Shown: in pieces, positions 1 to 64,000 of the stretch
Numbering within the stretch: position 1 is the first letter of the stretch
How the letters are laid out: each line of letters opens with the position of its first letter
NCBI RefSeq assembly: GCF_040783975.1
Contig: NZ_CP160631.1
Span: 2,790,001 to 2,854,000 of the forward strand
Direction: 5' to 3'
DNA length: 64,000 nt
Origin: Pantoea sp. Ep11b
GTDB taxonomy: Bacteria > Pseudomonadota > Gammaproteobacteria > Enterobacterales > Enterobacteriaceae
Notes under the pieces: model-generated
The model's database searches: none
The model's input: only the letters and a program-made list of their open reading frames with translations
What the model was told of the DNA's origin: nothing
Position numbers and translations under genes: made by a program

Positions 1-615
1 GATCAGCCCGCGCTCGGTCCAGACGCCGCTGACCCGTCCGGCAGCGATATCCAGTCCGCGAACGGCGCACTGCTGAAACAGCAGCGCCCCTTTTTTCTGG
101 GCGCCCGCCACCAGCCCTGGCGCAGCCAGCCGTGGTTCAGCGTGACCGTCGGTGGGCGAGGAGAGGCCGCCCCGCCAGTTGGTGGTGCTGCCGGGCGTCA
201 TGGCTTTGGCCTGTTCCGCCGTCAGGATGGAACTCTGCATACCGTAGCCTTTGGCCATCTGGTTCCACTTATCCCAGGCCGCAATCTCTGACTCCTCCTG
301 TGTGGCGTAGACCAGCCCGCTGCGACGGAATCCCAGCTCCTCCCCGGTTTCCGCGTTAAGCTCGCCCCAGCGCTGCAGCGCATAGATAATCAGCGGCAGT
401 TCACGCTCATCGCGATTCTGCTGGCGACACCAGCCCCAGTTGCGGCTCGACTGCTCTGCCCCGACCAGACCTTTTTCGATGAGCACGACATTCACGCCCT
501 GTTTCGCCAGTTCAAAGGTGGCCGCAGCCCCGGCGATACCGGCACCAATGACCACCACATCGGCGGAATCGGGGAAATTGACACTATCCTGTACGTAACG
601 AAGGGGTGCAGGCAT
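1..615 (-). CDS. FAD-dependent amine/amino-acid oxidoreductase, N-terminal part (cut by window edge)
   Basis: The 205 codons that can be read are open from an ATG at 615 to the left edge, so the C-terminal half is missing. Residues about 19-45 form a Rossmann FAD-binding start (VVVIGAGIAGAAATFELAKQ, then a Glu at the end of the second strand). A SSRNWGWCRQQ stretch follows, of a kind seen in the DAO family (D-amino-acid, sarcosine and glycine oxidase relatives). It is the last visible gene of a minus-strand operon, 143 bp after the ABC ATPase. The family oxidises C-N bonds to an imine or aldehyde plus ammonia and peroxide. Substrate is unknown. Its partnership with a transporter and a second FAD oxidase points to an imported amine or N-substituted amino acid. 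Confidence 0.8.
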   Translation of the reverse strand, partial: MPAPLRYVQDSVNFPDSADVVVIGAGIAGAAATFELAKQGVNVVLIEKGLVGAEQSSRNWGWCRQQNRDERELPLIIYALQRWGELNAETGEELGFRRSGLVYATQEESEIAAWDKWNQMAKGYGMQSSILTAEQAKAMTPGSTTNWRGGLSSPTDGHAEPRLAAPGLVAGAQKKGALLFQQCAVRGLDIAAGRVSGVWTERGLI

Positions 616-758
616 AAAAAGAGAACCTCTGTTGTCAGTAACCGATCGGCTGCACGGCAATATCGCCGCATTGCAACTGACCCATGCGTCTCACCGCCCG
701 CAATGGCGGCAGAGACGGGTAAATGTGGGCGCATTCAGCCTCGCTGAAAGCGTGCCGC

Positions 759-2423
759 TTACTCCGCTTTTAAAATCTCTTCGTGTTCGTCCAGCCATCC
801 CTGACGCAGCTCCGGCACTGCCCGTTTCAGCCGCTCAAAATAGAGTTCGCGGGTTGGCTTATCGTAGTCCTGCCGCGCCAGCTGCGTGACGATGCGGCCA
901 CTCTTCATGACCACAATCTCATCGCACACCGCGCGCACCGCATGCATGTCATGGCTGATGAAGATCACGGCCAGCCCCAGCTCACGGCGCAGTTCGCTGA
1001 TTAAGTCGAGCACCGCGGCGGCGACCACGGTATCCAGCGCCGAGGTGACCTCGTCGCACAGGATCAGATCCGGCTCCGCCGCCAGCGCCCGTGCCAGGTT
1101 GACACGCTGCTTCTGCCCACCCGACAGCGCCCAGGGACGCCGCCACAGGACGCTGCGCGGCAGCTGCACCAGATCCAGCAGCTGCCAGAGCCGCTGCTGC
1201 CGGGCCGCTCCGCTCAGGCCGTGAAACAGCGTCAGCGGTCGCGACAGGATCCGCTCCACGCTGTGGGCCGGGTTCAGCGCCGTGTCCGCCATCTGAAACA
1301 CATACTGAATACGCCGCAGCTCGTTATCCGGGCGTTTCTGCATATCGCCCGCGATGTAGTGGCCGTTGAAAAGAATATGCCCCTGACTCGGCGCATTCAG
1401 CCCGGCGATGGCGTGGGCCAGTGTGGTTTTGCCGGAGCCTGACTCACCAATAATGCCTATCGCCTGCCCTTTCCACAGCTGAAGATTGATCCCCGCCAGA
1501 ATAGGGATTTTTGGCTGTCCGTCGCTGCCTCGCGGGCCATATCCTGCACTGAGGTCGCGCACTTCCAGCAACGGCTGGATATCGGCCGAGTCCGGGCACC
1601 AGTTGCTGGGCCGCTCTTTCTGCCGTGCGGCCTCCATCAGCTGACGGGTGTAGTCCGCCTGCGGCGCGCCCATCAGGTGTGCGGTCGAACCATACTCCGC
1701 CATTCTGCCCCGCAGCAGCACCAGGATCCGGTCAGCCATCTGCGCCACCACGGCCAGATCGTGGCTGACATAAATCGCAGTGACGCCACGCTGCAGGACC
1801 ACGCGGCGAAACGCCTTCAGTACCTCCACCTGCGTCGTCACGTCCAGCGCGGTGGTCGGTTCGTCCAGGATCACCACGTCCGGTTCACCGATCAGCGCCA
1901 TCGCCGTCATCAGACGCTGTAACTGGCCGCCCGAGACCTGATGCGGATAGCGATCGCCGATGGTTTCCGGATCCGGCAGCGCCAGCTCACGGAACAGGCC
2001 GATCGCCCTGGCTTTTGCCTCCCTGCGGGTCAGCGTGCCATGAATGACGACCGGCTCGATCACCTGGTCCATTATTTTCATGCCCGGATTAAACGACGCC
2101 GCCGCGCTCTGGGCGATGTAGGCGACTTTGTTACCGCGAAAGGCGCGCAGCTGGCCCGGTGTGAGGCTGTTAACGTCGGTGCCCGCAACGTGCACATGCC
2201 CTTCGGCTATGCGGCAGCCGCTGCGGGCATAGCCCATCAGCGCCATTGCGATAGTGGTTTTACCCGAACCGGATTCACCAATCAGTGCCAGTACCTCCCC
2301 TTTCTGCACCGTAAAGTGGATGTCAGAAACCAGGTCGATCTCTTCACCGCGATCGGTCTGCGCCGTCACGCGCAGTTTGTCGACGGAAATGACAGGCATT
2401 GCGGTATGTGGTGTCACGTTCAT
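759..2423 (-). CDS. Dipeptide/oligopeptide-type ABC transporter, duplicated ATPase subunit
   Basis: A 554-residue protein carries two complete nucleotide-binding domains in tandem. The first has Walker A GESGSGKT near residue 52, signature VSGGQLQR and Walker B VVILDEPTT. The second has GESGSGKT near 338, signature LSGGQKQR and Walker B LILCDEVTS. This is the fused DppD-DppF layout also seen in GsiA and YejF. It energises uptake of the ligand caught by the neighbouring binding protein. Its ATG overlaps the TGA of the upstream permease gene by four bases (ATGA) and has a GGAGG ribosome site. Peptide-family transporters of this kind also carry opines and other amines, so peptide specificity should not be assumed. 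Confidence 0.9.
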   Translation of the reverse strand: MNVTPHTAMPVISVDKLRVTAQTDRGEEIDLVSDIHFTVQKGEVLALIGESGSGKTTIAMALMGYARSGCRIAEGHVHVAGTDVNSLTPGQLRAFRGNKVAYIAQSAAASFNPGMKIMDQVIEPVVIHGTLTRREAKARAIGLFRELALPDPETIGDRYPHQVSGGQLQRLMTAMALIGEPDVVILDEPTTALDVTTQVEVLKAFRRVVLQRGVTAIYVSHDLAVVAQMADRILVLLRGRMAEYGSTAHLMGAPQADYTRQLMEAARQKERPSNWCPDSADIQPLLEVRDLSAGYGPRGSDGQPKIPILAGINLQLWKGQAIGIIGESGSGKTTLAHAIAGLNAPSQGHILFNGHYIAGDMQKRPDNELRRIQYVFQMADTALNPAHSVERILSRPLTLFHGLSGAARQQRLWQLLDLVQLPRSVLWRRPWALSGGQKQRVNLARALAAEPDLILCDEVTSALDTVVAAAVLDLISELRRELGLAVIFISHDMHAVRAVCDEIVVMKSGRIVTQLARQDYDKPTRELYFERLKRAVPELRQGWLDEHEEILKAE

Positions 2424-3271
2424 GCTCCCTCCTTCGCCAGGGTCATCGGACGCATCGCCTGCAGGCTGTCGATAAACAGGTTGGCCCCGATAGTCAGGCT
2501 GGCGATGGCCAGCGCAGGCATCAGCACCGCAGGCGAGCCGTCAAACAGACCCTGCATATTTTCTCGCACCAGCGTGCCCCAGTCGGCGTAAGGCGGCTGC
2601 ACGCCCAGGCCGAGGAAACTCAGGCCGCTCAGCAGCAGAACGATGTAGACAAAGCGCAGGCCAAAGTCAGTCAGCATCGGGTGCACCATGTTGGGCAGAA
2701 TATCGTGGATGGCGATATACCAGCGGCTTTCACCACGCAGCCGTGAGGCGCGCACGTAGTCCATGCTGCGCAGCGAGCTGGCCATGGCAAAGGCGATGCG
2801 GAAGGCACCCGGCCAGTAGGTAAAGACGGCGGTCAGGACCAGCATCGGCAGCGAGGAGCCAAACACCGCCACGATCATCAGCGACAGCACTTTGCCCGGC
2901 AGCACCAGCAGCGCGTCATTGATGCGGCCCAGCAGCTCTTCCAGCCAGCGTCCGGTTACGGCGGCGAGCAGCGCCAGCAGCGTGCCGACCAGACTGGCCA
3001 GCAGCGCGGCACTCAGCGCCAGACCGATAGAGAACTTCGCACCGTAGAGAATGCGGCTCAGCATGTCGCGTCCCAGGTAGTCGGTTCCCAGCAGGTTCTC
3101 GGCGGTCAGGCCCCCCATCAGCGGACCGCCGCCGATATCGTCAATGCTGTGCGGTGCCAGCGCGGTGCCGAACAGCGCCATCAGCAGCCAGAACAGCGAC
3201 ACCAGCAGCCCCAGCCGTCCTGACCAGGAGAGCGACTGCAGGAAACGCCACGGCAACAAGAGAGTATTCAT
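2420..3271 (-). CDS. ABC transporter permease, DppC type
   Basis: This is an integral inner-membrane permease of the dipeptide/nickel family with about six membrane segments. The binding-protein-dependent transport signature (EAA loop) falls around residues 170-200 (YVRASRLRGESRWYIAIHDILPN). The N-terminal part has the DppC-type cytoplasmic lead, first helix and periplasmic loop containing LLGTDYLGRDMLSRI. I chose the ATG at 3271 (MNTLLLPW) because it overlaps the preceding permease stop as ATGA and has GGAG eight bases upstream. An ATG four codons earlier has no good ribosome site. It pairs with the DppB-type permease to form the channel. Confidence 0.9.
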   Translation of the reverse strand: MNTLLLPWRFLQSLSWSGRLGLLVSLFWLLMALFGTALAPHSIDDIGGGPLMGGLTAENLLGTDYLGRDMLSRILYGAKFSIGLALSAALLASLVGTLLALLAAVTGRWLEELLGRINDALLVLPGKVLSLMIVAVFGSSLPMLVLTAVFTYWPGAFRIAFAMASSLRSMDYVRASRLRGESRWYIAIHDILPNMVHPMLTDFGLRFVYIVLLLSGLSFLGLGVQPPYADWGTLVRENMQGLFDGSPAVLMPALAIASLTIGANLFIDSLQAMRPMTLAKEGA

Positions 3272-4224
3272 GCGCTTCTCCATTTCGGGTTAAAGGCGAT
3301 AGTCAGAATATCGGCCAGCAGCAGCAGCACCAGGTAACAGGCGGCAAACAGCATGACGCAGAGCTGCACCACGGGCAGATCGCGGTTACTGACCGCATCG
3401 ACCAGCTGGCTGGCCAGACCGGGATAGCTGAAGATGGTTTCGATGATGATGACGCCGCCAAACAGATAGGAGAGGCTGAGCGAGATGGCATTGGCAATCG
3501 GCCCGACCGCGTTGGGCAGCGCGTGACGCAGAACGGCCCTGAGCGGCGACACGCCCTTCAGCTGCGCCATCTCCAGGTAGGGGCTGTCGAGCTGATTGAT
3601 AATGGCGGCGCGGGTCATACGGGCCATCTGCGCCACCAGCACGCAGCAGAGCGTCAGCACCGGCAGCGCGTACGCTTTGAGGTAGCTCAGCAGGTCGCTG
3701 TCGGGGCTGCCGAATGACATGGCTGACACCCAGTGCAGCCGGACGGCAAAGATCAGCACCGCCACGGTCGCTACCAGAAATTCAGGCACCGCCACCGTTG
3801 CCATCGTCGCAATGACCAGCGCACGATCGAGCCGGGAGCCACGATTCATCGCGGCCAGGATGCCGATCAGCAGCGCCAGCGGCACGCAGATCAGCGTGGT
3901 GATAGCCGCCAGTTCAAAGGTCGCGGGGATGCGCTGCGCCACCAGTTGCGAGACCGGCAGATGACTGGCAAACGAGATGCCAAAATCACCCTGCACCAGC
4001 CCGGCCAGCCAGTGGAGATAGCGCATCAGCAGAGGCTGGTCGAGGCCCAGTTGCTGCCGTAACGCCGCCACCGTTTCCGGTGTGGCGTTCTGGCCCAGGA
4101 TCATCTGCGCCGCGTCACCGGGCAGCAGGCTGGTGATGAAAAACACCACCGCCGAGACGATAAGCAACGTCAGGATGCCGGCACCCGTGCGCCGGGCAAT
4201 CAGAAACAGCATGTATCGGTTCAT
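3268..4224 (-). CDS. ABC transporter permease, DppB type
   Basis: A 318-residue membrane protein of the DppB class. It has an N-terminal helix (ILTLLIVSAVVFFITSLLPGD), then the conserved Gln/Leu-rich periplasmic domain (LRQQLGLDQPLLMRYLHWLAGLVQGDFGIS), then five more helices and the EAA loop near LEMAQLKGVSPLRAVLRHALPN. Length is normal for the family. It starts 41 bp after the binding-protein gene behind a GGGAG ribosome site and is coupled to the next permease by ATGA. It forms half of the transmembrane channel of the importer. Confidence 0.9.
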   Translation of the reverse strand: MNRYMLFLIARRTGAGILTLLIVSAVVFFITSLLPGDAAQMILGQNATPETVAALRQQLGLDQPLLMRYLHWLAGLVQGDFGISFASHLPVSQLVAQRIPATFELAAITTLICVPLALLIGILAAMNRGSRLDRALVIATMATVAVPEFLVATVAVLIFAVRLHWVSAMSFGSPDSDLLSYLKAYALPVLTLCCVLVAQMARMTRAAIINQLDSPYLEMAQLKGVSPLRAVLRHALPNAVGPIANAISLSLSYLFGGVIIIETIFSYPGLASQLVDAVSNRDLPVVQLCVMLFAACYLVLLLLADILTIAFNPKWRSA

Positions 4225-4265
4225 CGGCGAACTCCCTATAGGTAGCCTGATGGAGCAGGCGGAGA

Positions 4266-5873
4266 TCAGGCGGACAGCCAGGCAAATTCATGGAAGCGAT
4301 AGCCCATCATCATGCCTGACGGCCAGGGCTCGACGCCTTTGACCTTTTTGCTGTAACCATCAGTCGAGCTGATAAAGGTCGGGATGATGGTGCCGCAGTG
4401 GTCATAAATCAGCGTCTGCATGTCGCCATACATCTGCTTGCGTCTGGCCTGATCGCGCTCGCCGCGCGCCGCGACCACCAGCTGATCGAACCGGGGATTT
4501 TTCCAGCCCGATTCGTTGTTCGGTGCGGTTGAGAGATAAAACTGCGAGAAGAGCATATCCAGCGTGGGACGCGGATTTATCGAGCCATATCCCAGCGGAT
4601 CTTTCATCCAGTGCGAAGACCAGTAACCGTCATACGGCACGCGTCGCACTTTGACATTCAGCCCCGCCCCGCGCGCCATCTGCTGGATCAGCTGACCGCC
4701 TTCGTTCGCTCCTTCGATATTCGGCGTAGTAATGATCTCGACGGTGGAACCGGTCATGCCCGCTTTTTTGATATGAAACTTCGCTTTTTCCACATCCAGC
4801 GGACGGGGTTTGAGGTCGGCGTTATAGAGTGGATGCCACGGTGGCACCGGCGTGTCATTACTGACGTCGCCGTAGCCCTGCAGGACCGTTTTCACCAGCA
4901 TTTCACGCGGTTGCAGATATTTCATCGCCAGCACGAAATCTTCGTTGTTACCCGGCTTCATGTCGGTGCGGATAATCAGGTTGGTGTACATCCCTGACTT
5001 ACTCTCCAGTACGCCAAACTCACCGCTGGCGTTGAGACGCTTACAGTCGGCGGCGGTGAGGGTTGACACCATCTGCAGATCGCCCGACATCAGGGCGTTG
5101 ACGCGCGCCGCGCCGTCGGTGACGCCAATCAGCTCCACCTCATCCAGATGCGGCAGTCCCGGCTTGTAGTAGTTGGGGTTCCGGGTGCCGATGGTGCGGG
5201 TTCCCGGCATAAAGGTTTTGCAGATAAACGGCCCGGTGCCGATGCCTTTACTGAAATCGGTCGTGCCCTCTTTGACGATTAAAAACGGCGGGGTCGCCAG
5301 CATATAAGGAACATCGAAGTTGGCGCTGTTCAGCTCCAGCTGCACCTCGCTGTCGCTGACGGCGCTGAAAGCTTTGAACTGATCGGCCAGCTTAAAGGCG
5401 ATAGAGGCGATGGCGGGATCTTTGTGGCGGCTGAGCGAGAAGATGACATCGCTGGCGGTCAGCGGTTTGCCATCATGGAAGGTGACTCCCTTACGCAGCT
5501 TAATATGCCAGGTGATGCCGTCGCTGGACTCCAGCGATTCCGCCAGCGCCGGTTGCGCGGTCAGGTTTTTATCCAGCTCGGTCAGGCCGCTGTAGAACAT
5601 AAACTGGCGGGTATAGTCGGCGCTGTTATTGCTTTTGGCCGGATCGAGCGTATCGGTGGCGGAGGCGTTCGACATCGCCGCGCGCAGTTTACCGCCCCTG
5701 ACCGGCTTGTCGTCCGCCAGTGCAGCCCCGGAAAAACCGACCAGGCCACTGCTCATCACCGCACCGGCGGAGAGGATTTTCATCAGGCTGCGGCGGGACA
5801 GGGAACCCTCGGTGATCATGCGCGTCAGTGCCGGATTTACCGCATCAGCGTCGTTATTATCAAATTTACTCAT
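4266..5873 (-). CDS. Tat-exported extracellular solute-binding protein, family 5
   Basis: A 535-residue SBP_bac_5 family protein. The N-terminus carries a twin-arginine signal: SRRSLMK, then a hydrophobic stretch ending around GAALADDK, near residues 25-55. The mature part contains the family features TDTLDPAKSNNSADYTRQFMF and VTFHDGKPLTASDVIFSL. It captures the substrate in the periplasm for the two permeases downstream. Most Dpp/Opp binding proteins use the Sec route, so Tat export is a noticeable variant. It suggests folding before export, as is common for relatives in Rhizobiales. It lies 81 bp downstream of the FAD oxidase gene, in the same orientation. Ligand cannot be told from sequence. 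Confidence 0.88.
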   Translation of the reverse strand: MSKFDNNDADAVNPALTRMITEGSLSRRSLMKILSAGAVMSSGLVGFSGAALADDKPVRGGKLRAAMSNASATDTLDPAKSNNSADYTRQFMFYSGLTELDKNLTAQPALAESLESSDGITWHIKLRKGVTFHDGKPLTASDVIFSLSRHKDPAIASIAFKLADQFKAFSAVSDSEVQLELNSANFDVPYMLATPPFLIVKEGTTDFSKGIGTGPFICKTFMPGTRTIGTRNPNYYKPGLPHLDEVELIGVTDGAARVNALMSGDLQMVSTLTAADCKRLNASGEFGVLESKSGMYTNLIIRTDMKPGNNEDFVLAMKYLQPREMLVKTVLQGYGDVSNDTPVPPWHPLYNADLKPRPLDVEKAKFHIKKAGMTGSTVEIITTPNIEGANEGGQLIQQMARGAGLNVKVRRVPYDGYWSSHWMKDPLGYGSINPRPTLDMLFSQFYLSTAPNNESGWKNPRFDQLVVAARGERDQARRKQMYGDMQTLIYDHCGTIIPTFISSTDGYSKKVKGVEPWPSGMMMGYRFHEFAWLSA

Positions 5874-5954
5874 CTCTCTACCCTCAATAGTCAGGCGAAC
5901 CGGGAACAGGGTCTGGCGGTGCTGATGACCTGGCGACCAGCACCCGACGGGACG

Positions 5955-7232
5955 TTAAGAAAGGCGATCCTTTGCTTTGTAATAGAGTCCTGCGAGCGGT
6001 AAAAACCATGGCTTGCCGTGATAACCGGGCAGCGCGGGCCATGCGTCACGCTGCCAGGGATTTTCGTTGCGCTTTTCGGCCAGCAGATCGGCCATCACGC
6101 GTCCCATCCAGACCGACATCTGTGTGCCGTGTCCGCTGTAGCCCAGTGAATAGAAGAGCCCCTCCTGTTCACCCGCATGGGGCAGACGGTCGGCGGTCAT
6201 ATCGACCATGCCGCCCCAGCAGTAGTCCACCCGCGCCTGGCGGAGCGGTGGCAGCATCTGCGTCAGTGCGTGATGCAGGATCTCGCCGCTGCGCGAATCA
6301 GAGGTCGGATTGCTGACCGCAAACCGCGCCCGCCCGCCGAAAACCAGCCGGTGATCGGTAGTGGTGCGGAAATAGTTGCCGATGTTGAGCGACGTCACGT
6401 AGGTCCGATCGTGAGGCAGCACCTGACGCAGCAGCGCCGGATCGAGGGCTTCGGTCACCACAATAAAGCTGCCGACCGGCACGATGCGGCGCTGAAACCA
6501 GGGAAACGGGCCGACGTTGGAGCAGCCCGTCGCCATCAGTACTTTATCGGCCAGAATCGCGCCCTGCGCGGTGTGAATCCGATGCTGATAGCCTCTGAGG
6601 CGCTCCAGCTTCGTCACGGCGTGGTGCGGATAGATCTTCGCCCCGCTGCGGGCCGCCGCCTCCGCCAGGCCGACGCCAAATTTCCCCATGTGCATCTGGC
6701 CGCCCCGCTTCTGCAGCAGGCCGCCGTGGAAATCGTCGCTGGCGATCTCGTCGCGCACCGCCGTTTTGTCGAGCAGTTCGATCTGCGGATCCACAGTGCG
6801 ACGCATCAGTTCATAGGCTTCCCGCAGACCGGCCATATGCGACGCTTTGCTGGCCAGTTTGAGCTTGCCGCACAGCCGGAAGTCACAATCGATCTGCTCC
6901 TCCTGAATCAGCTGGCAGACATAGCTCACCGCATCGTCAAATGCCCGGTAGAAGCGGCTGGCCTGCTCCAGACCCTGGCTCGCCACCAGCGAAGCGAAAT
7001 TGTGGGCCACCCCGGTATTGCAGTGACCGCCGTTGCGCGCCGACGCCTGGCTCATCACGTCGCCACTCTCCAGCACCACCACGCGGATACCGCTGCGCGC
7101 CAGATTCAGCGCGGCCGAGATGCCGGTGAAGCCGCCACCGATCACAACCACGTCCGCCTGAGCGGGCAGCGGTTCGCGGGCGGCGCCGGTAAACGCCGGG
7201 GCGGTGGCCTGCCAGAACGATTCCAGTTTCAT
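5955..7232 (-). CDS. FAD-dependent oxidoreductase, PuuB-like
   Basis: A 425-residue DAO-family flavoprotein. The FAD dinucleotide fold is at residues 27-55 (VVVIGGGFTGISAALNLARSG, then VVLES). It also has the ARNGGHCNTG stretch that matches ASGRNGGQV of PuuB-type enzymes, and a C-terminal GYSGHGTQMS segment that closes the FAD site. It has the same length as the second PuuB homologue in this window (61610-62887) but only moderate similarity. PuuB oxidises gamma-glutamylputrescine to the aldehyde. This paralogue sits with an aldehyde dehydrogenase and an ABC importer, so it probably deaminates a different imported amine. Confidence 0.85.
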   Translation of the reverse strand: MKLESFWQATAPAFTGAAREPLPAQADVVVIGGGFTGISAALNLARSGIRVVVLESGDVMSQASARNGGHCNTGVAHNFASLVASQGLEQASRFYRAFDDAVSYVCQLIQEEQIDCDFRLCGKLKLASKASHMAGLREAYELMRRTVDPQIELLDKTAVRDEIASDDFHGGLLQKRGGQMHMGKFGVGLAEAAARSGAKIYPHHAVTKLERLRGYQHRIHTAQGAILADKVLMATGCSNVGPFPWFQRRIVPVGSFIVVTEALDPALLRQVLPHDRTYVTSLNIGNYFRTTTDHRLVFGGRARFAVSNPTSDSRSGEILHHALTQMLPPLRQARVDYCWGGMVDMTADRLPHAGEQEGLFYSLGYSGHGTQMSVWMGRVMADLLAEKRNENPWQRDAWPALPGYHGKPWFLPLAGLYYKAKDRLS

Positions 7233-7242
7233 AGGGAGTTCC

Positions 7243-7911
7243 TCAGAGTCCGACTACGCCGGGCAGGCCGCCGATATCGTTGATTTCGGTGTACTGGTAG
7301 TAAGGATTGGCCGGCTCATGACCGCGATTGACCCAGACTTTGTTTTTAATACCGAGATCGTGGGCGGTCATCAGGTCATAGCGGAAGCTGGAAGAAACAT
7401 GCAGGATCTCCTCCGGGCCGCAGCCGAGCCTGTCGAGCATGTACTCAAAGCCCTTCATCTGCGGTTTATAGGCACCCGCCTCTTCCGCCGTGATGGTCAT
7501 GTGGATTGGAGCGCCCAGGCGAGGGATATGGTGCGGGATAAGATCTTTCATCGAGTTGGTCAGCAGCACCAGCGGAAACTCTGTGGCGACTTTCGCCAGC
7601 CCGGCGGGCACATCGGGATGCGGCCCCCAGCTGGCGCAGTCGGTGTAGATAAAGTCACTGTCTGCTTTGTCCCAGCGGACACCCCACTTTTTGCAGGTAC
7701 GCTGAATCGCATTGCTGACCACGTCGTAATACGGCTTCCATGCGCCCAGCACCTCATCCAGACGGTAGCTGGAAAAATCGGTGGTAAAGGCGTGCATGTC
7801 GTCCGGATCGACGCGGTCGCTAAAGCGGCGCTGCGCTGCGCCCGCCATGTCAAAGCGGATCAGCGTGCCGTAACAGTCGAACGTGATAAATTTCGGTTTA
7901 AACAGTGCCAT
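7243..7911 (-). CDS. Haloacid dehalogenase type II-like HAD hydrolase
   Basis: A 222-residue cytoplasmic HAD-superfamily protein. Motif I is FDCYGTLI (residues 10-17, nucleophile Asp), motif II is LLTNS (near 118) and the C-terminal motif is SSSFRYDLMTAHDLG (near 175). This is the L-2-haloacid dehalogenase arrangement rather than a phosphatase with a large cap. True dehalogenase activity is not implied, because many members act on other substrates. It is 10 bp from the FAD oxidase and 27 bp from the aldehyde dehydrogenase, clearly in one transcript. HAD type II proteins recur in amine and opine catabolic operons, but the role here is unknown. Confidence 0.82.
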   Translation of the reverse strand: MALFKPKFITFDCYGTLIRFDMAGAAQRRFSDRVDPDDMHAFTTDFSSYRLDEVLGAWKPYYDVVSNAIQRTCKKWGVRWDKADSDFIYTDCASWGPHPDVPAGLAKVATEFPLVLLTNSMKDLIPHHIPRLGAPIHMTITAEEAGAYKPQMKGFEYMLDRLGCGPEEILHVSSSFRYDLMTAHDLGIKNKVWVNRGHEPANPYYQYTEINDIGGLPGVVGL

Positions 7912-7938
7912 GTAACGCCCTCGTCTTGTCAGTTGCGC

Positions 7939-9408
7939 TTAAAAATCGATGAGTACACTCTTCTGCCGCTGGCAGGCCTGAAACGCCTGACGGCCCAGAT
8001 CCTTACCAATGCCCGAGCCGAGAAAGCCGCCGGTCGGAATGATGAAGTCGCCGGAACGGCCATAGCGATTAATCCAGACGGTGCCCGCCTCGATGGCGCG
8101 CATGGCACGTAACGCTCGCGGCAGGCTCAGAGTGTGGACACCGGCGCAGAGGCCATAGGTGTCATGTGCCGCCATCGCCAGGCCCTGCTCCTCCTCATCA
8201 AACGTCTGCACCGTCAGCACCGGGCCAAAAATCTCCTGCTGCACCGCCGGATTGTCCTGCGTAACCTGACTCAGCAGAGTGGGCTGCCAGAACCAGCCTT
8301 CGTCGGTGCCGGCGAAACGTTCTCCGCCCACCAGCACTTCAGCGCCCTGCGCTTTCGCCGCCTCGATTACCGAGCTGACCTTCAGGCCCTGACGCTCGTC
8401 GATTAACGGCGCGTAGCGACTATCCTCCTGCCAGGTCACGCCCGGTCTGACGTCCTGACAGAGCTCTATCAGCCGCTCTGTCAGCGGTTCCGCTATGTTG
8501 CGCTGCACGATAAGCCGGGTGCCTGCCACACAAGCCTGGCCGCCGTTGGCCGTGAAGCCGCGCAGGATCCGCTGGGCCAGAATGTCCGGGTCGCCCGCAT
8601 CATCAAATACCAGCTGCGGACTTTTACCGCCCAGCTCCAGCGTGACCGGCTTCATGCCGTGCTGCGCAGCATCGCTCATGATGCGCGCGCCGGTCAGGGT
8701 CGATCCGGTAAAGGAGACTTTGCGCACCAGCGGATGAGTGACCAGCGCGCTGCCGGTAACGGCACCGCTGCCCTGGACAATATTCAGCACCCCCGCCGGT
8801 AAGCCCGCCTGAATCGCCAGCTCCGCCATGCGCACGGTTGAAAACGGCGTCAGCTCAGAGGGTTTCAGCACCACCGCGTTGCCCGCCGCCAGCGCCGGGC
8901 CGCATTTCCATGACGCCATCGACAGCGGAAAATTCCACGGGGTAATGGCGGCGATAACGCCATAGGGTTCGGCAATCAGCATGCCGAGGCTGCTGTCACG
9001 GGTCGGAAACAGGTCACCGCTGTATTTGTCGGCGCATTCGGCATAGAAGCGAATCGCTTCGGCAGTAAAGGGAATTTCATGCAGCACCACGTCGCTGATT
9101 GGCCGGGTCGAACCCAGGGCTTCCAGCCGGGCCAGCAGAGGATCCTGCTCAATCAGGTCGGCCCAGCGCCGCAATACCCGTCCACGCTCGCGGGGCGCGC
9201 AGCCGGACCAGCCACTGGTTTTCAGCGCCTGATGGGCGACGGTCACCGCGCGGTCGACATCCTGCGGCGTGGCGTCCTGCAGCGTGGCACAGACGCGGCC
9301 ATCAGAAGGCCGCTTTACCTGGAAAGCGGCGCCCTGACACTGACAGTGCTGGCCGCCAATATAATGGCCGGCTGGAAGAGAAACTTTTTCAGGGTCGAAA
9401 CTTAACAT
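7939..9408 (-). CDS. NAD(P)-dependent aldehyde dehydrogenase
   Basis: A 489-residue ALDH-superfamily enzyme. It has the cofactor segment ITPWNFPLSMASWKCGPALA, the general-base Glu in LELGGKSPQ near residue 262, and the catalytic Cys in NGGQACVAG near 296. It is the first gene of the operon, with about 75 nt between the predicted sigma-54 start site and its ATG. It would oxidise the aldehyde made by the neighbouring FAD oxidases to a carboxylate. It could also serve as the missing PuuC for the putrescine cluster at the other end of the window. That is speculation, since specificity cannot be read from sequence. Confidence 0.88.
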   Translation of the reverse strand: MLSFDPEKVSLPAGHYIGGQHCQCQGAAFQVKRPSDGRVCATLQDATPQDVDRAVTVAHQALKTSGWSGCAPRERGRVLRRWADLIEQDPLLARLEALGSTRPISDVVLHEIPFTAEAIRFYAECADKYSGDLFPTRDSSLGMLIAEPYGVIAAITPWNFPLSMASWKCGPALAAGNAVVLKPSELTPFSTVRMAELAIQAGLPAGVLNIVQGSGAVTGSALVTHPLVRKVSFTGSTLTGARIMSDAAQHGMKPVTLELGGKSPQLVFDDAGDPDILAQRILRGFTANGGQACVAGTRLIVQRNIAEPLTERLIELCQDVRPGVTWQEDSRYAPLIDERQGLKVSSVIEAAKAQGAEVLVGGERFAGTDEGWFWQPTLLSQVTQDNPAVQQEIFGPVLTVQTFDEEEQGLAMAAHDTYGLCAGVHTLSLPRALRAMRAIEAGTVWINRYGRSGDFIIPTGGFLGSGIGKDLGRQAFQACQRQKSVLIDF

Positions 9409-9493
9409 GGAAGCATTCCTTATTTGTTACACCCATCAGTGGCTGGATTATCACTTTTTATGACCACCCATTTCTGCGCTGTTAATTAACTAA

Positions 9494-9509
9494 TGCAGAA
9501 AGTATGCCA
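9494..9509 (-). promoter_or_regulatory. Sigma-54 promoter of the amine-uptake/oxidation operon
   Basis: On the minus strand the sequence TGGCATACTTTCTGCA fits the sigma-54 consensus, with GG and GC exactly ten bases apart (the -24 and -12 elements). Transcription would begin near 9484, giving a leader of about 75 nt before the aldehyde dehydrogenase ATG. Only one base of the TTGC box deviates. Confidence 0.72.
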
Positions 9510-9628
9510 GCCGGACAAAAAATAAAAATGCGTTTAAAACAGCGCAAAAAAATTTTCTGCCGTATTGTCCCGCGATTTTTTGCGGAATTGCCGAAGCATT
9601 AAACAGATGATTTACTTCACAAAATTTA

Positions 9629-9645
9629 TGCACCCTGTGGGTGCA
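9629..9645. promoter_or_regulatory. NtrC-type enhancer site (strong)
   Basis: TGCACCCTGTGGGTGCA is a perfect 7-3-7 palindrome and agrees fully with the NtrC consensus TGCAC(C/T)-N5-GGTGCA. It lies about 130 bp upstream of the sigma-54 promoter, a usual enhancer distance. A weaker partner (TGCACC-N5-GGATAT, 9660-9676) is centred 31 bp away, three helical turns, as in paired NtrC sites. Confidence 0.72.
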
Positions 9646-9806
9646 GCCTGCATGAAAATTGCACCAACGCGGATATTCCGGCGAAGAGGGCTCATTTCGC
9701 CGCACGTCACACCGCGATTTACTGACCCGATTCACACCTCTGATAAATTTTTTAGATTTTTAAAAGAGACTGTTTGACGCCGGGACGTTTCTGCTTTCTT
9801 ACCCGC

Positions 9807-9837
9807 AAAAAAAAGCCAGCCGGATTGATCGGCTGGC
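9807..9837 (-). terminator. Rho-independent terminator of the gabD-like gene
   Basis: A perfect 8-bp stem (GCCAGCCG / CGGCTGGC) with a 7-nt loop is followed on the minus strand by eight T residues. It lies 16 bp beyond the stop codon of the succinate-semialdehyde dehydrogenase gene. The gene is therefore probably transcribed apart from the sigma-54 operon. Confidence 0.88.
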
Positions 9838-9852
9838 GCGTTATTATTTTTA

Positions 9853-11310
9853 TTACAGACTGCCAATATGAAAGGTTTTCAGCTCCAGATATTCTTCTAT
9901 TCCGTAGCGGGAACCTTCGCGCCCCAGACCCGAGAGCTTCACGCCACCAAAGGGCGCCACCTCCAGTGAGACCGCGCCGGTGTTAAAGCCCACCATGCCC
10001 GCCTCCAGCGATTCCGCGACCCGCCATGCCCGCCGGATGTTTTCGGTAAAGAAATAGGCAGCCAGACCGTATGGGGTGTCATTCGCCATCGCAATCGCCT
10101 CCTCTTCCTCATCAAAGATGAACAAGGGTGCCACAGGGCCAAAGGTCTCTTCACGGGCGATGCGCATCTTCACCGTAACCTCACCAAGCACGGTGGGCTG
10201 AACGAAAGTCCCCTGGTCCTGACTGATGCCCCCGGTCAACAGCGTTGCGCCCTGGCTGAGCGCATCGTCGATGTGACCATTCACTTTTTCCACTGCGCGG
10301 GCATTGATCAGGGGACCGATCGTAGTGCCCGGTGCAAAGCCATCCCCTACCTTCAGAGTGGCGACCTCCTCCAGCAGGCGTGCAGTGAAGCGGGGATAGA
10401 TGTTTCGCTGAACCAGGATGCGGTTGGCGCAGACGCAGGTCTGCCCGGCGTTGCGGAACTTGCTGAGCATGACGCCCGCAACTGCAATCTCAACATCGGC
10501 ATCATCAAACACGATCATCGGCGCGTTGCCGCCCAGCTCCAGACTCAGGCGTTTGAGGCTGTTGGCGCTCTGCTGCATCAGCAGCTGCCCGATCCGGGTC
10601 GAGCCGGTAAAGGAGATTTTGCGCACCGTCTGGCTTTCAGTCAGCGTCTCACCAATTTCTGCAGGCAGGCCGGTGAGCATCTGCAACACCCCCGGCGGAA
10701 AACCGGCACGCTCCGCCAGCACAGCCAGCGCCAGTGCCGAGAGCGGCGTTAATTCCGACGGTTTCACAATGATCGGGCAGCCTGCCGCCAGCGCGGGAGC
10801 GACCTTGCGGGTGATCATCGCTATCGGGAAGTTCCACGGCGTAATCGCGGCGGCCACCCCTACCGGCTGTTTCAGTACCAGAATGCGGCGATCGTCGCTG
10901 GGCGCGGGTATGGTGTCACCGTAGATGCGGCGGGCCTCCTCCGCGAACCATTTTACAAAACTGGCACCGTAGAGAACTTCACCCCGGGCTTCTGCCAGCG
11001 GTTTGCCCTGCTCAGCGGTCATGATCATCGCCAGATCGTCAGCATGGTCCAGCATCAGCTGATGCCATTTTTCCAGCAGCGCGGCGCGGCTGACATGTGT
11101 CGTTTTGCCCCAGCTGATGCGCACGGATTCCGCGCAGGCTATCGCCTGCTCTGTCTCTGACCGACCCAGGGCCGGGATCGTAGCCAGGGTTTCGCCTGTC
11201 GCCGGATCGGTAACCGGCAGCGTGGCACCCTGATGTGCATCCTGCCAGCGTCCGGCAAACAGCGCCTGCTGGCGCAGCAGATCGCTGTCGTTGAGTTGTA
11301 GTCGCGACAT
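9853..11310 (-). CDS. gabD: Succinate-semialdehyde dehydrogenase (GabD-like)
   Basis: A 485-residue ALDH-superfamily protein with the SSADH pattern. It has ITPWNFPIAMITRKVAPALAAGC, the general base in LELGGNAPMIVFDDADV near residue 255, and the catalytic Cys in NAGQTCVCANR near 289. The alternate Cys two residues after the catalytic one (CVC) is the redox-switch arrangement of GabD-type enzymes. It oxidises succinate semialdehyde to succinate, the last step of GABA and putrescine catabolism. No gabT lies nearby. It is bounded by its own terminator downstream and by cbl upstream. Assignment to gabD rather than a close paralogue (Sad-like) is likely but not certain. Confidence 0.75.
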   Translation of the reverse strand: MSRLQLNDSDLLRQQALFAGRWQDAHQGATLPVTDPATGETLATIPALGRSETEQAIACAESVRISWGKTTHVSRAALLEKWHQLMLDHADDLAMIMTAEQGKPLAEARGEVLYGASFVKWFAEEARRIYGDTIPAPSDDRRILVLKQPVGVAAAITPWNFPIAMITRKVAPALAAGCPIIVKPSELTPLSALALAVLAERAGFPPGVLQMLTGLPAEIGETLTESQTVRKISFTGSTRIGQLLMQQSANSLKRLSLELGGNAPMIVFDDADVEIAVAGVMLSKFRNAGQTCVCANRILVQRNIYPRFTARLLEEVATLKVGDGFAPGTTIGPLINARAVEKVNGHIDDALSQGATLLTGGISQDQGTFVQPTVLGEVTVKMRIAREETFGPVAPLFIFDEEEEAIAMANDTPYGLAAYFFTENIRRAWRVAESLEAGMVGFNTGAVSLEVAPFGGVKLSGLGREGSRYGIEEYLELKTFHIGSL

Positions 11311-11435
11311 AACATCCCCTTGTGGTAAGCAAATTCCACTTTATCGCGCCTGATGCGTGCAGGATGTTGTTGTGCAAAATAAGAAAGGCGGGCCAGCAGG
11401 TTTTTGGCCCGGATTTGAAATTTTATGCCGTGCAG

Positions 11436-11459
11436 GCACCCGGCGGCTCTGCCGGGTGC
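11436..11459 (-). terminator. Possible terminator hairpin after cbl
   Basis: A perfect 9-bp GC-rich stem (GCACCCGGC / GCCGGGTGC) with a 6-nt loop lies 8 bp past the cbl stop codon. There is no T-run directly after it on the minus strand, so termination strength is uncertain. Confidence 0.45.
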
Positions 11460-11467
11460 GACTGAGA

Positions 11468-12427
11468 TCAGATCTGGAAGTCGATAACCGGTTCATCATC
11501 GCTGCTGTAGGAGAGCGCCTGACGTTTAATCTCCTCCAGCGAGAGGTTAGCATTGCAGAGTTCGAGGAACTGCCAGACATAGTTTCTTTGCAGCTGGCCG
11601 CGCTTGAGACCAAGCCAGACCGTGCTGGGGTCGAACAGGTGCGTGGCGTCAATGCGGACCAGCTCTTCGCTCTCTTCGGTTTCACACGCCTGATCCGCCA
11701 GTATCCCGACGCCCAATCCCAGCTTAACGTAGGTTTTGACCACGTCGGAGTCCTGGGCGCTGAGCACGATATCCGGCTTCAGCCCCGCCGACTGGAAGGC
11801 CCGATCGACGCGCGACCGGCCGGTGATCCCCTGGCGATAGGTAATGAGTGGATAGCGGCTGAGTGTGCTGAGTGACACCGGCTGATTCTGCACCAGCTCA
11901 TGCCCGGCGGGCACCAGCAGCGCGTGATGCCAGCTGAACCAGGGAAACGCCGCCAGGCTGCTGTTGTTGACCAGCATTTCACTGGCGATACCGATATCCG
12001 CCTCTCCCGCCAGCAGCATGGTGACGATTTCCTGCGGTGAACCCTGGTTGAGTTCGAGCCGGACGTTGGGATAGAGCTGGCGGAAGGCTTTAATCACTTT
12101 CGGCAGGCTGTAGCGCGCCTGGGTATGGGTGGTGGCAATGGTCAGGATACCGCTGGTTTCATTGGTAAAGACATCGGCCAGCCGTCGCACTTTTCCCGCT
12201 TCGTCAAGGATGCGCTCGGCAATCGTCAGCAGCGCTTTGCCCGGTTCCGTCATGCCCAGCAGACGCTTACCGCGACGGATAAAGATCTCAACGCCCAGTT
12301 CATCTTCCAGATCGCGGATGTGACGACTGACGCCTGACTGGGACGTAAATAGCGTGTTAGCGACTTCCGTTAAGTTAAACTCACAGCGGGCCGCCTCGCG
12401 GATGATTTTAAGTTGCTGGAAATTCAC
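11468..12427 (-). CDS. cbl: LysR-family regulator Cbl (CysB-like)
   Basis: A 319-residue protein that reads as a close homologue of E. coli Cbl from the first residue (MNFQQLKIIREAA) through the winged helix (SQSGVSRHIRDLEDELG) to the C-terminal GLKRGQLQRNYVWQFLELCNA. Cbl activates genes for use of organosulfur compounds such as taurine and alkanesulfonates, and responds to adenosine phosphosulfate. In E. coli it neighbours nac, as here. In this genome the two are separated by about 0.9 kb of non-coding repeat sequence. The clean similarity at both ends supports the start chosen and full length. Confidence 0.92.
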   Translation of the reverse strand: MNFQQLKIIREAARCEFNLTEVANTLFTSQSGVSRHIRDLEDELGVEIFIRRGKRLLGMTEPGKALLTIAERILDEAGKVRRLADVFTNETSGILTIATTHTQARYSLPKVIKAFRQLYPNVRLELNQGSPQEIVTMLLAGEADIGIASEMLVNNSSLAAFPWFSWHHALLVPAGHELVQNQPVSLSTLSRYPLITYRQGITGRSRVDRAFQSAGLKPDIVLSAQDSDVVKTYVKLGLGVGILADQACETEESEELVRIDATHLFDPSTVWLGLKRGQLQRNYVWQFLELCNANLSLEEIKRQALSYSSDDEPVIDFQI

Positions 12428-12612
12428 GGTATTTACCTCCCTTTACATAATCTGATTCCCTGATGGTAAGAACTATTATTGATAACAGGAAATACTAAAA
12501 AATTTACCTTTATGAATTTAGGGAATAACGGGAGGAATAAGGTAGTCCTATAAGAGGTTCAGTCAGTTCTGCTTGCCGGTGGAGATACGGCATTGATACG
12601 TGAAACGACACC

Positions 12613-13280
<668 letters not shown>

Positions 13281-13365
13281 AGCGCAAATCCGTAGTGACG
13301 TTCTCCTTTAACGCTCAACGGCTGTTCTGTGAATCCCCGTCACGCCTGCCCTCACGCCAACGCCC

Positions 13366-14283
13366 TTACCCCACTAACATCAACTCACGCTCTTCACTCA
13401 GCGGCTTATTGAGTAGCGACAGCAGAATATTTTTTACAGCCTGCGCGGAAGGCGACAGCGGCAAGCGGGCGGAGATATTCAGCGAAAGCGGCAGACTCAG
13501 TGAGGGGCTGTTGATGCGCGACATCCAGGCATCGGCCGAGCCCACCAGTGCACGGGCGGCCGATTCGGGTAATACCGTTACGCCCATGCCGCTCGAAATG
13601 GCGGCGGTCAGCGTAGAGATCGATTCGATCTCGCCGATGATACGCGCACTCAGGCGGCGCAGTGAAAATGCCTCATCGACCCGCTTGCGCACCGCGCTGT
13701 AGTCGCGCGGTAAAAACAGGCTCATCTGCGCCACATCGGCCAGGTCAACGCTGGCGCCCGGGTAGTCGGTGGCGCCCACCAGATAGAGATCTTCTTTCAT
13801 CAGCGCCATGCTGCTGATCCCGGCTGTCGGCGCACGGTCGTACAGCACCGCCATATCCAGCTGACCGTTCATCACTTTCTCGTTCAGCACGCTGCCGCTG
13901 TTTTCATGCAGGTAGACCAGCACTTCCGGGAACTGATCGCGCACCGTCTGCAACAGCGGCATGGTCAGCGATGAGGCTGCCGTACCTGGTGCCAGACCAA
14001 TCGACACCTGACCGCTCAGCACCTGCCCGGCATTGATGACCGCCGTCTGCGCCTGCTCACACTGGCGCAGGATCGTCCGCGCATGACCATAAAGAATTTT
14101 GCCTGCCTCGGTCGGCGTCACGCCACGCTTGGTGCGGATCAGCAGTTGCTGGTCCAGCTCACTCTCCAGCGTTGCCACCTGCTGACTGAGTGCAGGCTGG
14201 GCGATATGCAGCACTTCTGCTGCCTGCGTCAGACTGCCGATATCGACGATTTTCACAAAGTATTTCAGTCGTCTTAAATTCAT
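13366..14283 (-). CDS. nac: Nitrogen assimilation control LysR regulator Nac
   Basis: A 305-residue protein with the E. coli Nac N-terminus (LRRLKYFVKIVDIGSLTQAA) and matching ligand-domain segments such as SGQVSIGLAPGTAASS and SGMGVTVLPESAARAL. I start it at 14283 because this gives the exact Nac length and N-terminus. Upstream in-frame codons lie on the other side of, or within, the promoter. Nac relays nitrogen starvation (NtrC, sigma-54) to sigma-70 promoters and needs no coinducer. A sigma-54 promoter and NtrC-like site are present upstream, as known for nac in Klebsiella and E. coli. Confidence 0.94.
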   Translation of the reverse strand: MNLRRLKYFVKIVDIGSLTQAAEVLHIAQPALSQQVATLESELDQQLLIRTKRGVTPTEAGKILYGHARTILRQCEQAQTAVINAGQVLSGQVSIGLAPGTAASSLTMPLLQTVRDQFPEVLVYLHENSGSVLNEKVMNGQLDMAVLYDRAPTAGISSMALMKEDLYLVGATDYPGASVDLADVAQMSLFLPRDYSAVRKRVDEAFSLRRLSARIIGEIESISTLTAAISSGMGVTVLPESAARALVGSADAWMSRINSPSLSLPLSLNISARLPLSPSAQAVKNILLSLLNKPLSEERELMLVG

Positions 14284-14349
14284 CCTGCCTCCGTCACTCA
14301 CCCCGATTCGCGAAAAGGTCTCAGCTTTTCGCCCTGATGAGAGAAATTT

Positions 14350-14365
14350 TGCAAGATGCAGGCCA
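14350..14365 (-). promoter_or_regulatory. Sigma-54 promoter of nac
   Basis: TGGCCTGCATCTTGCA on the minus strand has the exact GG-N10-GC spacing and an intact TTGCA -12 box. The start site would fall near 14340, about 57 nt before the nac ATG. Confidence 0.75.
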
Positions 14366-14495
14366 GGTTTAAAGGCTGTCATGCGCGCAGGAGAAGGATG
14401 TTTTATAACGGCCCGAAAAATAAGCGTTTCTGATTACCTCTGATGGGTTAATAAGGATCATCGATAGCGCATTCCTGCGGGGTCAGCGACCGATC

Positions 14496-14510
14496 GCACT
14501 ATGACAGTGC
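14496..14510. promoter_or_regulatory. NtrC-like site upstream of nac
   Basis: GCACTATGACAGTGC is a 5-5-5 palindrome that fits the NtrC half-sites GCAC(C/T)...(A/G)GTGC with a 5-bp spacer. It lies about 140 bp upstream of the nac sigma-54 promoter. Confidence 0.6.
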
Positions 14511-14690
14511 AGACGCTGCGAGTCAGACGTGCAGAAAAGTGATGACAGACGTGCCCCCTTTTAAGCCAGTGCGGACCCGGCACCTGTGAAAGGAGCCTGC
14601 CAGGCCTGAAAAGCGGGATAAACGGAGGGAAATGGTGTAAGCGTTATCAGCACGAAGACTTATTACGGGCGGGCAGAGATAAGAGCAAAC

Positions 14691-14722
14691 GCTGCCCTCT
14701 CCCCTGTTCTGAAGAGGGCAAC
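14691..14722 (-). terminator. Probable terminator of the sugar ABC operon
   Basis: A 10-bp stem (GTTGCCCTCT / AGAGGGCAGC, one G-T pair) with a 12-nt loop starts 10 bp after the permease stop. The run that follows on the minus strand is only moderately T-rich. Confidence 0.55.
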
Positions 14723-14731
14723 GCCTGCCGG

Positions 14732-15766
14732 TTAACGTTTTTTGCGGTTACGGTGCATATCGATAGAAACTGCCGCCACAATGATGATGCCTTTGATGAT
14801 GTCCTGAATGTAGGCATCGACGCCGACGAAGGTGAATCCGCTTTTAATCAGCCCGAGAATGACCGCGCCGATTAATGTGCCGGTGATCCGGCCTACGCCC
14901 CCCATCAGGCTGCTACCGCCGATCACGGCCGCGGCAATCGCGTCCAGCTCGTAGGACATCCCCATACTTGACTGGCCGCTGCTGACGCGCGCCGCCAGCA
15001 CCACACCCGCCAGGCCAGAGAGTGCGCCGGCAATGGTGTAGACGATAATCAGATACTTATTAACGTTGATACCGGAGACCTTCGCCGAGGTCATGTTGCC
15101 GCCGATGGCGTAGACATATTTGCCGTAGCGGGTATGTTTCAGGGCGATGTGGAACAGCAGCGCCACCACCAGGAAAATGACCACCGGCATGGCACCCTGG
15201 CCGATGGAGGTAAAGCCGTCAGACAGGAAGCTGATGGGATTGCCCTGCGTGTAATACTGCGCCAGACCGCGAGCCGACACCATCATACCCAGCGTGGCGA
15301 TAAAGGGCGGAATTCCGGTGCGGGTGATTAACACCCCATTGACCACACCGGCCAGCAGGCCGACACCGATCCCGGCCGCAATAGGGATGACCGCAGGCAT
15401 ATTGACCAGAGACGGATACATCGGCGAGAGGCTGTCAGAGGTCTGCGCCAGACTTGCGGCCACCACTGCCGCCAGCGCGATTACAGACCCTGAAGAGAGA
15501 TCGATACCGGTAGTGATGATGACCTGAGTTACACCGACGGCAATGATCCCGATAATCGCCACCTGCAACACAATCAGGATCAGACGGTTGGTGTTGAGCA
15601 GGAAAGACTGGTCACGCACGTACCAGCCAAACATTTCAAAAATCAGCGCAATCCCGACCATCACCACAAAAATGCCGGTGTCTTTCGGCAATTTATGACG
15701 CAGGCTGGCAAAAAAAGAGGGTTGCTGCGGGGCTGCCGGGGTGGCAGTAGCTTTCATATTGCTCAT
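14732..15766 (-). CDS. Sugar ABC transporter permease, RbsC family
   Basis: A permease of about 344 residues, hydrophobic throughout, with about ten helices. It has the RbsC-family patterns VTQVIITTGIDLSSGSVIAL (residues ~95-115), TRTGIPPFIATLGMM and AIAAAVIGGSSLMGGVGRITGT. I prefer the ATG at 15766 (MSNMKATATP), which has GAGG twelve bases upstream. An ATG six codons earlier overlaps the ATPase stop as ATGA and is the alternative. It forms the membrane channel of a ribose/inositol-class importer with the adjacent ATPase and binding protein. Confidence 0.88.
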   Translation of the reverse strand: MSNMKATATPAAPQQPSFFASLRHKLPKDTGIFVVMVGIALIFEMFGWYVRDQSFLLNTNRLILIVLQVAIIGIIAVGVTQVIITTGIDLSSGSVIALAAVVAASLAQTSDSLSPMYPSLVNMPAVIPIAAGIGVGLLAGVVNGVLITRTGIPPFIATLGMMVSARGLAQYYTQGNPISFLSDGFTSIGQGAMPVVIFLVVALLFHIALKHTRYGKYVYAIGGNMTSAKVSGINVNKYLIIVYTIAGALSGLAGVVLAARVSSGQSSMGMSYELDAIAAAVIGGSSLMGGVGRITGTLIGAVILGLIKSGFTFVGVDAYIQDIIKGIIIVAAVSIDMHRNRKKR

Positions 15767-15780
15767 AGTATTCTCGCGCC

Positions 15781-17265
15781 TCATTCGGATGCCAACGACA
15801 GAATGGTTTCCTGATCGGCGTCTTCTTTATCGAGGATGCCGGTTATACGCCCGCCGTGCATGACCATCACCCGGTCACTCATGCCCAGAATTTCGGGCAG
15901 CTCAGATGAGACCATGATGATTGCAACGCCACGGTTGGCCAGTTCACTGATTAAGCGGTAGATTTCTGCTTTTGCACCAACGTCGATGCCGCGCGTTGGT
16001 TCGTCCAGAATCAGGATCTTCGGTTGTGCCAGCAGCCAGCGGGCAATCAGCACCTTCTGCTGATTACCGCCACTGAGGTTGTTGATGATCTGATCCATGG
16101 TCGGGGTTTTGATATTGAGGCGGCGAATCTGGTCCATACAGTCCTGCGCCATCTTCACATGACTGACAAAGCCACTTTTGCCGCTGTATTCGGGCATATT
16201 GACGATACTCATGTTCTCCATCACCGACAGCACCAGAAACAGCCCGGACTTTTTACGATCTTCGGTGAGAAAGGCCATGCCCTTTTCAATGGCGGTAGAC
16301 GGCGAGTCAATCTTCACCGGCACGCCATCAATTAAGATTTCGCCGCTGTCAAAGCTCTCCATCCCGAACAGGCTCTCCATCACCTCGCTGCGCCCTGCGC
16401 CCACCAGTCCGGCAACGCCGAGGATTTCCCCCCGCCGCACGCTGAAACTGACGTCGGTAAAACGATCCCGACAGCTGAGATTGCGCACCGTCAGCACTTC
16501 CTCGCCGATGGCGCTGTTGAATTTCGGGAACAGCTGGGTCAGTTCGCGTCCGACCATCTGGGTGATCAGCGACTGACGGGTATACTTCGCCGTCTGGTCG
16601 CTGGCGATCCAGCTGCCGTCACGGAAGATACTGACCTCATCGGTGATGGTGAAAATCTCATCCATCTTATGGCTGATATAGATGATTGCTTTGCCCTGCT
16701 CGCGCAGGTCACGAATGATAGTAAAGAGGTGCGCCACTTCGGTTTCCGTCAGTGCGGAAGTCGGCTCATCCATGATGACAATGTCTGAGTCCCAGGAGAC
16801 CGCTTTGGCAATCTCGACCATCTGCTGCGACGCAATGCTCAGTTCTCCCACCATCCGTTCGGCTTTGAGCCGGATATTGAGGCGGTTAAGCAGCTCCTGC
16901 GTCACCTGATTCAGTCGGGCGTGATCGACGAAGCCGAACTTCATTGGTTCGCGACCCAGCCAGATATTCTCAGCGACGGTCATGTAGGGCACCAGGTTAA
17001 GCTCCTGGTGGATCATCGAAATGCCGGAACGCAACGCGTCCATGGTGTCCTGAAACTGCACCGGCTCCCCTTTAATTTTGATGGTGCCCTTATCGGGACG
17101 ATACATCCCGATAAGGCACTTCATTAAAGTGGATTTGCCCGCGCCATTTTCGCCCATCAAGGCATGTACCGTTCCCGGACGCACCCGCAACGATACGTTG
17201 TCGAGGGCTTTAACGCCGGGGAAGAACTTGCTGATGCCTTCGGCTTCAAGCGCAAACGCGTTCAT
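15781..17265 (-). CDS. Sugar ABC transporter ATPase, RbsA/MglA family (two NBDs)
   Basis: A 494-residue fused double ATPase. Domain 1 has Walker [10 protein letters not shown] near residue 40, signature LSIASQQ and Walker [11 protein letters not shown]. Domain 2 has the degenerate Walker A VGAGRSEV, normal for the second domain in this family, then LSGGNQQK and [13 protein letters not shown]. It starts behind a strong GGAGG site, 32 bp after the binding-protein gene. Similarity to MglA is clear over the whole length, but the family covers ribose, galactose, xylose and inositol. Confidence 0.9.
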
Positions 17266-17297
17266 TTATCACCTCCGTACAGCTGGGTCGGGAACGA

Positions 17298-18221
17298 TTA
17301 TTTCAGGTTACGATTGGTAAACTGTTCCATGTTTTCTTTCGTGATCAGCTGATAAGGGATATTGATCACTTTCTGAACCTGTTCGCCTTTCACCAGTTTG
17401 ATGGCCGTCTGTACGGCACCCTCGCCCTGACCCTTCGCATCCTGGAAGACTGTCGCGACCATCTTGCCCTGCTTCAGCATCTGCAGTGCATCAGGCGTTC
17501 CATCCACCCCGGCGATCAGGATTTTATCCGGGTTTTTGCCCAGCGCCTGCAGCGCACCAATCGCCATTTCATCGTTGTTAGAGGCGATGGCATTGATCTG
17601 ATCGCCTGCCGTTAACCAGTTGCTCACCACATCCACCGCGTCGTTACGGGTAAATTTAGCGGTCTGCTTCTGAACAATTTTGATGCCAGGGAATTTCGCC
17701 GCCACCTGCTCTACCCCTTTGGTACGGTCACGGGTCGCTTCGTTTGCCAGATCGCCCATCAGGATGGCGACGTTGCCCTTGCCGTTCATCGCCTTAGCCA
17801 GCGCTTCCATCTGTAAGCGTCCGGCCAGTTCAGAGTCGGAACCGACGTAGGCCATTTTACCGGTCAGTTCTGCCTGAGGACGGCGGTTAACGAAGACCAG
17901 CGGGATACCGGCTTTGCTCGCCTGATCCATAATCGGTTTCACCGCATTGGTGTCGACCGGGTTGACGATCAGGGCATCAACACCCTGGCCGATAAAATTC
18001 TGTACCTGCTGCAGCTGCTGTGAAACGTCGCCCTTCGCATCTTCAACCTGCCCTTTAACGTTATCTTTCTGCATCTCTTTCTGCATTGAATTGCGCAGAA
18101 TGGTCAGGAAGTTGTCGTCAAACAGCGCCATAGAGACGCCTACCGAGATATCTTTTGCCATAACCGCGGCAGGTAACATGCAGGCTAACAGTGAGGCGAC
18201 AATCGTTTTTTTGATGTTCAT
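17298..18221 (-). CDS. Periplasmic sugar-binding protein (ribose/inositol class)
   Basis: A 307-residue peripla_BP_4 protein with a Sec signal peptide (MNIKKTIVASLLACMLPAAVMAKD, cleavage after AMA near residue 22). The mature start DISVGVSMALFDDNFLTILR and the hinge motif VNPVDT and FVNRRP segments resemble myo-inositol-binding proteins more than RbsB, from memory. First gene of the three-gene operon (binding protein, ATPase, permease). No catabolic genes follow, so the substrate has to be inferred: inositol or another cyclitol or pentose. Confidence 0.85.
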   Translation of the reverse strand: MNIKKTIVASLLACMLPAAVMAKDISVGVSMALFDDNFLTILRNSMQKEMQKDNVKGQVEDAKGDVSQQLQQVQNFIGQGVDALIVNPVDTNAVKPIMDQASKAGIPLVFVNRRPQAELTGKMAYVGSDSELAGRLQMEALAKAMNGKGNVAILMGDLANEATRDRTKGVEQVAAKFPGIKIVQKQTAKFTRNDAVDVVSNWLTAGDQINAIASNNDEMAIGALQALGKNPDKILIAGVDGTPDALQMLKQGKMVATVFQDAKGQGEGAVQTAIKLVKGEQVQKVINIPYQLITKENMEQFTNRNLK

Positions 18222-18677
18222 AGGTACCCTTCTTATTTGTTAACTTGCTCAGCAGCGCTTTGAGAATGAAAAATATCTTTTACATTCATCCAGTCTGACT
18301 GGCGTCTGTTTCGGGAAATTTGAGGTAAGACTCTGGGTTACGACTATTTTTGTGATCGACCGCTCCTTTTCACAATCACTTGATCTACAGACAGTTACTT
18401 TCAAAATGCCGTTTCATTTCCGGCCGATAGTGACGACCGTGATGATAAGCAGTTTATTTGTTCCATATAAGTCAGTTTTGAAATTTTTATCATAAAAGCA
18501 CTGAAATGGTTGTTTTAACATCGGCAAACAACAAAACTTTGACATGCCTCTAACATCTGTAGAGAAATGCCCGCAAAGTGAGATCCTGTTGGCAGTTTGA
18601 AAAGCCAGCAGATATGGGGAAAAATCATCAATCCGCTGCTTTTACGAGCATCTGAACGCATTTCAGTAAACAGGGCT
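18222..18677. other. Intergenic region before the sugar ABC operon
   Basis: This 456-bp stretch has no credible gene. It holds the perfect 6-1-6 palindrome CCAGTC-T-GACTGG at 18290-18302, 70-80 bp upstream of the binding-protein ATG. The size suits a LacI- or GntR-type operator, but no regulator gene is adjacent. I cannot place a confident -10/-35 pair. Confidence 0.4.
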
Positions 18678-18706
18678 TTGACAAGCGGGATCCGTGCCGT
18701 TAATAT
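18678..18706 (+). promoter_or_regulatory. Sigma-70 promoter of the first tRNA-Asn gene
   Basis: TTGACA and TAATAT are separated by 17 bp and sit just upstream of the tRNA. The discriminator (TCGCCCC) is GC-rich, as in promoters under stringent control. Confidence 0.85.
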
Positions 18707-18724
18707 TCGCCCCGTTCAAGCGAT

Positions 18725-18800
18725 TCCTCTGTAGTTCAGTCGGTAGAACGGCGGACTGTTAATCCGTATGTCACTGGTTCGAGTCCAGTCAGAGGAGCCA
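18725..18800 (+). tRNA. tRNA-Asn (anticodon GTT), copy 1
   Basis: This 76-nt gene folds as a standard cloverleaf: acceptor TCCTCTG / CAGAGGA with discriminator G and encoded CCA, anticodon loop CTGTTAA and T-loop GTTCGAG. It is identical to the copy at 39237-39312. tRNA-Asn genes near cbl-nac are known integration sites for islands in enterobacteria. Confidence 0.97.
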
Positions 18801-18807
18801 GAATTAG

Positions 18808-18842
18808 AAAAGCCCGCTCAGGGAAACCTGAGCGGGCTTTTT
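18808..18842 (+). terminator. Terminator of tRNA-Asn copy 1
   Basis: A perfect 12-bp stem (AGCCCGCTCAGG / CCTGAGCGGGCT) closed by a GAAA tetraloop is followed by a T-run. Confidence 0.92.
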
Positions 18843-19032
18843 GCTTTTGCGCGTCCGGGGCTGACGGGATGCTGTCTGCGTGGCGATGCATCCTGCCCTG
18901 AATTTTGTCTGCGCCCTGAAGTCGTTAAATAATTTAAAAGGCGCCAACCAGGCCGGAGCCTGGCAACAATCTTCTTCATTCCTCTTTCGTTCTCTATTGA
19001 TCAGGTTTTTGTAAGCCCGTTAATGCAAAAGA

Positions 19033-20415
19033 TTATCGATGCAAACGCAGCATGCTTGCGACGGATGAAACTGCTGAAATCAGACAGGCCATGCCAAAAA
19101 CATAAATGGCGAATGATGCTTGTGCCCCTTCAGCCAGTCCGTTTGACAATGCTATAACCATTGCAACAAGGGCAGCACCGATTGATTGTCCAGCGGTTCT
19201 GGCTGTCGATAAAAGCCCTGACGCCGTAACGGTCCGGTCCTTCGCAACGTTTGAGAACATCTCCTTATTGTTGGGTGGCAGGAAGAGCCCATAACCAATT
19301 CCGCATACTGCGACACGCCAGACGATATTACCCATAGTTATAACCGCAGGTAACGTTGCCAGTAACCCCAAACCTGAGCTGAAAATGACTACGCCGATCG
19401 TCGAAATTTGCGTGGGATTTAACCTGTTCGATAGCCAGCCAGCAATGGGAGCACAGACTGCTACGGCGATCGGCCAGGGCGTGAAGATGAAAGCCGATTC
19501 GAGTACAGAGTAATGATAGGTATGCTGCAGAACAAAAGGCAGACCAACCAGCGCCATTCCCTGAGCAATAAACAATGAAAAGGATGAAAACACAGCAAAG
19601 GAGTAACGCTTTGAATGAAACACATCCAGCGGCAATAGGGGATGTTCTGAGCGCGTCTGCTGAACGATAAAAACAGCCATGAAAATACCTGAAGCAGCAC
19701 CGCACAGAATAAGTATGGAATGCTCCCAGCGTCCGATTTGATCGACAGCGATAACCAGAAGTCCCAGGGATACAGCTGACGTGACTGCGCCCCCCCAGTC
19801 AAAACCGCTTTCCCGCACATCATCTGTGCCAAGTGAAATCAGTGCGAGAACGGTAGCCAGAGCGCCCAATGGAATGTTGATATAAAACAACCAGGGCCAG
19901 TCAAGCCAGGAGATGATCAAACCACCCAGCGCAGGACCAATAGCTGTCCCCACGGCAAAAGCCAGTGCGTTAAGTCCCAGAATTGTGCCTAAGGTATTCG
20001 CGGGAAAAATAACCCGATACAGACCTAATCCTACGCTAATCATCACGGCATAACTCACCCCCTGAAGTATGCGCATAGCAACCAGCATGCCGAACGTTGA
20101 AGAGAGGCTGCAACCCAATGATGCCAGCGTAAAAAGCACCATTCCCAGCGTATAAAAGCGTCGTTCCCCTATCCGCGATCCCAGTGATGCGCAGATCAGC
20201 ATTGTCGCCGCGCTGGCCACCTGATAGCCGTTGGTTACCCAGATGACTGAGGCTGAATCGACATGCAAAGCCTCAGCAATTGATGGCAAGGAGATGTTAA
20301 CAATGGAACCGTCCAGCGCTGCCATGATAACGCCGATCAGAATGGCTGCGGCCGCCAGATAGCGCCTTGGTGTTTCAAACCCCTGTTCTAATGTATTACT
20401 GCTAACCAACGACAT
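19033..20415 (-). CDS. MFS exporter, DHA2 (14-helix) drug/metabolite type
   Basis: About 460 residues with the DHA2 signatures: ALDGSIVNISLPSIAEAL in helix 1 (near residue 35), RILQGVSYA, and motif C around GPALGGLIISWLDWPWLFYINIPLG. About 14 hydrophobic segments can be counted. I start it at 20415 (MSLVSSN) because the 19 residues in front are highly basic and overlap the upstream gene. It is the last gene of the minus-strand group PrpD paralogue, GAPDH-like, kinase, MFS. A DHA2 pump in last position suggests export of, or self-protection from, the product. Substrate unknown. Confidence 0.87.
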   Translation of the reverse strand: MSLVSSNTLEQGFETPRRYLAAAAILIGVIMAALDGSIVNISLPSIAEALHVDSASVIWVTNGYQVASAATMLICASLGSRIGERRFYTLGMVLFTLASLGCSLSSTFGMLVAMRILQGVSYAVMISVGLGLYRVIFPANTLGTILGLNALAFAVGTAIGPALGGLIISWLDWPWLFYINIPLGALATVLALISLGTDDVRESGFDWGGAVTSAVSLGLLVIAVDQIGRWEHSILILCGAASGIFMAVFIVQQTRSEHPLLPLDVFHSKRYSFAVFSSFSLFIAQGMALVGLPFVLQHTYHYSVLESAFIFTPWPIAVAVCAPIAGWLSNRLNPTQISTIGVVIFSSGLGLLATLPAVITMGNIVWRVAVCGIGYGLFLPPNNKEMFSNVAKDRTVTASGLLSTARTAGQSIGAALVAMVIALSNGLAEGAQASFAIYVFGMACLISAVSSVASMLRLHR

Positions 20416-20443
20416 ATCCCGGATATCCTTAATTAATTGGGGT

Positions 20444-21424
20444 TTACGCGCAGAGCGTGACCGTTTCTGCAACAGTACCTTCCAGATAAGCCAGTAGTCC
20501 CAGCATCAATACTTCTTCAGGACTGGCTACAACAGGCGAACGTGGCATATTCCAGGTCTGTTTACTGCCATTGATGCGTATGCTTCTCAGAAAACAGTAT
20601 GTAGTGAGCACGTAAAATCGGTTACGCATGCTCTCTCCCATCAGTGGCAACAGGCCTGAAATGCTGCCCAGCTCAGGTATTTCGCTAAGGATATTGGCGT
20701 AATCAGGTCTGGCCAGTACAAACATCAGCGCATCCGCCATTGGTACGACTTTAACGGCATCTTTTACCTCTGCCGCCAGCTCATGCCAGAAAGAAAAGGC
20801 AAATCGGGAGAAGCCAAAAAGAGGATCCAGGCCACGAACTGAAAAATCAGGATCGATAAAACGCGTTTCAGCACATTCTTCGTTATAAAGCACATTGCCA
20901 AAATGAAAATTGAAATGAGCTTTGTCCACCGCTCTGAACACTTCTGTCTGAGCCATTTTCAGAGCTTTTTCATAAACTTCTCGTGCGGTAGTGGTAAAAC
21001 CGGCGCCATTCAGAAGCACGGGTTTATCAAACAGTGCATGCGCGAAGCGTGTCCCTTCCCACTCCTCCCGCAATCTCTCGGCCATATCATTGACCATCAC
21101 CGACGAGGTTTCTGATTCCAGACCAATGGCCTCCTGTATTTTTTCCAGCGCATTTCTCACGATCATCCTGCGCCCTGCCAGTGATCGCTGCTCATCAAAA
21201 ACGATCCCTGATAACGGCAGGGAATTCATTTTTTCAAGAATGTAGAATTGCCGTCCCGCAGCCAGTCCGTCATGAAGTACGGGTACCATAAGTTGCGGAT
21301 AAATCGCGTGTAATACGCGAATCTGTTCGACTTCGGCTTTTATTTTTTCATTAAATTGCGCAGATCTTGCTGTCTTCACTACAAAACCTGAACTCAGAAA
21401 ATCAACGGTGTGGGAGCGGGTCAT
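20444..21424 (-). CDS. APH/choline kinase-like phosphotransferase
   Basis: 326 residues without full resemblance to a named enzyme. The C-terminal half shows the aminoglycoside phosphotransferase catalytic pattern. HFNFHFGNVLYN (near residue 168) corresponds to the HxDxHxxN loop with the usual first Asp replaced by Asn. RFIDPDF about 20 residues later corresponds to the metal-binding IDxD/DFG-like Asp. The N-terminal part (FVVKTARSAQFNEKIKAEVEQIRVL) looks like the nucleotide-binding lobe with Lys and Glu. Its ATG overlaps the stop of the GAPDH-like gene (ATGA), so the two are translationally coupled. It may phosphorylate the pathway intermediate. A HipA-type or inactive kinase is a possible alternative. 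Confidence 0.65.
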   Translation of the reverse strand: MTRSHTVDFLSSGFVVKTARSAQFNEKIKAEVEQIRVLHAIYPQLMVPVLHDGLAAGRQFYILEKMNSLPLSGIVFDEQRSLAGRRMIVRNALEKIQEAIGLESETSSVMVNDMAERLREEWEGTRFAHALFDKPVLLNGAGFTTTAREVYEKALKMAQTEVFRAVDKAHFNFHFGNVLYNEECAETRFIDPDFSVRGLDPLFGFSRFAFSFWHELAAEVKDAVKVVPMADALMFVLARPDYANILSEIPELGSISGLLPLMGESMRNRFYVLTTYCFLRSIRINGSKQTWNMPRSPVVASPEEVLMLGLLAYLEGTVAETVTLCA

Positions 21425-22563
21425 TTTTCAATCTCCTGGAAAGTGGCAACGGGCAGGCCGGACGCAATACTCCGTGCGACGGCACGGACCACTGCGCTAT
21501 AGCCAACGGTGTTATTAACAAATGACTGGATAATGATTTCACTCAGATTCTGGCTAGCCAGATGGGGGGGCCTGAGAATCAGCAGATGGTTCTGATCGCT
21601 CAGGACGGTTGAACAACGGCGTTCATAGGCATAGGCTCTGCTACCTAATGGCGAACGCGAAGCTTTCACCACATGAGGATGGGTACTGTTTACCCTCTCT
21701 ATTGCAGCCTCAATGAGACTACTGGTTAACGCGCCTGCATCTCTGACGATAAAGCGATTAATCTGATAACCGGGAGCATGTACAGGTGCGCGTAATGAAA
21801 CCGTATTTACCAGCGGTGCCCAGGGCATCACCTTATCCTGACTCATCGCGATTTGAGAAAAACTCGGGCGCAGATTGTCCCGGGCATCCTGCTGACGCCC
21901 TTCGAATGAGCGGGTGCCAAGCACGCCGTTTGGCGTATCCGGATGCACAATATCGGTTTCTACCGACAGAATATGCGAAGCATTACAGTTAAGGGTTCTG
22001 AGCGCCTCAATGAGCACACGCAGTGAGGCATGCATCCCGTTAGTCTGACAGGAACCCAGGCAATACATTCCCGAACGGACTACCTTACGGTCAATGGTGC
22101 CAATCTCGTCACGAGTCAAATCTTCCAGGCAGCCATAGATGCTCGGCAACGCATTGGCTTCAGCAACACCCAGCACGACATCAGCAATTTCCTGCATGTT
22201 GCGGGCAACAGGGCTTTCCTTATCCATGTCGAGCTTGCTTGTGGCAATAAAGCCAATATCAAAACGGCCTGCCTGCGGAGGAATGGTCTTCGCAAGATCA
22301 CCAAAATAAAAATTAACCTCGCGTTCCTGAATACGCAGTGTTTTATCATTGATAACAGTGAGGCTGGACTGGATGCCCGGAGATGCCATAGCAAGACGGG
22401 CCACTATGCCATCAATTGGGCGTAAATCCGGGTAATGTTTGTCCAGCGAGGGCGGGTTCGTCACCACAGTATCAATAATAAACCCATCGTTTTCTGGATC
22501 ATTCTGGATCAGAAGGTTCGCGCCAATTTCTGCTCCGCAGCCTGCCAGTATTGCTTTTTTCAT
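21421..22563 (-). CDS. Divergent GAPDH-like dehydrogenase
   Basis: 380 residues. I do not recognise a named family, but the layout follows glyceraldehyde-3-phosphate dehydrogenase. It has an N-terminal Rossmann start (AILAGCGAEIGANLL), the catalytic-type motif GSCQTNG near residue 172 (compare SCTTNC), and DARDNLRPSFS (compare the RRxRAAxxNIIP segment). It then has VSLRAPVHAPGYQINRFIV (compare ALRVPTPNVSVVDL) and a C-terminal NNTVGYSAVVRAV (compare DNExGYSxRVxD). The family reduces or forms acyl phosphates or thioesters through the Cys. The catalytic His position is not clear and may be replaced. GGAG ribosome site, 46 bp after the PrpD-like gene. Confidence 0.6.
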   Translation of the reverse strand: MKKAILAGCGAEIGANLLIQNDPENDGFIIDTVVTNPPSLDKHYPDLRPIDGIVARLAMASPGIQSSLTVINDKTLRIQEREVNFYFGDLAKTIPPQAGRFDIGFIATSKLDMDKESPVARNMQEIADVVLGVAEANALPSIYGCLEDLTRDEIGTIDRKVVRSGMYCLGSCQTNGMHASLRVLIEALRTLNCNASHILSVETDIVHPDTPNGVLGTRSFEGRQQDARDNLRPSFSQIAMSQDKVMPWAPLVNTVSLRAPVHAPGYQINRFIVRDAGALTSSLIEAAIERVNSTHPHVVKASRSPLGSRAYAYERRCSTVLSDQNHLLILRPPHLASQNLSEIIIQSFVNNTVGYSAVVRAVARSIASGLPVATFQEIEK

Positions 22564-22609
22564 CTTTTACTCCGAATGCGATAATTAATTGAAAGGTTTC
22601 AGGTGCGAA

Positions 22610-24037
22610 TTAGTTCCAGGAGAACAATTTCAAAAAATCGGTGACGGTCATGGCATCCAGCTTCGATTCAGATGTCAGTATCCCAGCCAGCACAGAAGAA
22701 CGATCACGTAATGGGCTACCTGAAAGATTCATATGAAATTTTGTCAGCAGTGCGTCGAAACACTCTTCACGCCGGCGAACATGACCCAGCGGATATTCGA
22801 TGGTTTCGGAGAACTCTTCATCTCTGCCGTAACATTTCAGGAAGAGAGAATTAGGAATGGCGCGCTTTTCAGGATCGTAATAGCTTTCAGTAAATGAGGG
22901 CCGTTCAACGCAGCTAATTTTCAAGCGCAAGGCTTCCAGGTCTGGATCAGAAGCAAGGGGATCATGGAAGTCATTAATCGTGAGGTTGCCAGTTTGCAGT
23001 CCTGCTGCAACCATGTATTGCAGGCAGTGATCGCGATCTGCAGAATTCTTCATCGGACCGGATTTATCAATAATCTGCATGGCCGGACGCGTTGTTTCCA
23101 CCCGTACATACTCAATGCTTTCAAGAGAGAAGCCCTCAGCAAGGATACGTGCGCGCAGGTTAATCGCCGCCTCTACTGCCGTCTGTGCATGGTATTCGGC
23201 AGGATTAGGCACTTTAAACAGGATATTTTTGATGACAAAATCCGATAAGCTACGCGACAGATTGAGAGGTTTACCCCTTAGCACCGCTTCGTCGAATCCC
23301 CAGCGACTGGCGGTTAGCGCAGTGGGATATCCCATTTCTCCCGTCTGAGCAAATAGCGCCAGCTGCAGACCCCGCGCCGTTGCATCCCCTGCCGCCCAAG
23401 ATTTACGCGTTCCCGCATTCGGTGCATGCCGGTATGTTCTCAACGCATGTCCATCAATGACAGCATTTGATAGCGCACTGAGTGCCTGATCTTTTGACAA
23501 GCCCATGAGCTGTGCTGAAGCAATAGCCGAAGCCATTTTTACCAGTACCACATGGTCGATACCCAGCGCATTGAAGCAGTTTGACAGACATAACACCCCA
23601 TGAACTTCGTAAGTACGAATCATAGTGTTCATGACTGTGGTCATCTGCATAGCCGGGTGCTGACCATCAGCGAGGCTGTACCAGGCGGCGGCGGTCAGAA
23701 TCGCCCCCAGATTGTCGGAAGGATGTCCCCACTCCTGGGCCAGCCAGGTATCGTTAAATTCCAGCCAGCGGATCATAGAACCGATATGAAAAGCAGCCTC
23801 GACAGGCCCCAGCTTCAACGCTGTCCCCGCAACTGGCACACCGTTATCGCTCTTGCTGAACTGAGATCCCTGCATCAGCTTCATACAGTCAGCATCCGTC
23901 GAGGCGGCAATTGCGCAACCTATCGAATCAAGCAGGCAATAGCGTGCCAAACGTAACGTCTCATCATCGAAGGATGTCTGCTCGTAAACATAATCAACCA
24001 GTTGTACCAATACCTTATCGTACGCGGCATCCGCCAT
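22610..24037 (-). CDS. PrpD paralogue (MmgE/PrpD family, 2-methylcitrate dehydratase-like)
   Basis: 475 residues, aligning along its whole length with E. coli PrpD by eye. Landmarks are FNDTWLAQEWGHPSDNLGAI (near residue 92), LRTYRHAPNAGTRKSWAAGDATARG (near 200), TGEMGYPTALTA, ADRDHCLQYMVA and a C-terminal PLGHVRRREE. PrpD dehydrates 2-methylcitrate. Related family members decarboxylate cis-aconitate or isomerise tricarboxylates. No prpB, prpC or prpR is nearby, so this copy is unlikely to serve propionate breakdown. It is the first gene of the four-gene minus-strand group, divergent from a LysR gene. Confidence 0.85.
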   Translation of the reverse strand: MADAAYDKVLVQLVDYVYEQTSFDDETLRLARYCLLDSIGCAIAASTDADCMKLMQGSQFSKSDNGVPVAGTALKLGPVEAAFHIGSMIRWLEFNDTWLAQEWGHPSDNLGAILTAAAWYSLADGQHPAMQMTTVMNTMIRTYEVHGVLCLSNCFNALGIDHVVLVKMASAIASAQLMGLSKDQALSALSNAVIDGHALRTYRHAPNAGTRKSWAAGDATARGLQLALFAQTGEMGYPTALTASRWGFDEAVLRGKPLNLSRSLSDFVIKNILFKVPNPAEYHAQTAVEAAINLRARILAEGFSLESIEYVRVETTRPAMQIIDKSGPMKNSADRDHCLQYMVAAGLQTGNLTINDFHDPLASDPDLEALRLKISCVERPSFTESYYDPEKRAIPNSLFLKCYGRDEEFSETIEYPLGHVRRREECFDALLTKFHMNLSGSPLRDRSSVLAGILTSESKLDAMTVTDFLKLFSWN

Positions 24038-24501
24038 GATTTACCCCATCATTGAATAAGAATTATCCATATACCGACAATAGTGACTCTATACATCAGA
24101 AAGTAATTTACGAAAACTGACAATCCATTGATTTATCTGCAAATAATCTATTTCGCTTATTAAAAGCGTAAATGCCGTGGTATTAAAAAACCAGCGAATA
24201 AAACCGTGGGGGCGCATCGAAAATATTGATGGCAGGTAAAGTCATAGTGGAATAAGGTTAATTTTTTAGCCTGTCACTGCCGATTAAATAGAAACCAGAA
24301 GAGCACAATATATCGCGTAATTTACATAACCAGAATTAATGCCTGCTAAATTGATTATTTAATCGTTGTCATCACGAATTTCTTTCCCGGATATCTGGCC
24401 ATTTCATGTCGGCCAGTATTGCAAAGTGAGTGACAAAATTGTTAATAAAGAATATAAATAATTTCTGTAATGATAGACCACTTTTACGCATGAGGTTTTA
24501 A
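24038..24501. other. Divergent promoter region between the PrpD-like and LysR genes
   Basis: 464 AT-rich bases without a credible gene. By position it should hold the promoters of both genes and LysR operators. I could not single out a convincing T-N11-A box or -10/-35 pair among many AT-rich candidates. Confidence 0.5.
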
Positions 24502-25389
24502 ATGAAGATAAGTGAGCTTCTTGCATTCGTGACAGTCGTGGAGACAGGGAACATAACCCAGGCAGCCGAACGTCTTAATCGTGTGCAATCGAGTATTTCT
24601 CACCGAATCAGAAGTCTGGAAGACAATCTTGATGTCACATTATTAGACCGAAAAGCCGATGGATGCTCACTTACATCACAGGGTCAGATACTTTATGACT
24701 ATGCGCGGAAAATATTAGATCTGGCGGATGATTGTAAAAACAACATTCATTGCTCAAAAAACAGGCAGATAAATATGCGTATCGGCATAATTGAGTGCCT
24801 GCCACCCTACATTGTCAGTGCATTGATTGACCTTGGCCATGACCTTGGCTGGAATATTGACATTACTGTCGGAAATACCATCAGTCTGCTAAATGCCTTT
24901 GACCATAAAGAGTTTGATGCCGTTATCATTGGCGCCGGATTTTCAAATGCACACCACACTGCTTCCACGTTGCTAACAAGCGAACTCGTTATTATTACTG
25001 AAAAAGATTATCCTGATATCAAAGACCTTTCAGGTCTGGATGGAGAAATTTTCTTACTAAGCAGTAAAAAATGCGCAACGACGACGCGAAATTATGATCT
25101 CCTGTTCAATGAGGCTCGGATTACTCCTAAACGCATGGTGGAATGCGGATCTTATCCGGTACTGTTCTCAAGCATCGCCGCAGGTAAGGGTATTTCAATG
25201 GTATTACGCTGTTCAATCAGCAACGAAATACAGAATAAAATTAAAATTCATGAGCTCAACGGGCAGTTTAGTGACTTCAAAATAGAGCTGGTTTATCGCA
25301 CAGATTCAATGCAGATTGAGGGGGCTAAATTCAAAGGGATTATGAATTCAGTGTTTCAGGATCCACGCCTGAATGCTTCCGGTTACTGA
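24502..25389 (+). CDS. LysR-family regulator of the PrpD-like cluster (putative)
   Basis: 295 residues. The N-terminal winged helix is typical (LLAFVTVVETGNITQAAERLNRVQSSISHRIRSLEDNL, residues 5-42). A type 2 periplasmic-binding-like effector domain follows, unusually rich in Ile, Asn and Asp. It is divergent from the PrpD-like gene, the classical arrangement for a LysR activator of its neighbour. The coding sequence is clearly AT-richer than the flanking core genes, which suggests transfer. Confidence 0.85.
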   Translation: MKISELLAFVTVVETGNITQAAERLNRVQSSISHRIRSLEDNLDVTLLDRKADGCSLTSQGQILYDYARKILDLADDCKNNIHCSKNRQINMRIGIIECLPPYIVSALIDLGHDLGWNIDITVGNTISLLNAFDHKEFDAVIIGAGFSNAHHTASTLLTSELVIITEKDYPDIKDLSGLDGEIFLLSSKKCATTTRNYDLLFNEARITPKRMVECGSYPVLFSSIAAGKGISMVLRCSISNEIQNKIKIHELNGQFSDFKIELVYRTDSMQIEGAKFKGIMNSVFQDPRLNASGY

Positions 25390-25537
25390 ATTTACTGCCT
25401 TCTTTCCTGTACTTCCCTGTCAAAATGAGTTAACAGAGAGCGGGAGAGCACACGTCCAGCGTTGCTCTCCCTCCTGACAGCCAGGTTTCAAATCTGCTAT
25501 GACTCCCGGCACAACAGGCTCAACTATCTAAGGCTAC

Positions 25538-26749
25538 TCATACGGTTTCTGGCAGAATGATTAACTTCTTCGTTTTACACTTCTCAAGAATCCACTTCAT
25601 GACTGGAACTTCAAAATATCTGTATAAAAATCCAGCGATCGATACGGAAAGAATCAATGCTACCGCGATAAGTGACACCCCCTGAAAAAGGTCAAACTTT
25701 TTGCCTGCCGTAAGGTTCAGAAAGTAGAAAAGCACCAGGAAATGAACCATGTAAAACGAATAGGAAATTTCCCCTAACCATACAGACAATTTTGAGTTCA
25801 ATAGTGTATTGCGGTTTTTAAGATCATCGCCTGCCATTGAAATGATAAGAATGCAAACTGGTATAATGAAAACCACACTCATGCTGAACTGATAAGGCAA
25901 AAACATAGATCCAATGTAAGTAATTAAAAGCAGAGTCATTGATGCTGTTTTCGGAAGGATCAATGCCCGGCCGTTGATCAGCAACCGGGCAGCAAACATC
26001 CCGGCAACAAATTCGAATATACGCGATGGTGGAAAAATATAGGATACCCAAAAGTGGCGTTGAGAAATGGGAAAAGCCCCCATTAAATGATTGGATTCAA
26101 CCCCATAATAGATACCTGTTTGTACCAGCAGGGAGGCTAAGGTAACAATAATTAATCCCTGGACATCAAATTTTTCAGGAATTGCTTTCATTACCCTGAA
26201 AAGAAATGGGAACGAAAGATAAAACATGGCTTCTATGCATAAAGACCAGCTCGGTCGGTTCCCTACAAAGAAGTAATGTACATCATCAATCCATGTGTTC
26301 AGTAAAAACAGATTCGAAAACCAGAGCTTATACTGATACAGACTCACCGCACCAAAGATAAATGCTATAATCAAGGTAAGGCAATGTGTAGGATAAATCT
26401 TTGCGAACCGCCGCAGATAAAAATCGCCAGCGGTATCGTCTTTTTTGGCTGACCAGACCATTATAAAACCGCTTAGAATAAAGAAATATGAAACCCCGAG
26501 CCACCCTGCTTTTCCTACAATCACAGTGAATCCATGTTGAATAGTGGGATCTGAAAAGGGCGCAAGATCACTCGGCAGGGATGAATGAAATAAGAAAACC
26601 AACAATGCAGCCCAGAAGCGGCTGCCGGTAAGTGATGAAAGCCTTGGTAACCTTGCTGAGCTTTCTTTGAGCATTGCGCATTCTCCTGATAACTTTCCTT
26701 TCTCAGGATTAATATAAGTAATGGCTTCTTTGTTTATTTCAGCGTTCAT
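25538..26749 (-). CDS. Membrane acyltransferase, OafA/YrhL family (acyltransferase 3)
   Basis: About 403 residues with around ten membrane segments. The family pattern is clear: LTGSRFWAALLVFLFHSS (catalytic His in the first helix region, compare RAxAxxxVxxxH), then FFILSGFIMVWS and FYLRRFAKIYPTHCLTLI. These enzymes O-acylate surface polysaccharides or secreted small molecules from the cytoplasmic side. I start at 26749, which has GGGAAGA in front. An upstream in-frame ATG lacks a ribosome site. It is AT-rich and convergent with the LysR gene. It is separated by 174 bp from the MBL-fold gene, so it may or may not share a transcript. Confidence 0.85.
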   Translation of the reverse strand: MNAEINKEAITYINPEKGKLSGECAMLKESSARLPRLSSLTGSRFWAALLVFLFHSSLPSDLAPFSDPTIQHGFTVIVGKAGWLGVSYFFILSGFIMVWSAKKDDTAGDFYLRRFAKIYPTHCLTLIIAFIFGAVSLYQYKLWFSNLFLLNTWIDDVHYFFVGNRPSWSLCIEAMFYLSFPFLFRVMKAIPEKFDVQGLIIVTLASLLVQTGIYYGVESNHLMGAFPISQRHFWVSYIFPPSRIFEFVAGMFAARLLINGRALILPKTASMTLLLITYIGSMFLPYQFSMSVVFIIPVCILIISMAGDDLKNRNTLLNSKLSVWLGEISYSFYMVHFLVLFYFLNLTAGKKFDLFQGVSLIAVALILSVSIAGFLYRYFEVPVMKWILEKCKTKKLIILPETV

Positions 26750-26923
26750 AGATTCTTCCCAGGGGATAAAAGATACCGGTCGTTTTGTCAGATGGCAGAG
26801 TGACAATGTTTAAGAACTCCGGGCAACGTATAATGATAAAGCGCGGCCGAAAGCCCGCAATTTATCATCACGCTGCCCTGCAAAAATCAGTGCTTAGTGA
26901 AAAAAATAATACGACGTCTGAAT

Positions 26924-27760
26924 CTACTCTTTATGCACAATATGGTATCCCGACGCTTGTTTTTCGATATAACCAAAAGCCTGTTCGCCGAAATGCATTC
27001 CCCCAACCAAAACCTTATCAGAACTCACTGCCTCAAGCATTCGTATACGTACCTCAGCCGCCCTATGTGGATCATAGTCAAACGCTATCGCCACCTCTGG
27101 CCTGCTCAGTTGAATATGCGGGAAATGGACAATATCGCCCCAGATCAACAGACTGTTATGTTCGCCTTCAATCTGATAGCCTGTATGCCCCGGGGTATGG
27201 CCTTTTAAAGGAATGGCAAAAATACCAGGAAACACCTCGCCACTTTCGATTAAACGAATTTTTTTCTGATACTTTTTGAATATACTTCGTGCTAAAAGGA
27301 AATTTCCTTTTATGCGATCGCTGACCGCTGCGAAATTTTCATCACTTTCAATATAATTGTACTCATCCCGGCTGATTATTAATTCCGCCCGATTAAACAG
27401 GGCTTCATCTTCACCATTTAACAGTCCGCCGATATGGTCAGGGTGCGCATGCGTCAGAAGAACTGCATCAATATCTTCGGGCTGTATATTTAACCTGGCA
27501 AGATTAGCTACCAATCTCCCGCCCCAGCCTTTTACGCCACCCGCACCACTATCGATAAGAATATTTTTTTCTTTGCGACGCACCAAAAATGTATTGATGT
27601 GAACCGCATTCGGCTCGCTGATGTCAGCATCACGCTGGATTTTTTCACACTCTTTTTCATCAACCTTTAAGAGCATGTTGAAACCGACTTCCAGATATCC
27701 ATCGCTCAGTGCTATCACCTCTGTATTGCCAAGATCTCTCACAGGAAAACCGGCGTTCAT
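26924..27760 (-). CDS. MBL-fold metallo-hydrolase
   Basis: A protein of about 278 residues with the metallo-beta-lactamase fold metal ligands: THAHPDHIGG near residue 100 (HxHxDH), GHTPGHT near 192 (third His) and WGDIVH near 210 (bridging Asp). The ILIDSGAG strand precedes them. This subgroup contains lactonases and other hydrolases of small esters. The ATG at 27760 (MNAGFPV) is preceded by GGAG, and earlier in-frame starts would overlap the upstream gene. It is 10 bp after the tautomerase-like gene, so probably co-transcribed. Confidence 0.83.
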   Translation of the reverse strand: MNAGFPVRDLGNTEVIALSDGYLEVGFNMLLKVDEKECEKIQRDADISEPNAVHINTFLVRRKEKNILIDSGAGGVKGWGGRLVANLARLNIQPEDIDAVLLTHAHPDHIGGLLNGEDEALFNRAELIISRDEYNYIESDENFAAVSDRIKGNFLLARSIFKKYQKKIRLIESGEVFPGIFAIPLKGHTPGHTGYQIEGEHNSLLIWGDIVHFPHIQLSRPEVAIAFDYDPHRAAEVRIRMLEAVSSDKVLVGGMHFGEQAFGYIEKQASGYHIVHKE

Positions 27761-27770
27761 AAATTGCTCC

Positions 27771-28097
27771 TTAGTTCTTTCCATAAATATTACTCGCGTC
27801 AAAAGAAAAACAGCGAATTCGTGCTGAAACCCCTGTCATTTCCTTGATTAGCACATCAACCTGATGCATGAACTCCTCCATCAACTCTGTCGTTCTGAAC
27901 ACCTCCTGCCTCAGTCTGGCTTCGAAATAAATGGGCGTGCCAAAGCCTATCCTTGCGGTGAGATAGCTGATATGAATATTATCCTGTTTAGCGTTAAGTA
28001 TCTTTTGTGCAAGACCGGCCAGAATCGTTGAGAATTTTTCACAGGATTCACAATCCAACCGATAATTTTCTGAGGTATATAGCGTAATACTGGGCAC
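27771..28097 (-). CDS. Tautomerase/CHMI-like small protein
   Basis: 108 residues starting at a GTG and beginning M-P-S-I-T-L-Y, so Pro would be the free N-terminus after Met removal, the catalytic residue of the tautomerase superfamily. Length and the segment ISYLTARIGFGTPIYFEARLRQEVF resemble 5-carboxymethyl-2-hydroxymuconate isomerase (compare IGAGRSLESRQQAGEML). Such enzymes move double bonds in keto/enol acids. It lies between a cyclophilin gene (24 bp) and the MBL-fold gene (10 bp). The assignment rests on the N-terminal Pro, size and a short similarity. Confidence 0.6.
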   Translation of the reverse strand: MPSITLYTSENYRLDCESCEKFSTILAGLAQKILNAKQDNIHISYLTARIGFGTPIYFEARLRQEVFRTTELMEEFMHQVDVLIKEMTGVSARIRCFSFDASNIYGKN

Positions 28098-28121
28098 CCT
28101 GAAATCTCTCTTCTCGTAACT

Positions 28122-28703
28122 TTAACTTTCTGAAACTCGCCAGACCGATCTGGCTGACGCTAGCCGTAACCGTTTTATCGTTTCCGGGTTTAATACCTTT
28201 CCCGTCTCATGCGTTCCGCCTTGCAACTGGTCTATCAGATCCATTCCCGCTGTGACTTTGCCAAAAACTGTATAGTTCTGATCTAAATATCTGGCTCTGT
28301 TCGTGGTGATAAAAAACTGGTGGGTCGCACTGTGTGGATGGCGTGATCTGGCCATACCGACCGTACCGCGTTCAAACGGCAGCGTGCTGAACTCAGCAGC
28401 GAGTGGGGGTAGCTGTCGCGGATCAATTCGCGACATATTCCCTGGATCACCTGTCTGGGCCATAAAGTCCTTTATGACTCTCGCAAACGGCATGCCATCG
28501 TAAAATCTGGCCTGTGCCAATGCCTTGATACGTCTGACATGGCCCGGTGCCCGATCTGAAAATAATCGGATGCTGACTATTCCGCTCCCGAGTTCCATTT
28601 CAAGGAGATCGCTCTCCTGTGTGGCTGTCTGAGACAGGGCCGGAAGCATCATGGCTCCTGCGCACAGGCCCAGCCCCCCGCCAATAAACGTTCGACGATT
28701 CAT
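28122..28703 (-). CDS. Tat-exported cyclophilin-type peptidyl-prolyl isomerase
   Basis: 193 residues. It has a twin-arginine leader (MNRRTFIGGGLGLCAGAMM, cleavage around residue 27), then a small bacterial cyclophilin domain: GSGIVSIRLFSDRAPGHV, FYDGMPFARVIKDFMAQTGDP, GTVGMARSRHPHSATHQFFI and YTVFGKVTAGMDLIDQLQGG. The active-site Arg (FARVIKDFMAQ) and QFFI are present. Cyclophilins catalyse proline isomerisation and usually cross by Sec when periplasmic (PpiA), so Tat export is unusual. The tight linkage to hydrolase and tautomerase genes hints at a specialised role. Confidence 0.85.
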   Translation of the reverse strand: MNRRTFIGGGLGLCAGAMMLPALSQTATQESDLLEMELGSGIVSIRLFSDRAPGHVRRIKALAQARFYDGMPFARVIKDFMAQTGDPGNMSRIDPRQLPPLAAEFSTLPFERGTVGMARSRHPHSATHQFFITTNRARYLDQNYTVFGKVTAGMDLIDQLQGGTHETGKVLNPETIKRLRLASARSVWRVSES

Positions 28704-28803
28704 CTGTTTTTCCTGATTCTGAACCTGACCTCATAGCCCGTCATGCCCGATGCATGAATTCACTCTTGCCTCTTCTCCGCAAGTTATGTGACTGCTTATC
28801 GGT

Positions 28804-29586
28804 TTACTGTTTTTTATCCATTTCTATAAAAGAGATAATCTCATTGGTCAGCGCGTCAGGCTGTTCGAAATTGGGTAAATGCGCCGCCCCCTCAAGCGTA
28901 TGCAATTGTGCATTTCTTTTTCTGGCAAGCCGTTCTGCATAATCCGGTGGCGTAAGCTGATCCTCGCTTCCCCTGACGACAACCGCTCTTACACCCGGAA
29001 TGTTCATATCGGTTAAATCCGTATTCGCAATGGCATAAGAGCACCCCGCGAAAGCCTCAACTGTTGTTCGCCGTAGCATCTGCTTCATCCCGTCAGCATA
29101 CGGCGAATCCAGAAACATCGGTGTCACCCACTTACTTAAAATGCCCATTTCAAGGTGCTCAATACCGTGCTGGAATACATCTTCTGCACGGGCACGCCAG
29201 AGTGCTGGCGGCGCAGCATTGACCAATGCGGTATCCACAATAATCATTCCCAGAACCCTTTTTGGGATTCTGAAGCCAATCCATTGCGCTATTGTTCCTC
29301 CGATTGAAACACCGGCAACATAGAATGTATTAATGTGAAGGTAGTCCAGCGCAGCTATGACATCGTCGGCCAAATCTGACATTGAAAACTCAATCGCGTC
29401 GACAGCACTTAATCCGTGACCACGTATATCCAGGCGAATAACCCGATAGCGTTCAATCAGACGCGGCATTTGTAAATCCCAGAGATGCAAATCTGTTCCC
29501 AGCGAGTGAAGAAGGACCAGCACTGGCGAATTTTCTTTTCCCTGCACATCAACATGCTGGGTTAACTTAAGCGGTCGTATAAACAT
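28804..29586 (-). CDS. Alpha/beta hydrolase (3-oxoadipate enol-lactonase-like)
   Basis: 260 residues with the alpha/beta hydrolase core. It has LLHSLGTDLHLWD (oxyanion region), DIRGHGLS, the nucleophile elbow GVSIGG (Ser near residue 96), the acid in RGSEDQLTPP (near 207) and the base in GAAHLPNFEQP (near 234). The general look is PcaD-like, but no other pca gene is near. It may be the first gene of a row with the cyclophilin, tautomerase and MBL genes. The ribosome site is weak. Confidence 0.83.
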   Translation of the reverse strand: MFIRPLKLTQHVDVQGKENSPVLVLLHSLGTDLHLWDLQMPRLIERYRVIRLDIRGHGLSAVDAIEFSMSDLADDVIAALDYLHINTFYVAGVSIGGTIAQWIGFRIPKRVLGMIIVDTALVNAAPPALWRARAEDVFQHGIEHLEMGILSKWVTPMFLDSPYADGMKQMLRRTTVEAFAGCSYAIANTDLTDMNIPGVRAVVVRGSEDQLTPPDYAERLARKRNAQLHTLEGAAHLPNFEQPDALTNEIISFIEMDKKQ

Positions 29587-30367
29587 CTGATTAATGCGCC
29601 CTTATTTTTTAATTATGCTGCAGTGAAAATCCGGCAGGCAGAAAATGAAATGAATGTTCATTTTTCAATGAAAGACTATCAAGGCAATTTCAGTAGATGT
29701 GCTTATTTAAAAGTTATCCTGCTCCGTGAAATAACTTTCCAGCTCTTTCCAAATCACGCCAGCTGTCGCTATCATTAATAAAACACTTAACGCGCTGCCT
29801 CCAGTGAATAATTTCGATGCAGCTATCGATTTTATCAATCTGACTTTTATTGCGTAACGATCCCAGGAGCATGTAAGTAGTTAATGCTGTGAATTTCATC
29901 TCAGTACGTGACTATTTTTTAATGAAACTATGCGAAGGTGGATCAGTCGGCGTATGCAAAAAATATCGCCCGATATGCAGCAAATCGTAGTGATTTATTT
30001 TGCCGGAAGATCATCCAGCCAATTAAGGAGCACTGATAACAGAAAATTTTCACACTATAAGAATAACGGACATGAAAATTTAATTTTAGTTTTAACCACA
30101 CCGATTAAGAACGGTTTCACCTGTTAAAGGGACCTTACCAGACTTTCTTTGACATGTCAGGGTAGCGAACGCACCCCGATTCTTTATTTATAAATTTAAT
30201 GCATTGCCGCAGATCAATAATTAATCACTTAAAAGACAAGCGCATTATAAAAAATTTAAATAGATTAAAATCAACACATTACATCATACCAGCCCTTCAA
30301 AACAGAACAGCAACCCTTTGAAATTCTATAAAAAATCAATCACTCCCTGATGTATGATAAATGGAAT
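29587..30367. other. AT-rich intergenic region
   Basis: This 780-bp stretch is strongly AT-rich and has no convincing gene. A 61-codon frame at 29714-29899 (minus) has no good ribosome site, and I do not count it as a gene. The right end holds the sigma-28 promoter of the chemoreceptor. Confidence 0.5.
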
Positions 30368-30394
30368 TAAAGTTTAACCCGTTTTTGACGATAA
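30368..30394 (+). promoter_or_regulatory. Sigma-28 (FliA) promoter of the chemoreceptor gene
   Basis: TAAAGTTT, an 11-bp spacer and GACGATAA match the FliA consensus TAAAGTTT-N11-GCCGATAA with a single mismatch. Transcription would start near 30400, which excludes the ATG at 30399 as translation start and favours 30456. Confidence 0.85.
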
Positions 30395-30455
30395 GAAAAT
30401 GAGCCTTAAATTTAAACATTTTTCAGTTATCTGCTCCTCACTAAGGGTTAAACCT

Positions 30456-32378
30456 ATGGGCCTCTCTCAACGCATCTCTGATATTAAAATCGGAAAAAAA
30501 CTGGGTGCCGGATTTATTATCGTCATCGCGGCTTCCCTTGCTATTACCTTTATGGCTTTCGACTGCTTTCGCAGTATCAAAGACAACTCTGCACGGCGCA
30601 CGGTGACGGTGGAGATGGTGAACACCCTCAGTAAGGCGCGCCTGAACCGTACCCTTTTCCAGTACACCAAGGATCCTAAGTTTGCGGCACTTAACCTTCA
30701 GGCGCTGACAGAGCTGGAAGCCCACTATGAACGCCTCTCTGCCTTTAAATGGGATGAGATCGGCCAGCAGAAAGTCTCCATGATGGGACAACTGCTCGAT
30801 CAGTATCTGAAACAGCGGGAGAAATTTTTGGCCTCCGCTAAGTCAACCACCAGCAATCTGGAATTAATCAAAACGGATCAGCTGAGTACCGCGGGGCATC
30901 AGCTCGAATCGCTGGACCTGGCTCAGACACCCGATGTGATGCTGCCGGTTTCCCGACTGGCCGCTGCGTTATACGACGTCGTGAACCTTGAAAAAGCGTT
31001 TCTGACAAAGCCGTCTGAGGCAGGCCGTGATGCGGTCATCGAAAAATACAACGTTATCACGACTCTGAGTGAGCAGCTGAACAGCTTTAACCAGCCAGCT
31101 ATCAACGATCTCTCCCGCGCCGTCCTCACCATGCTGGCCCAGCAGCGCCAGCCGGTAACACTCTTCCTCGCTGCCGCAGAGAAAGAGAAAAGCGAGTCCA
31201 CAATACTGACGACGGCCGCAGAACGGCTTAACTCAGCCGTAACCGATATCTTTGCCTTCCAGTCCCACTCTTCCGCCGCCTTTATTAAGCAGGCAGAGTG
31301 GCGCATTGGCGTGGCGTCACTGATCTGCGTCGTAATGAGCCTGCTGATCGCCTGGCAGATTACCCGCAGCATCACACGCCCGATCAAAGAGACACTGAAT
31401 GTGGCCCAGCGCATTGCTGAGGGGGATTTAACCACCTCCCTGAACACCACACGGGGAGATGAGTTAGGCCAGCTGATGCAGGCCGTCGATGCCATGAGCG
31501 TCAGCCTGCAGACCATCATCAGCAAGGTACGGGATGGCGTCAGCAGCGTGGCTCGCGCCTCAGCCGAAATTGCGGCAGGCAATACCGACCTCTCCTCCCG
31601 CACCGAACAGCAGTCTGCCGCCGTGGTTCAGACGGCAGCCAGCATGGAAGAGCTCTCCTCCACCGTGAAACAGAACGCGGAGAACGCTCACCATGCCAGT
31701 CAGCTGGCGACAGAGGCGTCGGTCAATGCCGGACGCGGCGGTGAGATTATCCGCGACGTCATCACTACCATGAGCAGCATCAGCCACAGCTCGGGCAAAA
31801 TTGGTGAGATCATTAACGTCATTAACGGCATCTCGTTCCAGACCAATATTCTGGCGCTGAACGCTGCCGTTGAAGCCGCACGCGCCGGTGAACAGGGCCG
31901 CGGCTTTGCGGTGGTTGCCGGAGAGGTGCGTAACCTTGCCCAGCGCAGTTCACTGGCCGCGAAAGAGATCGAAACGCTGATTCGCGAGTCACTCGATCGG
32001 GTGCAGGATGGTTCTGAATATGTGGAACGCGCCGGAACAACCATGAATGACATCGTGCGTTCGGTCAGTCAGGTCAAGGATATTATGGGTGAGATTGCTG
32101 CCGCCTCGGATGAGCAGAACCGCGGCATTTCGCAAATCGCTACCGCTATGGCTGAGATGGATTCCACGACCCAGCAGAACGCGGCGCTGGTTGAGGAGTC
32201 ATCCGCAGCCGCTACGTCGCTGGAATCCCAGGCGGATGAGCTGGAAAAAACGGTCGCCGTGTTCCGTCTCTCTGCGGTGCAGCACAGCATCAGCCGGGCT
32301 GCGCCGGTCGTGACGCCACGTCTGGTGCCCGCCATGCCGGTTAAAGCTTCCTCAGATGCAGGCTGGGAAAGCTTCTGA
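30456..32378 (+). CDS. Methyl-accepting chemotaxis protein
   Basis: About 640 residues. A first membrane segment ([20 protein letters not shown]) is followed by a roughly 260-residue periplasmic sensor of the helical type, with no recognised ligand motif. A second segment ([17 protein letters not shown]), a HAMP domain and the signalling domain follow, with the conserved hairpin [39 protein letters not shown]. The C-terminus GWESF resembles the NWETF pentapeptide that tethers CheR/CheB. The start at 30456 fits the sigma-28 promoter and the AAGG site. It is alone in its operon, as is common for accessory receptors. Confidence 0.93.
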
Positions 32379-32720
32379 CGGCAGGCTCAACCGATTCGTA
32401 ATCATCCCGCCAGCCTTGCTGAAAGGAGGCTGGCCGGGATCGCCTCTCTGCCGATGACAGATCGGATCTGCTGAATGAAACCGTCTGCGGTAATGCGGGA
32501 CATGAGGAGGGGATGGTCAATGGTGATAGCTGAAACAGTCTGGTCAGCGTCTGAGGATGTTCTGCAGAGGGTCAGGTAAAAATGGTTGTGTGGGAGGAGA
32601 AGTGTCGTCCCTGACAGTTTCTCCGGCCGGTCTACGCTCTCGCGCAACCGATGAGGTCGTCCGCTTCGTCGTTTTCCGGCCGGAGCCGGACTACGTCCAC
32701 TGGCGTCAGTTCAGTTGCTG
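32379..32720. other. Intergenic region after the chemoreceptor gene
   Basis: 342 bp without a credible gene. A CCAGCCT/AGGCTGG hairpin near 32411-32434 could end the chemoreceptor transcript but lacks a T-run. Confidence 0.4.
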
Positions 32721-32981
32721 CTAGTTCAGTTCGTCGTTCAGGCCTGCAAGTGTCTGCAGGTACGGCACCTGCTGTTGAGCAACCGCCGGTGACTTAAAAC
32801 TACTCAGCCAGTTTCTGGCTTCGGAGATTTGCGCCAGCCGATGAGCGTTGCTTTCAGATTTCGCCATGTAACCCAACTGAGTAAAAAGCGTTGCGATACT
32901 GATTTCTTTTTCACCCAGGGCAAGGCTAAGTGCCGCTTCACCAATAATGACGTGGCCTTTCTCGTCGTTTTGAATTAACAC
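32721..32981 (-). CDS. Small hypothetical protein (86 aa)
   Basis: I do not recognise it. A GTG start at 32981 is preceded by a strong GGAGG site (spacing 6), which is the main reason to accept it. The protein begins MLIQNDEKGHVIIGEAALSLALG and is predicted soluble and largely helical. No signal peptide, membrane segment or Cys motif is seen. The core reads as a helical bundle (ATLFTQLGYMAKSESNAHRL). It is a single gene between the chemoreceptor and the pseudouridine synthase, and its regulation is unknown. Confidence 0.65.
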   Translation of the reverse strand: MLIQNDEKGHVIIGEAALSLALGEKEISIATLFTQLGYMAKSESNAHRLAQISEARNWLSSFKSPAVAQQQVPYLQTLAGLNDELN

Positions 32982-33181
32982 AGAAAATCCTCCATTAGGT
33001 ACGAATTGATGACAACCTCACCAGAGACTGTAGTCGTAAAAAGAATAACTGCCCGAATAAATCACTAATAATCGCGAAACCTGCTGAACAAACGTACTTA
33101 CTATTTTTTCCGGATTGTTCTGTTTGTCGCTGCCCACCCGGCCTGCCAGACTTGCTGATCCTTCTGCTTCCGGATGTCACC

Positions 33182-33304
33182 ATGAAACTTTCTGTTCTCC
33201 TTACGCTGCTGGCGGCGACGGTCTGCTCCGTTTTTACGGCTTATGGCCATCTTGCCTCGCAGCAGGTGAGCCTGTCTTCCGTAACAGAAAGCGACGAATC
33301 CTGA
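33182..33304 (+). CDS. Possible 40-aa secreted or membrane peptide
   Basis: A 41-codon frame: MKLSVLLTLLAATVCSVFTA, then YGHLASQQ and an acidic tail ending SDES. The first 20 residues look like a signal peptide (Lys2, hydrophobic core, small residues before the tail) or a single membrane anchor. The ribosome site is poor (CGGA 7-10 bases upstream). It is not coupled to a neighbour. Only the hydrophobic profile supports it; chance cannot be excluded. Confidence 0.35.
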   Translation: MKLSVLLTLLAATVCSVFTAYGHLASQQVSLSSVTESDES

Positions 33305-33386
33305 CATAAAATGCACATCCTGCCCGGCGTCGTGATTACTCCGGCAATCGGGTATAATCCGCTGCCCTTCTGCTGCTGGTTGCCCG

Positions 33387-34085
33387 ATGTCTGCCATTAA
33401 CGATACGTTTATCGCCCCGCCCTGCGTTGAGGCGATTACCCTTATTTTTCAGGACGAGCATCTGCTGGTTATCAATAAACCCAGCGGACTGCTGAGCCTG
33501 TCCGGTAAAAATCCGCTGAATCTCGATTCCGTGCATCATCGGCTGGTGGCGCGTTTTCCCGGCTGCACGCTGGTTCATCGGCTCGACTTTGGCACGTCCG
33601 GGCTGATGGTGGTGGCACGCAACAAGGGGATTAATGCGGCGCTGTGTCAGCAGTTCAGCCAGCGTCGCGTCAGCAAAAGCTATCAGGCCCTGCTGTGCGG
33701 CCATCTTGCCGATGATGATGGGGTGATTGATGCCGCGATAGCGAAAGATCCGGCGCAGTTTCCCAGAATGGTGATTTGTGCAATCGCGGGTAAACCCGCA
33801 CGCTCACGCTATCGGGTTATTGAACGGGGGATGTTTCCGGGAAATGGCAATGGGGCATTGCCGGTGACGCGGGTGACGCTGACGCCGGAAACCGGACGCA
33901 CCCATCAGCTGCGCATTCATTGCCAGCAACGGGGTCATCCGATTCTGGGCTGCGACCTCTATGGCGGCAGATTACTGCCCGGGTCAGAGCAGGCAGCGCG
34001 GCTGATGCTGCACGCCAGCGAACTGACGCTGACGCATCCGGTCAGCGGTGAACGCCTGACGCTTTCCGCGCCCAGCCCGTTCTGA
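33387..34085 (+). CDS. RluA-family RNA pseudouridine synthase
   Basis: 232 residues with the RluA-family catalytic motif VHRLDFGTSGLMV (catalytic Asp near residue 72), the entry motif LLVINKPSGLLS (near 35) and RTHQLRIHCQQRGHPILGCDLYGG (near 172). It lacks an S4 domain, as in E. coli RluA and TruC. It isomerises uridine in rRNA or tRNA, and the target site is not predictable. Size is close to RluA (219 aa), but similarity by eye is moderate, so it may be an RluA-type paralogue rather than RluA itself. Confidence 0.88.
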   Translation: MSAINDTFIAPPCVEAITLIFQDEHLLVINKPSGLLSLSGKNPLNLDSVHHRLVARFPGCTLVHRLDFGTSGLMVVARNKGINAALCQQFSQRRVSKSYQALLCGHLADDDGVIDAAIAKDPAQFPRMVICAIAGKPARSRYRVIERGMFPGNGNGALPVTRVTLTPETGRTHQLRIHCQQRGHPILGCDLYGGRLLPGSEQAARLMLHASELTLTHPVSGERLTLSAPSPF

Positions 34086-34097
34086 CCCGGCCGGGCA

Positions 34098-34637
34098 TTA
34101 CCACATCAGATCGTCCGGGACCTTAAAGTCCGCATAAGGATCGTCTTCGTCCTCAGCCTCTTCGCTTAATGCGCTGTTTAAGACGATGGCGCTGGCATCA
34201 CGCTGGGCAATTTTGTCCGCCACGCTGGCCGGGATAATCGCGTACTGGTTTTCACCTTCCTTCTCCGCAACGAGACGCGCGATGGCGAGGCGGCCATTGA
34301 TCAGCTGAGTCTGCGTCGGCTTATCGACCATGATTTTCTTAATCAGGTTGTTGTCGGTAAAGTTGAAGCTGATGGTGCCGCGCGACACGTCGATCCTGTT
34401 CATTTCGATCAGCTGTTTGATCTGCGCCCGGTACTCTTTCGACAGCACAGCCAGCTTCTGCTGCTCGTTCAGCTGCTTATCCCGCTCAAGCTGGGCCTTT
34501 TTGTTATCTTCCACCGCTGCCCGGGCTTCACGGGCCTGAACCCTGGATTTTTTTGCCGTTCGCTTAACCTTATCCATTTTTTTGCTGGATACCAGTCCCG
34601 CTTTCAGCATCTGCTCCTGCAAGGTGAGTTTTGTCAT
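34098..34637 (-). CDS. yaiL: YaiL / DUF2058 nucleoid-associated-type protein
   Basis: 179 residues. The start MTKLTLQEQMLKAGLVSSKKMDKVKR, the long charged helix with KKSRVQAREARAAVEDNKKAQLERD, the ISFNFTDNNLIKKIMVD segment and an acidic C-terminus ending DDLMW all fit the DUF2058 family (YaiL in E. coli). Function is not established; it is described as polynucleotide-associated. I chose 34637 as the start because upstream codons are not family-like. It is convergent with the pseudouridine synthase and divergent from the TetR gene. Confidence 0.85.
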   Translation of the reverse strand: MTKLTLQEQMLKAGLVSSKKMDKVKRTAKKSRVQAREARAAVEDNKKAQLERDKQLNEQQKLAVLSKEYRAQIKQLIEMNRIDVSRGTISFNFTDNNLIKKIMVDKPTQTQLINGRLAIARLVAEKEGENQYAIIPASVADKIAQRDASAIVLNSALSEEAEDEDDPYADFKVPDDLMW

Positions 34638-34776
34638 TGTCGTCTCTGAACCTGTTAAAGTATTCCCCGGATTATACCCATAATCGCCAGGCGTGTGCCA
34701 GGCGGCCGCGGCGATAGCGGGATCCCCCTGCACACTGTGCTACCATTCTCCGGTCAAAATCACCCTGTTGAGTACC

Positions 34777-35409
34777 ATGTCTGAATTAACAAAACGTAAA
34801 AATGACCCTGAAGGGCTGAAGAAACGCATTATTGCCGGCGCGCTGAAAACCTTTGCGGAGTTTGGTATGCAGGGCGCCAGGCTGGAGCAGATTGCCGAAC
34901 ATGCGCAGACCACCAAACGTATGGTGGTCTATCACTTTGGCAGCAAAGAGCAGCTCTACATTACCGTGCTGGAACAGGTTTATCAGCAGATTCGCCAGCA
35001 TGAAACGGGCCTGAATCTGGCGGCGATGGAGCCGGAACTGGCGATGACGCGTCTGGTGGAGGCGAGTTTTGATTATCACGTCGCCCATCCCGATTTTATC
35101 CGGCTGGTCTGCAGTGAAAACCTCCTGCGTGGCCGTTACATCACCCAGTCGCCGCAGATTAAAACCGTTAACCGCAGCGCGCTCGATCTGCTGGATGACA
35201 TCCTGTCACGCGGCCAGCAGCAGGGGATCTTCACTGCCGACGTCGAAACCCTTGATGTCCATCGCCTGATCAGCAGCATCTGTGTGCATCATGTCTCAAA
35301 CCGCTATACCTTCAGCGCCCTCTTCACGCCGGACAACAGCGAAGAGGAGAGTATCCGCCGCAATCGTCAGCTGGCTGTGACCGCAACACTTCGCTATATC
35401 CGCAAATAA
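34777..35409 (+). CDS. TetR-family transcriptional regulator
   Basis: About 210 residues. The N-terminal HTH is typical: IIAGALKTFAEFGMQGARLEQIAEHAQTTKRMVVYHFGSKEQLYITVLE (residues 18-66). A helical ligand domain follows. The HTH resembles that of RutR-like and YcdC-like regulators. The ATG at 34777 (MSELTKRK) is the natural start. It lies 83 bp upstream of the FAD-linked oxidase and GT8 genes in the same orientation, so it may control them. Confidence 0.87.
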   Translation: MSELTKRKNDPEGLKKRIIAGALKTFAEFGMQGARLEQIAEHAQTTKRMVVYHFGSKEQLYITVLEQVYQQIRQHETGLNLAAMEPELAMTRLVEASFDYHVAHPDFIRLVCSENLLRGRYITQSPQIKTVNRSALDLLDDILSRGQQQGIFTADVETLDVHRLISSICVHHVSNRYTFSALFTPDNSEEESIRRNRQLAVTATLRYIRK

Positions 35410-35491
35410 CAGGGCGTTGCCCGGGCTCCGCTTACACATGGTCTACGCTTAGTAAATCTATGTCATTAAACCCTGTAAAAGGAATGCTGTT

Positions 35492-36874
35492 GTGAGCAGA
35501 GACGCACGCCTCTATCCGCTTCGCCAGACCCATATTGAACCCGACGATGATGCGCTGTGGAACTGGGCACAGAATGCGCAAATCGGCACACGCCACCAGG
35601 TCCATCGCCCTGCCAGCGAAGCGGCGTTGCAGAAACTTATCCAGGCGTCCTGCGGTCAGATCCGGGTGATTGGCAGCAAACTTTCGCCGGGCCGTATGCT
35701 GAAGGTCGGCAAAGACGATTTACTGCTTGATCTCAGCGCGTTGCGCGGCCTGATCGCCCATGACGACCACAGCGTCACCTTTGCTGGCGCGACGCCGCTG
35801 GAGCAGGTTTATCGCTGCCTGACCGAAATGAATCGTATGCTGGCCTCGTCGCCAGGCGTCATTGCGATTCAGACCCTGGCTGGCGCGATGGCCACAGGCA
35901 CCCACGGCCAGGGTTTGCAGCAGAGTTCGATAGCCGATGAGGCGCTCTCTGTACGGATGGTGCTGGCCGATGGCAGCGTGCGCGAATTTGTGCGCGGTGA
36001 AGCCGACTTCCCGGCGGCGCAGGTGTCACTGGGCGCGCTGGGGATCGTGACGGCGGTAACGCTGCGCACGCAGCCGTTCCGCATCTTTACCTGCCATAAA
36101 AACGCCGTCTCTGCCGACTCGCTGGAAGAGGATCTGCTGCGCTGGAATGAGGAGTATATGCTGAGCAAAGCCTGGTGGTTTATTGACGATAACCTGATGC
36201 ACGTCTGGAACGCGCACGAAGCCAGTGATGAAGAGCGTCAGCGCTACGAAGCACAGGGCCGCCAGGTGGTAGAACACGAGGGTGACGTTGACGAAAGTCT
36301 TAACGACACCATCGACCAGACGCTGGCGCATATGCACCGCGATACGCAGATTCACGGCAAAGGCGGCAAGCAGTTTCGCACCGTTACCCGTTTCCGCGAC
36401 TTTACCGATGTGACCGGGGATATTTACCAGCTCTTCTGCCGCGGCATTGCGGTGCCCCAGATCAACGTAGAGATCGGCGTGCCGCTGGCCAAAACGCCCG
36501 CCATTATCCGCCGGATCAAGGCTTGGTATGCGGAGAATCGTCCGCATATGCACTACCCGATTATCCTGCGCTGCACCGGTGCGTCATCCGCGTGGCTCAG
36601 TCCGGCGGCGGATCAGCCCACCTGTTTCTTCGGCTTTGTGGTCTATTACGCCGACGACGGTTCGCTGTCGCAGGAGGGGCTGCACTTCCTGACCGAAGTG
36701 GAAAAACTGCTGGCTGAGGAGGGTGGCCGCCCGCACTGGGGTAAATATTACGATGAAGAACGCTATAACTGGCGTGAGCTCTATCCGCAGTGGGACGCCT
36801 TCCGCGCCCTGCGCAGCCAGCTCGATCCCCGGGGTCGGTTGGGCAATGACTATATCACGCCACTTTTTGACTGA
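35492..36874 (+). CDS. FAD-linked sugar-lactone oxidase-type flavoprotein
   Basis: 460 residues starting at GTG behind AAAAGGA. An FAD-binding PCMH domain occupies residues about 35-205 (QIRVIGSKLSPGRML, IQTLAGAMATGTHGQGLQQSS, QVSLGALGIVTAVTLRT). A D-arabinono-lactone-oxidase-type C-terminus has RPHWGKYY near residue 413 and LDPRGRLGNDYI. Relatives oxidise sugar lactones or alditols. The usual covalent-flavin His after GxG (GSGHS) is replaced (GSKLS), so FAD is probably not covalently held there. The stop is 12 bp before the glycosyltransferase ATG, which suggests a joint function. Confidence 0.85.
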   Translation: MSRDARLYPLRQTHIEPDDDALWNWAQNAQIGTRHQVHRPASEAALQKLIQASCGQIRVIGSKLSPGRMLKVGKDDLLLDLSALRGLIAHDDHSVTFAGATPLEQVYRCLTEMNRMLASSPGVIAIQTLAGAMATGTHGQGLQQSSIADEALSVRMVLADGSVREFVRGEADFPAAQVSLGALGIVTAVTLRTQPFRIFTCHKNAVSADSLEEDLLRWNEEYMLSKAWWFIDDNLMHVWNAHEASDEERQRYEAQGRQVVEHEGDVDESLNDTIDQTLAHMHRDTQIHGKGGKQFRTVTRFRDFTDVTGDIYQLFCRGIAVPQINVEIGVPLAKTPAIIRRIKAWYAENRPHMHYPIILRCTGASSAWLSPAADQPTCFFGFVVYYADDGSLSQEGLHFLTEVEKLLAEEGGRPHWGKYYDEERYNWRELYPQWDAFRALRSQLDPRGRLGNDYITPLFD

Positions 36875-36886
36875 TTGAGGAACGCT

Positions 36887-37717
36887 ATGTTTGCCTGGGT
36901 AACGCTGTTAACACAACCCGATTATCTGGTGGGCGTCAAAGCGCTGCACCGTTCACTGCAACAGAGCCAGAGCGCGTGGCCGCTGGTGGTGATGACCACC
37001 CCAGCGATTTCTGAGGCTGACTGTCAGATCCTGCAGGATGCGGGCTGTGTGATTAAGCCGGTAGTGCCACTCTATCCGCGTGACGACCTGGCGCAGCATT
37101 ACGCATCGGCGCAGTTCGGCGAAGTCTGGACCAAGCTGCGAGCCTGGCAGCTCACCGATTATCAGCGCGTGGTGTTTCTGGATGCCGATATGCTGGTACT
37201 GAAAAACATGGATGAGCTGTTTACCCTGGATCTCGAAGATAATGCGCTGGCTGCCTGTCACGCCTGCCGCTGTAACCCGAATAAGATCGCCTCTTATCCG
37301 CCAGCGTGGCAGCCCGAGCAGTGCCATTACACCTGGCAGGCCCGCGGTGAAACGGCCCCTGCTGAGCTGGATGTCTATCTGAACGGCGGTTTTCTGGTGC
37401 TTGAGCCGGATAACGCGGTGTTTGATGAGCTGGAAAAGCGCATTGCCGCCATTGACGATCTCAGCGCCTATCCCTTCTCCGAGCAGGATCTGCTGAACGA
37501 AGTCTTTGCCGGACGCTGGAAACCCCTCTCTTACATCTACAATGCGTTAAAAACGCTGCCGTTCCAGCACAGCGGTCTCTGGCAGGATAATCAGGTGAAG
37601 AACCTGCACTATATTCTGGCCAAGCCGTGGAAGCGCGATCTTAACCAGCCCGAAAGTGAGCGCGACCGCTTTTATGCGCTCGACAGGCAGTGGTGGGAAA
37701 AAAGCGGCCTGATCTGA
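36887..37717 (+). CDS. Glycosyltransferase family 8, glycogenin-like
   Basis: 276 residues. GT8 features: the N-terminal strand FAWVTLLTQPDYLVGVKALHRSL, the nucleotide-sugar/Mn-binding motif FLDADMLVLKNMDELF with DxD near residue 100, LNGGFLVLEPD near 168, and the C-terminal LHYILAKPWKR that closes the donor site. This layout is that of glycogenin, galactinol synthase and bacterial relatives. The ATG at 36887 follows TGAGGAACGC. Acceptor unknown. Coupling with the lactone-oxidase-like gene hints at a small oxidised sugar conjugate. Confidence 0.85.
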   Translation: MFAWVTLLTQPDYLVGVKALHRSLQQSQSAWPLVVMTTPAISEADCQILQDAGCVIKPVVPLYPRDDLAQHYASAQFGEVWTKLRAWQLTDYQRVVFLDADMLVLKNMDELFTLDLEDNALAACHACRCNPNKIASYPPAWQPEQCHYTWQARGETAPAELDVYLNGGFLVLEPDNAVFDELEKRIAAIDDLSAYPFSEQDLLNEVFAGRWKPLSYIYNALKTLPFQHSGLWQDNQVKNLHYILAKPWKRDLNQPESERDRFYALDRQWWEKSGLI

Positions 37718-37783
37718 TGCACACGGGCGGGAAACCCCGGTTCCCCGCCCTGCAGGGTTATGCCTGTCCGCTGGTGCCCGCCC

Positions 37784-38905
37784 TTACACGCTAATCCAGC
37801 GACGCTGCTCCGCAGACTGCGCAATCGCCTCCAGCACCTTCTGAACCTGTAGTCCCTCTGCAAAGTCAGGCCACATCCGATCGCCCGCCGCAATCCCGTT
37901 GATCAGGTCACGGATCTCCACCGTTTTCTGGTCGTTAAAGCCGATGCCGTGCCCGGCGGAGACGCAGAAACTGGCGTAGTCCGGATGAGCTGGCCCGGTC
38001 AGCAGGGTTTTAAACCCCTGCCGTCCCGCAGGCTCATCGTGCAGATAGAGTTCCAGCTCGGCCATACGCTCCTGGGTATAGCGCAGCGTGCCTTTGGTGC
38101 CGGTAACGACGTAGGTCAGACCCATTTTTGCCCCGCAGGCGATGCGTGAGGTTTCAATCACACCATGCGCCCCGTTGCTGAACCGCAGCAGCGCGCTGGC
38201 CTGATCCTCATTCTCTACCGGCAGTCGCTGCCCGGGCGCTTTCGGGTCCGGCCGTGAGGTGATGACCGTCATCATATCGCCGCTGACCTCCGCAATCTCC
38301 CCCACCAGATAGTGCGCCATGTTTACGATATGCGCGGCGAGATCGCCCAGCGCGCCCAGTCCCGCCAGTGCTTTCTGGCAGTGCCAGTCGAGCGGCGTTT
38401 CCGCGCGGGCGAGATAATCTTCGTTATGGGTGCCGTAGAAATGAACGACCTCACCGATCTCGCCACCGGCGATAATCTCTTTCGCCAGCTGGCTGGTCGG
38501 GTTTTTCATGTAGTTAAAGCCGACCAAGGTTTTAACTCCGGCGGCCTGCGCGGCCGCCACCATCTCCTGCGCATCCGCCACGCTTAAGGAGAGCGGCTTC
38601 TCTGAATAGACATGCTTGCCGTGGCGTATCGCCTCCAGCGCCATCTCTTTGTGCAGAAAATTGGGCGCGCAGATATCCACCACATCAATGGCCGGATCGC
38701 TGACCAGCGCACGCCAGTCGCCCGTCGAGCGTGCAAAGCCAAAGGTAGCGGCCTGGCGGGCTGCCAGCTCAGGATTCACCTCGGCGAGCATCTCCCGCAC
38801 GATTTCACCTTTCAGCGCAAACACGGTCGGGGCCTGCGCATAGGCTATCGCGTGGCAGCGCCCGATGTAGCCGCTGCCGATCATACCGATTCTGACTTTG
38901 TTCAT
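37784..38905 (-). CDS. Gfo/Idh/MocA-family NAD(P)-dependent oxidoreductase
   Basis: 373 residues. The Rossmann start (RIGMIGSGYIGRCHAIAY), the conserved EKPLSLSVADAQEMV (catalytic Lys of the EKP motif near residue 102) and NYMKNPTSQLAKEIIAGGEIGEV are typical. Members oxidise sugars or inositols, often as 2-dehydro derivatives. The GGAG site and ATG at 38905 are clear. It is convergent with the GT8 gene and stands alone; a myo-inositol-like substrate is possible but unproven. Confidence 0.88.
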   Translation of the reverse strand: MNKVRIGMIGSGYIGRCHAIAYAQAPTVFALKGEIVREMLAEVNPELAARQAATFGFARSTGDWRALVSDPAIDVVDICAPNFLHKEMALEAIRHGKHVYSEKPLSLSVADAQEMVAAAQAAGVKTLVGFNYMKNPTSQLAKEIIAGGEIGEVVHFYGTHNEDYLARAETPLDWHCQKALAGLGALGDLAAHIVNMAHYLVGEIAEVSGDMMTVITSRPDPKAPGQRLPVENEDQASALLRFSNGAHGVIETSRIACGAKMGLTYVVTGTKGTLRYTQERMAELELYLHDEPAGRQGFKTLLTGPAHPDYASFCVSAGHGIGFNDQKTVEIRDLINGIAAGDRMWPDFAEGLQVQKVLEAIAQSAEQRRWISV

Positions 38906-39189
38906 TTCAACTCCGGGGATTCAGTTCAGGGTTGAAATGAAATCTACGTTTCGTTTCTGGTGCTGACAAAGCCGGAAACAGCAGTTTGTGACGGCAGTAA
39001 AAAACTATCCGTTAAAATCACGCCTGATGCCGTCTGACAAGCGTCGGGCCGCACCAGAACACCTCATAAACACCTCAGTTTTTCCGCCGCTTTCAGCGGC
39101 TTCATCAGCCTGCTCAGGCGCATTTTCGGGGCCTGGCACGCCGAAGTGGCGACTATTTCAGCAGTCAGAAAGATTTATGAAAAAGAGCT

Positions 39190-39218
39190 TTGACATGACC
39201 CGGCGTGGCCGTTACTAT
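39190..39218 (+). promoter_or_regulatory. Sigma-70 promoter of the second tRNA-Asn gene
   Basis: TTGACA and TACTAT are separated by 17 bp, with the same GC-rich discriminator (GCGCCCCGTTCAA) as copy 1. The duplicated unit therefore includes part of the promoter. Confidence 0.85.
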
Positions 39219-39236
39219 GCGCCCCGTTCAAACGAT

Positions 39237-39312
39237 TCCTCTGTAGTTCAGTCGGTAGAACGGCGGACTGTTAATCCGTATGTCACTGGTTCGAGTCCAG
39301 TCAGAGGAGCCA
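39237..39312 (+). tRNA. tRNA-Asn (anticodon GTT), copy 2
   Basis: 76 nt, identical in every position to the copy at 18725-18800, with encoded CCA. The flanks (GTTCAA-CGAT before, hairpin after) are also shared. Confidence 0.97.
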
Positions 39313-39320
39313 GATTCGAG

Positions 39321-39355
39321 AAACCCGCTCAGGGTAACCTGAGCGGGTTTTTTAT
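39321..39355 (+). terminator. Terminator of tRNA-Asn copy 2
   Basis: A perfect 13-bp stem (AAACCCGCTCAGG / CCTGAGCGGGTTT) with loop GTAA is followed by T3. It is a close variant of the copy-1 terminator. Confidence 0.92.
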
Positions 39356-39495
39356 TGGCTGGCGTTCTCCCCTTCTCAGATACTCAGTTCAGAATGGCTT
39401 CCGGCCAGGCCGAATCATGCTGTCAGAACGGATGAAAGAATGCGTGCGCGTCTGGCCTCTGCTGATTACAGACAGCGGGCGGACAAAGAGGAACG

Positions 39496-39545
39496 AAAAA
39501 AAACTGCACCCTACTCAGCGTGTATGCCAGCGTTTGGGGTGCAGT
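39496..39545 (-). terminator. Terminator of katG
   Basis: On the minus strand a 9-bp stem (ACTGCACCC / GGGTGCAGT) with a long loop is followed by an eight-T run, starting 24 bp beyond the katG stop codon. Confidence 0.75.
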
Positions 39546-39568
39546 GGTCTGTCAGAGGGTTTCAGCGA

Positions 39569-42179
<2,611 letters not shown>

Positions 42180-43202
42180 TTAACGCCAGCCAAGTTCCGG
42201 GGCGACATACTTCAGAATCGCCTCAATAACATGGGCGTTGTAGGCCACGCCAAGCTGGTTCGGCACGGTGAGCAGCAGCGTATCGGCTTCGGCAATCGCC
42301 TCATCCTGCGCCAGTAGCTTAATCAGCACCTCAGGTTCAGCGGCGTAGCTGCGGCCGAAGATGGCGCGGGTTTTCTCATCGAGGAAGCCCACGGAATCCC
42401 GATCGTTACCGCTGCGGCCAAAGTAGGCCCGATCCCTGTCATTCACCAGCGCAAAGATACTGCGGCTGACGGAAACCCGTGGCGTATGCTGATGCCCCGC
42501 CGCTTTCCAGGCTTCACGGTAGGCGCGGATCTGCTTCGCCTGCTGGATATGGAACGGCTCACCGGTTTCATCATCTTTCAGGGTGGAACTTTGCAGGTTC
42601 ATTCCCATTTTTGCCGCCCATTCGGCGGTGGCATTGGAGCCGGAGCCCCACCAGATGCGGTCGCGCAGTCCTTCAGAGAGCGGCTCAGGACGCAGCAGTC
42701 CCGGTGGATTCGGGAACATCGGCTGAGGATTCGGCTTAGCAAAGCCTTCACCGCGCAGGACTTCCAGAAACTCTTCGGTGTGACGGCGGCCCATATCCGC
42801 ATCGCTCTCACCCGCTTTCGGTTCGAAGCCAAAATAGCGCCAGCCATCGATAACCTGCTCGGGGGAACCACGGCTCAGACCCAGCTGCAGACGACCATTG
42901 GAGATCAGGTCTGCCGCGCTGGCATCCTCGACCATATAAAGCGGGTTCTCGTAGCGCATATCGATGACGCCGGTGCCGATCTCAATCTTATTCGTGCGCG
43001 CCGCCACGGCGGCCAGCAGCGGAAACGGCGAGCTGAGTTGCCGGGCAAAATGGTGAACGCGGAAGTAGGCACCATCTGCGCCCAGCTCTTCGGCGGCCAC
43101 CGCTAAGTCGATCGACTGCAGCAGCACATCCTGCGCGGTGCGTGTGGCGGACTGCGGCGACGGCGTCCAGTGACCAAACGATAAGAAGCCAATATTTTTC
43201 AT
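42180..43202 (-). CDS. Luciferase-like (LLM-class) flavin-dependent monooxygenase
   Basis: 340 residues. The TIM-barrel bacterial-luciferase family is recognisable from NIGFLSFGHW, AEELGADGAYFRVHHFARQLSSPFPLLAAVAARTNKIEIGTGVIDM, and LSRGSPEQVIDGWRYFGF. It probably uses reduced FMN and oxygen on an unknown organic substrate. The start at 43202 has AGGAG in front; a longer in-frame reading upstream does not look like the family. It is alone between katG and a PanE-family gene. Confidence 0.88.
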   Translation of the reverse strand: MKNIGFLSFGHWTPSPQSATRTAQDVLLQSIDLAVAAEELGADGAYFRVHHFARQLSSPFPLLAAVAARTNKIEIGTGVIDMRYENPLYMVEDASAADLISNGRLQLGLSRGSPEQVIDGWRYFGFEPKAGESDADMGRRHTEEFLEVLRGEGFAKPNPQPMFPNPPGLLRPEPLSEGLRDRIWWGSGSNATAEWAAKMGMNLQSSTLKDDETGEPFHIQQAKQIRAYREAWKAAGHQHTPRVSVSRSIFALVNDRDRAYFGRSGNDRDSVGFLDEKTRAIFGRSYAAEPEVLIKLLAQDEAIAEADTLLLTVPNQLGVAYNAHVIEAILKYVAPELGWR

Positions 43203-43518
43203 CTGTGTTTCTCCTGACGGGCCTGAAACGCCCGCAGACAAAGGCAATTTCTGATACGTGAAAGGTTACGCCCTCTTTGCTGCCACTGATAGTCAATATC
43301 TTTCAGCGCCATATTCAGGATTTTCGACATAGCGACGCGGTCAGGCAAACAGGCCGCCGGACGTGGCGTCACCCGGCTGTAACCTGTCCGGCTTTTCCTG
43401 TGCCATTTTATCTCTCCCCCTGCCTGCCCTGCTCGCTTAGCCACCTCAGTCGCGGTTAACGCTGGCAAGCCCGGCCACACCGTTTTAAGGTAGAGCTTTT
43501 CAGCAGAGGGAGAGTGAT
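43203..43518. other. Intergenic divergent promoter region
   Basis: 316 bp between the divergent monooxygenase and reductase genes. I see no gene, repeat or clear operator in it. Confidence 0.4.
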
Positions 43519-44433
43519 ATGCGCATTCTGATGGCAGGCGCTGGCGCGACCGGCGGATATTTTGGTGGCCGACTGGCTCAGGCAGGCCAGGACGTCACCT
43601 TTCTGGTGCGCGAGCGGCGTTATCAGCAGCTTCAGGCTCATGGGCTGGTGTTACAGACGCCGCAGGGCACGGAAACGCTGCAACCGCAACTGGCGCAGGC
43701 CAGCACCCTGACGGGCCACTATGATCTGATTATCGTGACGGTAAAAAGTTTTGGCCTTGAGCAGGTGATGGATGACATTGCACCTGCGGTCGGACCGGCG
43801 ACGCTGATCATGCCGATTCTCAACGGCATGCGACACATCGCTACGCTGCAACAGCGTTTTGGCGAAGATAAGGTGATCGGCGGCCTGTGCAAAATCAACG
43901 CTACGCTGGGTGATAATGGCGAGGTGATCCAGATGACGCCGCTGCATCAGATCTATTATGGCGCGCTGGATGGCAATAATGATGCGCGGCTGCAGCGGGT
44001 GGATGCGGCACTGCGCGATGCCGGGGTCGACACCCGCTTCAGCGATAACATCATGGATGAACTGTGGGAGAAGTGGCTGCTGCTCAGTACGCTCGGCGCG
44101 GTCTGCTGTCTGGCGCGGGGCGACACCCGGCAGATTCTCACTTCACGCGGCGGCGAAGCCCTGCTCCAGGCTGTTTTCGCCGAGATCCTGAGCGTGATCA
44201 CTGCCGAAGGCTATCAGCCACGTCCGGCAGCAACCGCCCGCATTTTCGAACTGTTAAACAACCCGGCGACGCCGATGACCTCCTCCATGTACCGCGATCT
44301 CACCCAGGGCTATGATATAGAGGCCGATCAGGTGATTGGCGACCTGTTGCTGCGGGCAAAACGCCACAGCCTCGTCACGCCGCTGCTGAATGCCGTGGAT
44401 GTGAATCTGCAGGTCTATCTGCAGCAGCGATAA
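43519..44433 (+). CDS. 2-dehydropantoate 2-reductase family protein (PanE-like)
   Basis: 304 residues. N-terminal NADP site MRILMAGAGATGGYFGGRLAQAG, then VTVKSFGLEQVM (catalytic Lys near residue 77), ILNGMRH, and the C-terminal helical domain with WEKWLLLSTLGAVCCLARG and PMTSSMYRDLTQGYDIEADQVIG. Family enzymes reduce ketopantoate in the pantothenate pathway. Bacteria often carry several paralogues, and this one is not in a pan gene setting, so I do not call it panE. GGAGAG precedes the ATG. Confidence 0.85.
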   Translation: MRILMAGAGATGGYFGGRLAQAGQDVTFLVRERRYQQLQAHGLVLQTPQGTETLQPQLAQASTLTGHYDLIIVTVKSFGLEQVMDDIAPAVGPATLIMPILNGMRHIATLQQRFGEDKVIGGLCKINATLGDNGEVIQMTPLHQIYYGALDGNNDARLQRVDAALRDAGVDTRFSDNIMDELWEKWLLLSTLGAVCCLARGDTRQILTSRGGEALLQAVFAEILSVITAEGYQPRPAATARIFELLNNPATPMTSSMYRDLTQGYDIEADQVIGDLLLRAKRHSLVTPLLNAVDVNLQVYLQQR

Positions 44434-44567
44434 CTTCACCTGTTACAGACCTGAGCAGGCCGGATGCCCTGGTGCATCCGGCCTGCGTGACGATGAAAGT
44501 GTGGTTTGCAGCAGCAGCGCAGCGGGAAAATTTGCTACACTCACCGCTCTATTTTTTGGAGAGTTCA

Positions 44568-45629
44568 ATGACTTCCCGCTCTGTGACCCTCGATGATGTT
44601 GCTCAACTGGCTGGCGTCTCATACCAGACCGTTTCACGCGTTTTAAATCGATCTCAACAGGTCTCTCTGCGCACGCGGGAAAAGGTTGAGGCGGCGATGC
44701 AGCAGCTCAATTATGTGCCGAATCGTGTGGCGCAGCAGCTGGCGGGCAAGGCGACGCGCACTCTGGGTCTCGCCACCAGCGATCTGGCCCTGATGGCGCC
44801 TGCGCAGATTGCCTCGGCGATTCAGCAGCGCGCCGCCAGCGAGGGGTATCATCTGGTGATTGCAATGGACAGCGGCAACGATGCCGCCGCTACCGTGAAT
44901 GAACTGCTGGCGCAGCGGGTCGATGGACTGCTCATCAACCTGCCGCTGGAGGCGGAGGCGGCGCAGCAAATCCAGCAACTGTGTGGCAGCAAGCCGGTGC
45001 TGTTTCTGGATGTGGAACCTCAGGCCGCTGTCGCGCAGTGTCAGTATCCCAATGACGCTGGCGCGCGTGCCGCCGTTGAGCATCTGGTGGCGCTGGGGCA
45101 TCGTCAGATCGGCCTGCTCAACGGGCCGCAGCGGTCGGTGTCGGCCCGGCAGCGTGAGAACGCCTGGCGGCAGGCGCTGGCGGAACATCAGTTAACGCCG
45201 CACTGTTCGCTGCGCGGTGACTGGAGCGCGCAGTCCGGCTATCAGGCGCTGATGGCGCAGCTCCCGGCGAATCTGCCGCAGGCGCTGCTGGTGGCCAACG
45301 ACCAGATGGCACTGGGTGCGATGCGCGCGCTGCATCAGTATGGCGTGGCGATTCCGGGTGAGATCTCGGTGATCGGCTATGACGATACGGCTGAAAGCGC
45401 CTGGTATCAGCCGCCGCTGACCACGGTTCGGCAGGATCTGCAGGCGCTGGGCGCACAAAGCGTTGAGCGGATGCTGGCCCGGCTGCAGGCCAGAGAGCCG
45501 GAAAACGATGCGCTGAAACCCACGCTGGTGATCCGTGAGACCACGGCGGCGCCGGGTGATAAGCGGGCCGATTTCGCGGCGCTGTCGCAGCAGCTGCAGG
45601 AGATTGCCCGCAGGCTGGCAGGCGAGTAA
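44568..45629 (+). CDS. lacI: LacI homologue without a lac operon
   Basis: 353 residues, close to E. coli LacI along its length. The HTH VTLDDVAQLAGVSYQTVSRVLN keeps the Tyr, Gln and Arg of the LacI recognition helix. The hinge VPNRVAQQLAGK, core VANDQMALGAMRAL and VIGYDDTAESAWYQPPLTT, and the C-terminal Leu-rich tetramerisation helix (ALSQQLQEIARRLAGE) are present. Start at 44568 with TTGGAGAG in front. No lacZ or lacY is adjacent: the PanE-like gene precedes and tmaR is convergent. It may act on a distant operon or be a diverged sugar regulator. Confidence 0.85.
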   Translation: MTSRSVTLDDVAQLAGVSYQTVSRVLNRSQQVSLRTREKVEAAMQQLNYVPNRVAQQLAGKATRTLGLATSDLALMAPAQIASAIQQRAASEGYHLVIAMDSGNDAAATVNELLAQRVDGLLINLPLEAEAAQQIQQLCGSKPVLFLDVEPQAAVAQCQYPNDAGARAAVEHLVALGHRQIGLLNGPQRSVSARQRENAWRQALAEHQLTPHCSLRGDWSAQSGYQALMAQLPANLPQALLVANDQMALGAMRALHQYGVAIPGEISVIGYDDTAESAWYQPPLTTVRQDLQALGAQSVERMLARLQAREPENDALKPTLVIRETTAAPGDKRADFAALSQQLQEIARRLAGE

Positions 45630-45647
45630 ACCGCCGGGTGACAGGCA

Positions 45648-45682
45648 ATAAAAAACCCGCATCACCGGAGTGGATGCGGGTT
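45648..45682 (-). terminator. Terminator of tmaR (possibly bidirectional with lacI)
   Basis: A perfect 10-bp stem (AACCCGCATC / GATGCGGGTT) is followed on the minus strand by TTTTTATT. It lies between the convergent lacI and tmaR genes. Confidence 0.82.
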
Positions 45683-45723
45683 CGCCTCAGACCGATCGCG
45701 CTTTCAGGCACAACCGGCTGACA

Positions 45724-46050
45724 TCAGGCTTTCGGGTGTTCGCCCACGCCCATCGCTTTGATTTTTTTCGACAGCTCGCGGCGCTCTTTCGACAGGTCGG
45801 CGTTCTTGATGATGTACTCATCCACGCGATCTTCATAATCAACACGCATGCTGGCGATGATTTCCTGAATCGCCTCTACGCTCATGCCCGGCTTGATATA
45901 TTCGCTCAGGTTGTCCAGCAGCAGTACGCGCTTCTGGTTGTCGCGGATTTTCTTCTCGTTGTCGACAATTTCACGCTGCAGCTTGTTTTTACGGCGGAAC
46001 ATACGTACGAACTCCAGTACGTCCTGAAATGATTGCTTGGCATTTTCCAT
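45724..46050 (-). CDS. tmaR: PTS localisation protein TmaR (YeeX)
   Basis: 108 residues, nearly superposable on E. coli Yee[23 protein letters not shown] at the start, then [30 protein letters not shown] and [30 protein letters not shown]. It is a coiled-coil, highly charged soluble protein. In E. coli it gathers PTS enzyme I at the pole in a tyrosine-phosphorylation-dependent manner. Synteny with yeeA, dacD and sbcB supports the call. Confidence 0.95.
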
Positions 46051-46210
46051 GATGGCACCTTTCTTTGAGCCTGCTGACGCAGGGAGAGAGTCAAAACGAT
46101 CAGCTTAGCGGCTAGCCCGCCAGGTAAGCAATTTTCACAGCTAAATTCAGACTGGCTCTTATCTTAGCGCAAAGAAACCCGGTTTCACATTAAGTCATTG
46201 TCTGAGGTGA

Positions 46211-47269
46211 TTATTTGCGCAGCGCCATGCGCATCAGGTCGGTCATCCGCTCCAGCTGTTTCGCCAGTTCCAGCGTCAGCCAGACGTAACCGTAAATGGG
46301 CGTCTCCTCCAGTCCGTCGTTGCGCGCATCGGCGATCAGCCGCCGCAGTTCAGTGCTGATTTCGGTGAGCTCATGACTGTTCGCCACCACCTCATCCGTA
46401 ACGCCCTCTGTTGCCATCACCGACAGCGCCCGCAGCGTGTTCTCGGTCATCTGCTGCATACGGCGAAGCGCGGGCGCGTTAAGCATGATCAGATGGCTCT
46501 CGCGTGAGGCCCACCAGGCATTAATCTGCATCTCAATGGTGTAAACCATATTACGGTTTATGGTCTGAATGGCTTCAAGCACCGACTTCGGGATGCGCGT
46601 CTCTTTGCTGGAGGGCTCCAGCAGCGCCCGCATTTTGATGACGCTGCTCAGCAGTTTGCCCAGCGGCTTATTGAGGCGCGGCTTTTCAACCAGGTTAGGC
46701 GAAAAACCGGCGTGATAGATTTTCGCCATGGCCGCCAGGGTGTCGGAGAGCTGAATGCGCCAGTGGGTGTAGGCACGCTGCGCCCAGATCGCGGTAAACA
46801 GCAGCGCCATCAGCGATCCCAGAATGACATCGCCGCCGCGCCACAGGGCGACGGTGAAATCACCGGTCGGTGCCCCCACCACCACGCTCAGCGTGATGCC
46901 GATTAACAGCGCCATATAGGGATGTTTGCCCAGCGTCAGGTAGCCACTGATCACCATGATAAGACCGCACCAGGCCAGCATCACTGGCATGGAGATCAGC
47001 TCCAGCTTGAGGGCAATCAGGCCGGAGATGGAGCCCGCCACCGTGCCGCTGATGCGTTGAAGCGCGCGCGGAAAGACATTTCCCCAGGTCGAGATGGGCC
47101 CCATCACCACCACCAGCGTAATCAGCGGCCAGGTGCCTTCCGGGATCCCGGTCGCCCGGACAAAGATAAAGCAGAGTATAAAGGCGATCGCAATACGCAC
47201 GCCGTGGACGGAGCGATAGTGGCGATAAAACCAGAACTCCAGTTTTGAGATAGGCTTGTCAGAACGCAA
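46211..47269 (-). CDS. yeeA: FUSC-family inner membrane protein YeeA
   Basis: 352 residues with an N-terminal block of membrane helices (IAFILCFIFVRATGIPEGTWPLITLVVVMGPISTWG and following to about residue 165) and a cytoplasmic helical C-terminus (SSKETRIPKSVLEAIQTINRN). This is the E. coli YeeA pattern from its first residues MRSDK. The start codon is TTG at 47269, with GGAAAG in front. The family includes aromatic acid and fusaric acid efflux components, but YeeA function is not established. In E. coli, from memory, sbmC lies between yeeA and dacD; here only 264 bp of non-coding DNA does. Confidence 0.92.
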   Translation of the reverse strand: MRSDKPISKLEFWFYRHYRSVHGVRIAIAFILCFIFVRATGIPEGTWPLITLVVVMGPISTWGNVFPRALQRISGTVAGSISGLIALKLELISMPVMLAWCGLIMVISGYLTLGKHPYMALLIGITLSVVVGAPTGDFTVALWRGGDVILGSLMALLFTAIWAQRAYTHWRIQLSDTLAAMAKIYHAGFSPNLVEKPRLNKPLGKLLSSVIKMRALLEPSSKETRIPKSVLEAIQTINRNMVYTIEMQINAWWASRESHLIMLNAPALRRMQQMTENTLRALSVMATEGVTDEVVANSHELTEISTELRRLIADARNDGLEETPIYGYVWLTLELAKQLERMTDLMRMALRK

Positions 47270-47483
47270 AGTGACTTTCCGGTTGCGGGATGATGATGCG
47301 GCTATCTTAACCCTGAATCAGGCGCAGACTCAGCATTGCCCTGCGGTTTCAAATCGGTTTTGACGTTCCCTTACAATTATCAACATTCACCTCACATCAC
47401 TGGCCGCAAGATAAAAACAACGCAACCAGGTTTTTTAACCTTTATTGGCTGCTGGTAACAGGCACGGCTCATGTGGCGGAACG

Positions 47484-47511
47484 TAAAACGGGCAGCCTGC
47501 GGGCTGCCCGT
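47484..47511 (-). terminator. Terminator of dacD
   Basis: A 10-bp GC-rich stem (ACGGGCAGCC / GGCTGCCCGT) with a 4-nt loop is followed on the minus strand by a short T-run, 22 bp after the dacD stop. Confidence 0.82.
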
Positions 47512-47533
47512 TGATAAACCGGTAACCGGCTGA

Positions 47534-48700
47534 TCAGAACTTCTGCTTCAGGTAGTCTGTGAGACGGGTGATCACGCCTGCCGGTTCGACCGCGCTCAGC
47601 GCCACCAGCGGATAGTGCGCAATCTCCTGATCCTTATCCATCACCTGGATTTCACCGATGACCTCATCAGCCTTCAGCGGGGCTTCCAGATCTTTGCGGT
47701 CGATGACATATTTCGCCTTCACGTTCTGCACTTCGCTGCGCGGCAGAGAGAGATAAACATCGTCTGCGGTGCCCACATCGACCTGATGCGGATTGCCGTA
47801 CCAGACGTTTTCACTGCCGATTTTCTTACCGGCGTGGAACAGCTGAACGGTGTCAAAGGTGTTCTGACCCCAGACCAGCAGCTTACGCGCCTGCTCTTCG
47901 CGCCCTTTCGGGCTTTTGCCGCCCATCACAACGGCGATCAGGCGATGTTTGCCCACCACGTTTGAGGCGATGATGTTAAAGCCCGCGGTCTCGGTATGAC
48001 CGGTCTTCAGTCCGTCAACGTGCAGATTATTGTCCCACAGCAGGCCGTTGCGGTTGTTCTGGGTGATACCGTTCCAGCTCAGGGTCTTCTCGCTGTACAT
48101 CGCGTAAAAGTCAGGCTCACCATCAATAATGGCGCGTGACAGCTTCGCCATATCCAGTGCGCTGGAGTACTGACCCGGCGCATCCAGACCATGCACCGTT
48201 TCAAAATGGGTGTTCTGCAGGCCGAGCTTTTCGACATAGTGGTTCATCATGCCGACAAAGTTCGCTTCGCTGCCCGCCACGTAGTCAGCCAGCGCAACAC
48301 AGGCATCATTACCGGAATCGATGATCACCCCACGGCTTAGATCCCGGACGCTCAGCTTATCGCCCGGCTTCAGGAACATCAGCGAGGAGCCTTTAAATAC
48401 CGGATTGCCCGCCGCCCAGGCATCTTTTCCGACGGTGACCATGTCATCACGGCTGATTTTCTTCTGGTCGATGGCGCGATCCACCACATAGCCGGTCATC
48501 AGTTTGGTCAGGCTCGCAGGATTACGGCGTTCATCGGGATTGCCTGCGGTCAGAACCTGGCCAGTCGTGGCATCCATCAGGACCCAGGACGCCGCATCAA
48601 TCGCCGGAGGCGTAACAGGAAAGGGGATCGCATCAGCTTGTGCCAGTGAGGTCCAGAAAACAGTAGCGGTAACGGTGAACAGCAGACGCCTTTTCAACAC
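47534..48700 (-). CDS. dacD: D-alanyl-D-alanine carboxypeptidase PBP6b (DacD)
   Basis: 388 residues starting at GTG behind AAGGATGAA. Signal peptide MLKRRLLFTVTATVFWTSLAQA. The low-molecular-mass PBP motifs are present: SLTK near residue 63, SGND near 127 and KTGHTE near 232. The C-terminal PBP5 beta domain ends in an amphipathic anchor (GVITRLTDYLKQKF). It trims the terminal D-Ala of peptidoglycan pentapeptides on the outer face of the inner membrane. Neighbours yeeA and sbcB match the E. coli dacD locus, which favours DacD over DacA or DacC. Confidence 0.92.
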   Translation of the reverse strand: MLKRRLLFTVTATVFWTSLAQADAIPFPVTPPAIDAASWVLMDATTGQVLTAGNPDERRNPASLTKLMTGYVVDRAIDQKKISRDDMVTVGKDAWAAGNPVFKGSSLMFLKPGDKLSVRDLSRGVIIDSGNDACVALADYVAGSEANFVGMMNHYVEKLGLQNTHFETVHGLDAPGQYSSALDMAKLSRAIIDGEPDFYAMYSEKTLSWNGITQNNRNGLLWDNNLHVDGLKTGHTETAGFNIIASNVVGKHRLIAVVMGGKSPKGREEQARKLLVWGQNTFDTVQLFHAGKKIGSENVWYGNPHQVDVGTADDVYLSLPRSEVQNVKAKYVIDRKDLEAPLKADEVIGEIQVMDKDQEIAHYPLVALSAVEPAGVITRLTDYLKQKF

Positions 48701-49208
48701 TTCATCCTTAATTGCACGGGAGATAATTTCTAAAACGAAACGGAAACAGCCGCACGTTTTACGGCAAAAGCGTTGTGAAGGTTTGATTAAATTGAAAAAA
48801 AGTATGAAATTTTCCGTCGGGTTGAGAATCAGGCCTGTGCGTGTGTTCGCTGGTAATGCTGGCGCGTGTCCCCTCTCCCCCGTGTGAGTTTTAGCGTGTA
48901 GCGCACTGATTCCTCTCTGTGCGTAGCGCGTGCGTCAGCTGATAGTGTTAACGGCACACCCGGCGCGGGATAAGCACAGACTCCGTCCGGCGTGTCTGAT
49001 ATTTCTGTGACGCCCCAATTTGGTTTACCATACAGGCATAGCCTCAGACGCCGCCCGGGCCACTATACTGGCACTGCACAACGGAATTTTCCGTCAGATA
49101 ATGACACTCACTCACCCTGCGGCGTGTAACCCGATACAGAGCGAACAGAGCGGCGTTTTATCGCACTTTGTTCATTAAGTCAGTGAACGCAATGAACGGA
49201 TATGAAAT
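48701..49208. other. Intergenic region between dacD and sbcB
   Basis: About 508 bp between divergent genes. I see no supported gene, RNA or repeat. Close to sbcB there are two mini-frames (from ATG 49192 and ATG 49202). Confidence 0.45.
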
Positions 49209-50636
49209 TTGAATAACGACCGCGTAGAGCCTACTTTCCTCTTCCACGATTATGAAACCTTTGGCACCAGCCCCTCGCGGGATCGGCCCGCCCAGTTTGC
49301 CGGCCTCCGCACCGACAGCGAGTTCAATCCGGTGGGCGAACCCGAGGTCTTCTACTGCCGTCCGCCTGATGACTACCTGCCCCAGCCGGAAGCGGTCATG
49401 ATCACCGGCATTACGCCGCAGGTAGCGATGAGCCGCGGCGTCAGTGAAGCAGAATTTGCTGAGCGTATTCATACCCTGTTCACCACCGGGCAGACCTGTG
49501 TGGTGGGCTACAACAATGTCCGTTTCGATGACGAAGTAACGCGTAATCTCTTCTATCGCAACTTCTTCGATCCCTATGGCTGGAGCTGGCAAAACGGCAA
49601 CTCACGCTGGGATCTGCTCGACGTTATGCGTGCCTGCTACGCACTGCGTCCGGAAGGCATCAACTGGCCGGAAAACGAGGAGGGTTTTCCCAGCTTCCGG
49701 CTGGAACATCTGACCAAAGCCAACGGTGTGGCGCATGAAAATGCGCACGATGCGATGTCCGATGTCTATGCCACGCTGGCGATGGCGAAGCTGGTTAAAG
49801 AGAAGCAGCCAAAGCTGTTTTCGTTTCTGTTTACTCATCGAAACAAAAACAAGCTGATGAACCTGATCGATATTCCGCAGATGAAACCGCTGGTTCACGT
49901 CTCCGGCATGTTCGGCGCGGCGCGCGGCAACACCAGCTGGATTGTGCCGCTGGCCTGGCATCCTGATAACCGCAATGCGTTGATCGTGGTCGACCTGGCG
50001 GGCGATATGTCGCCGCTGCTGCAACTGGATGCCGACACGCTGCGCGAGCGCCTTTACACCCCGAAAAATGACCTCGGCGATCTGCCTGCGGTGCCGGTGA
50101 AACTGGTGCACATCAACAAGTGCCCGGTGCTGGCCCCTGCCAGTACGCTGCGGCCGGAGGATGCGGCCCGGCTGGGTATCGATCGTCAGCACTGCCTGGA
50201 TAATCTGGCCCTGCTGCGTCAGCAGCCCGAGGTGCGGGAAAAGCTGGTTACGCTGTTTGCCGAAGCCGAACCTTTTACGCCGTCAGATGACGTGGACACC
50301 CAGCTTTATGATGGTTTCTTCAGTGATGCCGATCGCGCCGGGATGAACATCATCCGGCAGACCGCCCCGGCTAACCTGCCTGCGCTGGATCTGAGTTTTG
50401 AGAGCGCCCGGGTGGCGAAACTGCTGTTCCGCTATCGCGCGCGTAACTTCCCCGGCACGCTGGATGATGCTGAACAGCAGCGCTGGTTGCAGCACCGCCG
50501 CGAAGTGCTTAACAGCGATCGGGTGCAGGCCTTTATGCAGGAGCTGGAGGGGCTGGCTAACCTGCATGAAGCGGATGCTGAGAAACTGGGGCAGCTGAAG
50601 GCGCTCTATCTTTATGCTCAGGAGCTGGTTTCCTGA
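49209..50636 (+). CDS. sbcB: Exodeoxyribonuclease I (SbcB)
   Basis: 475 residues, close to E. coli exonuclease I throughout. DEDDh motifs: FLFHDYETFG (catalytic Asp and Glu at the N-terminus), GYNNVRFDDEVTRN and HENAHDAMSDVYAT. The SH3-like and C-terminal domains are complete (KLLFRYRARNFPGTLD). It degrades single-stranded DNA 3' to 5' and takes part in recombination and repair. The start is TTG at 49209. An in-frame stop at 49203 excludes a longer reading and the next ATG is too far in. The TTG overlaps the stop of a 6-codon frame. Confidence 0.95.
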   Translation: MNNDRVEPTFLFHDYETFGTSPSRDRPAQFAGLRTDSEFNPVGEPEVFYCRPPDDYLPQPEAVMITGITPQVAMSRGVSEAEFAERIHTLFTTGQTCVVGYNNVRFDDEVTRNLFYRNFFDPYGWSWQNGNSRWDLLDVMRACYALRPEGINWPENEEGFPSFRLEHLTKANGVAHENAHDAMSDVYATLAMAKLVKEKQPKLFSFLFTHRNKNKLMNLIDIPQMKPLVHVSGMFGAARGNTSWIVPLAWHPDNRNALIVVDLAGDMSPLLQLDADTLRERLYTPKNDLGDLPAVPVKLVHINKCPVLAPASTLRPEDAARLGIDRQHCLDNLALLRQQPEVREKLVTLFAEAEPFTPSDDVDTQLYDGFFSDADRAGMNIIRQTAPANLPALDLSFESARVAKLLFRYRARNFPGTLDDAEQQRWLQHRREVLNSDRVQAFMQELEGLANLHEADAEKLGQLKALYLYAQELVS

Positions 50637-50650
50637 CCGCCTGAAACACA

Positions 50651-50677
50651 CTGACCCGGACACCTGCGCCGGGTCAG
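50651..50677. terminator. Bidirectional terminator between sbcB and the gluconate-type transporter
   Basis: A 9-bp perfect stem (CTGACCCGG / CCGGGTCAG) with a 9-nt loop lies between convergent genes. It has only moderately T-rich tails on both strands. Confidence 0.65.
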
Positions 50678-50703
50678 ACTGTCTCTTGCTGAAATGGCGT
50701 GAC

Positions 50704-52062
50704 CTACAGCAGCGTCCACACCCCCCAGGTCAGCGCAAAACCGCACAATCCCATCAATGTCGTCAGTACCGTCCAGCTGCGCAGCCCGTCAGCAACCGAC
50801 AGCCCGAGATAGCGCGTCACGACCCAGAAGCCGGAGTCGTTGACGTGAGACAGTCCCAGCGCACCAAAGCAGGCGGAGAGCGCGACCAGCACCAGTTGCA
50901 TCTCGCCCAGTCCCGTTACGGCCGTGCTCAGCAGACCACAGGTTGTCACAATCGCCACCGTGGCCGAGCCCTGCGAGGCGCGCAGTGCCAGCGAGAGAAT
51001 AAACGCCGCCGGGATAAGGGGCAGATGAATAGTCTGCAGGGAACCCGCCAGTGCTTTACCGACGCCCGACTCCACCAGCACCTTGCCAAACGCCCCCCCG
51101 GCTCCTGAGACTAAAATCACGCCCGCCGCAGTAGAGATAGCGTTGTTCGACAGCGTCTCCAGCTTCTCGGTCGTCCAGCCACGCCGCAGTCCCAGCAGCC
51201 AGGCGGCGAGCGCCAGCGTAATCAGCAGCGCGACCGCCGGTGATCCGACAAGCGTCAGGATCTGCAGCGGCAGGCTGCCTGGGGTCAGATGCGGCGGCAG
51301 CAGGGTCCCGAGCATAATCAGCAGGATCGGCAGAACGATTAAGCCCGAAATCAGCAGCGCCCCTGGCGCCTCTTTGTTGCTGTCCGGCGTCGTCTGGCCG
51401 GAGGGTTCCGTCAGCTGCAGCTGCTCCAGCACCTGAACGGAGAGGTGATATTTTTTGCGGTTTAACACTTTCGCCACGAAGTAACCGACAATGCCCGTGG
51501 GGATCGACAGGGCGATACCGGTCATCATCAGCCAGCCAAGATCCGCATTCAGCAGGCCCGCTGCCGCTGCCGGGCCCGGATGGGTCGGCACCGTCACATG
51601 CACCATCAGCATCATCCCCGCCATCGGTAAGCCGAATTTCAGCGGCGAGACGCGCATCACTTTGGTAAAACCGTAGATCAGTGGCACCACGATGATAAAT
51701 CCGACGTCAAAAAATACCGGCAGCCCCAGGATGAAAGCAACGGTCGTCAGCGCAGCGACCATGCGCTGTGGCCCGCAGAGCCGGGCAAAGCGGTTCGCCA
51801 GCTGGTCCGCACCGCCCGATGTTTCAATAATTGCGCCGAGTATCGCGCCCAGCACGATAATGGCGGCAATACTGCCGAGCAGGCTTCCCATCCCGCCCAG
51901 AATCACTTTCATGATGTTTTCGGCCGGAATACCGGTGGTGATGGCAACAAACAGACTGGCAATCAGCAAGGCAATAAAGGGATGGACTTTGGCTTTGATC
52001 ACCAGCAACAACAGCAGAATCACGCTGACCAGCGCGATGGATAACAGCAGCGTAGTGGACAT
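50704..52062 (-). CDS. ygbN: GntP-family permease of the tetronate operon (YgbN-like)
   Basis: 452 residues, about 12-14 membrane helices. GntP-family segments: KVHPFIALLIASLFVAITTGIP near residue 25, LGAILGAIIETSGGADQLANRF, LGLPVFFDVGFIIVVPLIYGF and VTVPTHPGPAAAAGLL. Members carry gluconate and similar sugar acids by proton symport. As last gene of the ltnD-otnK-otnC-otnI group it matches ygbN of E. coli, so the cargo is probably a tetronate (threonate or erythronate). A 123-bp gap separates it from otnI. Confidence 0.88.
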   Translation of the reverse strand: MSTTLLLSIALVSVILLLLLVIKAKVHPFIALLIASLFVAITTGIPAENIMKVILGGMGSLLGSIAAIIVLGAILGAIIETSGGADQLANRFARLCGPQRMVAALTTVAFILGLPVFFDVGFIIVVPLIYGFTKVMRVSPLKFGLPMAGMMLMVHVTVPTHPGPAAAAGLLNADLGWLMMTGIALSIPTGIVGYFVAKVLNRKKYHLSVQVLEQLQLTEPSGQTTPDSNKEAPGALLISGLIVLPILLIMLGTLLPPHLTPGSLPLQILTLVGSPAVALLITLALAAWLLGLRRGWTTEKLETLSNNAISTAAGVILVSGAGGAFGKVLVESGVGKALAGSLQTIHLPLIPAAFILSLALRASQGSATVAIVTTCGLLSTAVTGLGEMQLVLVALSACFGALGLSHVNDSGFWVVTRYLGLSVADGLRSWTVLTTLMGLCGFALTWGVWTLL

Positions 52063-52185
52063 CGGAAGACCTCTGATTAATTATAATTTTCAGTAAGTTA
52101 TGTTTTTTTAATTCAGCACTGGTGTCATTAAGCTGCAGCGATTCACCCCGTCTGGCGGACATACGGGGGGCATCGCTGCGGGTGA

Positions 52186-52971
52186 TCAGTGGCGTGTGCG
52201 CCAGGGGGCGAACCAGCCCAGGCCCGCCGTGGTCGTGGTGCGCGGAAAATATTCGCAGCCTACCCAGCCGGTGTAGCCGACCTCATCCAGCAGCGCAAAA
52301 AGCCAGGGATAGTTAATTTCGCCCTCATCCGGCTCATGGCGATCCGGTGCCGAAGCGATCTGCACATGGCGATAGCGTCCGGCATAGTGGCGAATCAGAT
52401 GGCTGAGGTTGCCATCCACCCGCTGTGCGTGAAACAGGTCGAGCTGGGTGAAGACGTTGGGCCGATCGATCTGATCGACCATCTCCAGCGTCTGATACTG
52501 GCTGGCATAGAGATAGCCAGGTTTGGTGACCGGATTAAGCGCCTCGATCAGCAGATGAATGCCGTGCGGCGCAAAGCGTTCAGACGCATAGCGCATGTTG
52601 GCGATAAAAGTGTCGACGTAACGCTGACGGTCGGCTTCAGGCGGTACCGTCGCGGCCATGATGTGCACCTGCGGACAGTTCAGCGCCAGCGCGTAGCTCA
52701 GGGCACGATCGATATCCGCCCTGGCGTCCGCTTCACGTCCGGGGATGGCCGACACGCCCCACTCTCCTGCCGCGACGTTACCGGGTGCGGTGTTGAACAG
52801 CACCAGTTGCAGCTGGTTCTCATCCAGCCACTGTCTGATCTGCGTGGCAGGATAGTCGTAGGGGAAGAGGAACTCGACCGCCGTAAAACCGGCTTCTGCC
52901 GCCGCCGCGAAGCGTTCAGCAAAGGGCAGCTCGGTAAACTGCGTTGAGAGGTTAGCAGCAAACTTCGGCAT
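52186..52971 (-). CDS. otnI: 2-oxo-tetronate isomerase (OtnI, hydroxypyruvate isomerase family)
   Basis: 261 residues in the xylose-isomerase-like TIM barrel family: [39 protein letters not shown] (metal-binding Glu near residue 142), [30 protein letters not shown] and GWVGCEYFP. It interconverts 2-oxo- and 3-oxo-tetronate in threonate and erythronate breakdown. Its ATG overlaps the otnC stop by one base (TAATG). Neighbour order is that of E. coli ygbJKLMN, which decides OtnI over Hyi. Confidence 0.9.
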
Positions 52972-53615
52972 TATCGGCTCCTTAGCTCAGCCACTTCGGC
53001 TTCGTTGAGATAACGGATCGGACGGTCACCCAGGGTGAATATCAGACGGGCCGTCTCTTCCAGCTCTTCCGTATTGTCGGCCGCCTCCCGCAGGGATTTC
53101 CCCACGACCACAGGACCATGATTCGCCAGCAGGAAGGCGCGGTAGTGCGGCGCCAGCGCGGCCAGATCCGCCGCCAGTCGTTCATCGCCCGGCTTGTAGT
53201 AAGGCACCACCGGCACGTCGCCGACCCGCATCACCACATAGGGGGTAAAGGGACGAATGCAGTTTGTGGTATCCAGCCCCTCCAGACAGGAGAGCGCCGT
53301 CAGATAGTGGCTGTGCAGATGCACCACCGCCCGGCAGTCGGGATTGTTCAGATAGAGCGCGCGGTGAAACGCGATCTCTTTGGAGGGCTTATCGCCGGAA
53401 AGCCACTCCCCTTCGGGCGTCACCTTTGACAGCCGATCGCCCTGCAGCTCTCCCAGGCAGGAGCCGGTCGGGGTCGCCAGCAGATTGCCGTCATCCAGCA
53501 ACATCGACAGATTGCCCGCCGAGCCGGTGGCATAGCCGCGCTGAAAGAAAGAGGCACCCAGACGCACCATCTCGTCGCGCGCCTGCTGCTCAGCAGAAGA
53601 GGTTGATTCAGACAT
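52971..53615 (-). CDS. otnC: 3-oxo-tetronate 4-phosphate decarboxylase (OtnC, class II aldolase family)
   Basis: 214 residues of the class II aldolase/adducin family: [25 protein letters not shown] near residue 31, catalytic Glu and zinc-binding residues in [10 protein letters not shown] and [16 protein letters not shown] (HxH near 100), and [11 protein letters not shown]. It decarboxylates 3-oxo-tetronate 4-phosphate to dihydroxyacetone phosphate. I start it at 53615 (MSESTSS), which overlaps the otnK end by 8 bases. Confidence 0.9.
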
Positions 53616-54873
53616 AAGTAAACTCCGTTTGTGCCCGGCGGAAGAACGCTTCGTCGCCAAAATTGCCCGATTTCAGCGCCAGTGAGAGCGGCTGATGAAT
53701 GTCGCGAACCCAGGGCACGCCGGGAGAGATCGTCGGGCCGATGTGAAAGGCCGTCACACCCAGACTCTGCGCCACCACGCCGGAGGTTTCACCGCCCGCC
53801 ACGATAAAGCGCTGCCAGCCCCGCCGTTTCAGCTCACGGGTAACGGCAGCGAACAGCTGTTCAATAGCCTCGCTGCTGCGCGCGGCGCCATAGCGCTGCT
53901 GGATCGCCTGTAACTGCTGCGCATCCGCCGTGGCAAACAGCAGTGGCGCCAGCGGCTGATGGTGGTTAGCTTCCACCCAGTCGCACAGCCGGAGGGCATA
54001 GGCATCCGCATCGTCCAGACAGGGTGCGATCTCTACTTCACAGGCTGGAGCCAGCTGGCGGTAGGCGGCGACCTGACGGTTAGTCATCTGTGAGCAGGAG
54101 CCGGAGAGCACCACGGCGCGCTCGCCCTGCGGACGGCCCGCCTGCTCAGCACAGGCATCTGTTTGTCCGCCCGCCCACTGCCGCGCCAGACCGATCGCCA
54201 GACCGGAGCCACCGGTCACCAGCCGCAGATCCCGCACGGCCTCGCCTAACGTCAGCAGGTGATCCTGATGCAGCGCGTCCGTGACCACGTAGTTCACGCC
54301 CTGCTCCGCGAGCCGATCCAGCGCCTGACGGACCGAGGCGGCGCCCTGATCAACCTGCGCGGCCGCAATCAGGCCCGCTTTGCCGCTGGCCTGCGCACTC
54401 ATCACGCGCAGCAGGTTGCTGTCATGCATCGGCGTCACCGGATGGTGCCGCATACCTGACTCCGACAGCAGCTGGTCACCGACAAACAGATAGCCCTGAT
54501 AGACGGTGCGTCCGTTCACCGGCAGCGCCGGGCAGATCACCGTCTGCGTCTCACCCAGGGCCTTCAGCAGCGCGTCGGTCACCGGACCGATATTGCCCTG
54601 CGCGGTGCTGTCGAAGGTCGAGCAATATTTAAAGTAGAAGCGTTCGCAGCCCTGCTGCTGCAGCCATGTCAGCGCGGCCAGCGACTGCTCAACAGCCTGT
54701 TCCGGCGGGCAGGAACGGCTCTTCAGGCTGACCACAATCGCCTGCGCCTCCGTGACCGTTTCTCCGCCGGGAATGCCGTTAAACTGAATCGTGCTGAGAC
54801 CGTTCTGTACCAGGAAGCTGGCGATATCCGTTGCTCCGGTAAAGTCGTCTGCTATCACACCAAGACGCATCAC
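53608..54873 (-). CDS. otnK: 3-oxo-tetronate kinase (OtnK)
   Basis: 421 residues, DUF1537/four-carbon acid sugar kinase family. N-terminal RLGVIADDFTGATDIASFLVQNG and FYFKYCSTFDSTAQGNIGPV are the sugar-binding part. C-terminal FIVAGGETSGVVAQSLGV and GPTISPGVPWV are the nucleotide-binding part. It phosphorylates 3-oxo-tetronate at O4. It overlaps ltnD by ATGA upstream and otnC downstream, so it is translationally coupled on both sides. Confidence 0.92.
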   Translation of the reverse strand: MMRLGVIADDFTGATDIASFLVQNGLSTIQFNGIPGGETVTEAQAIVVSLKSRSCPPEQAVEQSLAALTWLQQQGCERFYFKYCSTFDSTAQGNIGPVTDALLKALGETQTVICPALPVNGRTVYQGYLFVGDQLLSESGMRHHPVTPMHDSNLLRVMSAQASGKAGLIAAAQVDQGAASVRQALDRLAEQGVNYVVTDALHQDHLLTLGEAVRDLRLVTGGSGLAIGLARQWAGGQTDACAEQAGRPQGERAVVLSGSCSQMTNRQVAAYRQLAPACEVEIAPCLDDADAYALRLCDWVEANHHQPLAPLLFATADAQQLQAIQQRYGAARSSEAIEQLFAAVTRELKRRGWQRFIVAGGETSGVVAQSLGVTAFHIGPTISPGVPWVRDIHQPLSLALKSGNFGDEAFFRRAQTEFTYV

Positions 54874-55775
54874 TTTTTCTCCCCGGCCTGCGGCAGCGTG
54901 ATGCCGCTGAAGATTTTAATGACCGCGCTGTCATCTTCGCGTCCATACCCGGCGTTGCTGGCTTCGGTAAACATGTTGAGCGCGGTAGAAGCCAGCGGCA
55001 GCGGGAAGTGCAGTGACTTCGCAGTATCGGCGACCAGGTTAAGATCTTTCACAAAGATATCGACAGCCGATTTTGGGCTGTAGTCGCCATCGACGACGTG
55101 CTTCATGCGGTTTTCAAACATCCACGAATTGCCCGCCGCATTGGTGACCACTTCATACATGGTTTCCAGCGGGATACCGGCGCGGGACGCCAGCGCCATC
55201 GCTTCTGCGCCGACCGCGATATGCACCCCGGCCAGCAGCTGATGAATGATTTTCACCGTTGAGCCGAGTCCAATCTCACTGCCGACGCAGTAGACTCTGG
55301 CCGCCACCGCATCCAGCACCGGCTGAAGTTTTGCAAAGGCGGCGTCACTGCCGGAGGCCATCACCGTCATCTCGCCGCTGGCGGCTTTGGCTGCGCCACC
55401 CGAAACCGGTGCATCCAGCATCAGCAACTGGTAGTGCGCCAGCTGCTGTTCGATCTGCTGCGCATCCCGGGCGGAGAGCGTGGAGGAGACCATCACGGCC
55501 GTGCCGGGGCGCAGTTTTGGTGCCAGGCCATCCTCGCCGAACAGAATAGCGTTGACCTGCTGCGCGTTGACCACCAGCAGCAAAACGGCATCGAGCTGGT
55601 CAGCAAAAGCGGACGCTGAAGATTGCGCATCACGCGCCCCGGCCTGGCGCAGGCTCTCCAGCGCGGCGGGATTAAGATCTACGCCCCAGGTATTCAGCCC
55701 GGCGCGCAGACAGGATTGGGCGGCCCCCATACCCATTGAGCCTAACCCGATAACACAGATATTTTCAGCTGGCAC
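54870..55775 (-). CDS. ltnD: L-threonate dehydrogenase (LtnD)
   Basis: 301 residues of the 3-hydroxyisobutyrate dehydrogenase family: NAD site ICVIGLGSMGMGAAQSCLRAG, LDAPVSGGAAKAASGEMTVM near residue 120 (substrate loop), and the catalytic Lys in GLGSTVKIIHQLLAGVHIA near 172. It oxidises L-threonate to 2-oxo-tetronate, the first step of the pathway encoded by this operon. First gene of the operon, divergent from the DeoR regulator. Confidence 0.9.
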   Translation of the reverse strand: MPAENICVIGLGSMGMGAAQSCLRAGLNTWGVDLNPAALESLRQAGARDAQSSASAFADQLDAVLLLVVNAQQVNAILFGEDGLAPKLRPGTAVMVSSTLSARDAQQIEQQLAHYQLLMLDAPVSGGAAKAASGEMTVMASGSDAAFAKLQPVLDAVAARVYCVGSEIGLGSTVKIIHQLLAGVHIAVGAEAMALASRAGIPLETMYEVVTNAAGNSWMFENRMKHVVDGDYSPKSAVDIFVKDLNLVADTAKSLHFPLPLASTALNMFTEASNAGYGREDDSAVIKIFSGITLPQAGEKK

Positions 55776-56042
55776 GACAGGCCTCCTCTGTTAAATTAAG
55801 TGATTATTTGTTTGTTAGTGTTAATCCTGCCAGCTTCCTGCCGGTAAAAACGTGTCTCGCCTCACAAAAAAACATCATCGATGTGAAGTGGAACAATTTT
55901 TAACATCGCTGTTTCCGCCGCAACATGCCTGCCTGGCTGGCCTTCCCGTAACGTGGAGCCTGACGCTGGCTGTTATTTTCTGTTCTGGTTGGGCGGCAGA
56001 TCCCTTACAATGTGAAAAAATGGTAATTGTCAGGGAGCAGAT

Positions 56043-56804
56043 ATGATTCCGGTTGAACGTCATCAACAGATTCTGGCGCTGGTGGCCGATCGCGGCGTAG
56101 TCAGTATTGCTGAGCTTACGGAGCGGCTGGGGGTGTCACACATGACCATCCGCCGCGACGTGCAGAAGCTGGAGGAACAGGGTGCCGTGCTGTCGGTCTC
56201 CGGCGGCGTGCGTACCGCGGATCGTCTGGCGGCTGAACCCTCACATCTGACAAAGAGCGCCCTGTTCAATGATGAGAAACGTGCGATTGGCCGGACCGCC
56301 GCACGCCATATTCCCCGTAACAGCTGCATCTATCTGGATGCGGGTACCACCACCCTGGCTCTGGCGAGGGAGCTGGTCGATCGCGATGATCTGCTGGTGG
56401 TGACCAACGACTTTATGGTGGCGAATCTGCTGATGGAGGCGAGTCAGTGTCGGGTGATTCACACGGGCGGAAGCGTGTGTCGCGAAAACCGCTCCTGTGT
56501 GGGTGAGTCGGCGGCGCGCAGCCTGCGGCATCTGGCCATTGATATTGCGTTTATCTCCGCCTCCTGCTGGGGGCCACGCGGCCTGTTTACGCCGGATGAA
56601 GATAAAGTGATGGTCAAGCAGGCGGTCAGCGACGTCAGCAGCAAGCGGGTGCTGCTGAGTGACAGTTCGAAATACAACAGGATTGCGACGTTTCTGGCAC
56701 TGCCGATGGAGACGTTTGATCAGGTGGTGACCGACAAAAAACTGGGCGAAGCGGCGCTGGCGCAGTTAAGTGCGGGAAGCTGGGAGCTGGTGCTGGCGGG
56801 TTAG
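56043..56804 (+). CDS. ygbI: DeoR-family regulator of the tetronate operon (YgbI)
   Basis: 253 residues. HTH_DeoR at residues 5-60 (RHQQILALVADRGVVSIAELTERLGVSHMTIRRDVQKLEEQG). A DeoR C-terminal sugar-phosphate sensor follows with YLDAGTTTLALARELV and the VLLSDSSKYNR segment. It is divergent from ltnD with a 267-bp shared promoter region, the arrangement of ygbI-ygbJ in E. coli. It is expected to repress the operon until a phosphorylated intermediate appears. Confidence 0.9.
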   Translation: MIPVERHQQILALVADRGVVSIAELTERLGVSHMTIRRDVQKLEEQGAVLSVSGGVRTADRLAAEPSHLTKSALFNDEKRAIGRTAARHIPRNSCIYLDAGTTTLALARELVDRDDLLVVTNDFMVANLLMEASQCRVIHTGGSVCRENRSCVGESAARSLRHLAIDIAFISASCWGPRGLFTPDEDKVMVKQAVSDVSSKRVLLSDSSKYNRIATFLALPMETFDQVVTDKKLGEAALAQLSAGSWELVLAG

Positions 56805-56896
56805 GTTTGCTGCCGGAGTGGCAGGAGGCGGGAAGCTGATGTCGCTGTCGCCGCCTTCCCGGCTTCAGGAAGGCGACAACGTCAACGCGATGAGGC

Positions 56897-58249
56897 TTAT
56901 TCGCTGAACTGCGGCACCGGATTACGGAAGCTGCGGGTCACGAAGGCCAGATAGATCACGCCGATGGCGGCCCAGATCAGGCCCAGTTCCATGGAGCTCT
57001 CTTCCAGATTCACCCACAGTGCACCCACGGTCAGCGCGCCAAGCAGCGGCAGCAGCAGATACTGTACGTGATCTTTCAGCGTGCGGTTACGCTTCTCACG
57101 GATCCAGAACTGCGCGATGACTGACAGGTTGACAAAGGTAAACGCGACCAGTGCACCAAAGTTAATCAGCGCCGTGGCGGTCACCAGGTCGAAGTTGATC
57201 GCCATCAGGGCAATCGCTCCCACCAGCAGGACGTTGAGCGACGGGGTACGCCATTTCGGATGGATATAGCCGAAGAAACGCTCCGGGAATACGCCATCAC
57301 GACCCATCACATACATCAGACGCGATACGCCAGCGTGCGCCGCCATACCAGATGCCAGTACCGTGACCACCGAGAAGATCAGGATGCCGACCTGCAACGC
57401 TTTACCGGCTACAAACAGCATGATTTCAGGCTGTGAAGAGTCCGGGTGCTGGAAGCGGGTGATGTCCGGGAAATAGAGCTGCAGGAAATAGGATGCAGCA
57501 ATAAAGATCACACCGCCAATCAGCGCCGTCAGGAAAATGGCGCGTGGGATGGTGCGTTCTGCATCTTTCGTCTCTTCCGACAGCGAGCTGATGCCATCAA
57601 AGCCGAGGAACGAGAAGCAGAGTATCGTCGCACCGGTAATCATCGGCACTACATGGGCATTCTCAGACCAGAACGGACGGCTGCTCACCAGCGTGCCGGA
57701 ACCTACGCCGCTTGCCACACCGTAGATCACCATGCCGGTGATCCCGACCATGACGACGACCTGCAACACCACAATCACGCTGTTAAAGTTGGCGACGGTT
57801 TTGATGCCCTTGAGGTTGGAGAGCGTCATAAAGCCCACCAGCAGCACCACAAAAATCCACGACGGAATACCCGGCACCAGCGATTCGAAATAGTTTTTCG
57901 CCAGCAGGATGTTGATCATCGGCATGAACAGGTAGTCCAGCAGGGATGACCAGCCCACCATAAAGCCGACGTGCGGACTGATCGCCTTCTGAGCATAGGT
58001 ATAAGCGGAGCCCGCAGAGGGGAAGCGGCGTACCAGCTTACCGTAACTCACAGCAGTGAACAGAATCGCAATCAGCGCGAAAGCATAGGCGGTGGCGACG
58101 TGACCATCGGTCAGCCCGGAAACGATGCCAAAGGTATCGAACAGGGTCATAGGCTGCATGTAGGCTAAGCCCATCATGACGACCGGAAGTAACGTAAGTG
58201 TTTTTTTGAGTTGCGCACGCTGTGGTGCGGCGGAGGTATTAAGCGACAT
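56897..58249 (-). CDS. plaP: Putrescine importer PlaP (APC superfamily)
   Basis: 450 residues, 12 predicted membrane helices, very close to E. coli Pla[37 protein letters not shown] at the start, [35 protein letters not shown] in the middle, and FRNPVPQ at the end. It is a proton-motive-force-driven putrescine uptake system. The ATG at 58249 has GGGGGA in front and lies within the last codons of a leader frame (58239-58403). The linked puu genes use the imported putrescine. Confidence 0.95.
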
Positions 58250-58403
58250 GCTTCAGTCCCCCATGTGCGACAACCTGGCTGGGCTGGGTCACAGGGCAAC
58301 TGCGCATTAAGCGACAGGGAGTCAGGCTGGTGGTTGACACGGCGCCGTAGTCATCACGAAAACGCGTGCCAGCATTGGCTGGCAGAGTGTAAAACATCCC
58401 CAT
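58239..58403 (-). CDS. Leader ORF overlapping plaP (54 aa, YoeI-like position)
   Basis: An ATG at 58403 preceded by GAGG (spacing about 10) opens a 54-codon frame that starts [20 protein letters not shown] and ends LKHVA. Its stop lies 11 bases inside plaP (GCATGTCGCTTAA), so translation of the two would be coupled. The 5' part of the frame can form a perfect 6-bp hairpin (GCCAGC-ATTG-GCTGGC, 58368-58383). E. coli has a short annotated protein, YoeI, at the same place. From memory it is about 20 aa, begins MG and ends HVA, the ending being forced by the same overlap. The peptide is otherwise different. Coding status is unproven. Confidence 0.55.
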
Positions 58404-58511
58404 CTTTGTAATCCTCAATCTCACGCATGTGCGTGTTTTCAGTGTTTATCTATCCGGGTGCGTGCCCGGCCTCGGTTAAGTCAGCAAAAACGCTCTGTTA
58501 AAACTGGATGC

Positions 58512-58545
58512 AAAAAAAATAACCGGCGCTGAGAGCGACGGTTAT
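58512..58545 (-). terminator. Terminator of puuA
   Basis: On the minus strand ATAACCG and CGGTTAT form a stem (with internal GCG/CGC pairs), followed by a run of eight T. It is about 108 bp beyond the puuA stop, so plaP has its own promoter. Confidence 0.8.
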
Positions 58546-58652
58546 CATCTGATTTTGCAGGCCGCGTATTCTGCCCTAACCCGTGGCAGAAATTCAAGCC
58601 ATCGGGGCATCTTATGCAAAAAAAGTAAGCCACTTTGCACATAAAAGGGGCA

Positions 58653-60068
58653 TCAGGCGTTTTTCAGCATCCAGTCAATTTCTGTCGCCGTCACCAGCCG
58701 CTCAAACTGCATCAGTTCATAGTTCTTGCAGCTATGCCAGACACTGGCAAAACGTTCGCCCAGCAGCTTCTGTAAAGGATAGCTGCTGTCAAACTCATAC
58801 AGGGCATCGCTCTGACGGATCGGCAGCGCCAGCCCTTCGGCGTGATGACCGTTGCCGGTGACCGGATGCGGCAACGGCAGCTGGGTATCCAGCCCGTGCA
58901 GCATCCCGGCGAGAATGGCCGAGACCACCAGATAGGGGTTCGCATCCGCCCCGGCAACCCGGTACTCGATACGATGATTGTCGATATCGCCACAGGGGAC
59001 CCGCAGCGCAACGGTCCGGTTGTTATGCCCCCACGACGCCTGTAACGGCACATAGGCATCCGGCACAAAGCGGCGGTAGGCGTTGACGTTGGGTGCCAGC
59101 AGCGCCATCGAGGCGGGCATCAGGTCAATCATTCCGGCCAGCGCACGCTTCATCAGCGGTGAATCACTGCCGTCGTCGCAGGCAAAGGCGTTATGGTCGG
59201 CCGCATCCAGCATACTGATATGCACATGCATCCCGCTGCCCGCATACTCCTCATAGGGCTTGGCCATAAAGGTGGCGGTCATGCCGTGGTTCTCCGCCAC
59301 CTGACGGATCAGGCGCTTAAGCTGAACCGCATGGTCGCAGGCGCGCAGAACGTCGCGTGTGTGATGCAGGTTGATCTCAAACTGTCCGGGCGAGGCTTCC
59401 GCCAGCGCACCATCGGCCGGGATCCCCTGCAGTCGCGCCAGGTCGTCGATATCGCGCAGGACATCGGCAAAGTGGTCGAGATTATCGACTGAATAGACCT
59501 GGCTCTGCATATTGCGTTCATCACTGCCCGGCGAACACGGCGGCTGAATAAAGCCTTCCGCATCGCGCTTTTTGTCCACCAGATAGAACTCCAGCTCTAC
59601 CGCTACCACCGGAAACAGCCCGCGGTTACGCAGCTGTTGCCACAGCCGGTTCAGGACATTTCGGGGTTCAACGTCAAAGGGAGTGCCATCTTGGTTACAC
59701 ATGGTCAGCAGCAGTTGCGCAATGTGCTGAGGGTCAGACGCGGAGGGAACTAAGGTACCGGAAACGGGCAGGCAGAGATTATCAGGTTCGCCCAGTGACT
59801 GGCCGAGTCCCGCTTCTTCCACCGTGTTGCCCAGGATATCCATCGCAAACACCGAGGCGGGGAAATAACATCCTTTTTCCAGCTTAGGCAGCGCAGAGAC
59901 CGGAATGCGCTTGCCGCGGAACACACCATTTAAATCATTTAACAGGATATCGACATACTGCGTGTCAGGATGGCGCTCCAGCCAGGTTTTCACCTCAAGC
60001 TGGAACGCGCTGGTTCGTTTCTCTTCACTGTGAAGCGTGAAGTCTTCCACTTCTACCAGGTTAGTCAT
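58653..60068 (-). CDS. puuA: Gamma-glutamylputrescine synthetase (PuuA)
   Basis: 471 residues of the glutamine synthetase family, of the amine-ligating branch. N-terminal beta-grasp YVDILLNDLNGVFRGKRIPVSALPKLEKG. Catalytic domain with VVAVELEFYLVD (metal Glu), GQFEINLHHT, ATFMAKPYEEYAGSGMHVHIS near residue 265 and RVPCGDIDNHRIEYRVAGADANPYL near 355. It ligates glutamate to putrescine using ATP. Position between plaP and the divergent puuD-puuR-puuB settles the call among GS paralogues. Confidence 0.9.
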   Translation of the reverse strand: MTNLVEVEDFTLHSEEKRTSAFQLEVKTWLERHPDTQYVDILLNDLNGVFRGKRIPVSALPKLEKGCYFPASVFAMDILGNTVEEAGLGQSLGEPDNLCLPVSGTLVPSASDPQHIAQLLLTMCNQDGTPFDVEPRNVLNRLWQQLRNRGLFPVVAVELEFYLVDKKRDAEGFIQPPCSPGSDERNMQSQVYSVDNLDHFADVLRDIDDLARLQGIPADGALAEASPGQFEINLHHTRDVLRACDHAVQLKRLIRQVAENHGMTATFMAKPYEEYAGSGMHVHISMLDAADHNAFACDDGSDSPLMKRALAGMIDLMPASMALLAPNVNAYRRFVPDAYVPLQASWGHNNRTVALRVPCGDIDNHRIEYRVAGADANPYLVVSAILAGMLHGLDTQLPLPHPVTGNGHHAEGLALPIRQSDALYEFDSSYPLQKLLGERFASVWHSCKNYELMQFERLVTATEIDWMLKNA

Positions 60069-60124
60069 GATCTCACCCGCCCCTGTAAGGTTTGCGTAAT
60101 GCTCAAAATAACGGCCACAACACT

Positions 60125-60153
60125 AACATAGCGCCAACATAAAAAGTGTGCAA
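60125..60153 (-). promoter_or_regulatory. Sigma-70 promoter of puuA with overlapping operator
   Basis: On the minus strand TTGCAC and TATGTT are 17 bp apart, with a start about 50 nt before the puuA ATG. The -35 box is part of TTGCACACTT, which recurs in opposite orientation at 60207-60216. Confidence 0.6.
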
Positions 60154-60216
60154 ATGTAACAAATCTGTTTGAAGAACAAACAGTGGATTGCTAGATTGAA
60201 AAAATATTGCACACTT
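60144..60216. promoter_or_regulatory. Inverted pair of 10-bp sites in the puuA-puuD promoter region
   Basis: AAGTGTGCAA (60144-60153) and TTGCACACTT (60207-60216) are perfect inverted copies separated by 53 bp between the divergent genes. They are candidates for PuuR operators. A shorter match (TTTGCACAT, 58634-58642) occurs upstream of plaP, just past the puuA stop. Confidence 0.5.
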
Positions 60217-60272
60217 AACCGCCAGACGTGCCCTTTCGGTAGATATTTCGAACAGCGATGCGAGGACGTGAG

Positions 60273-61040
60273 ATGGGCATTATTTTTGACAAGCCGTTGA
60301 TTGGCGTAGTGATGTGCCAGAAAGAACTGGGGGGTCACGCCACGCAGACGGTTCATAACAAATATATCGATGCGCTTGTCCAGGCGGGCGGCGTCCCCCT
60401 CGCGTTGCCTCACAGCCTGCTCGCAGCGCCGCATCTATCAGAAATCGCTATGGCTGTGCTGGATGGTCTGCTGCTGACGGGCAGTCCCAGCAATATCGAA
60501 CCCTGGCATTATGGCGAGGCCGGGGAGGAGCCGCACGCCGATCCCGGCCGGGACCGTCTCGCCTTTCAGCTGATTACCTGGGCCACCAGCCATAAAATGC
60601 CGATGTTCGGCATCTGCCGCGGGATGCAGGAACTGGTGGTGGCGAACGGCGGCGCGCTCTGGCGGGAGCTCAGCGAACAGCCGGGCCTGCAGGGGCATCA
60701 CGAAGATGAGACGCAGCCACTCGATCAACAGTATGCGCCTGCACATACGGTCGCCATTGAGCCGGACGGCCTGCTGGCGACGCTGCTGGACAGCCACCAG
60801 CCGCTGCAGGTTAACTCACTCCATCATCAGGGTATCCGCGAGCCGGGTCCGCAGCTGCGCGTTGAAGCGCGCGCGCCGGATGGGCTGATTGAGGCGGTGA
60901 GCCTGCGCCATCACCCTTTTGCCCTGGCGGTGCAGTGGCATCCCGAATGGCAGCCGGAACAGACGGCGGGATCCCTGGCGCTGTTCCAGGGCTTTATTCA
61001 GGCCGCCCTTCACTATCACAGAGGAAAAGAGGATGAGTGA
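60273..61040 (+). CDS. puuD: Gamma-glutamyl-GABA hydrolase (PuuD)
   Basis: About 255 residues, class I glutamine amidotransferase-like peptidase C26 family. PLIGVVMCQ at the start, LLTGSPSNIEPWHYG, nucleophile FGICRGMQELVVANGG (Cys near residue 114), VNSLHHQGI, and the catalytic His/Glu in AVQWHPEWQPE near 222. It releases GABA and glutamate from gamma-glutamyl-GABA. I start at 60273 behind GAGGACGTGAG; an ATG five codons earlier lies before that site. Its end overlaps puuR by 8 bases. Confidence 0.92.
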   Translation: MGIIFDKPLIGVVMCQKELGGHATQTVHNKYIDALVQAGGVPLALPHSLLAAPHLSEIAMAVLDGLLLTGSPSNIEPWHYGEAGEEPHADPGRDRLAFQLITWATSHKMPMFGICRGMQELVVANGGALWRELSEQPGLQGHHEDETQPLDQQYAPAHTVAIEPDGLLATLLDSHQPLQVNSLHHQGIREPGPQLRVEARAPDGLIEAVSLRHHPFALAVQWHPEWQPEQTAGSLALFQGFIQAALHYHRGKEDE

Positions 61041-61590
61041 CGCCACGCTGGCTCCGGGACGCCGACTGGCACAAATCCGGCAGACGCTGGGCCTGTCGCA
61101 GCGGCGTGTGGCGGAACTGGCCGGACTGACCCACAGCGCCATCAGCACCATCGAGCAGGATAAGGTCAGCCCGGCCGTCAGTACTCTGCAGAAGCTGCTG
61201 AAAGTCTACGGGCTGTCGCTGTCAGAGTTCTTTTCGGAACCAAAACCGGACGCTGTGCCCAGAGTGATTGTGCGCGCCAGCGAGCTGCTGGAGATTGGCA
61301 GCCAGGGCGTTTCGCTCAGGCTGATCGACAACGGCAAGACACAGCGCACGCTGGGGATGCTGCTGGAAACCTATCAGCCCGGTGCCAGCACGGGCGAAAA
61401 GCTGCGCCATCCGGGTGAAGAGACCGGCACGCTGCTGGAGGGCGAAATTACACTGGTCATTAATGGTCAGCAGTTTCATCTCACGGCCGGAGAGAGCTAC
61501 GTCATCGATACCGGTCTGCCACACAGCTTTACAAATCGGGCTGAAGTTCCCTGCCGCATTGTCAGTGCCCATACGCCAGCCAATTTTTAG
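61033..61590 (+). CDS. puuR: Putrescine-responsive repressor PuuR
   Basis: 185 residues, same length as E. coli PuuR and matching it along the whole chain. XRE-type HTH at about residues 8-62 (RQTLGLSQRRVAELAGLTHSAISTIEQDKVSPAVSTLQKLLKVYG), cupin sensor at 110-180 (HPGEETGTLLEGEITLVINGQQFHLTAGESYVIDTGLPHSF). It represses puu genes until putrescine binds. It sits between puuD and puuB, an autoregulatory position. Confidence 0.96.
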   Translation: MSDATLAPGRRLAQIRQTLGLSQRRVAELAGLTHSAISTIEQDKVSPAVSTLQKLLKVYGLSLSEFFSEPKPDAVPRVIVRASELLEIGSQGVSLRLIDNGKTQRTLGMLLETYQPGASTGEKLRHPGEETGTLLEGEITLVINGQQFHLTAGESYVIDTGLPHSFTNRAEVPCRIVSAHTPANF

Positions 61591-61609
61591 GCGCTTCCTG
61601 GAGGTTGTT

Positions 61610-62887
61610 ATGAATTACGTGGAGAGTTATTACGCAGCGACCGCCAATCCCCATGCGCCTTGGCCGACATTACAGGAGAGCATTCAGTGTGACGTCTGCA
61701 TTATCGGCGGCGGTTTCACCGGCCTGTCGGCGGCGCTTCATCTGACCGAGGTAGGTTACGACGTGGTGGTGCTGGAGGCGGCGCGGGTCGGCTTTGGCGC
61801 CAGCGGACGAAACGGCGGTCAGGTGGTGAACTCCTACAGCCGCGATGTGGATGTGATTGAGCAGCGTTACGGCAAGGAGAGCGCCCGGATGCTGGGCAAT
61901 ATGATGTTTGAAGGGGCGGCGATCATCCGCGATCGCATCGATCGTTACGCTATCGACTGTGATTACCGGCCTGGCGGCATCTTTGCGGCTCTGAATGCGC
62001 GTCAGATGGCGCATCTGGAGAAGCAGAAATCGCTGTGGCAGCAGTATGGCAATCACGATCTGGAGCTGCTGGATGAACGCGCTATTCGCCGCGAAGTCGC
62101 GACCGATCGTTATGCGGGTGGACTGCTGGATCGGCGCGGCGGCCATCTGCACCCGCTGAACCTGGCGCTGGGTGAAGCCGAAGCGATTCGCCGGCATGGC
62201 GGACGCATCTATGAACAGTCGGCGGCGACAAAAGTAGTGTATGGCTCCCCCAACCGCGTGAAAACAGCCCATGGCGAGGTCAGCGCGACCTTTGTGATCT
62301 TCGCCGGAAACGCCTATCTGGCTCCCCAGCTGGAACCGCGACTGAGCCGGAAAAGCATGCCCTGCGGATCGCAGATTGTTGCGACCGAGCCGCTGTCGCC
62401 GGATCAGGCGCTGTCGCTGCTGCCGAACAACTACTGCGTCGAAGATTGTAACTATCTGCTGGACTATTTCCGTCTGACTGCGGACAACCGCCTGCTCTAT
62501 GGCGGCGGCGTCGTCTATGGCGCACGGGAACCCGCTGACATCGAAGCCCTGATCCGCCCCAAACTGCGGCGCACCTTTCCCCAGCTGCAGAACGTGAAAC
62601 TGGACTTTGGCTGGAGCGGCAATTTCCTGCTGACGCTGTCGCGTATGCCGCAGTTTGGCCAGCTGGAGAACAACGTCTATTTTATGCAGGGCGACAGCGG
62701 TCACGGCGTGACCAGCACCCATCTCTCCGGCAGGCTGATCAGCGAACTGCTGCGCGGCAACGCCGAGCGGTTCAATGCCTTTGCCCGCCTGCCCCACCTG
62801 CCGTTTCCCGGCGGCCGACGCTTCAGCGTGCCGCTGACTGCAATGGGCGCGGTGTGGTATGCGTTGCGGGATCGACTGGGGGTGTAA
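61610..62887 (+). CDS. puuB: Gamma-glutamylputrescine oxidase (PuuB)
   Basis: 425 residues, DAO family. It begins MNYVESYYAATANPHAPWPTL as PuuB does. FAD fold CIIGGGFTGLSAALHLTEVGYDVVVLEA near residues 28-57, GASGRNGGQVVNSYSRD, and C-terminal MQGDSGHGVTSTHLSGRLI. It oxidises gamma-glutamylputrescine to the aldehyde with hydrogen peroxide and ammonia release. GGAGG lies 6 bases before the ATG, 19 bp after puuR. The next pathway enzyme, PuuC, is not encoded in this cluster. Confidence 0.93.
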   Translation: MNYVESYYAATANPHAPWPTLQESIQCDVCIIGGGFTGLSAALHLTEVGYDVVVLEAARVGFGASGRNGGQVVNSYSRDVDVIEQRYGKESARMLGNMMFEGAAIIRDRIDRYAIDCDYRPGGIFAALNARQMAHLEKQKSLWQQYGNHDLELLDERAIRREVATDRYAGGLLDRRGGHLHPLNLALGEAEAIRRHGGRIYEQSAATKVVYGSPNRVKTAHGEVSATFVIFAGNAYLAPQLEPRLSRKSMPCGSQIVATEPLSPDQALSLLPNNYCVEDCNYLLDYFRLTADNRLLYGGGVVYGAREPADIEALIRPKLRRTFPQLQNVKLDFGWSGNFLLTLSRMPQFGQLENNVYFMQGDSGHGVTSTHLSGRLISELLRGNAERFNAFARLPHLPFPGGRRFSVPLTAMGAVWYALRDRLGV

Positions 62888-62993
62888 GGCAAGCTCTTAC
62901 CCCTGCCCCGCCCGGCTATGAGGTTAGGGCGGGGCACCTGCCGTAACCTGGCATTTAGTATGTTGTAACTATGTGTCACAGGGATCCCGCCCG

Positions 62994-63021
62994 TAAAAAA
63001 GCGGGAGCGAACGGCCCCCGC
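62994..63021 (-). terminator. Terminator of yeeZ
   Basis: On the minus strand GCGGG and CCCGC form the stem of a GC-rich hairpin followed by T6, 20 bp beyond the yeeZ stop. A second GC hairpin (62904-62936) with a perfect 10-bp stem but no T-run follows puuB on the plus strand. Confidence 0.7.
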
Positions 63022-63040
63022 CCTGGTGCGGCCCCCCTTG

Positions 63041-63868
63041 TTACTCCAGCGGCATCTTCACCGGGTCATCGTAGCGATAGTCGAAACCGAGTTCGCTACA
63101 GATGCGGGAACCGTCGATCAGCTTGCCGCTCTCCTTCACCGCCTCAGGCGCAAACTGCGGCGGCTGCAGGCCCAGCTGGCGCGTGACCGCCGGATAGAAG
63201 GTGTCGCGCGACGGATGGGCTGGCGCGCAGAGGTTGTAAATCCGGCCCCCTTTCGGCGATTGCAGCAGCAGCGTGATCGCTTCCACCACATCATCCAGAT
63301 GCACCAGATTCACGCCCTGCGAGCCGTTGGCCACATCCTGCTTACCCGCCAGGAAGCGTCCGGGATGACGCTTAGGCCCGACCAGACCGGCCAGGCGCAC
63401 AATGTCCACACTGGTACCCGGCAGATCGTGCAGCCAGTTTTCCAGCCTGACCAGGGTTTTCCCGGCTACCGTTTCGGGCTCCAGCGGGCTGTTTTCCCGC
63501 TTAGGCCCTGACCGGCTGCCATAGACGGAGGTTGAACTGGTAAAAATGATGCGCGGCACCTTATAGACCAGCGCCGTATCGACCACGTTCTGCACCGCCT
63601 GCAGATAGGCTTCCCCCCCTTCGGCGGTCCGGCTCGCTGGTAGCGTGACGATAAGCGCATCCACGTTAAACAGCGGCTCGATATCTGCAGCATCACACTG
63701 CAGTTCCGGCGTCAGCTCCAGCTGAAATGCCTCGATGCCGCAGCGGCGCGCCGCATCCACCCCGTCCGGCGTTGTTTTGCTGCCGGTAACCTGCCAGCCC
63801 CGGGCTGTTAACGCGGTGGCCAGCGGCATACCTAACCAGCCCAGCCCCACAATCGCGACCTTTTTCAT
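63041..63868 (-). CDS. yeeZ: NAD-dependent epimerase/dehydratase-like protein YeeZ
   Basis: About 275 residues, an extended SDR-like protein close to E. coli YeeZ: KKVAIVGLGWLGMPLATALTARGWQVTGSKT at the start, IIFTSSTSVYG near residue 112, DIVRLAGLVGPKRHPGRFLAGK, VNLVHLDDVVEAITLLLQSPKGG and IDGSRICSELGF. Its substrate is not known. The ATG at 63868 has GGAG in front; a GTG two codons earlier is less likely. In E. coli yeeZ also lies near plaP and just before the his operon, which probably follows outside the window. Confidence 0.93.
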   Translation of the reverse strand: MKKVAIVGLGWLGMPLATALTARGWQVTGSKTTPDGVDAARRCGIEAFQLELTPELQCDAADIEPLFNVDALIVTLPASRTAEGGEAYLQAVQNVVDTALVYKVPRIIFTSSTSVYGSRSGPKRENSPLEPETVAGKTLVRLENWLHDLPGTSVDIVRLAGLVGPKRHPGRFLAGKQDVANGSQGVNLVHLDDVVEAITLLLQSPKGGRIYNLCAPAHPSRDTFYPAVTRQLGLQPPQFAPEAVKESGKLIDGSRICSELGFDYRYDDPVKMPLE

Positions 63869-64000
63869 GTTCACTCCTGACGTAAAACATCCACCCTGAC
63901 TTCACCGTAGTTTGCGCCCGGATTGCAAACCGGAACAACCTGTTTCAGCGCTTTCCGAACGTCATGTTTAAAAAAGTGTTGCCAAGCGCAGCCATCTTCG
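63869..64000. other. Right edge, intergenic
   Basis: The last 132 bp hold the yeeZ promoter region and no gene start that I can support. Confidence 0.4.

Follow-up and report, generated by a model that had tools for sequence, protein, structure and literature searches.

Aspartokinase/Asd, ProB/ProA and ArgB/ArgC are pairs of a kinase and a semialdehyde dehydrogenase. By analogy with them, a kinase-like and a GAPDH-like protein encoded by a gene cassette of Pantoea sp. Ep11b would make an acyl phosphate with ATP and reduce it with NAD(P)H at the partner enzyme, the two genes again being adjacent; unlike in those pairs, the activating enzyme of the cassette has the APH fold with an HxN loop and the reductase is nearer to GAPDH, and both families are unnamed in Pfam and NCBIfam. 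The prpBCDE methylcitrate operon of E. coli also encodes a PrpD-type dehydratase, 47% identical to that of the window (the 64,000-nucleotide stretch of the Ep11b chromosome analyzed here), but none of prpB, prpC, prpE and PrpR lies beside the cassette PrpD, which has exporter, kinase-like and GAPDH-like genes there instead and sits in a clade of its own. Alkylcitrates are made with a citrate-synthase homologue. The fungal maleidride/alkylcitrate clusters, as far as the partial accounts consulted describe them, likewise recruited a PrpD-type enzyme (2-methylcitrate dehydratase) to secondary metabolism, and differ in being fungal and in using a citrate-synthase homologue, none of which is present among the ten genes of the cassette. 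Fungal itaconate clusters, on similarly partial accounts, share aconitate chemistry and export with what we propose, differ in decarboxylation and, to our knowledge, have no kinase/GAPDH pair.

Within Pantoea, 12 antibiotic clusters have been surveyed, PNP-1 to PNP-5 among them, and are like the cassette in being small, mostly low in GC and patchily spread in the genus; the available portion of the survey text does not mention PrpD, dehydratase, kinase, lactonase or glyceraldehyde (PMC11350110). The hosts given there for PNP-3 are P. agglomerans and P. vagans, neither of which is named among the 120 GAPDH-like matches listed (most carry no species name), and the cassette is unlikely to be PNP-3; as far as that text allows, we rejected a known Pantoea cluster as its identity. 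The pantaphos hvr cluster of P. ananatis is, in the part of its description available, also a small-molecule cluster, one of whose steps is a dehydration resembling citrate chemistry, but it follows a phosphonate route, and the dehydration is ascribed to HvrDE, of the isopropylmalate-dehydratase type, rather than to PrpD (PMC7858074). Profile searches found no PKS, NRPS, terpene-synthase or phosphonate-mutase family among the ten genes, and class-based cluster miners may therefore miss the cassette. The first-pass annotation of this DNA knew of no described cluster with such a make-up, and none was found in the literature searched, largely titles and beginnings of abstracts.

Extent and co-inheritance of the cassette

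The cassette comprises ten genes (19033-29586), the LysR gene and two putative operons (Table 1). The core operon encodes PrpD, the GAPDH-like protein, the APH-like kinase and a DHA2 exporter, with the LysR gene divergent from it; the second operon encodes a PcaD-like hydrolase, a cyclophilin, a 108-aa protein, an AidB-like lactonase and an acyltransferase.

Table 1. Features of the cassette and its surroundings (positions within the window)
Feature	Position	Strand	Basis
tRNA-Asn(gtt), where the insertion borders the chromosome	18725..18800	+	ARAGORN
11.6-kb stretch with the cassette, in place of 1.46 kb of congener G015	18849..30435		flank comparison; GC
DHA2/EmrB-type MFS exporter	19033..20415	-	TIGR00711, 244.8 bits vs cut-off 230.2; start from homologues
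APH-fold protein, HxN for catalytic HxD	20444..21424	-	profile-profile comparison, alignment
GAPDH-like protein, SCQTNG and HPDT motifs	21421..22563	-	homologue alignment, profile comparison
PrpD-family dehydratase, separate clade	22610..24037	-	578 bits vs cut-off 575; tree
Operator-like element on the PrpD side (degenerate copy)	24188..24226	-	promoter alignment; matrix score 2.8
LysR-type regulator, divergent from prpD	24502..25389	+	PF00126, PF03466
Acyl_transf_3 membrane acyltransferase (start perhaps 26749)	25538..26806	-	PF01757; kept in 7/11 close loci
Metallo-beta-lactamase-fold hydrolase, AidB-lactonase-like (start uncertain)	26924..27802	-	PF00753
108-aa protein, Met-Pro start	27771..28097	-	no family match
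Cyclophilin, twin-arginine N-terminus	28122..28703	-	PF00160, 126.7 bits
PcaD-like alpha/beta hydrolase	28804..29586	-	TIGR02427, 209.8 bits, below cut-off 255.85
Near-palindromic operator-like element preceding the PcaD-side operon	29798..29836	-	top matrix match of the window, 38.2

The PrpD, GAPDH-like and kinase genes are adjacent and in the same order in all intact close loci (11/11, counting L012, whose GAPDH-like gene was located by tblastn). The exporter gene follows this trio in 10 of the 11 and the second gene set is found in 7; L010 and L012 lack the second set in the neighborhood of the core, so the core does not require it. Gene order is kept across families and classes of bacteria, the homologues coming from plant-, insect- and soil-linked genera that include Pantoea, Erwinia, Rahnella, Serratia, Kosakonia, Cedecea, Xenorhabdus and Burkholderia (for L011, a metagenome bin, the host is less certain). 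Divergences of the core genes are correlated across close loci, in part reflecting species divergence, and that of LysR follows the second operon less closely (r 0.60-0.87). That the ten genes form a single co-inherited unit is well supported, and the cassette is mobile, moving horizontally and common to scattered, distant bacteria. The first-pass annotation had described five of these genes as one unit ending at 25389 and had named a lack of co-conservation outside the strain as the result that would speak against it. All five reading frames exist, are open and lie on the strands given, and the outcome came down on the side of linkage; the set was only half of the unit, since the neighborhoods of close loci add five further genes, up to 29586. 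The sequence does contain the ATGA in which the GAPDH-like gene stops and the kinase gene starts. A second overlap, of exporter and kinase genes, proved an artefact of a TTG start: homologous exporters are 456-461 aa long in 9 of 10 cases (one is called at 472 aa), which moves the start to about 20415, with 28 bp between the two genes.

Protein families of the cassette

The window PrpD scores above the curated cut-offs for PrpD, narrowly for one (578 vs 575 bits) and at 512.2 vs 458 for the other, and is the sole TIGR02330 match in the genome, so that it is no paralogue, as it had been called. Two matches to the prpB model fell far under the cut-off (74 bits vs 354.4), and no methylcitrate cycle was seen in the genome or operon with the prpD and prpB models and gene neighborhood. 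When compared to 22 other PrpDs, the 12 cluster PrpDs form a separate clade (support 100/97) with 12 group-specific positions; the comparison set was chosen by model cut-off and consisted of 21 of the 28 non-window model matches (7 below the cut-off were left out) and E. coli PrpD, for which operon context was checked.

The kinase-like and GAPDH-like proteins had both been named by resemblance, and profile-profile comparison bears out the fold family in each case, whereas both proteins stay below the Pfam and NCBIfam thresholds. For the GAPDH-like protein, homology to GAPDH extends over the protein length (87%, E 4e-6, 323 columns; control 0.1%), as against E 0.025 only in a sequence search of the PDB. 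A pattern search of the 120 listed homologues (of 158 matches) found GSCQ in 119 and D-x-x-HPDT in 114, and the Cys and His motifs, which correspond to the catalytic Cys/His pair of GAPDH, are both invariant in 76 aligned rows; among GAPDH controls, 19 of 25 loci passed the length and motif filter. Homology of the kinase-like protein to APH (88% across 190 columns) compares with E = 0.026 for the single sequence against the Pfam APH model, short of its cut-off. In APH kinases the Asp of the HxD loop is catalytic. At that position all 43 aligned kinase homologues have Asn, while the 29 APH controls that could be aligned, from 30 loci, show 27 Asp, 1 Glu and 1 misaligned residue (a looser pattern applied before alignment gave HxD in 24/30). 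The other loop and metal-site motifs of the kinase-like protein (H170, N177 and IDPD) do not vary even among homologues of as little as 16-20% identity, a pattern suggestive of a functional nucleotide site; the Asn loop is compatible with a pseudokinase as well.

The kinase and GAPDH-like genes are adjacent and co-inherited in 11/11 close and 6/8 distant loci. An SDR gene lies alongside each of these 6 distant pairs, which fits a reductive route, and several of the pairs lie among surface-glycan genes. The HxN kinase is absent beside the other 2 distant GAPDH-like genes and beside a plasmid one; in L017 and L026 the GAPDH-like gene adjoins other ATP-using enzymes instead.

In the second operon, the lactonase-like hydrolase reached 211.9 bits with the AidB model, below the cut-off of 360. 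HxHPDH in this hydrolase, RRxF in the cyclophilin and GVSIGG in the PcaD-like hydrolase are each present in 8/8 homologues. The Met-Pro start of the 108-aa protein is invariant in 18/18 sequences, with Pro after Met as in the tautomerase superfamily; it had no Pfam match up to E 10, its best comparisons with MIF chains gave E 0.62 and 0.72, and its identity as a CHMI tautomerase was left without support by a profile comparison of 1.5% (6 sequences from 12 loci).

Candidate pathway and its alternatives

We tentatively favor, at somewhat less than an even chance, a LysR-controlled small-metabolite cassette that makes and exports a citrate-derived small molecule through the kinase-like/GAPDH-like pair; substrate, direction, product and activity are here inferred from sequence. 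The specialized PrpD would dehydrate a citrate-type tricarboxylate, citrate to aconitate being its likeliest use because the genome shows no methylcitrate cycle. The HxN APH-fold protein would then phosphorylate a carboxylate of the PrpD product to an acyl phosphate, a step for which a catalytic base would not be needed, and the GAPDH-fold partner would reduce the acyl phosphate by way of a Cys thioester to an aldehyde. With a cis carboxylate next to it, this aldehyde could cyclize to a hydroxybutenolide. Export of the product or a derivative would fall to the DHA2 pump, and the proteins of the second operon (the acyltransferase, the cyclophilin, the 108-aa protein and two hydrolases resembling lactonases) may mature, decorate or detoxify it. 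Activation by the kinase followed by a GAPDH-like step had been suggested in the first-pass annotation, and the HxN loop and the kept Cys and His appear to favor it here also.

A wider proposal is possible, and we put it forward with slightly more reserve: the HxN APH-fold and GAPDH-fold proteins may constitute an unrecognized, widespread module for activation and reduction of free carboxylates that serves surface-glycan loci in several phyla and, with a specialized PrpD, a mobile cassette whose exported product would be a reactive aldehyde or butenolide made from citrate. It would be an independent invention of aspartokinase/semialdehyde-dehydrogenase logic in which the kinase base was dropped because a carboxylate needs none. 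If this enzyme reading is true, the always-Asn kinase family gains a clear chemical reason for its lost Asp, and simple assays could test the function thereby assigned to two unnamed protein families.

GAPDH chemistry is reversible, and the cassette might instead be catabolic or detoxifying, a route that opens a tricarboxylate or lactone and breaks it down. In that case an acyl phosphate would arise from an aldehyde and phosphate by oxidation at the GAPDH-like enzyme, ADP would receive the phosphate through the kinase-like protein, and toxic intermediates would leave by the pump. LysR, the lactonase-like and PcaD-like hydrolases and PrpD do make a catabolic-looking set. We nevertheless consider this unlikely, as the exporter belongs to the core of nearly all close loci, the acyltransferase is better fitted by biosynthesis, and the distant pairs adjoin SDRs and in several cases surface-glycan genes. 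Less likely still is that the HxN protein is no kinase; it would then assist the GAPDH-like enzyme as a pseudokinase or transfer a different portion of ATP, such as AMP, and the GAPDH-like enzyme would act on another activated acid. Replacement of the catalytic Asp throughout the family and the ATP-using enzymes of L017 and L026 point this way, but the invariance of the remaining loop and metal-site motifs at such low identity argues against it. Fungal itaconate clusters contain an MFS gene and yield lactone products, and PrpD and the decarboxylases have a common fold; an itaconate-type producer, with PrpD as a cis-aconitate decarboxylase and a pump for itaconate or its lactone, is nonetheless improbable, given that the window PrpD passes the PrpD models and matches PrpD structures at E 8e-141 vs 9e-16 for decarboxylases, and that the kinase/GAPDH pair would be left unexplained.

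Insertion site and promoter elements

The cassette is an 11.6-kb insertion next to tRNA-Asn, in a region where GC is 39-53% (18-31 kb of the window). Flanks from three congeners (L136-L138) were compared; G015 alone has both close together, its tRNA-Asn side and chemoreceptor side being 1.46 kb apart, and in the other two stretches the tRNA side was unmatched within each stretch. A search for a directly repeated tRNA end at the insertion was negative, and none of the open reading frames listed there was recognized as an integrase. Presence in viral contigs was rejected, since none of the 19 stretches fitting the search pattern is a relative, and so was a defense system, PADLOC giving five MBL-domain cross-hits and one weak match to a kinase protein (E 0.012). 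The low GC, the tRNA edge and the insertion relative to one congener could also befit unrelated transferred genes gathered by chance on a tRNA-side island, a reading left with next to no probability and ruled out by the 11/11 linkage, the gene order kept across families and classes, the correlated divergences and a promoter element in common.

This operator-like element precedes both operons in 6/6 relatives having both, and occurs in no other of the 140 loci compared, a remnant excepted. With a matrix built without the window, the PcaD-side element is the best of the window, and on each strand it departs from the consensus at a single position. The PrpD-side element of the window was missed by a consensus search with 3 mismatches, and the maximum of 20 mono-nucleotide shuffles (11.7) exceeds its score, so that we place it by position and alignment. 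The same consensus search found 4 matches within the window (1.99 expected) and 280 places genome-wide vs 67 for the reversed control, and was rejected as operator evidence for being too loose; at least two unrelated places in the genome equal the PcaD-side site (1 mismatch). The operator assignment is drawn from the held-out matrix and the exact matches in relatives rather than from that search; LysR is the predicted binder of the elements before both operons.

Gene content and extent of the cassette

The five open reading frames of the first-pass annotation (a PrpD-type enzyme, a GAPDH-like protein, an APH-like kinase, a DHA2 exporter and a divergent LysR regulator) were all present and open in the window, within a host genome of 4.03 Mb in two contigs, and the stop codon of the GAPDH-like gene was confirmed to overlap the start codon of the kinase gene as ATGA. 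The overlap of kinase and exporter described there proved to be the product of a TTG start: of 10 homologous exporters, 9 have a length of 456–461 aa and a start that matches the Met at about 20415. Pfam and NCBIfam recognized the exporter, PrpD and LysR; neither recognized the kinase or the GAPDH-like protein.

Coordinates of the cassette and of related features
Feature	Sequence	Position	Strand
Exporter	window	19033–20415	minus
Kinase-like	window	20444–21424	minus
GAPDH-like	window	21421–22563	minus
PrpD	window	22610–24037	minus
PrpD-side element	window	24188–24226	
LysR	window	24502–25389	plus
Five-gene second set	window	25538–29586	
Cyclophilin	window	28122–28703	
PcaD-side element	window	29798–29836	
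Second tRNA-Asn(gtt)	window	39237–39312	
GAPDH-like gene and flanking genes	L017	7007–14041	
YrdC-like, GAPDH-like, PEP-synthase-like	pPALTYR11Z (L026)	11204–14337	

A pattern-limited scan of 84,980 species genomes with the GAPDH-like profile yielded 20 loci, namely 11 close and intact (L003–L013), 8 distant (L014–L021) and one remnant (L022). The proposed co-occurrence held: in 11/11 close loci the GAPDH-like gene was immediately preceded by PrpD and immediately followed by the kinase, with the exporter next in 10 (absent in L013) and a LysR orthologue in 7 (L003, L004, L006–L010). The unit is larger than the five genes first proposed, as a second set of five genes also belongs to it; these encode an acyltransferase, a lactonase-like protein of metallo-beta-lactamase fold, a protein of 108 aa, a cyclophilin and a PcaD-like hydrolase. 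This set was found in 7 of the 11 close loci (L003, L004, L006–L009, L011); it was inverted but kept together in L006, and rearranged but still together in L011, a Telmatospirillum MAG. L005 is ended by a contig edge, L013 is a short contig without the set, and in L010 and L012 it was not found within 10 kb on each side of the core.

Within the second operon, the active-site patterns HxHPDH and GVSIGG were kept in 8/8 sequences, the acyltransferase pattern in 8/8 and the cyclophilin pattern in 6/8 (absent in L007 and L011). Since the hydrolases reached neither the AidB nor the PcaD curated cut-off, we call them no more than lactonase-like. All 18 sequences of the 108-aa protein begin with Met-Pro, a start reminiscent of tautomerases, and profile tests gave no support for a tautomerase identity. 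The cyclophilin, which carries a twin-arginine N-terminus, was a constant member (8/8 sequences).

A promoter element common to both operons

Alignment of promoters from eight loci for the PrpD operon and seven for the PcaD-side operon, the window being in both, revealed one common element, TTCGAT-N7-TCGA-N3-TATYC. A weight matrix built without the window, and each time without the tested locus, ranked the two promoter sites first and second (scores 43.4–50.1) in all six loci where the two operons occur together with the regulator; in five of these the third rank was the near-palindrome read in reverse. Both sites were also found in the remnant L022 (49.4 and 45.0), and the PrpD-promoter site ranked top (25.2) in Marinomonas (L010), which has only LysR and the PrpD operon. 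The matrix did not find the element in L011–L013, which have no LysR orthologue, or in L005, where the contig begins 148 bp upstream. Exact consensus matches occurred in 7 of 140 loci, two each in the six and one in L022; the consensus was derived from the six, and the lack of matches elsewhere is not built in. One regulon covering both operons is thus well supported in the relatives, and LysR would be the binder of the element.

In the window, the PcaD-side site scored 38.2 and the next unrelated place 4.0. The PrpD-side element, well conserved in relatives, is here one base longer and degenerate, with a score of 2.8 that lies under the best shuffled-sequence score, so the PrpD promoter may be weakened and regulation partly lost in this genome.

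A candidate enzyme pair and its proposed route

Profile comparison supported an APH fold for the kinase-like protein (88% over 190 columns). Its catalytic HGD loop reads H-x-N, with Asn in 43/43 homologues, whereas 29 control APH proteins had Asp in 27, Glu in one and another residue in one. In APH enzymes this Asp is held to serve as the base for a hydroxyl; a carboxylate is a nucleophile already and requires no base. The HxN protein may therefore naturally be read as a carboxylate kinase; the main alternative is a pseudokinase. Across 16 sequences with identities as low as 16–20%, the Asn, the loop residue N177 and the IDPD motif did not vary.

For the putative carboxylate kinase's partner, a plain PDB sequence search reached GAPDH only at E 0.025, and a profile comparison with 19 GAPDHs gave 87% probability (E 4e-6, 323 columns; negative control 0.1%), aligning SCQTNG with the GAPDH SCTTN motif, the His of HPDT with the GAPDH His and R258 with an Arg. 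Cys, His and Arg have roles in GAPDH. Among the best 120 of 158 homologues, GSCQ was kept in 119 and, as judged by pattern matching, D-x-x-HPDT in 114 and the Leu-Arg of R258 in all 120. Among the matches listed, 62 had about 47% identity or more (nearest named, Pantoea sp. C2G6, 94%) and the others 39% or less, except P0079, a short record that matches the GAPDH-like protein in part and the kinase in part.

The GAPDH-like gene adjoined an HxN kinase in 6 of the 8 distant loci (L015, L016, L018–L021), with an SDR gene beside the pair in all six (downstream in five, upstream in L015), and several of the six carried surface-glycan-type genes (NeuB, ATP-grasp, cytidylyltransferase, nucleotide-sugar dehydratase and formyltransferase families). 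In L014 the neighbour was an NrfD-type protein instead; in L017 the gene was flanked by Succ_CoA_lig-type and PEP carboxylase genes, without HxN kinase; and on the Pantoea alhagi plasmid pPALTYR11Z a distant GAPDH-like gene stood between YrdC-like and PEP-synthase-like genes, both under model cut-offs. Judged from these neighbourhoods, partnership with ATP-using, possibly carboxyl-activating enzymes is recurrent but not universal. The row GAPDH-like, HxN kinase, SDR was seen in L016 and L018–L021, MAGs of Acidobacteria, Alphaproteobacteria, Uhrbacteria and Omnitrophota. The plasmid trio is flanked by an IS3 transposase gene on one side and an integrase gene on the other.

The window's PrpD scored over the cut-offs of the PrpD models, in one case by a small margin (578, cut-off 575), and its match to structures of PrpD was much stronger than that to cis-aconitate decarboxylases. 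It is the only PrpD of the genome, in which methylisocitrate lyase had no match over cut-off, so a methylcitrate cycle appears unlikely from these searches. A tree split 12 cluster PrpDs from 22 others (support 100/97), and 12 positions differed between the groups, each at least 90% conserved within its group; WGHPSDN, GxDH, RKSWAAGDA and E[YF]H were kept in both.

The identities of the genes, their linkage, the shared promoter element and the conserved motifs are observed; from these we infer substrate, direction, product and activity as follows. A citrate-type acid would be dehydrated by PrpD, converted to an acyl phosphate by the kinase and to an aldehyde, possibly closing to a hydroxybutenolide, by the GAPDH-like enzyme, then tailored by the hydrolases and acyltransferase and exported through the DHA2 pump. 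The main rival has the cassette running in reverse, in a catabolic direction. PrpD homologues are known in secondary metabolism from the available accounts of fungal maleidride and alkylcitrate clusters, which share a PrpD-type enzyme with the cassette, and aconitate chemistry from those of fungal itaconate clusters. A survey covering 12 antibiotic clusters of Pantoea does not, in the available text, mention PrpD, dehydratase, kinase, lactonase or glyceraldehyde (PMC11350110), and pantaphos is a phosphonate made by enzymes other than the cassette's (PMC7858074). No description of the cassette was found in the literature searched, and we rate it a small metabolite cassette around a new enzyme pair.

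Mobility and distribution

Pairwise divergences of PrpD, the GAPDH-like protein, the kinase and the exporter were correlated (r 0.96–0.99; 55–66 pairs). PrpD of Telmatospirillum (Alphaproteobacteria) was nearer to the window's than that of Pseudomonas (66% vs. 55% identity), which suggests that the cassette moved between bacteria as one block. GC content was 39–53% across 18–31 kb against 53–65% in the flanks. From the left side including tRNA-Asn (91% identical) to the right chemoreceptor gene (77%) the distance was 1.46 kb in a congener without the insert (G015) and 11.6 kb in the window; two more congeners gave no information on this. Kosakonia (L007) and the remnant L022 have a tRNA-Asn gene, and Erwinia sp. 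198 (L006) a tRNA-Phe gene, at most about 0.5 kb from the exporter end. In Serratia (L003) tRNA-Asn lay 5 kb away, and a further seven close loci had no tRNA gene near that end.

Of 61 species in the genus, two carry the kinase, and of 99 relatives, two carry the GAPDH-like gene, both times as the window's copy and a broken one. The window's own GAPDH-like gene was the only one in a sample of 394 species of the order and, in a profile search, in one of 398 from the phylum. On 72,556 plasmid records there was one distant GAPDH-like gene, and the kinase was not found. Pantoea sp. Eser, a stinkbug symbiont, holds the entire cassette as a decaying remnant (L022, L002 and L140), in which 9 of 10 genes are broken or shortened; the ORF for the 108-aa protein persists, as do the two promoter elements. 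The window also has a second tRNA-Asn(gtt), 20 kb from the first one and next to a katG-like gene.
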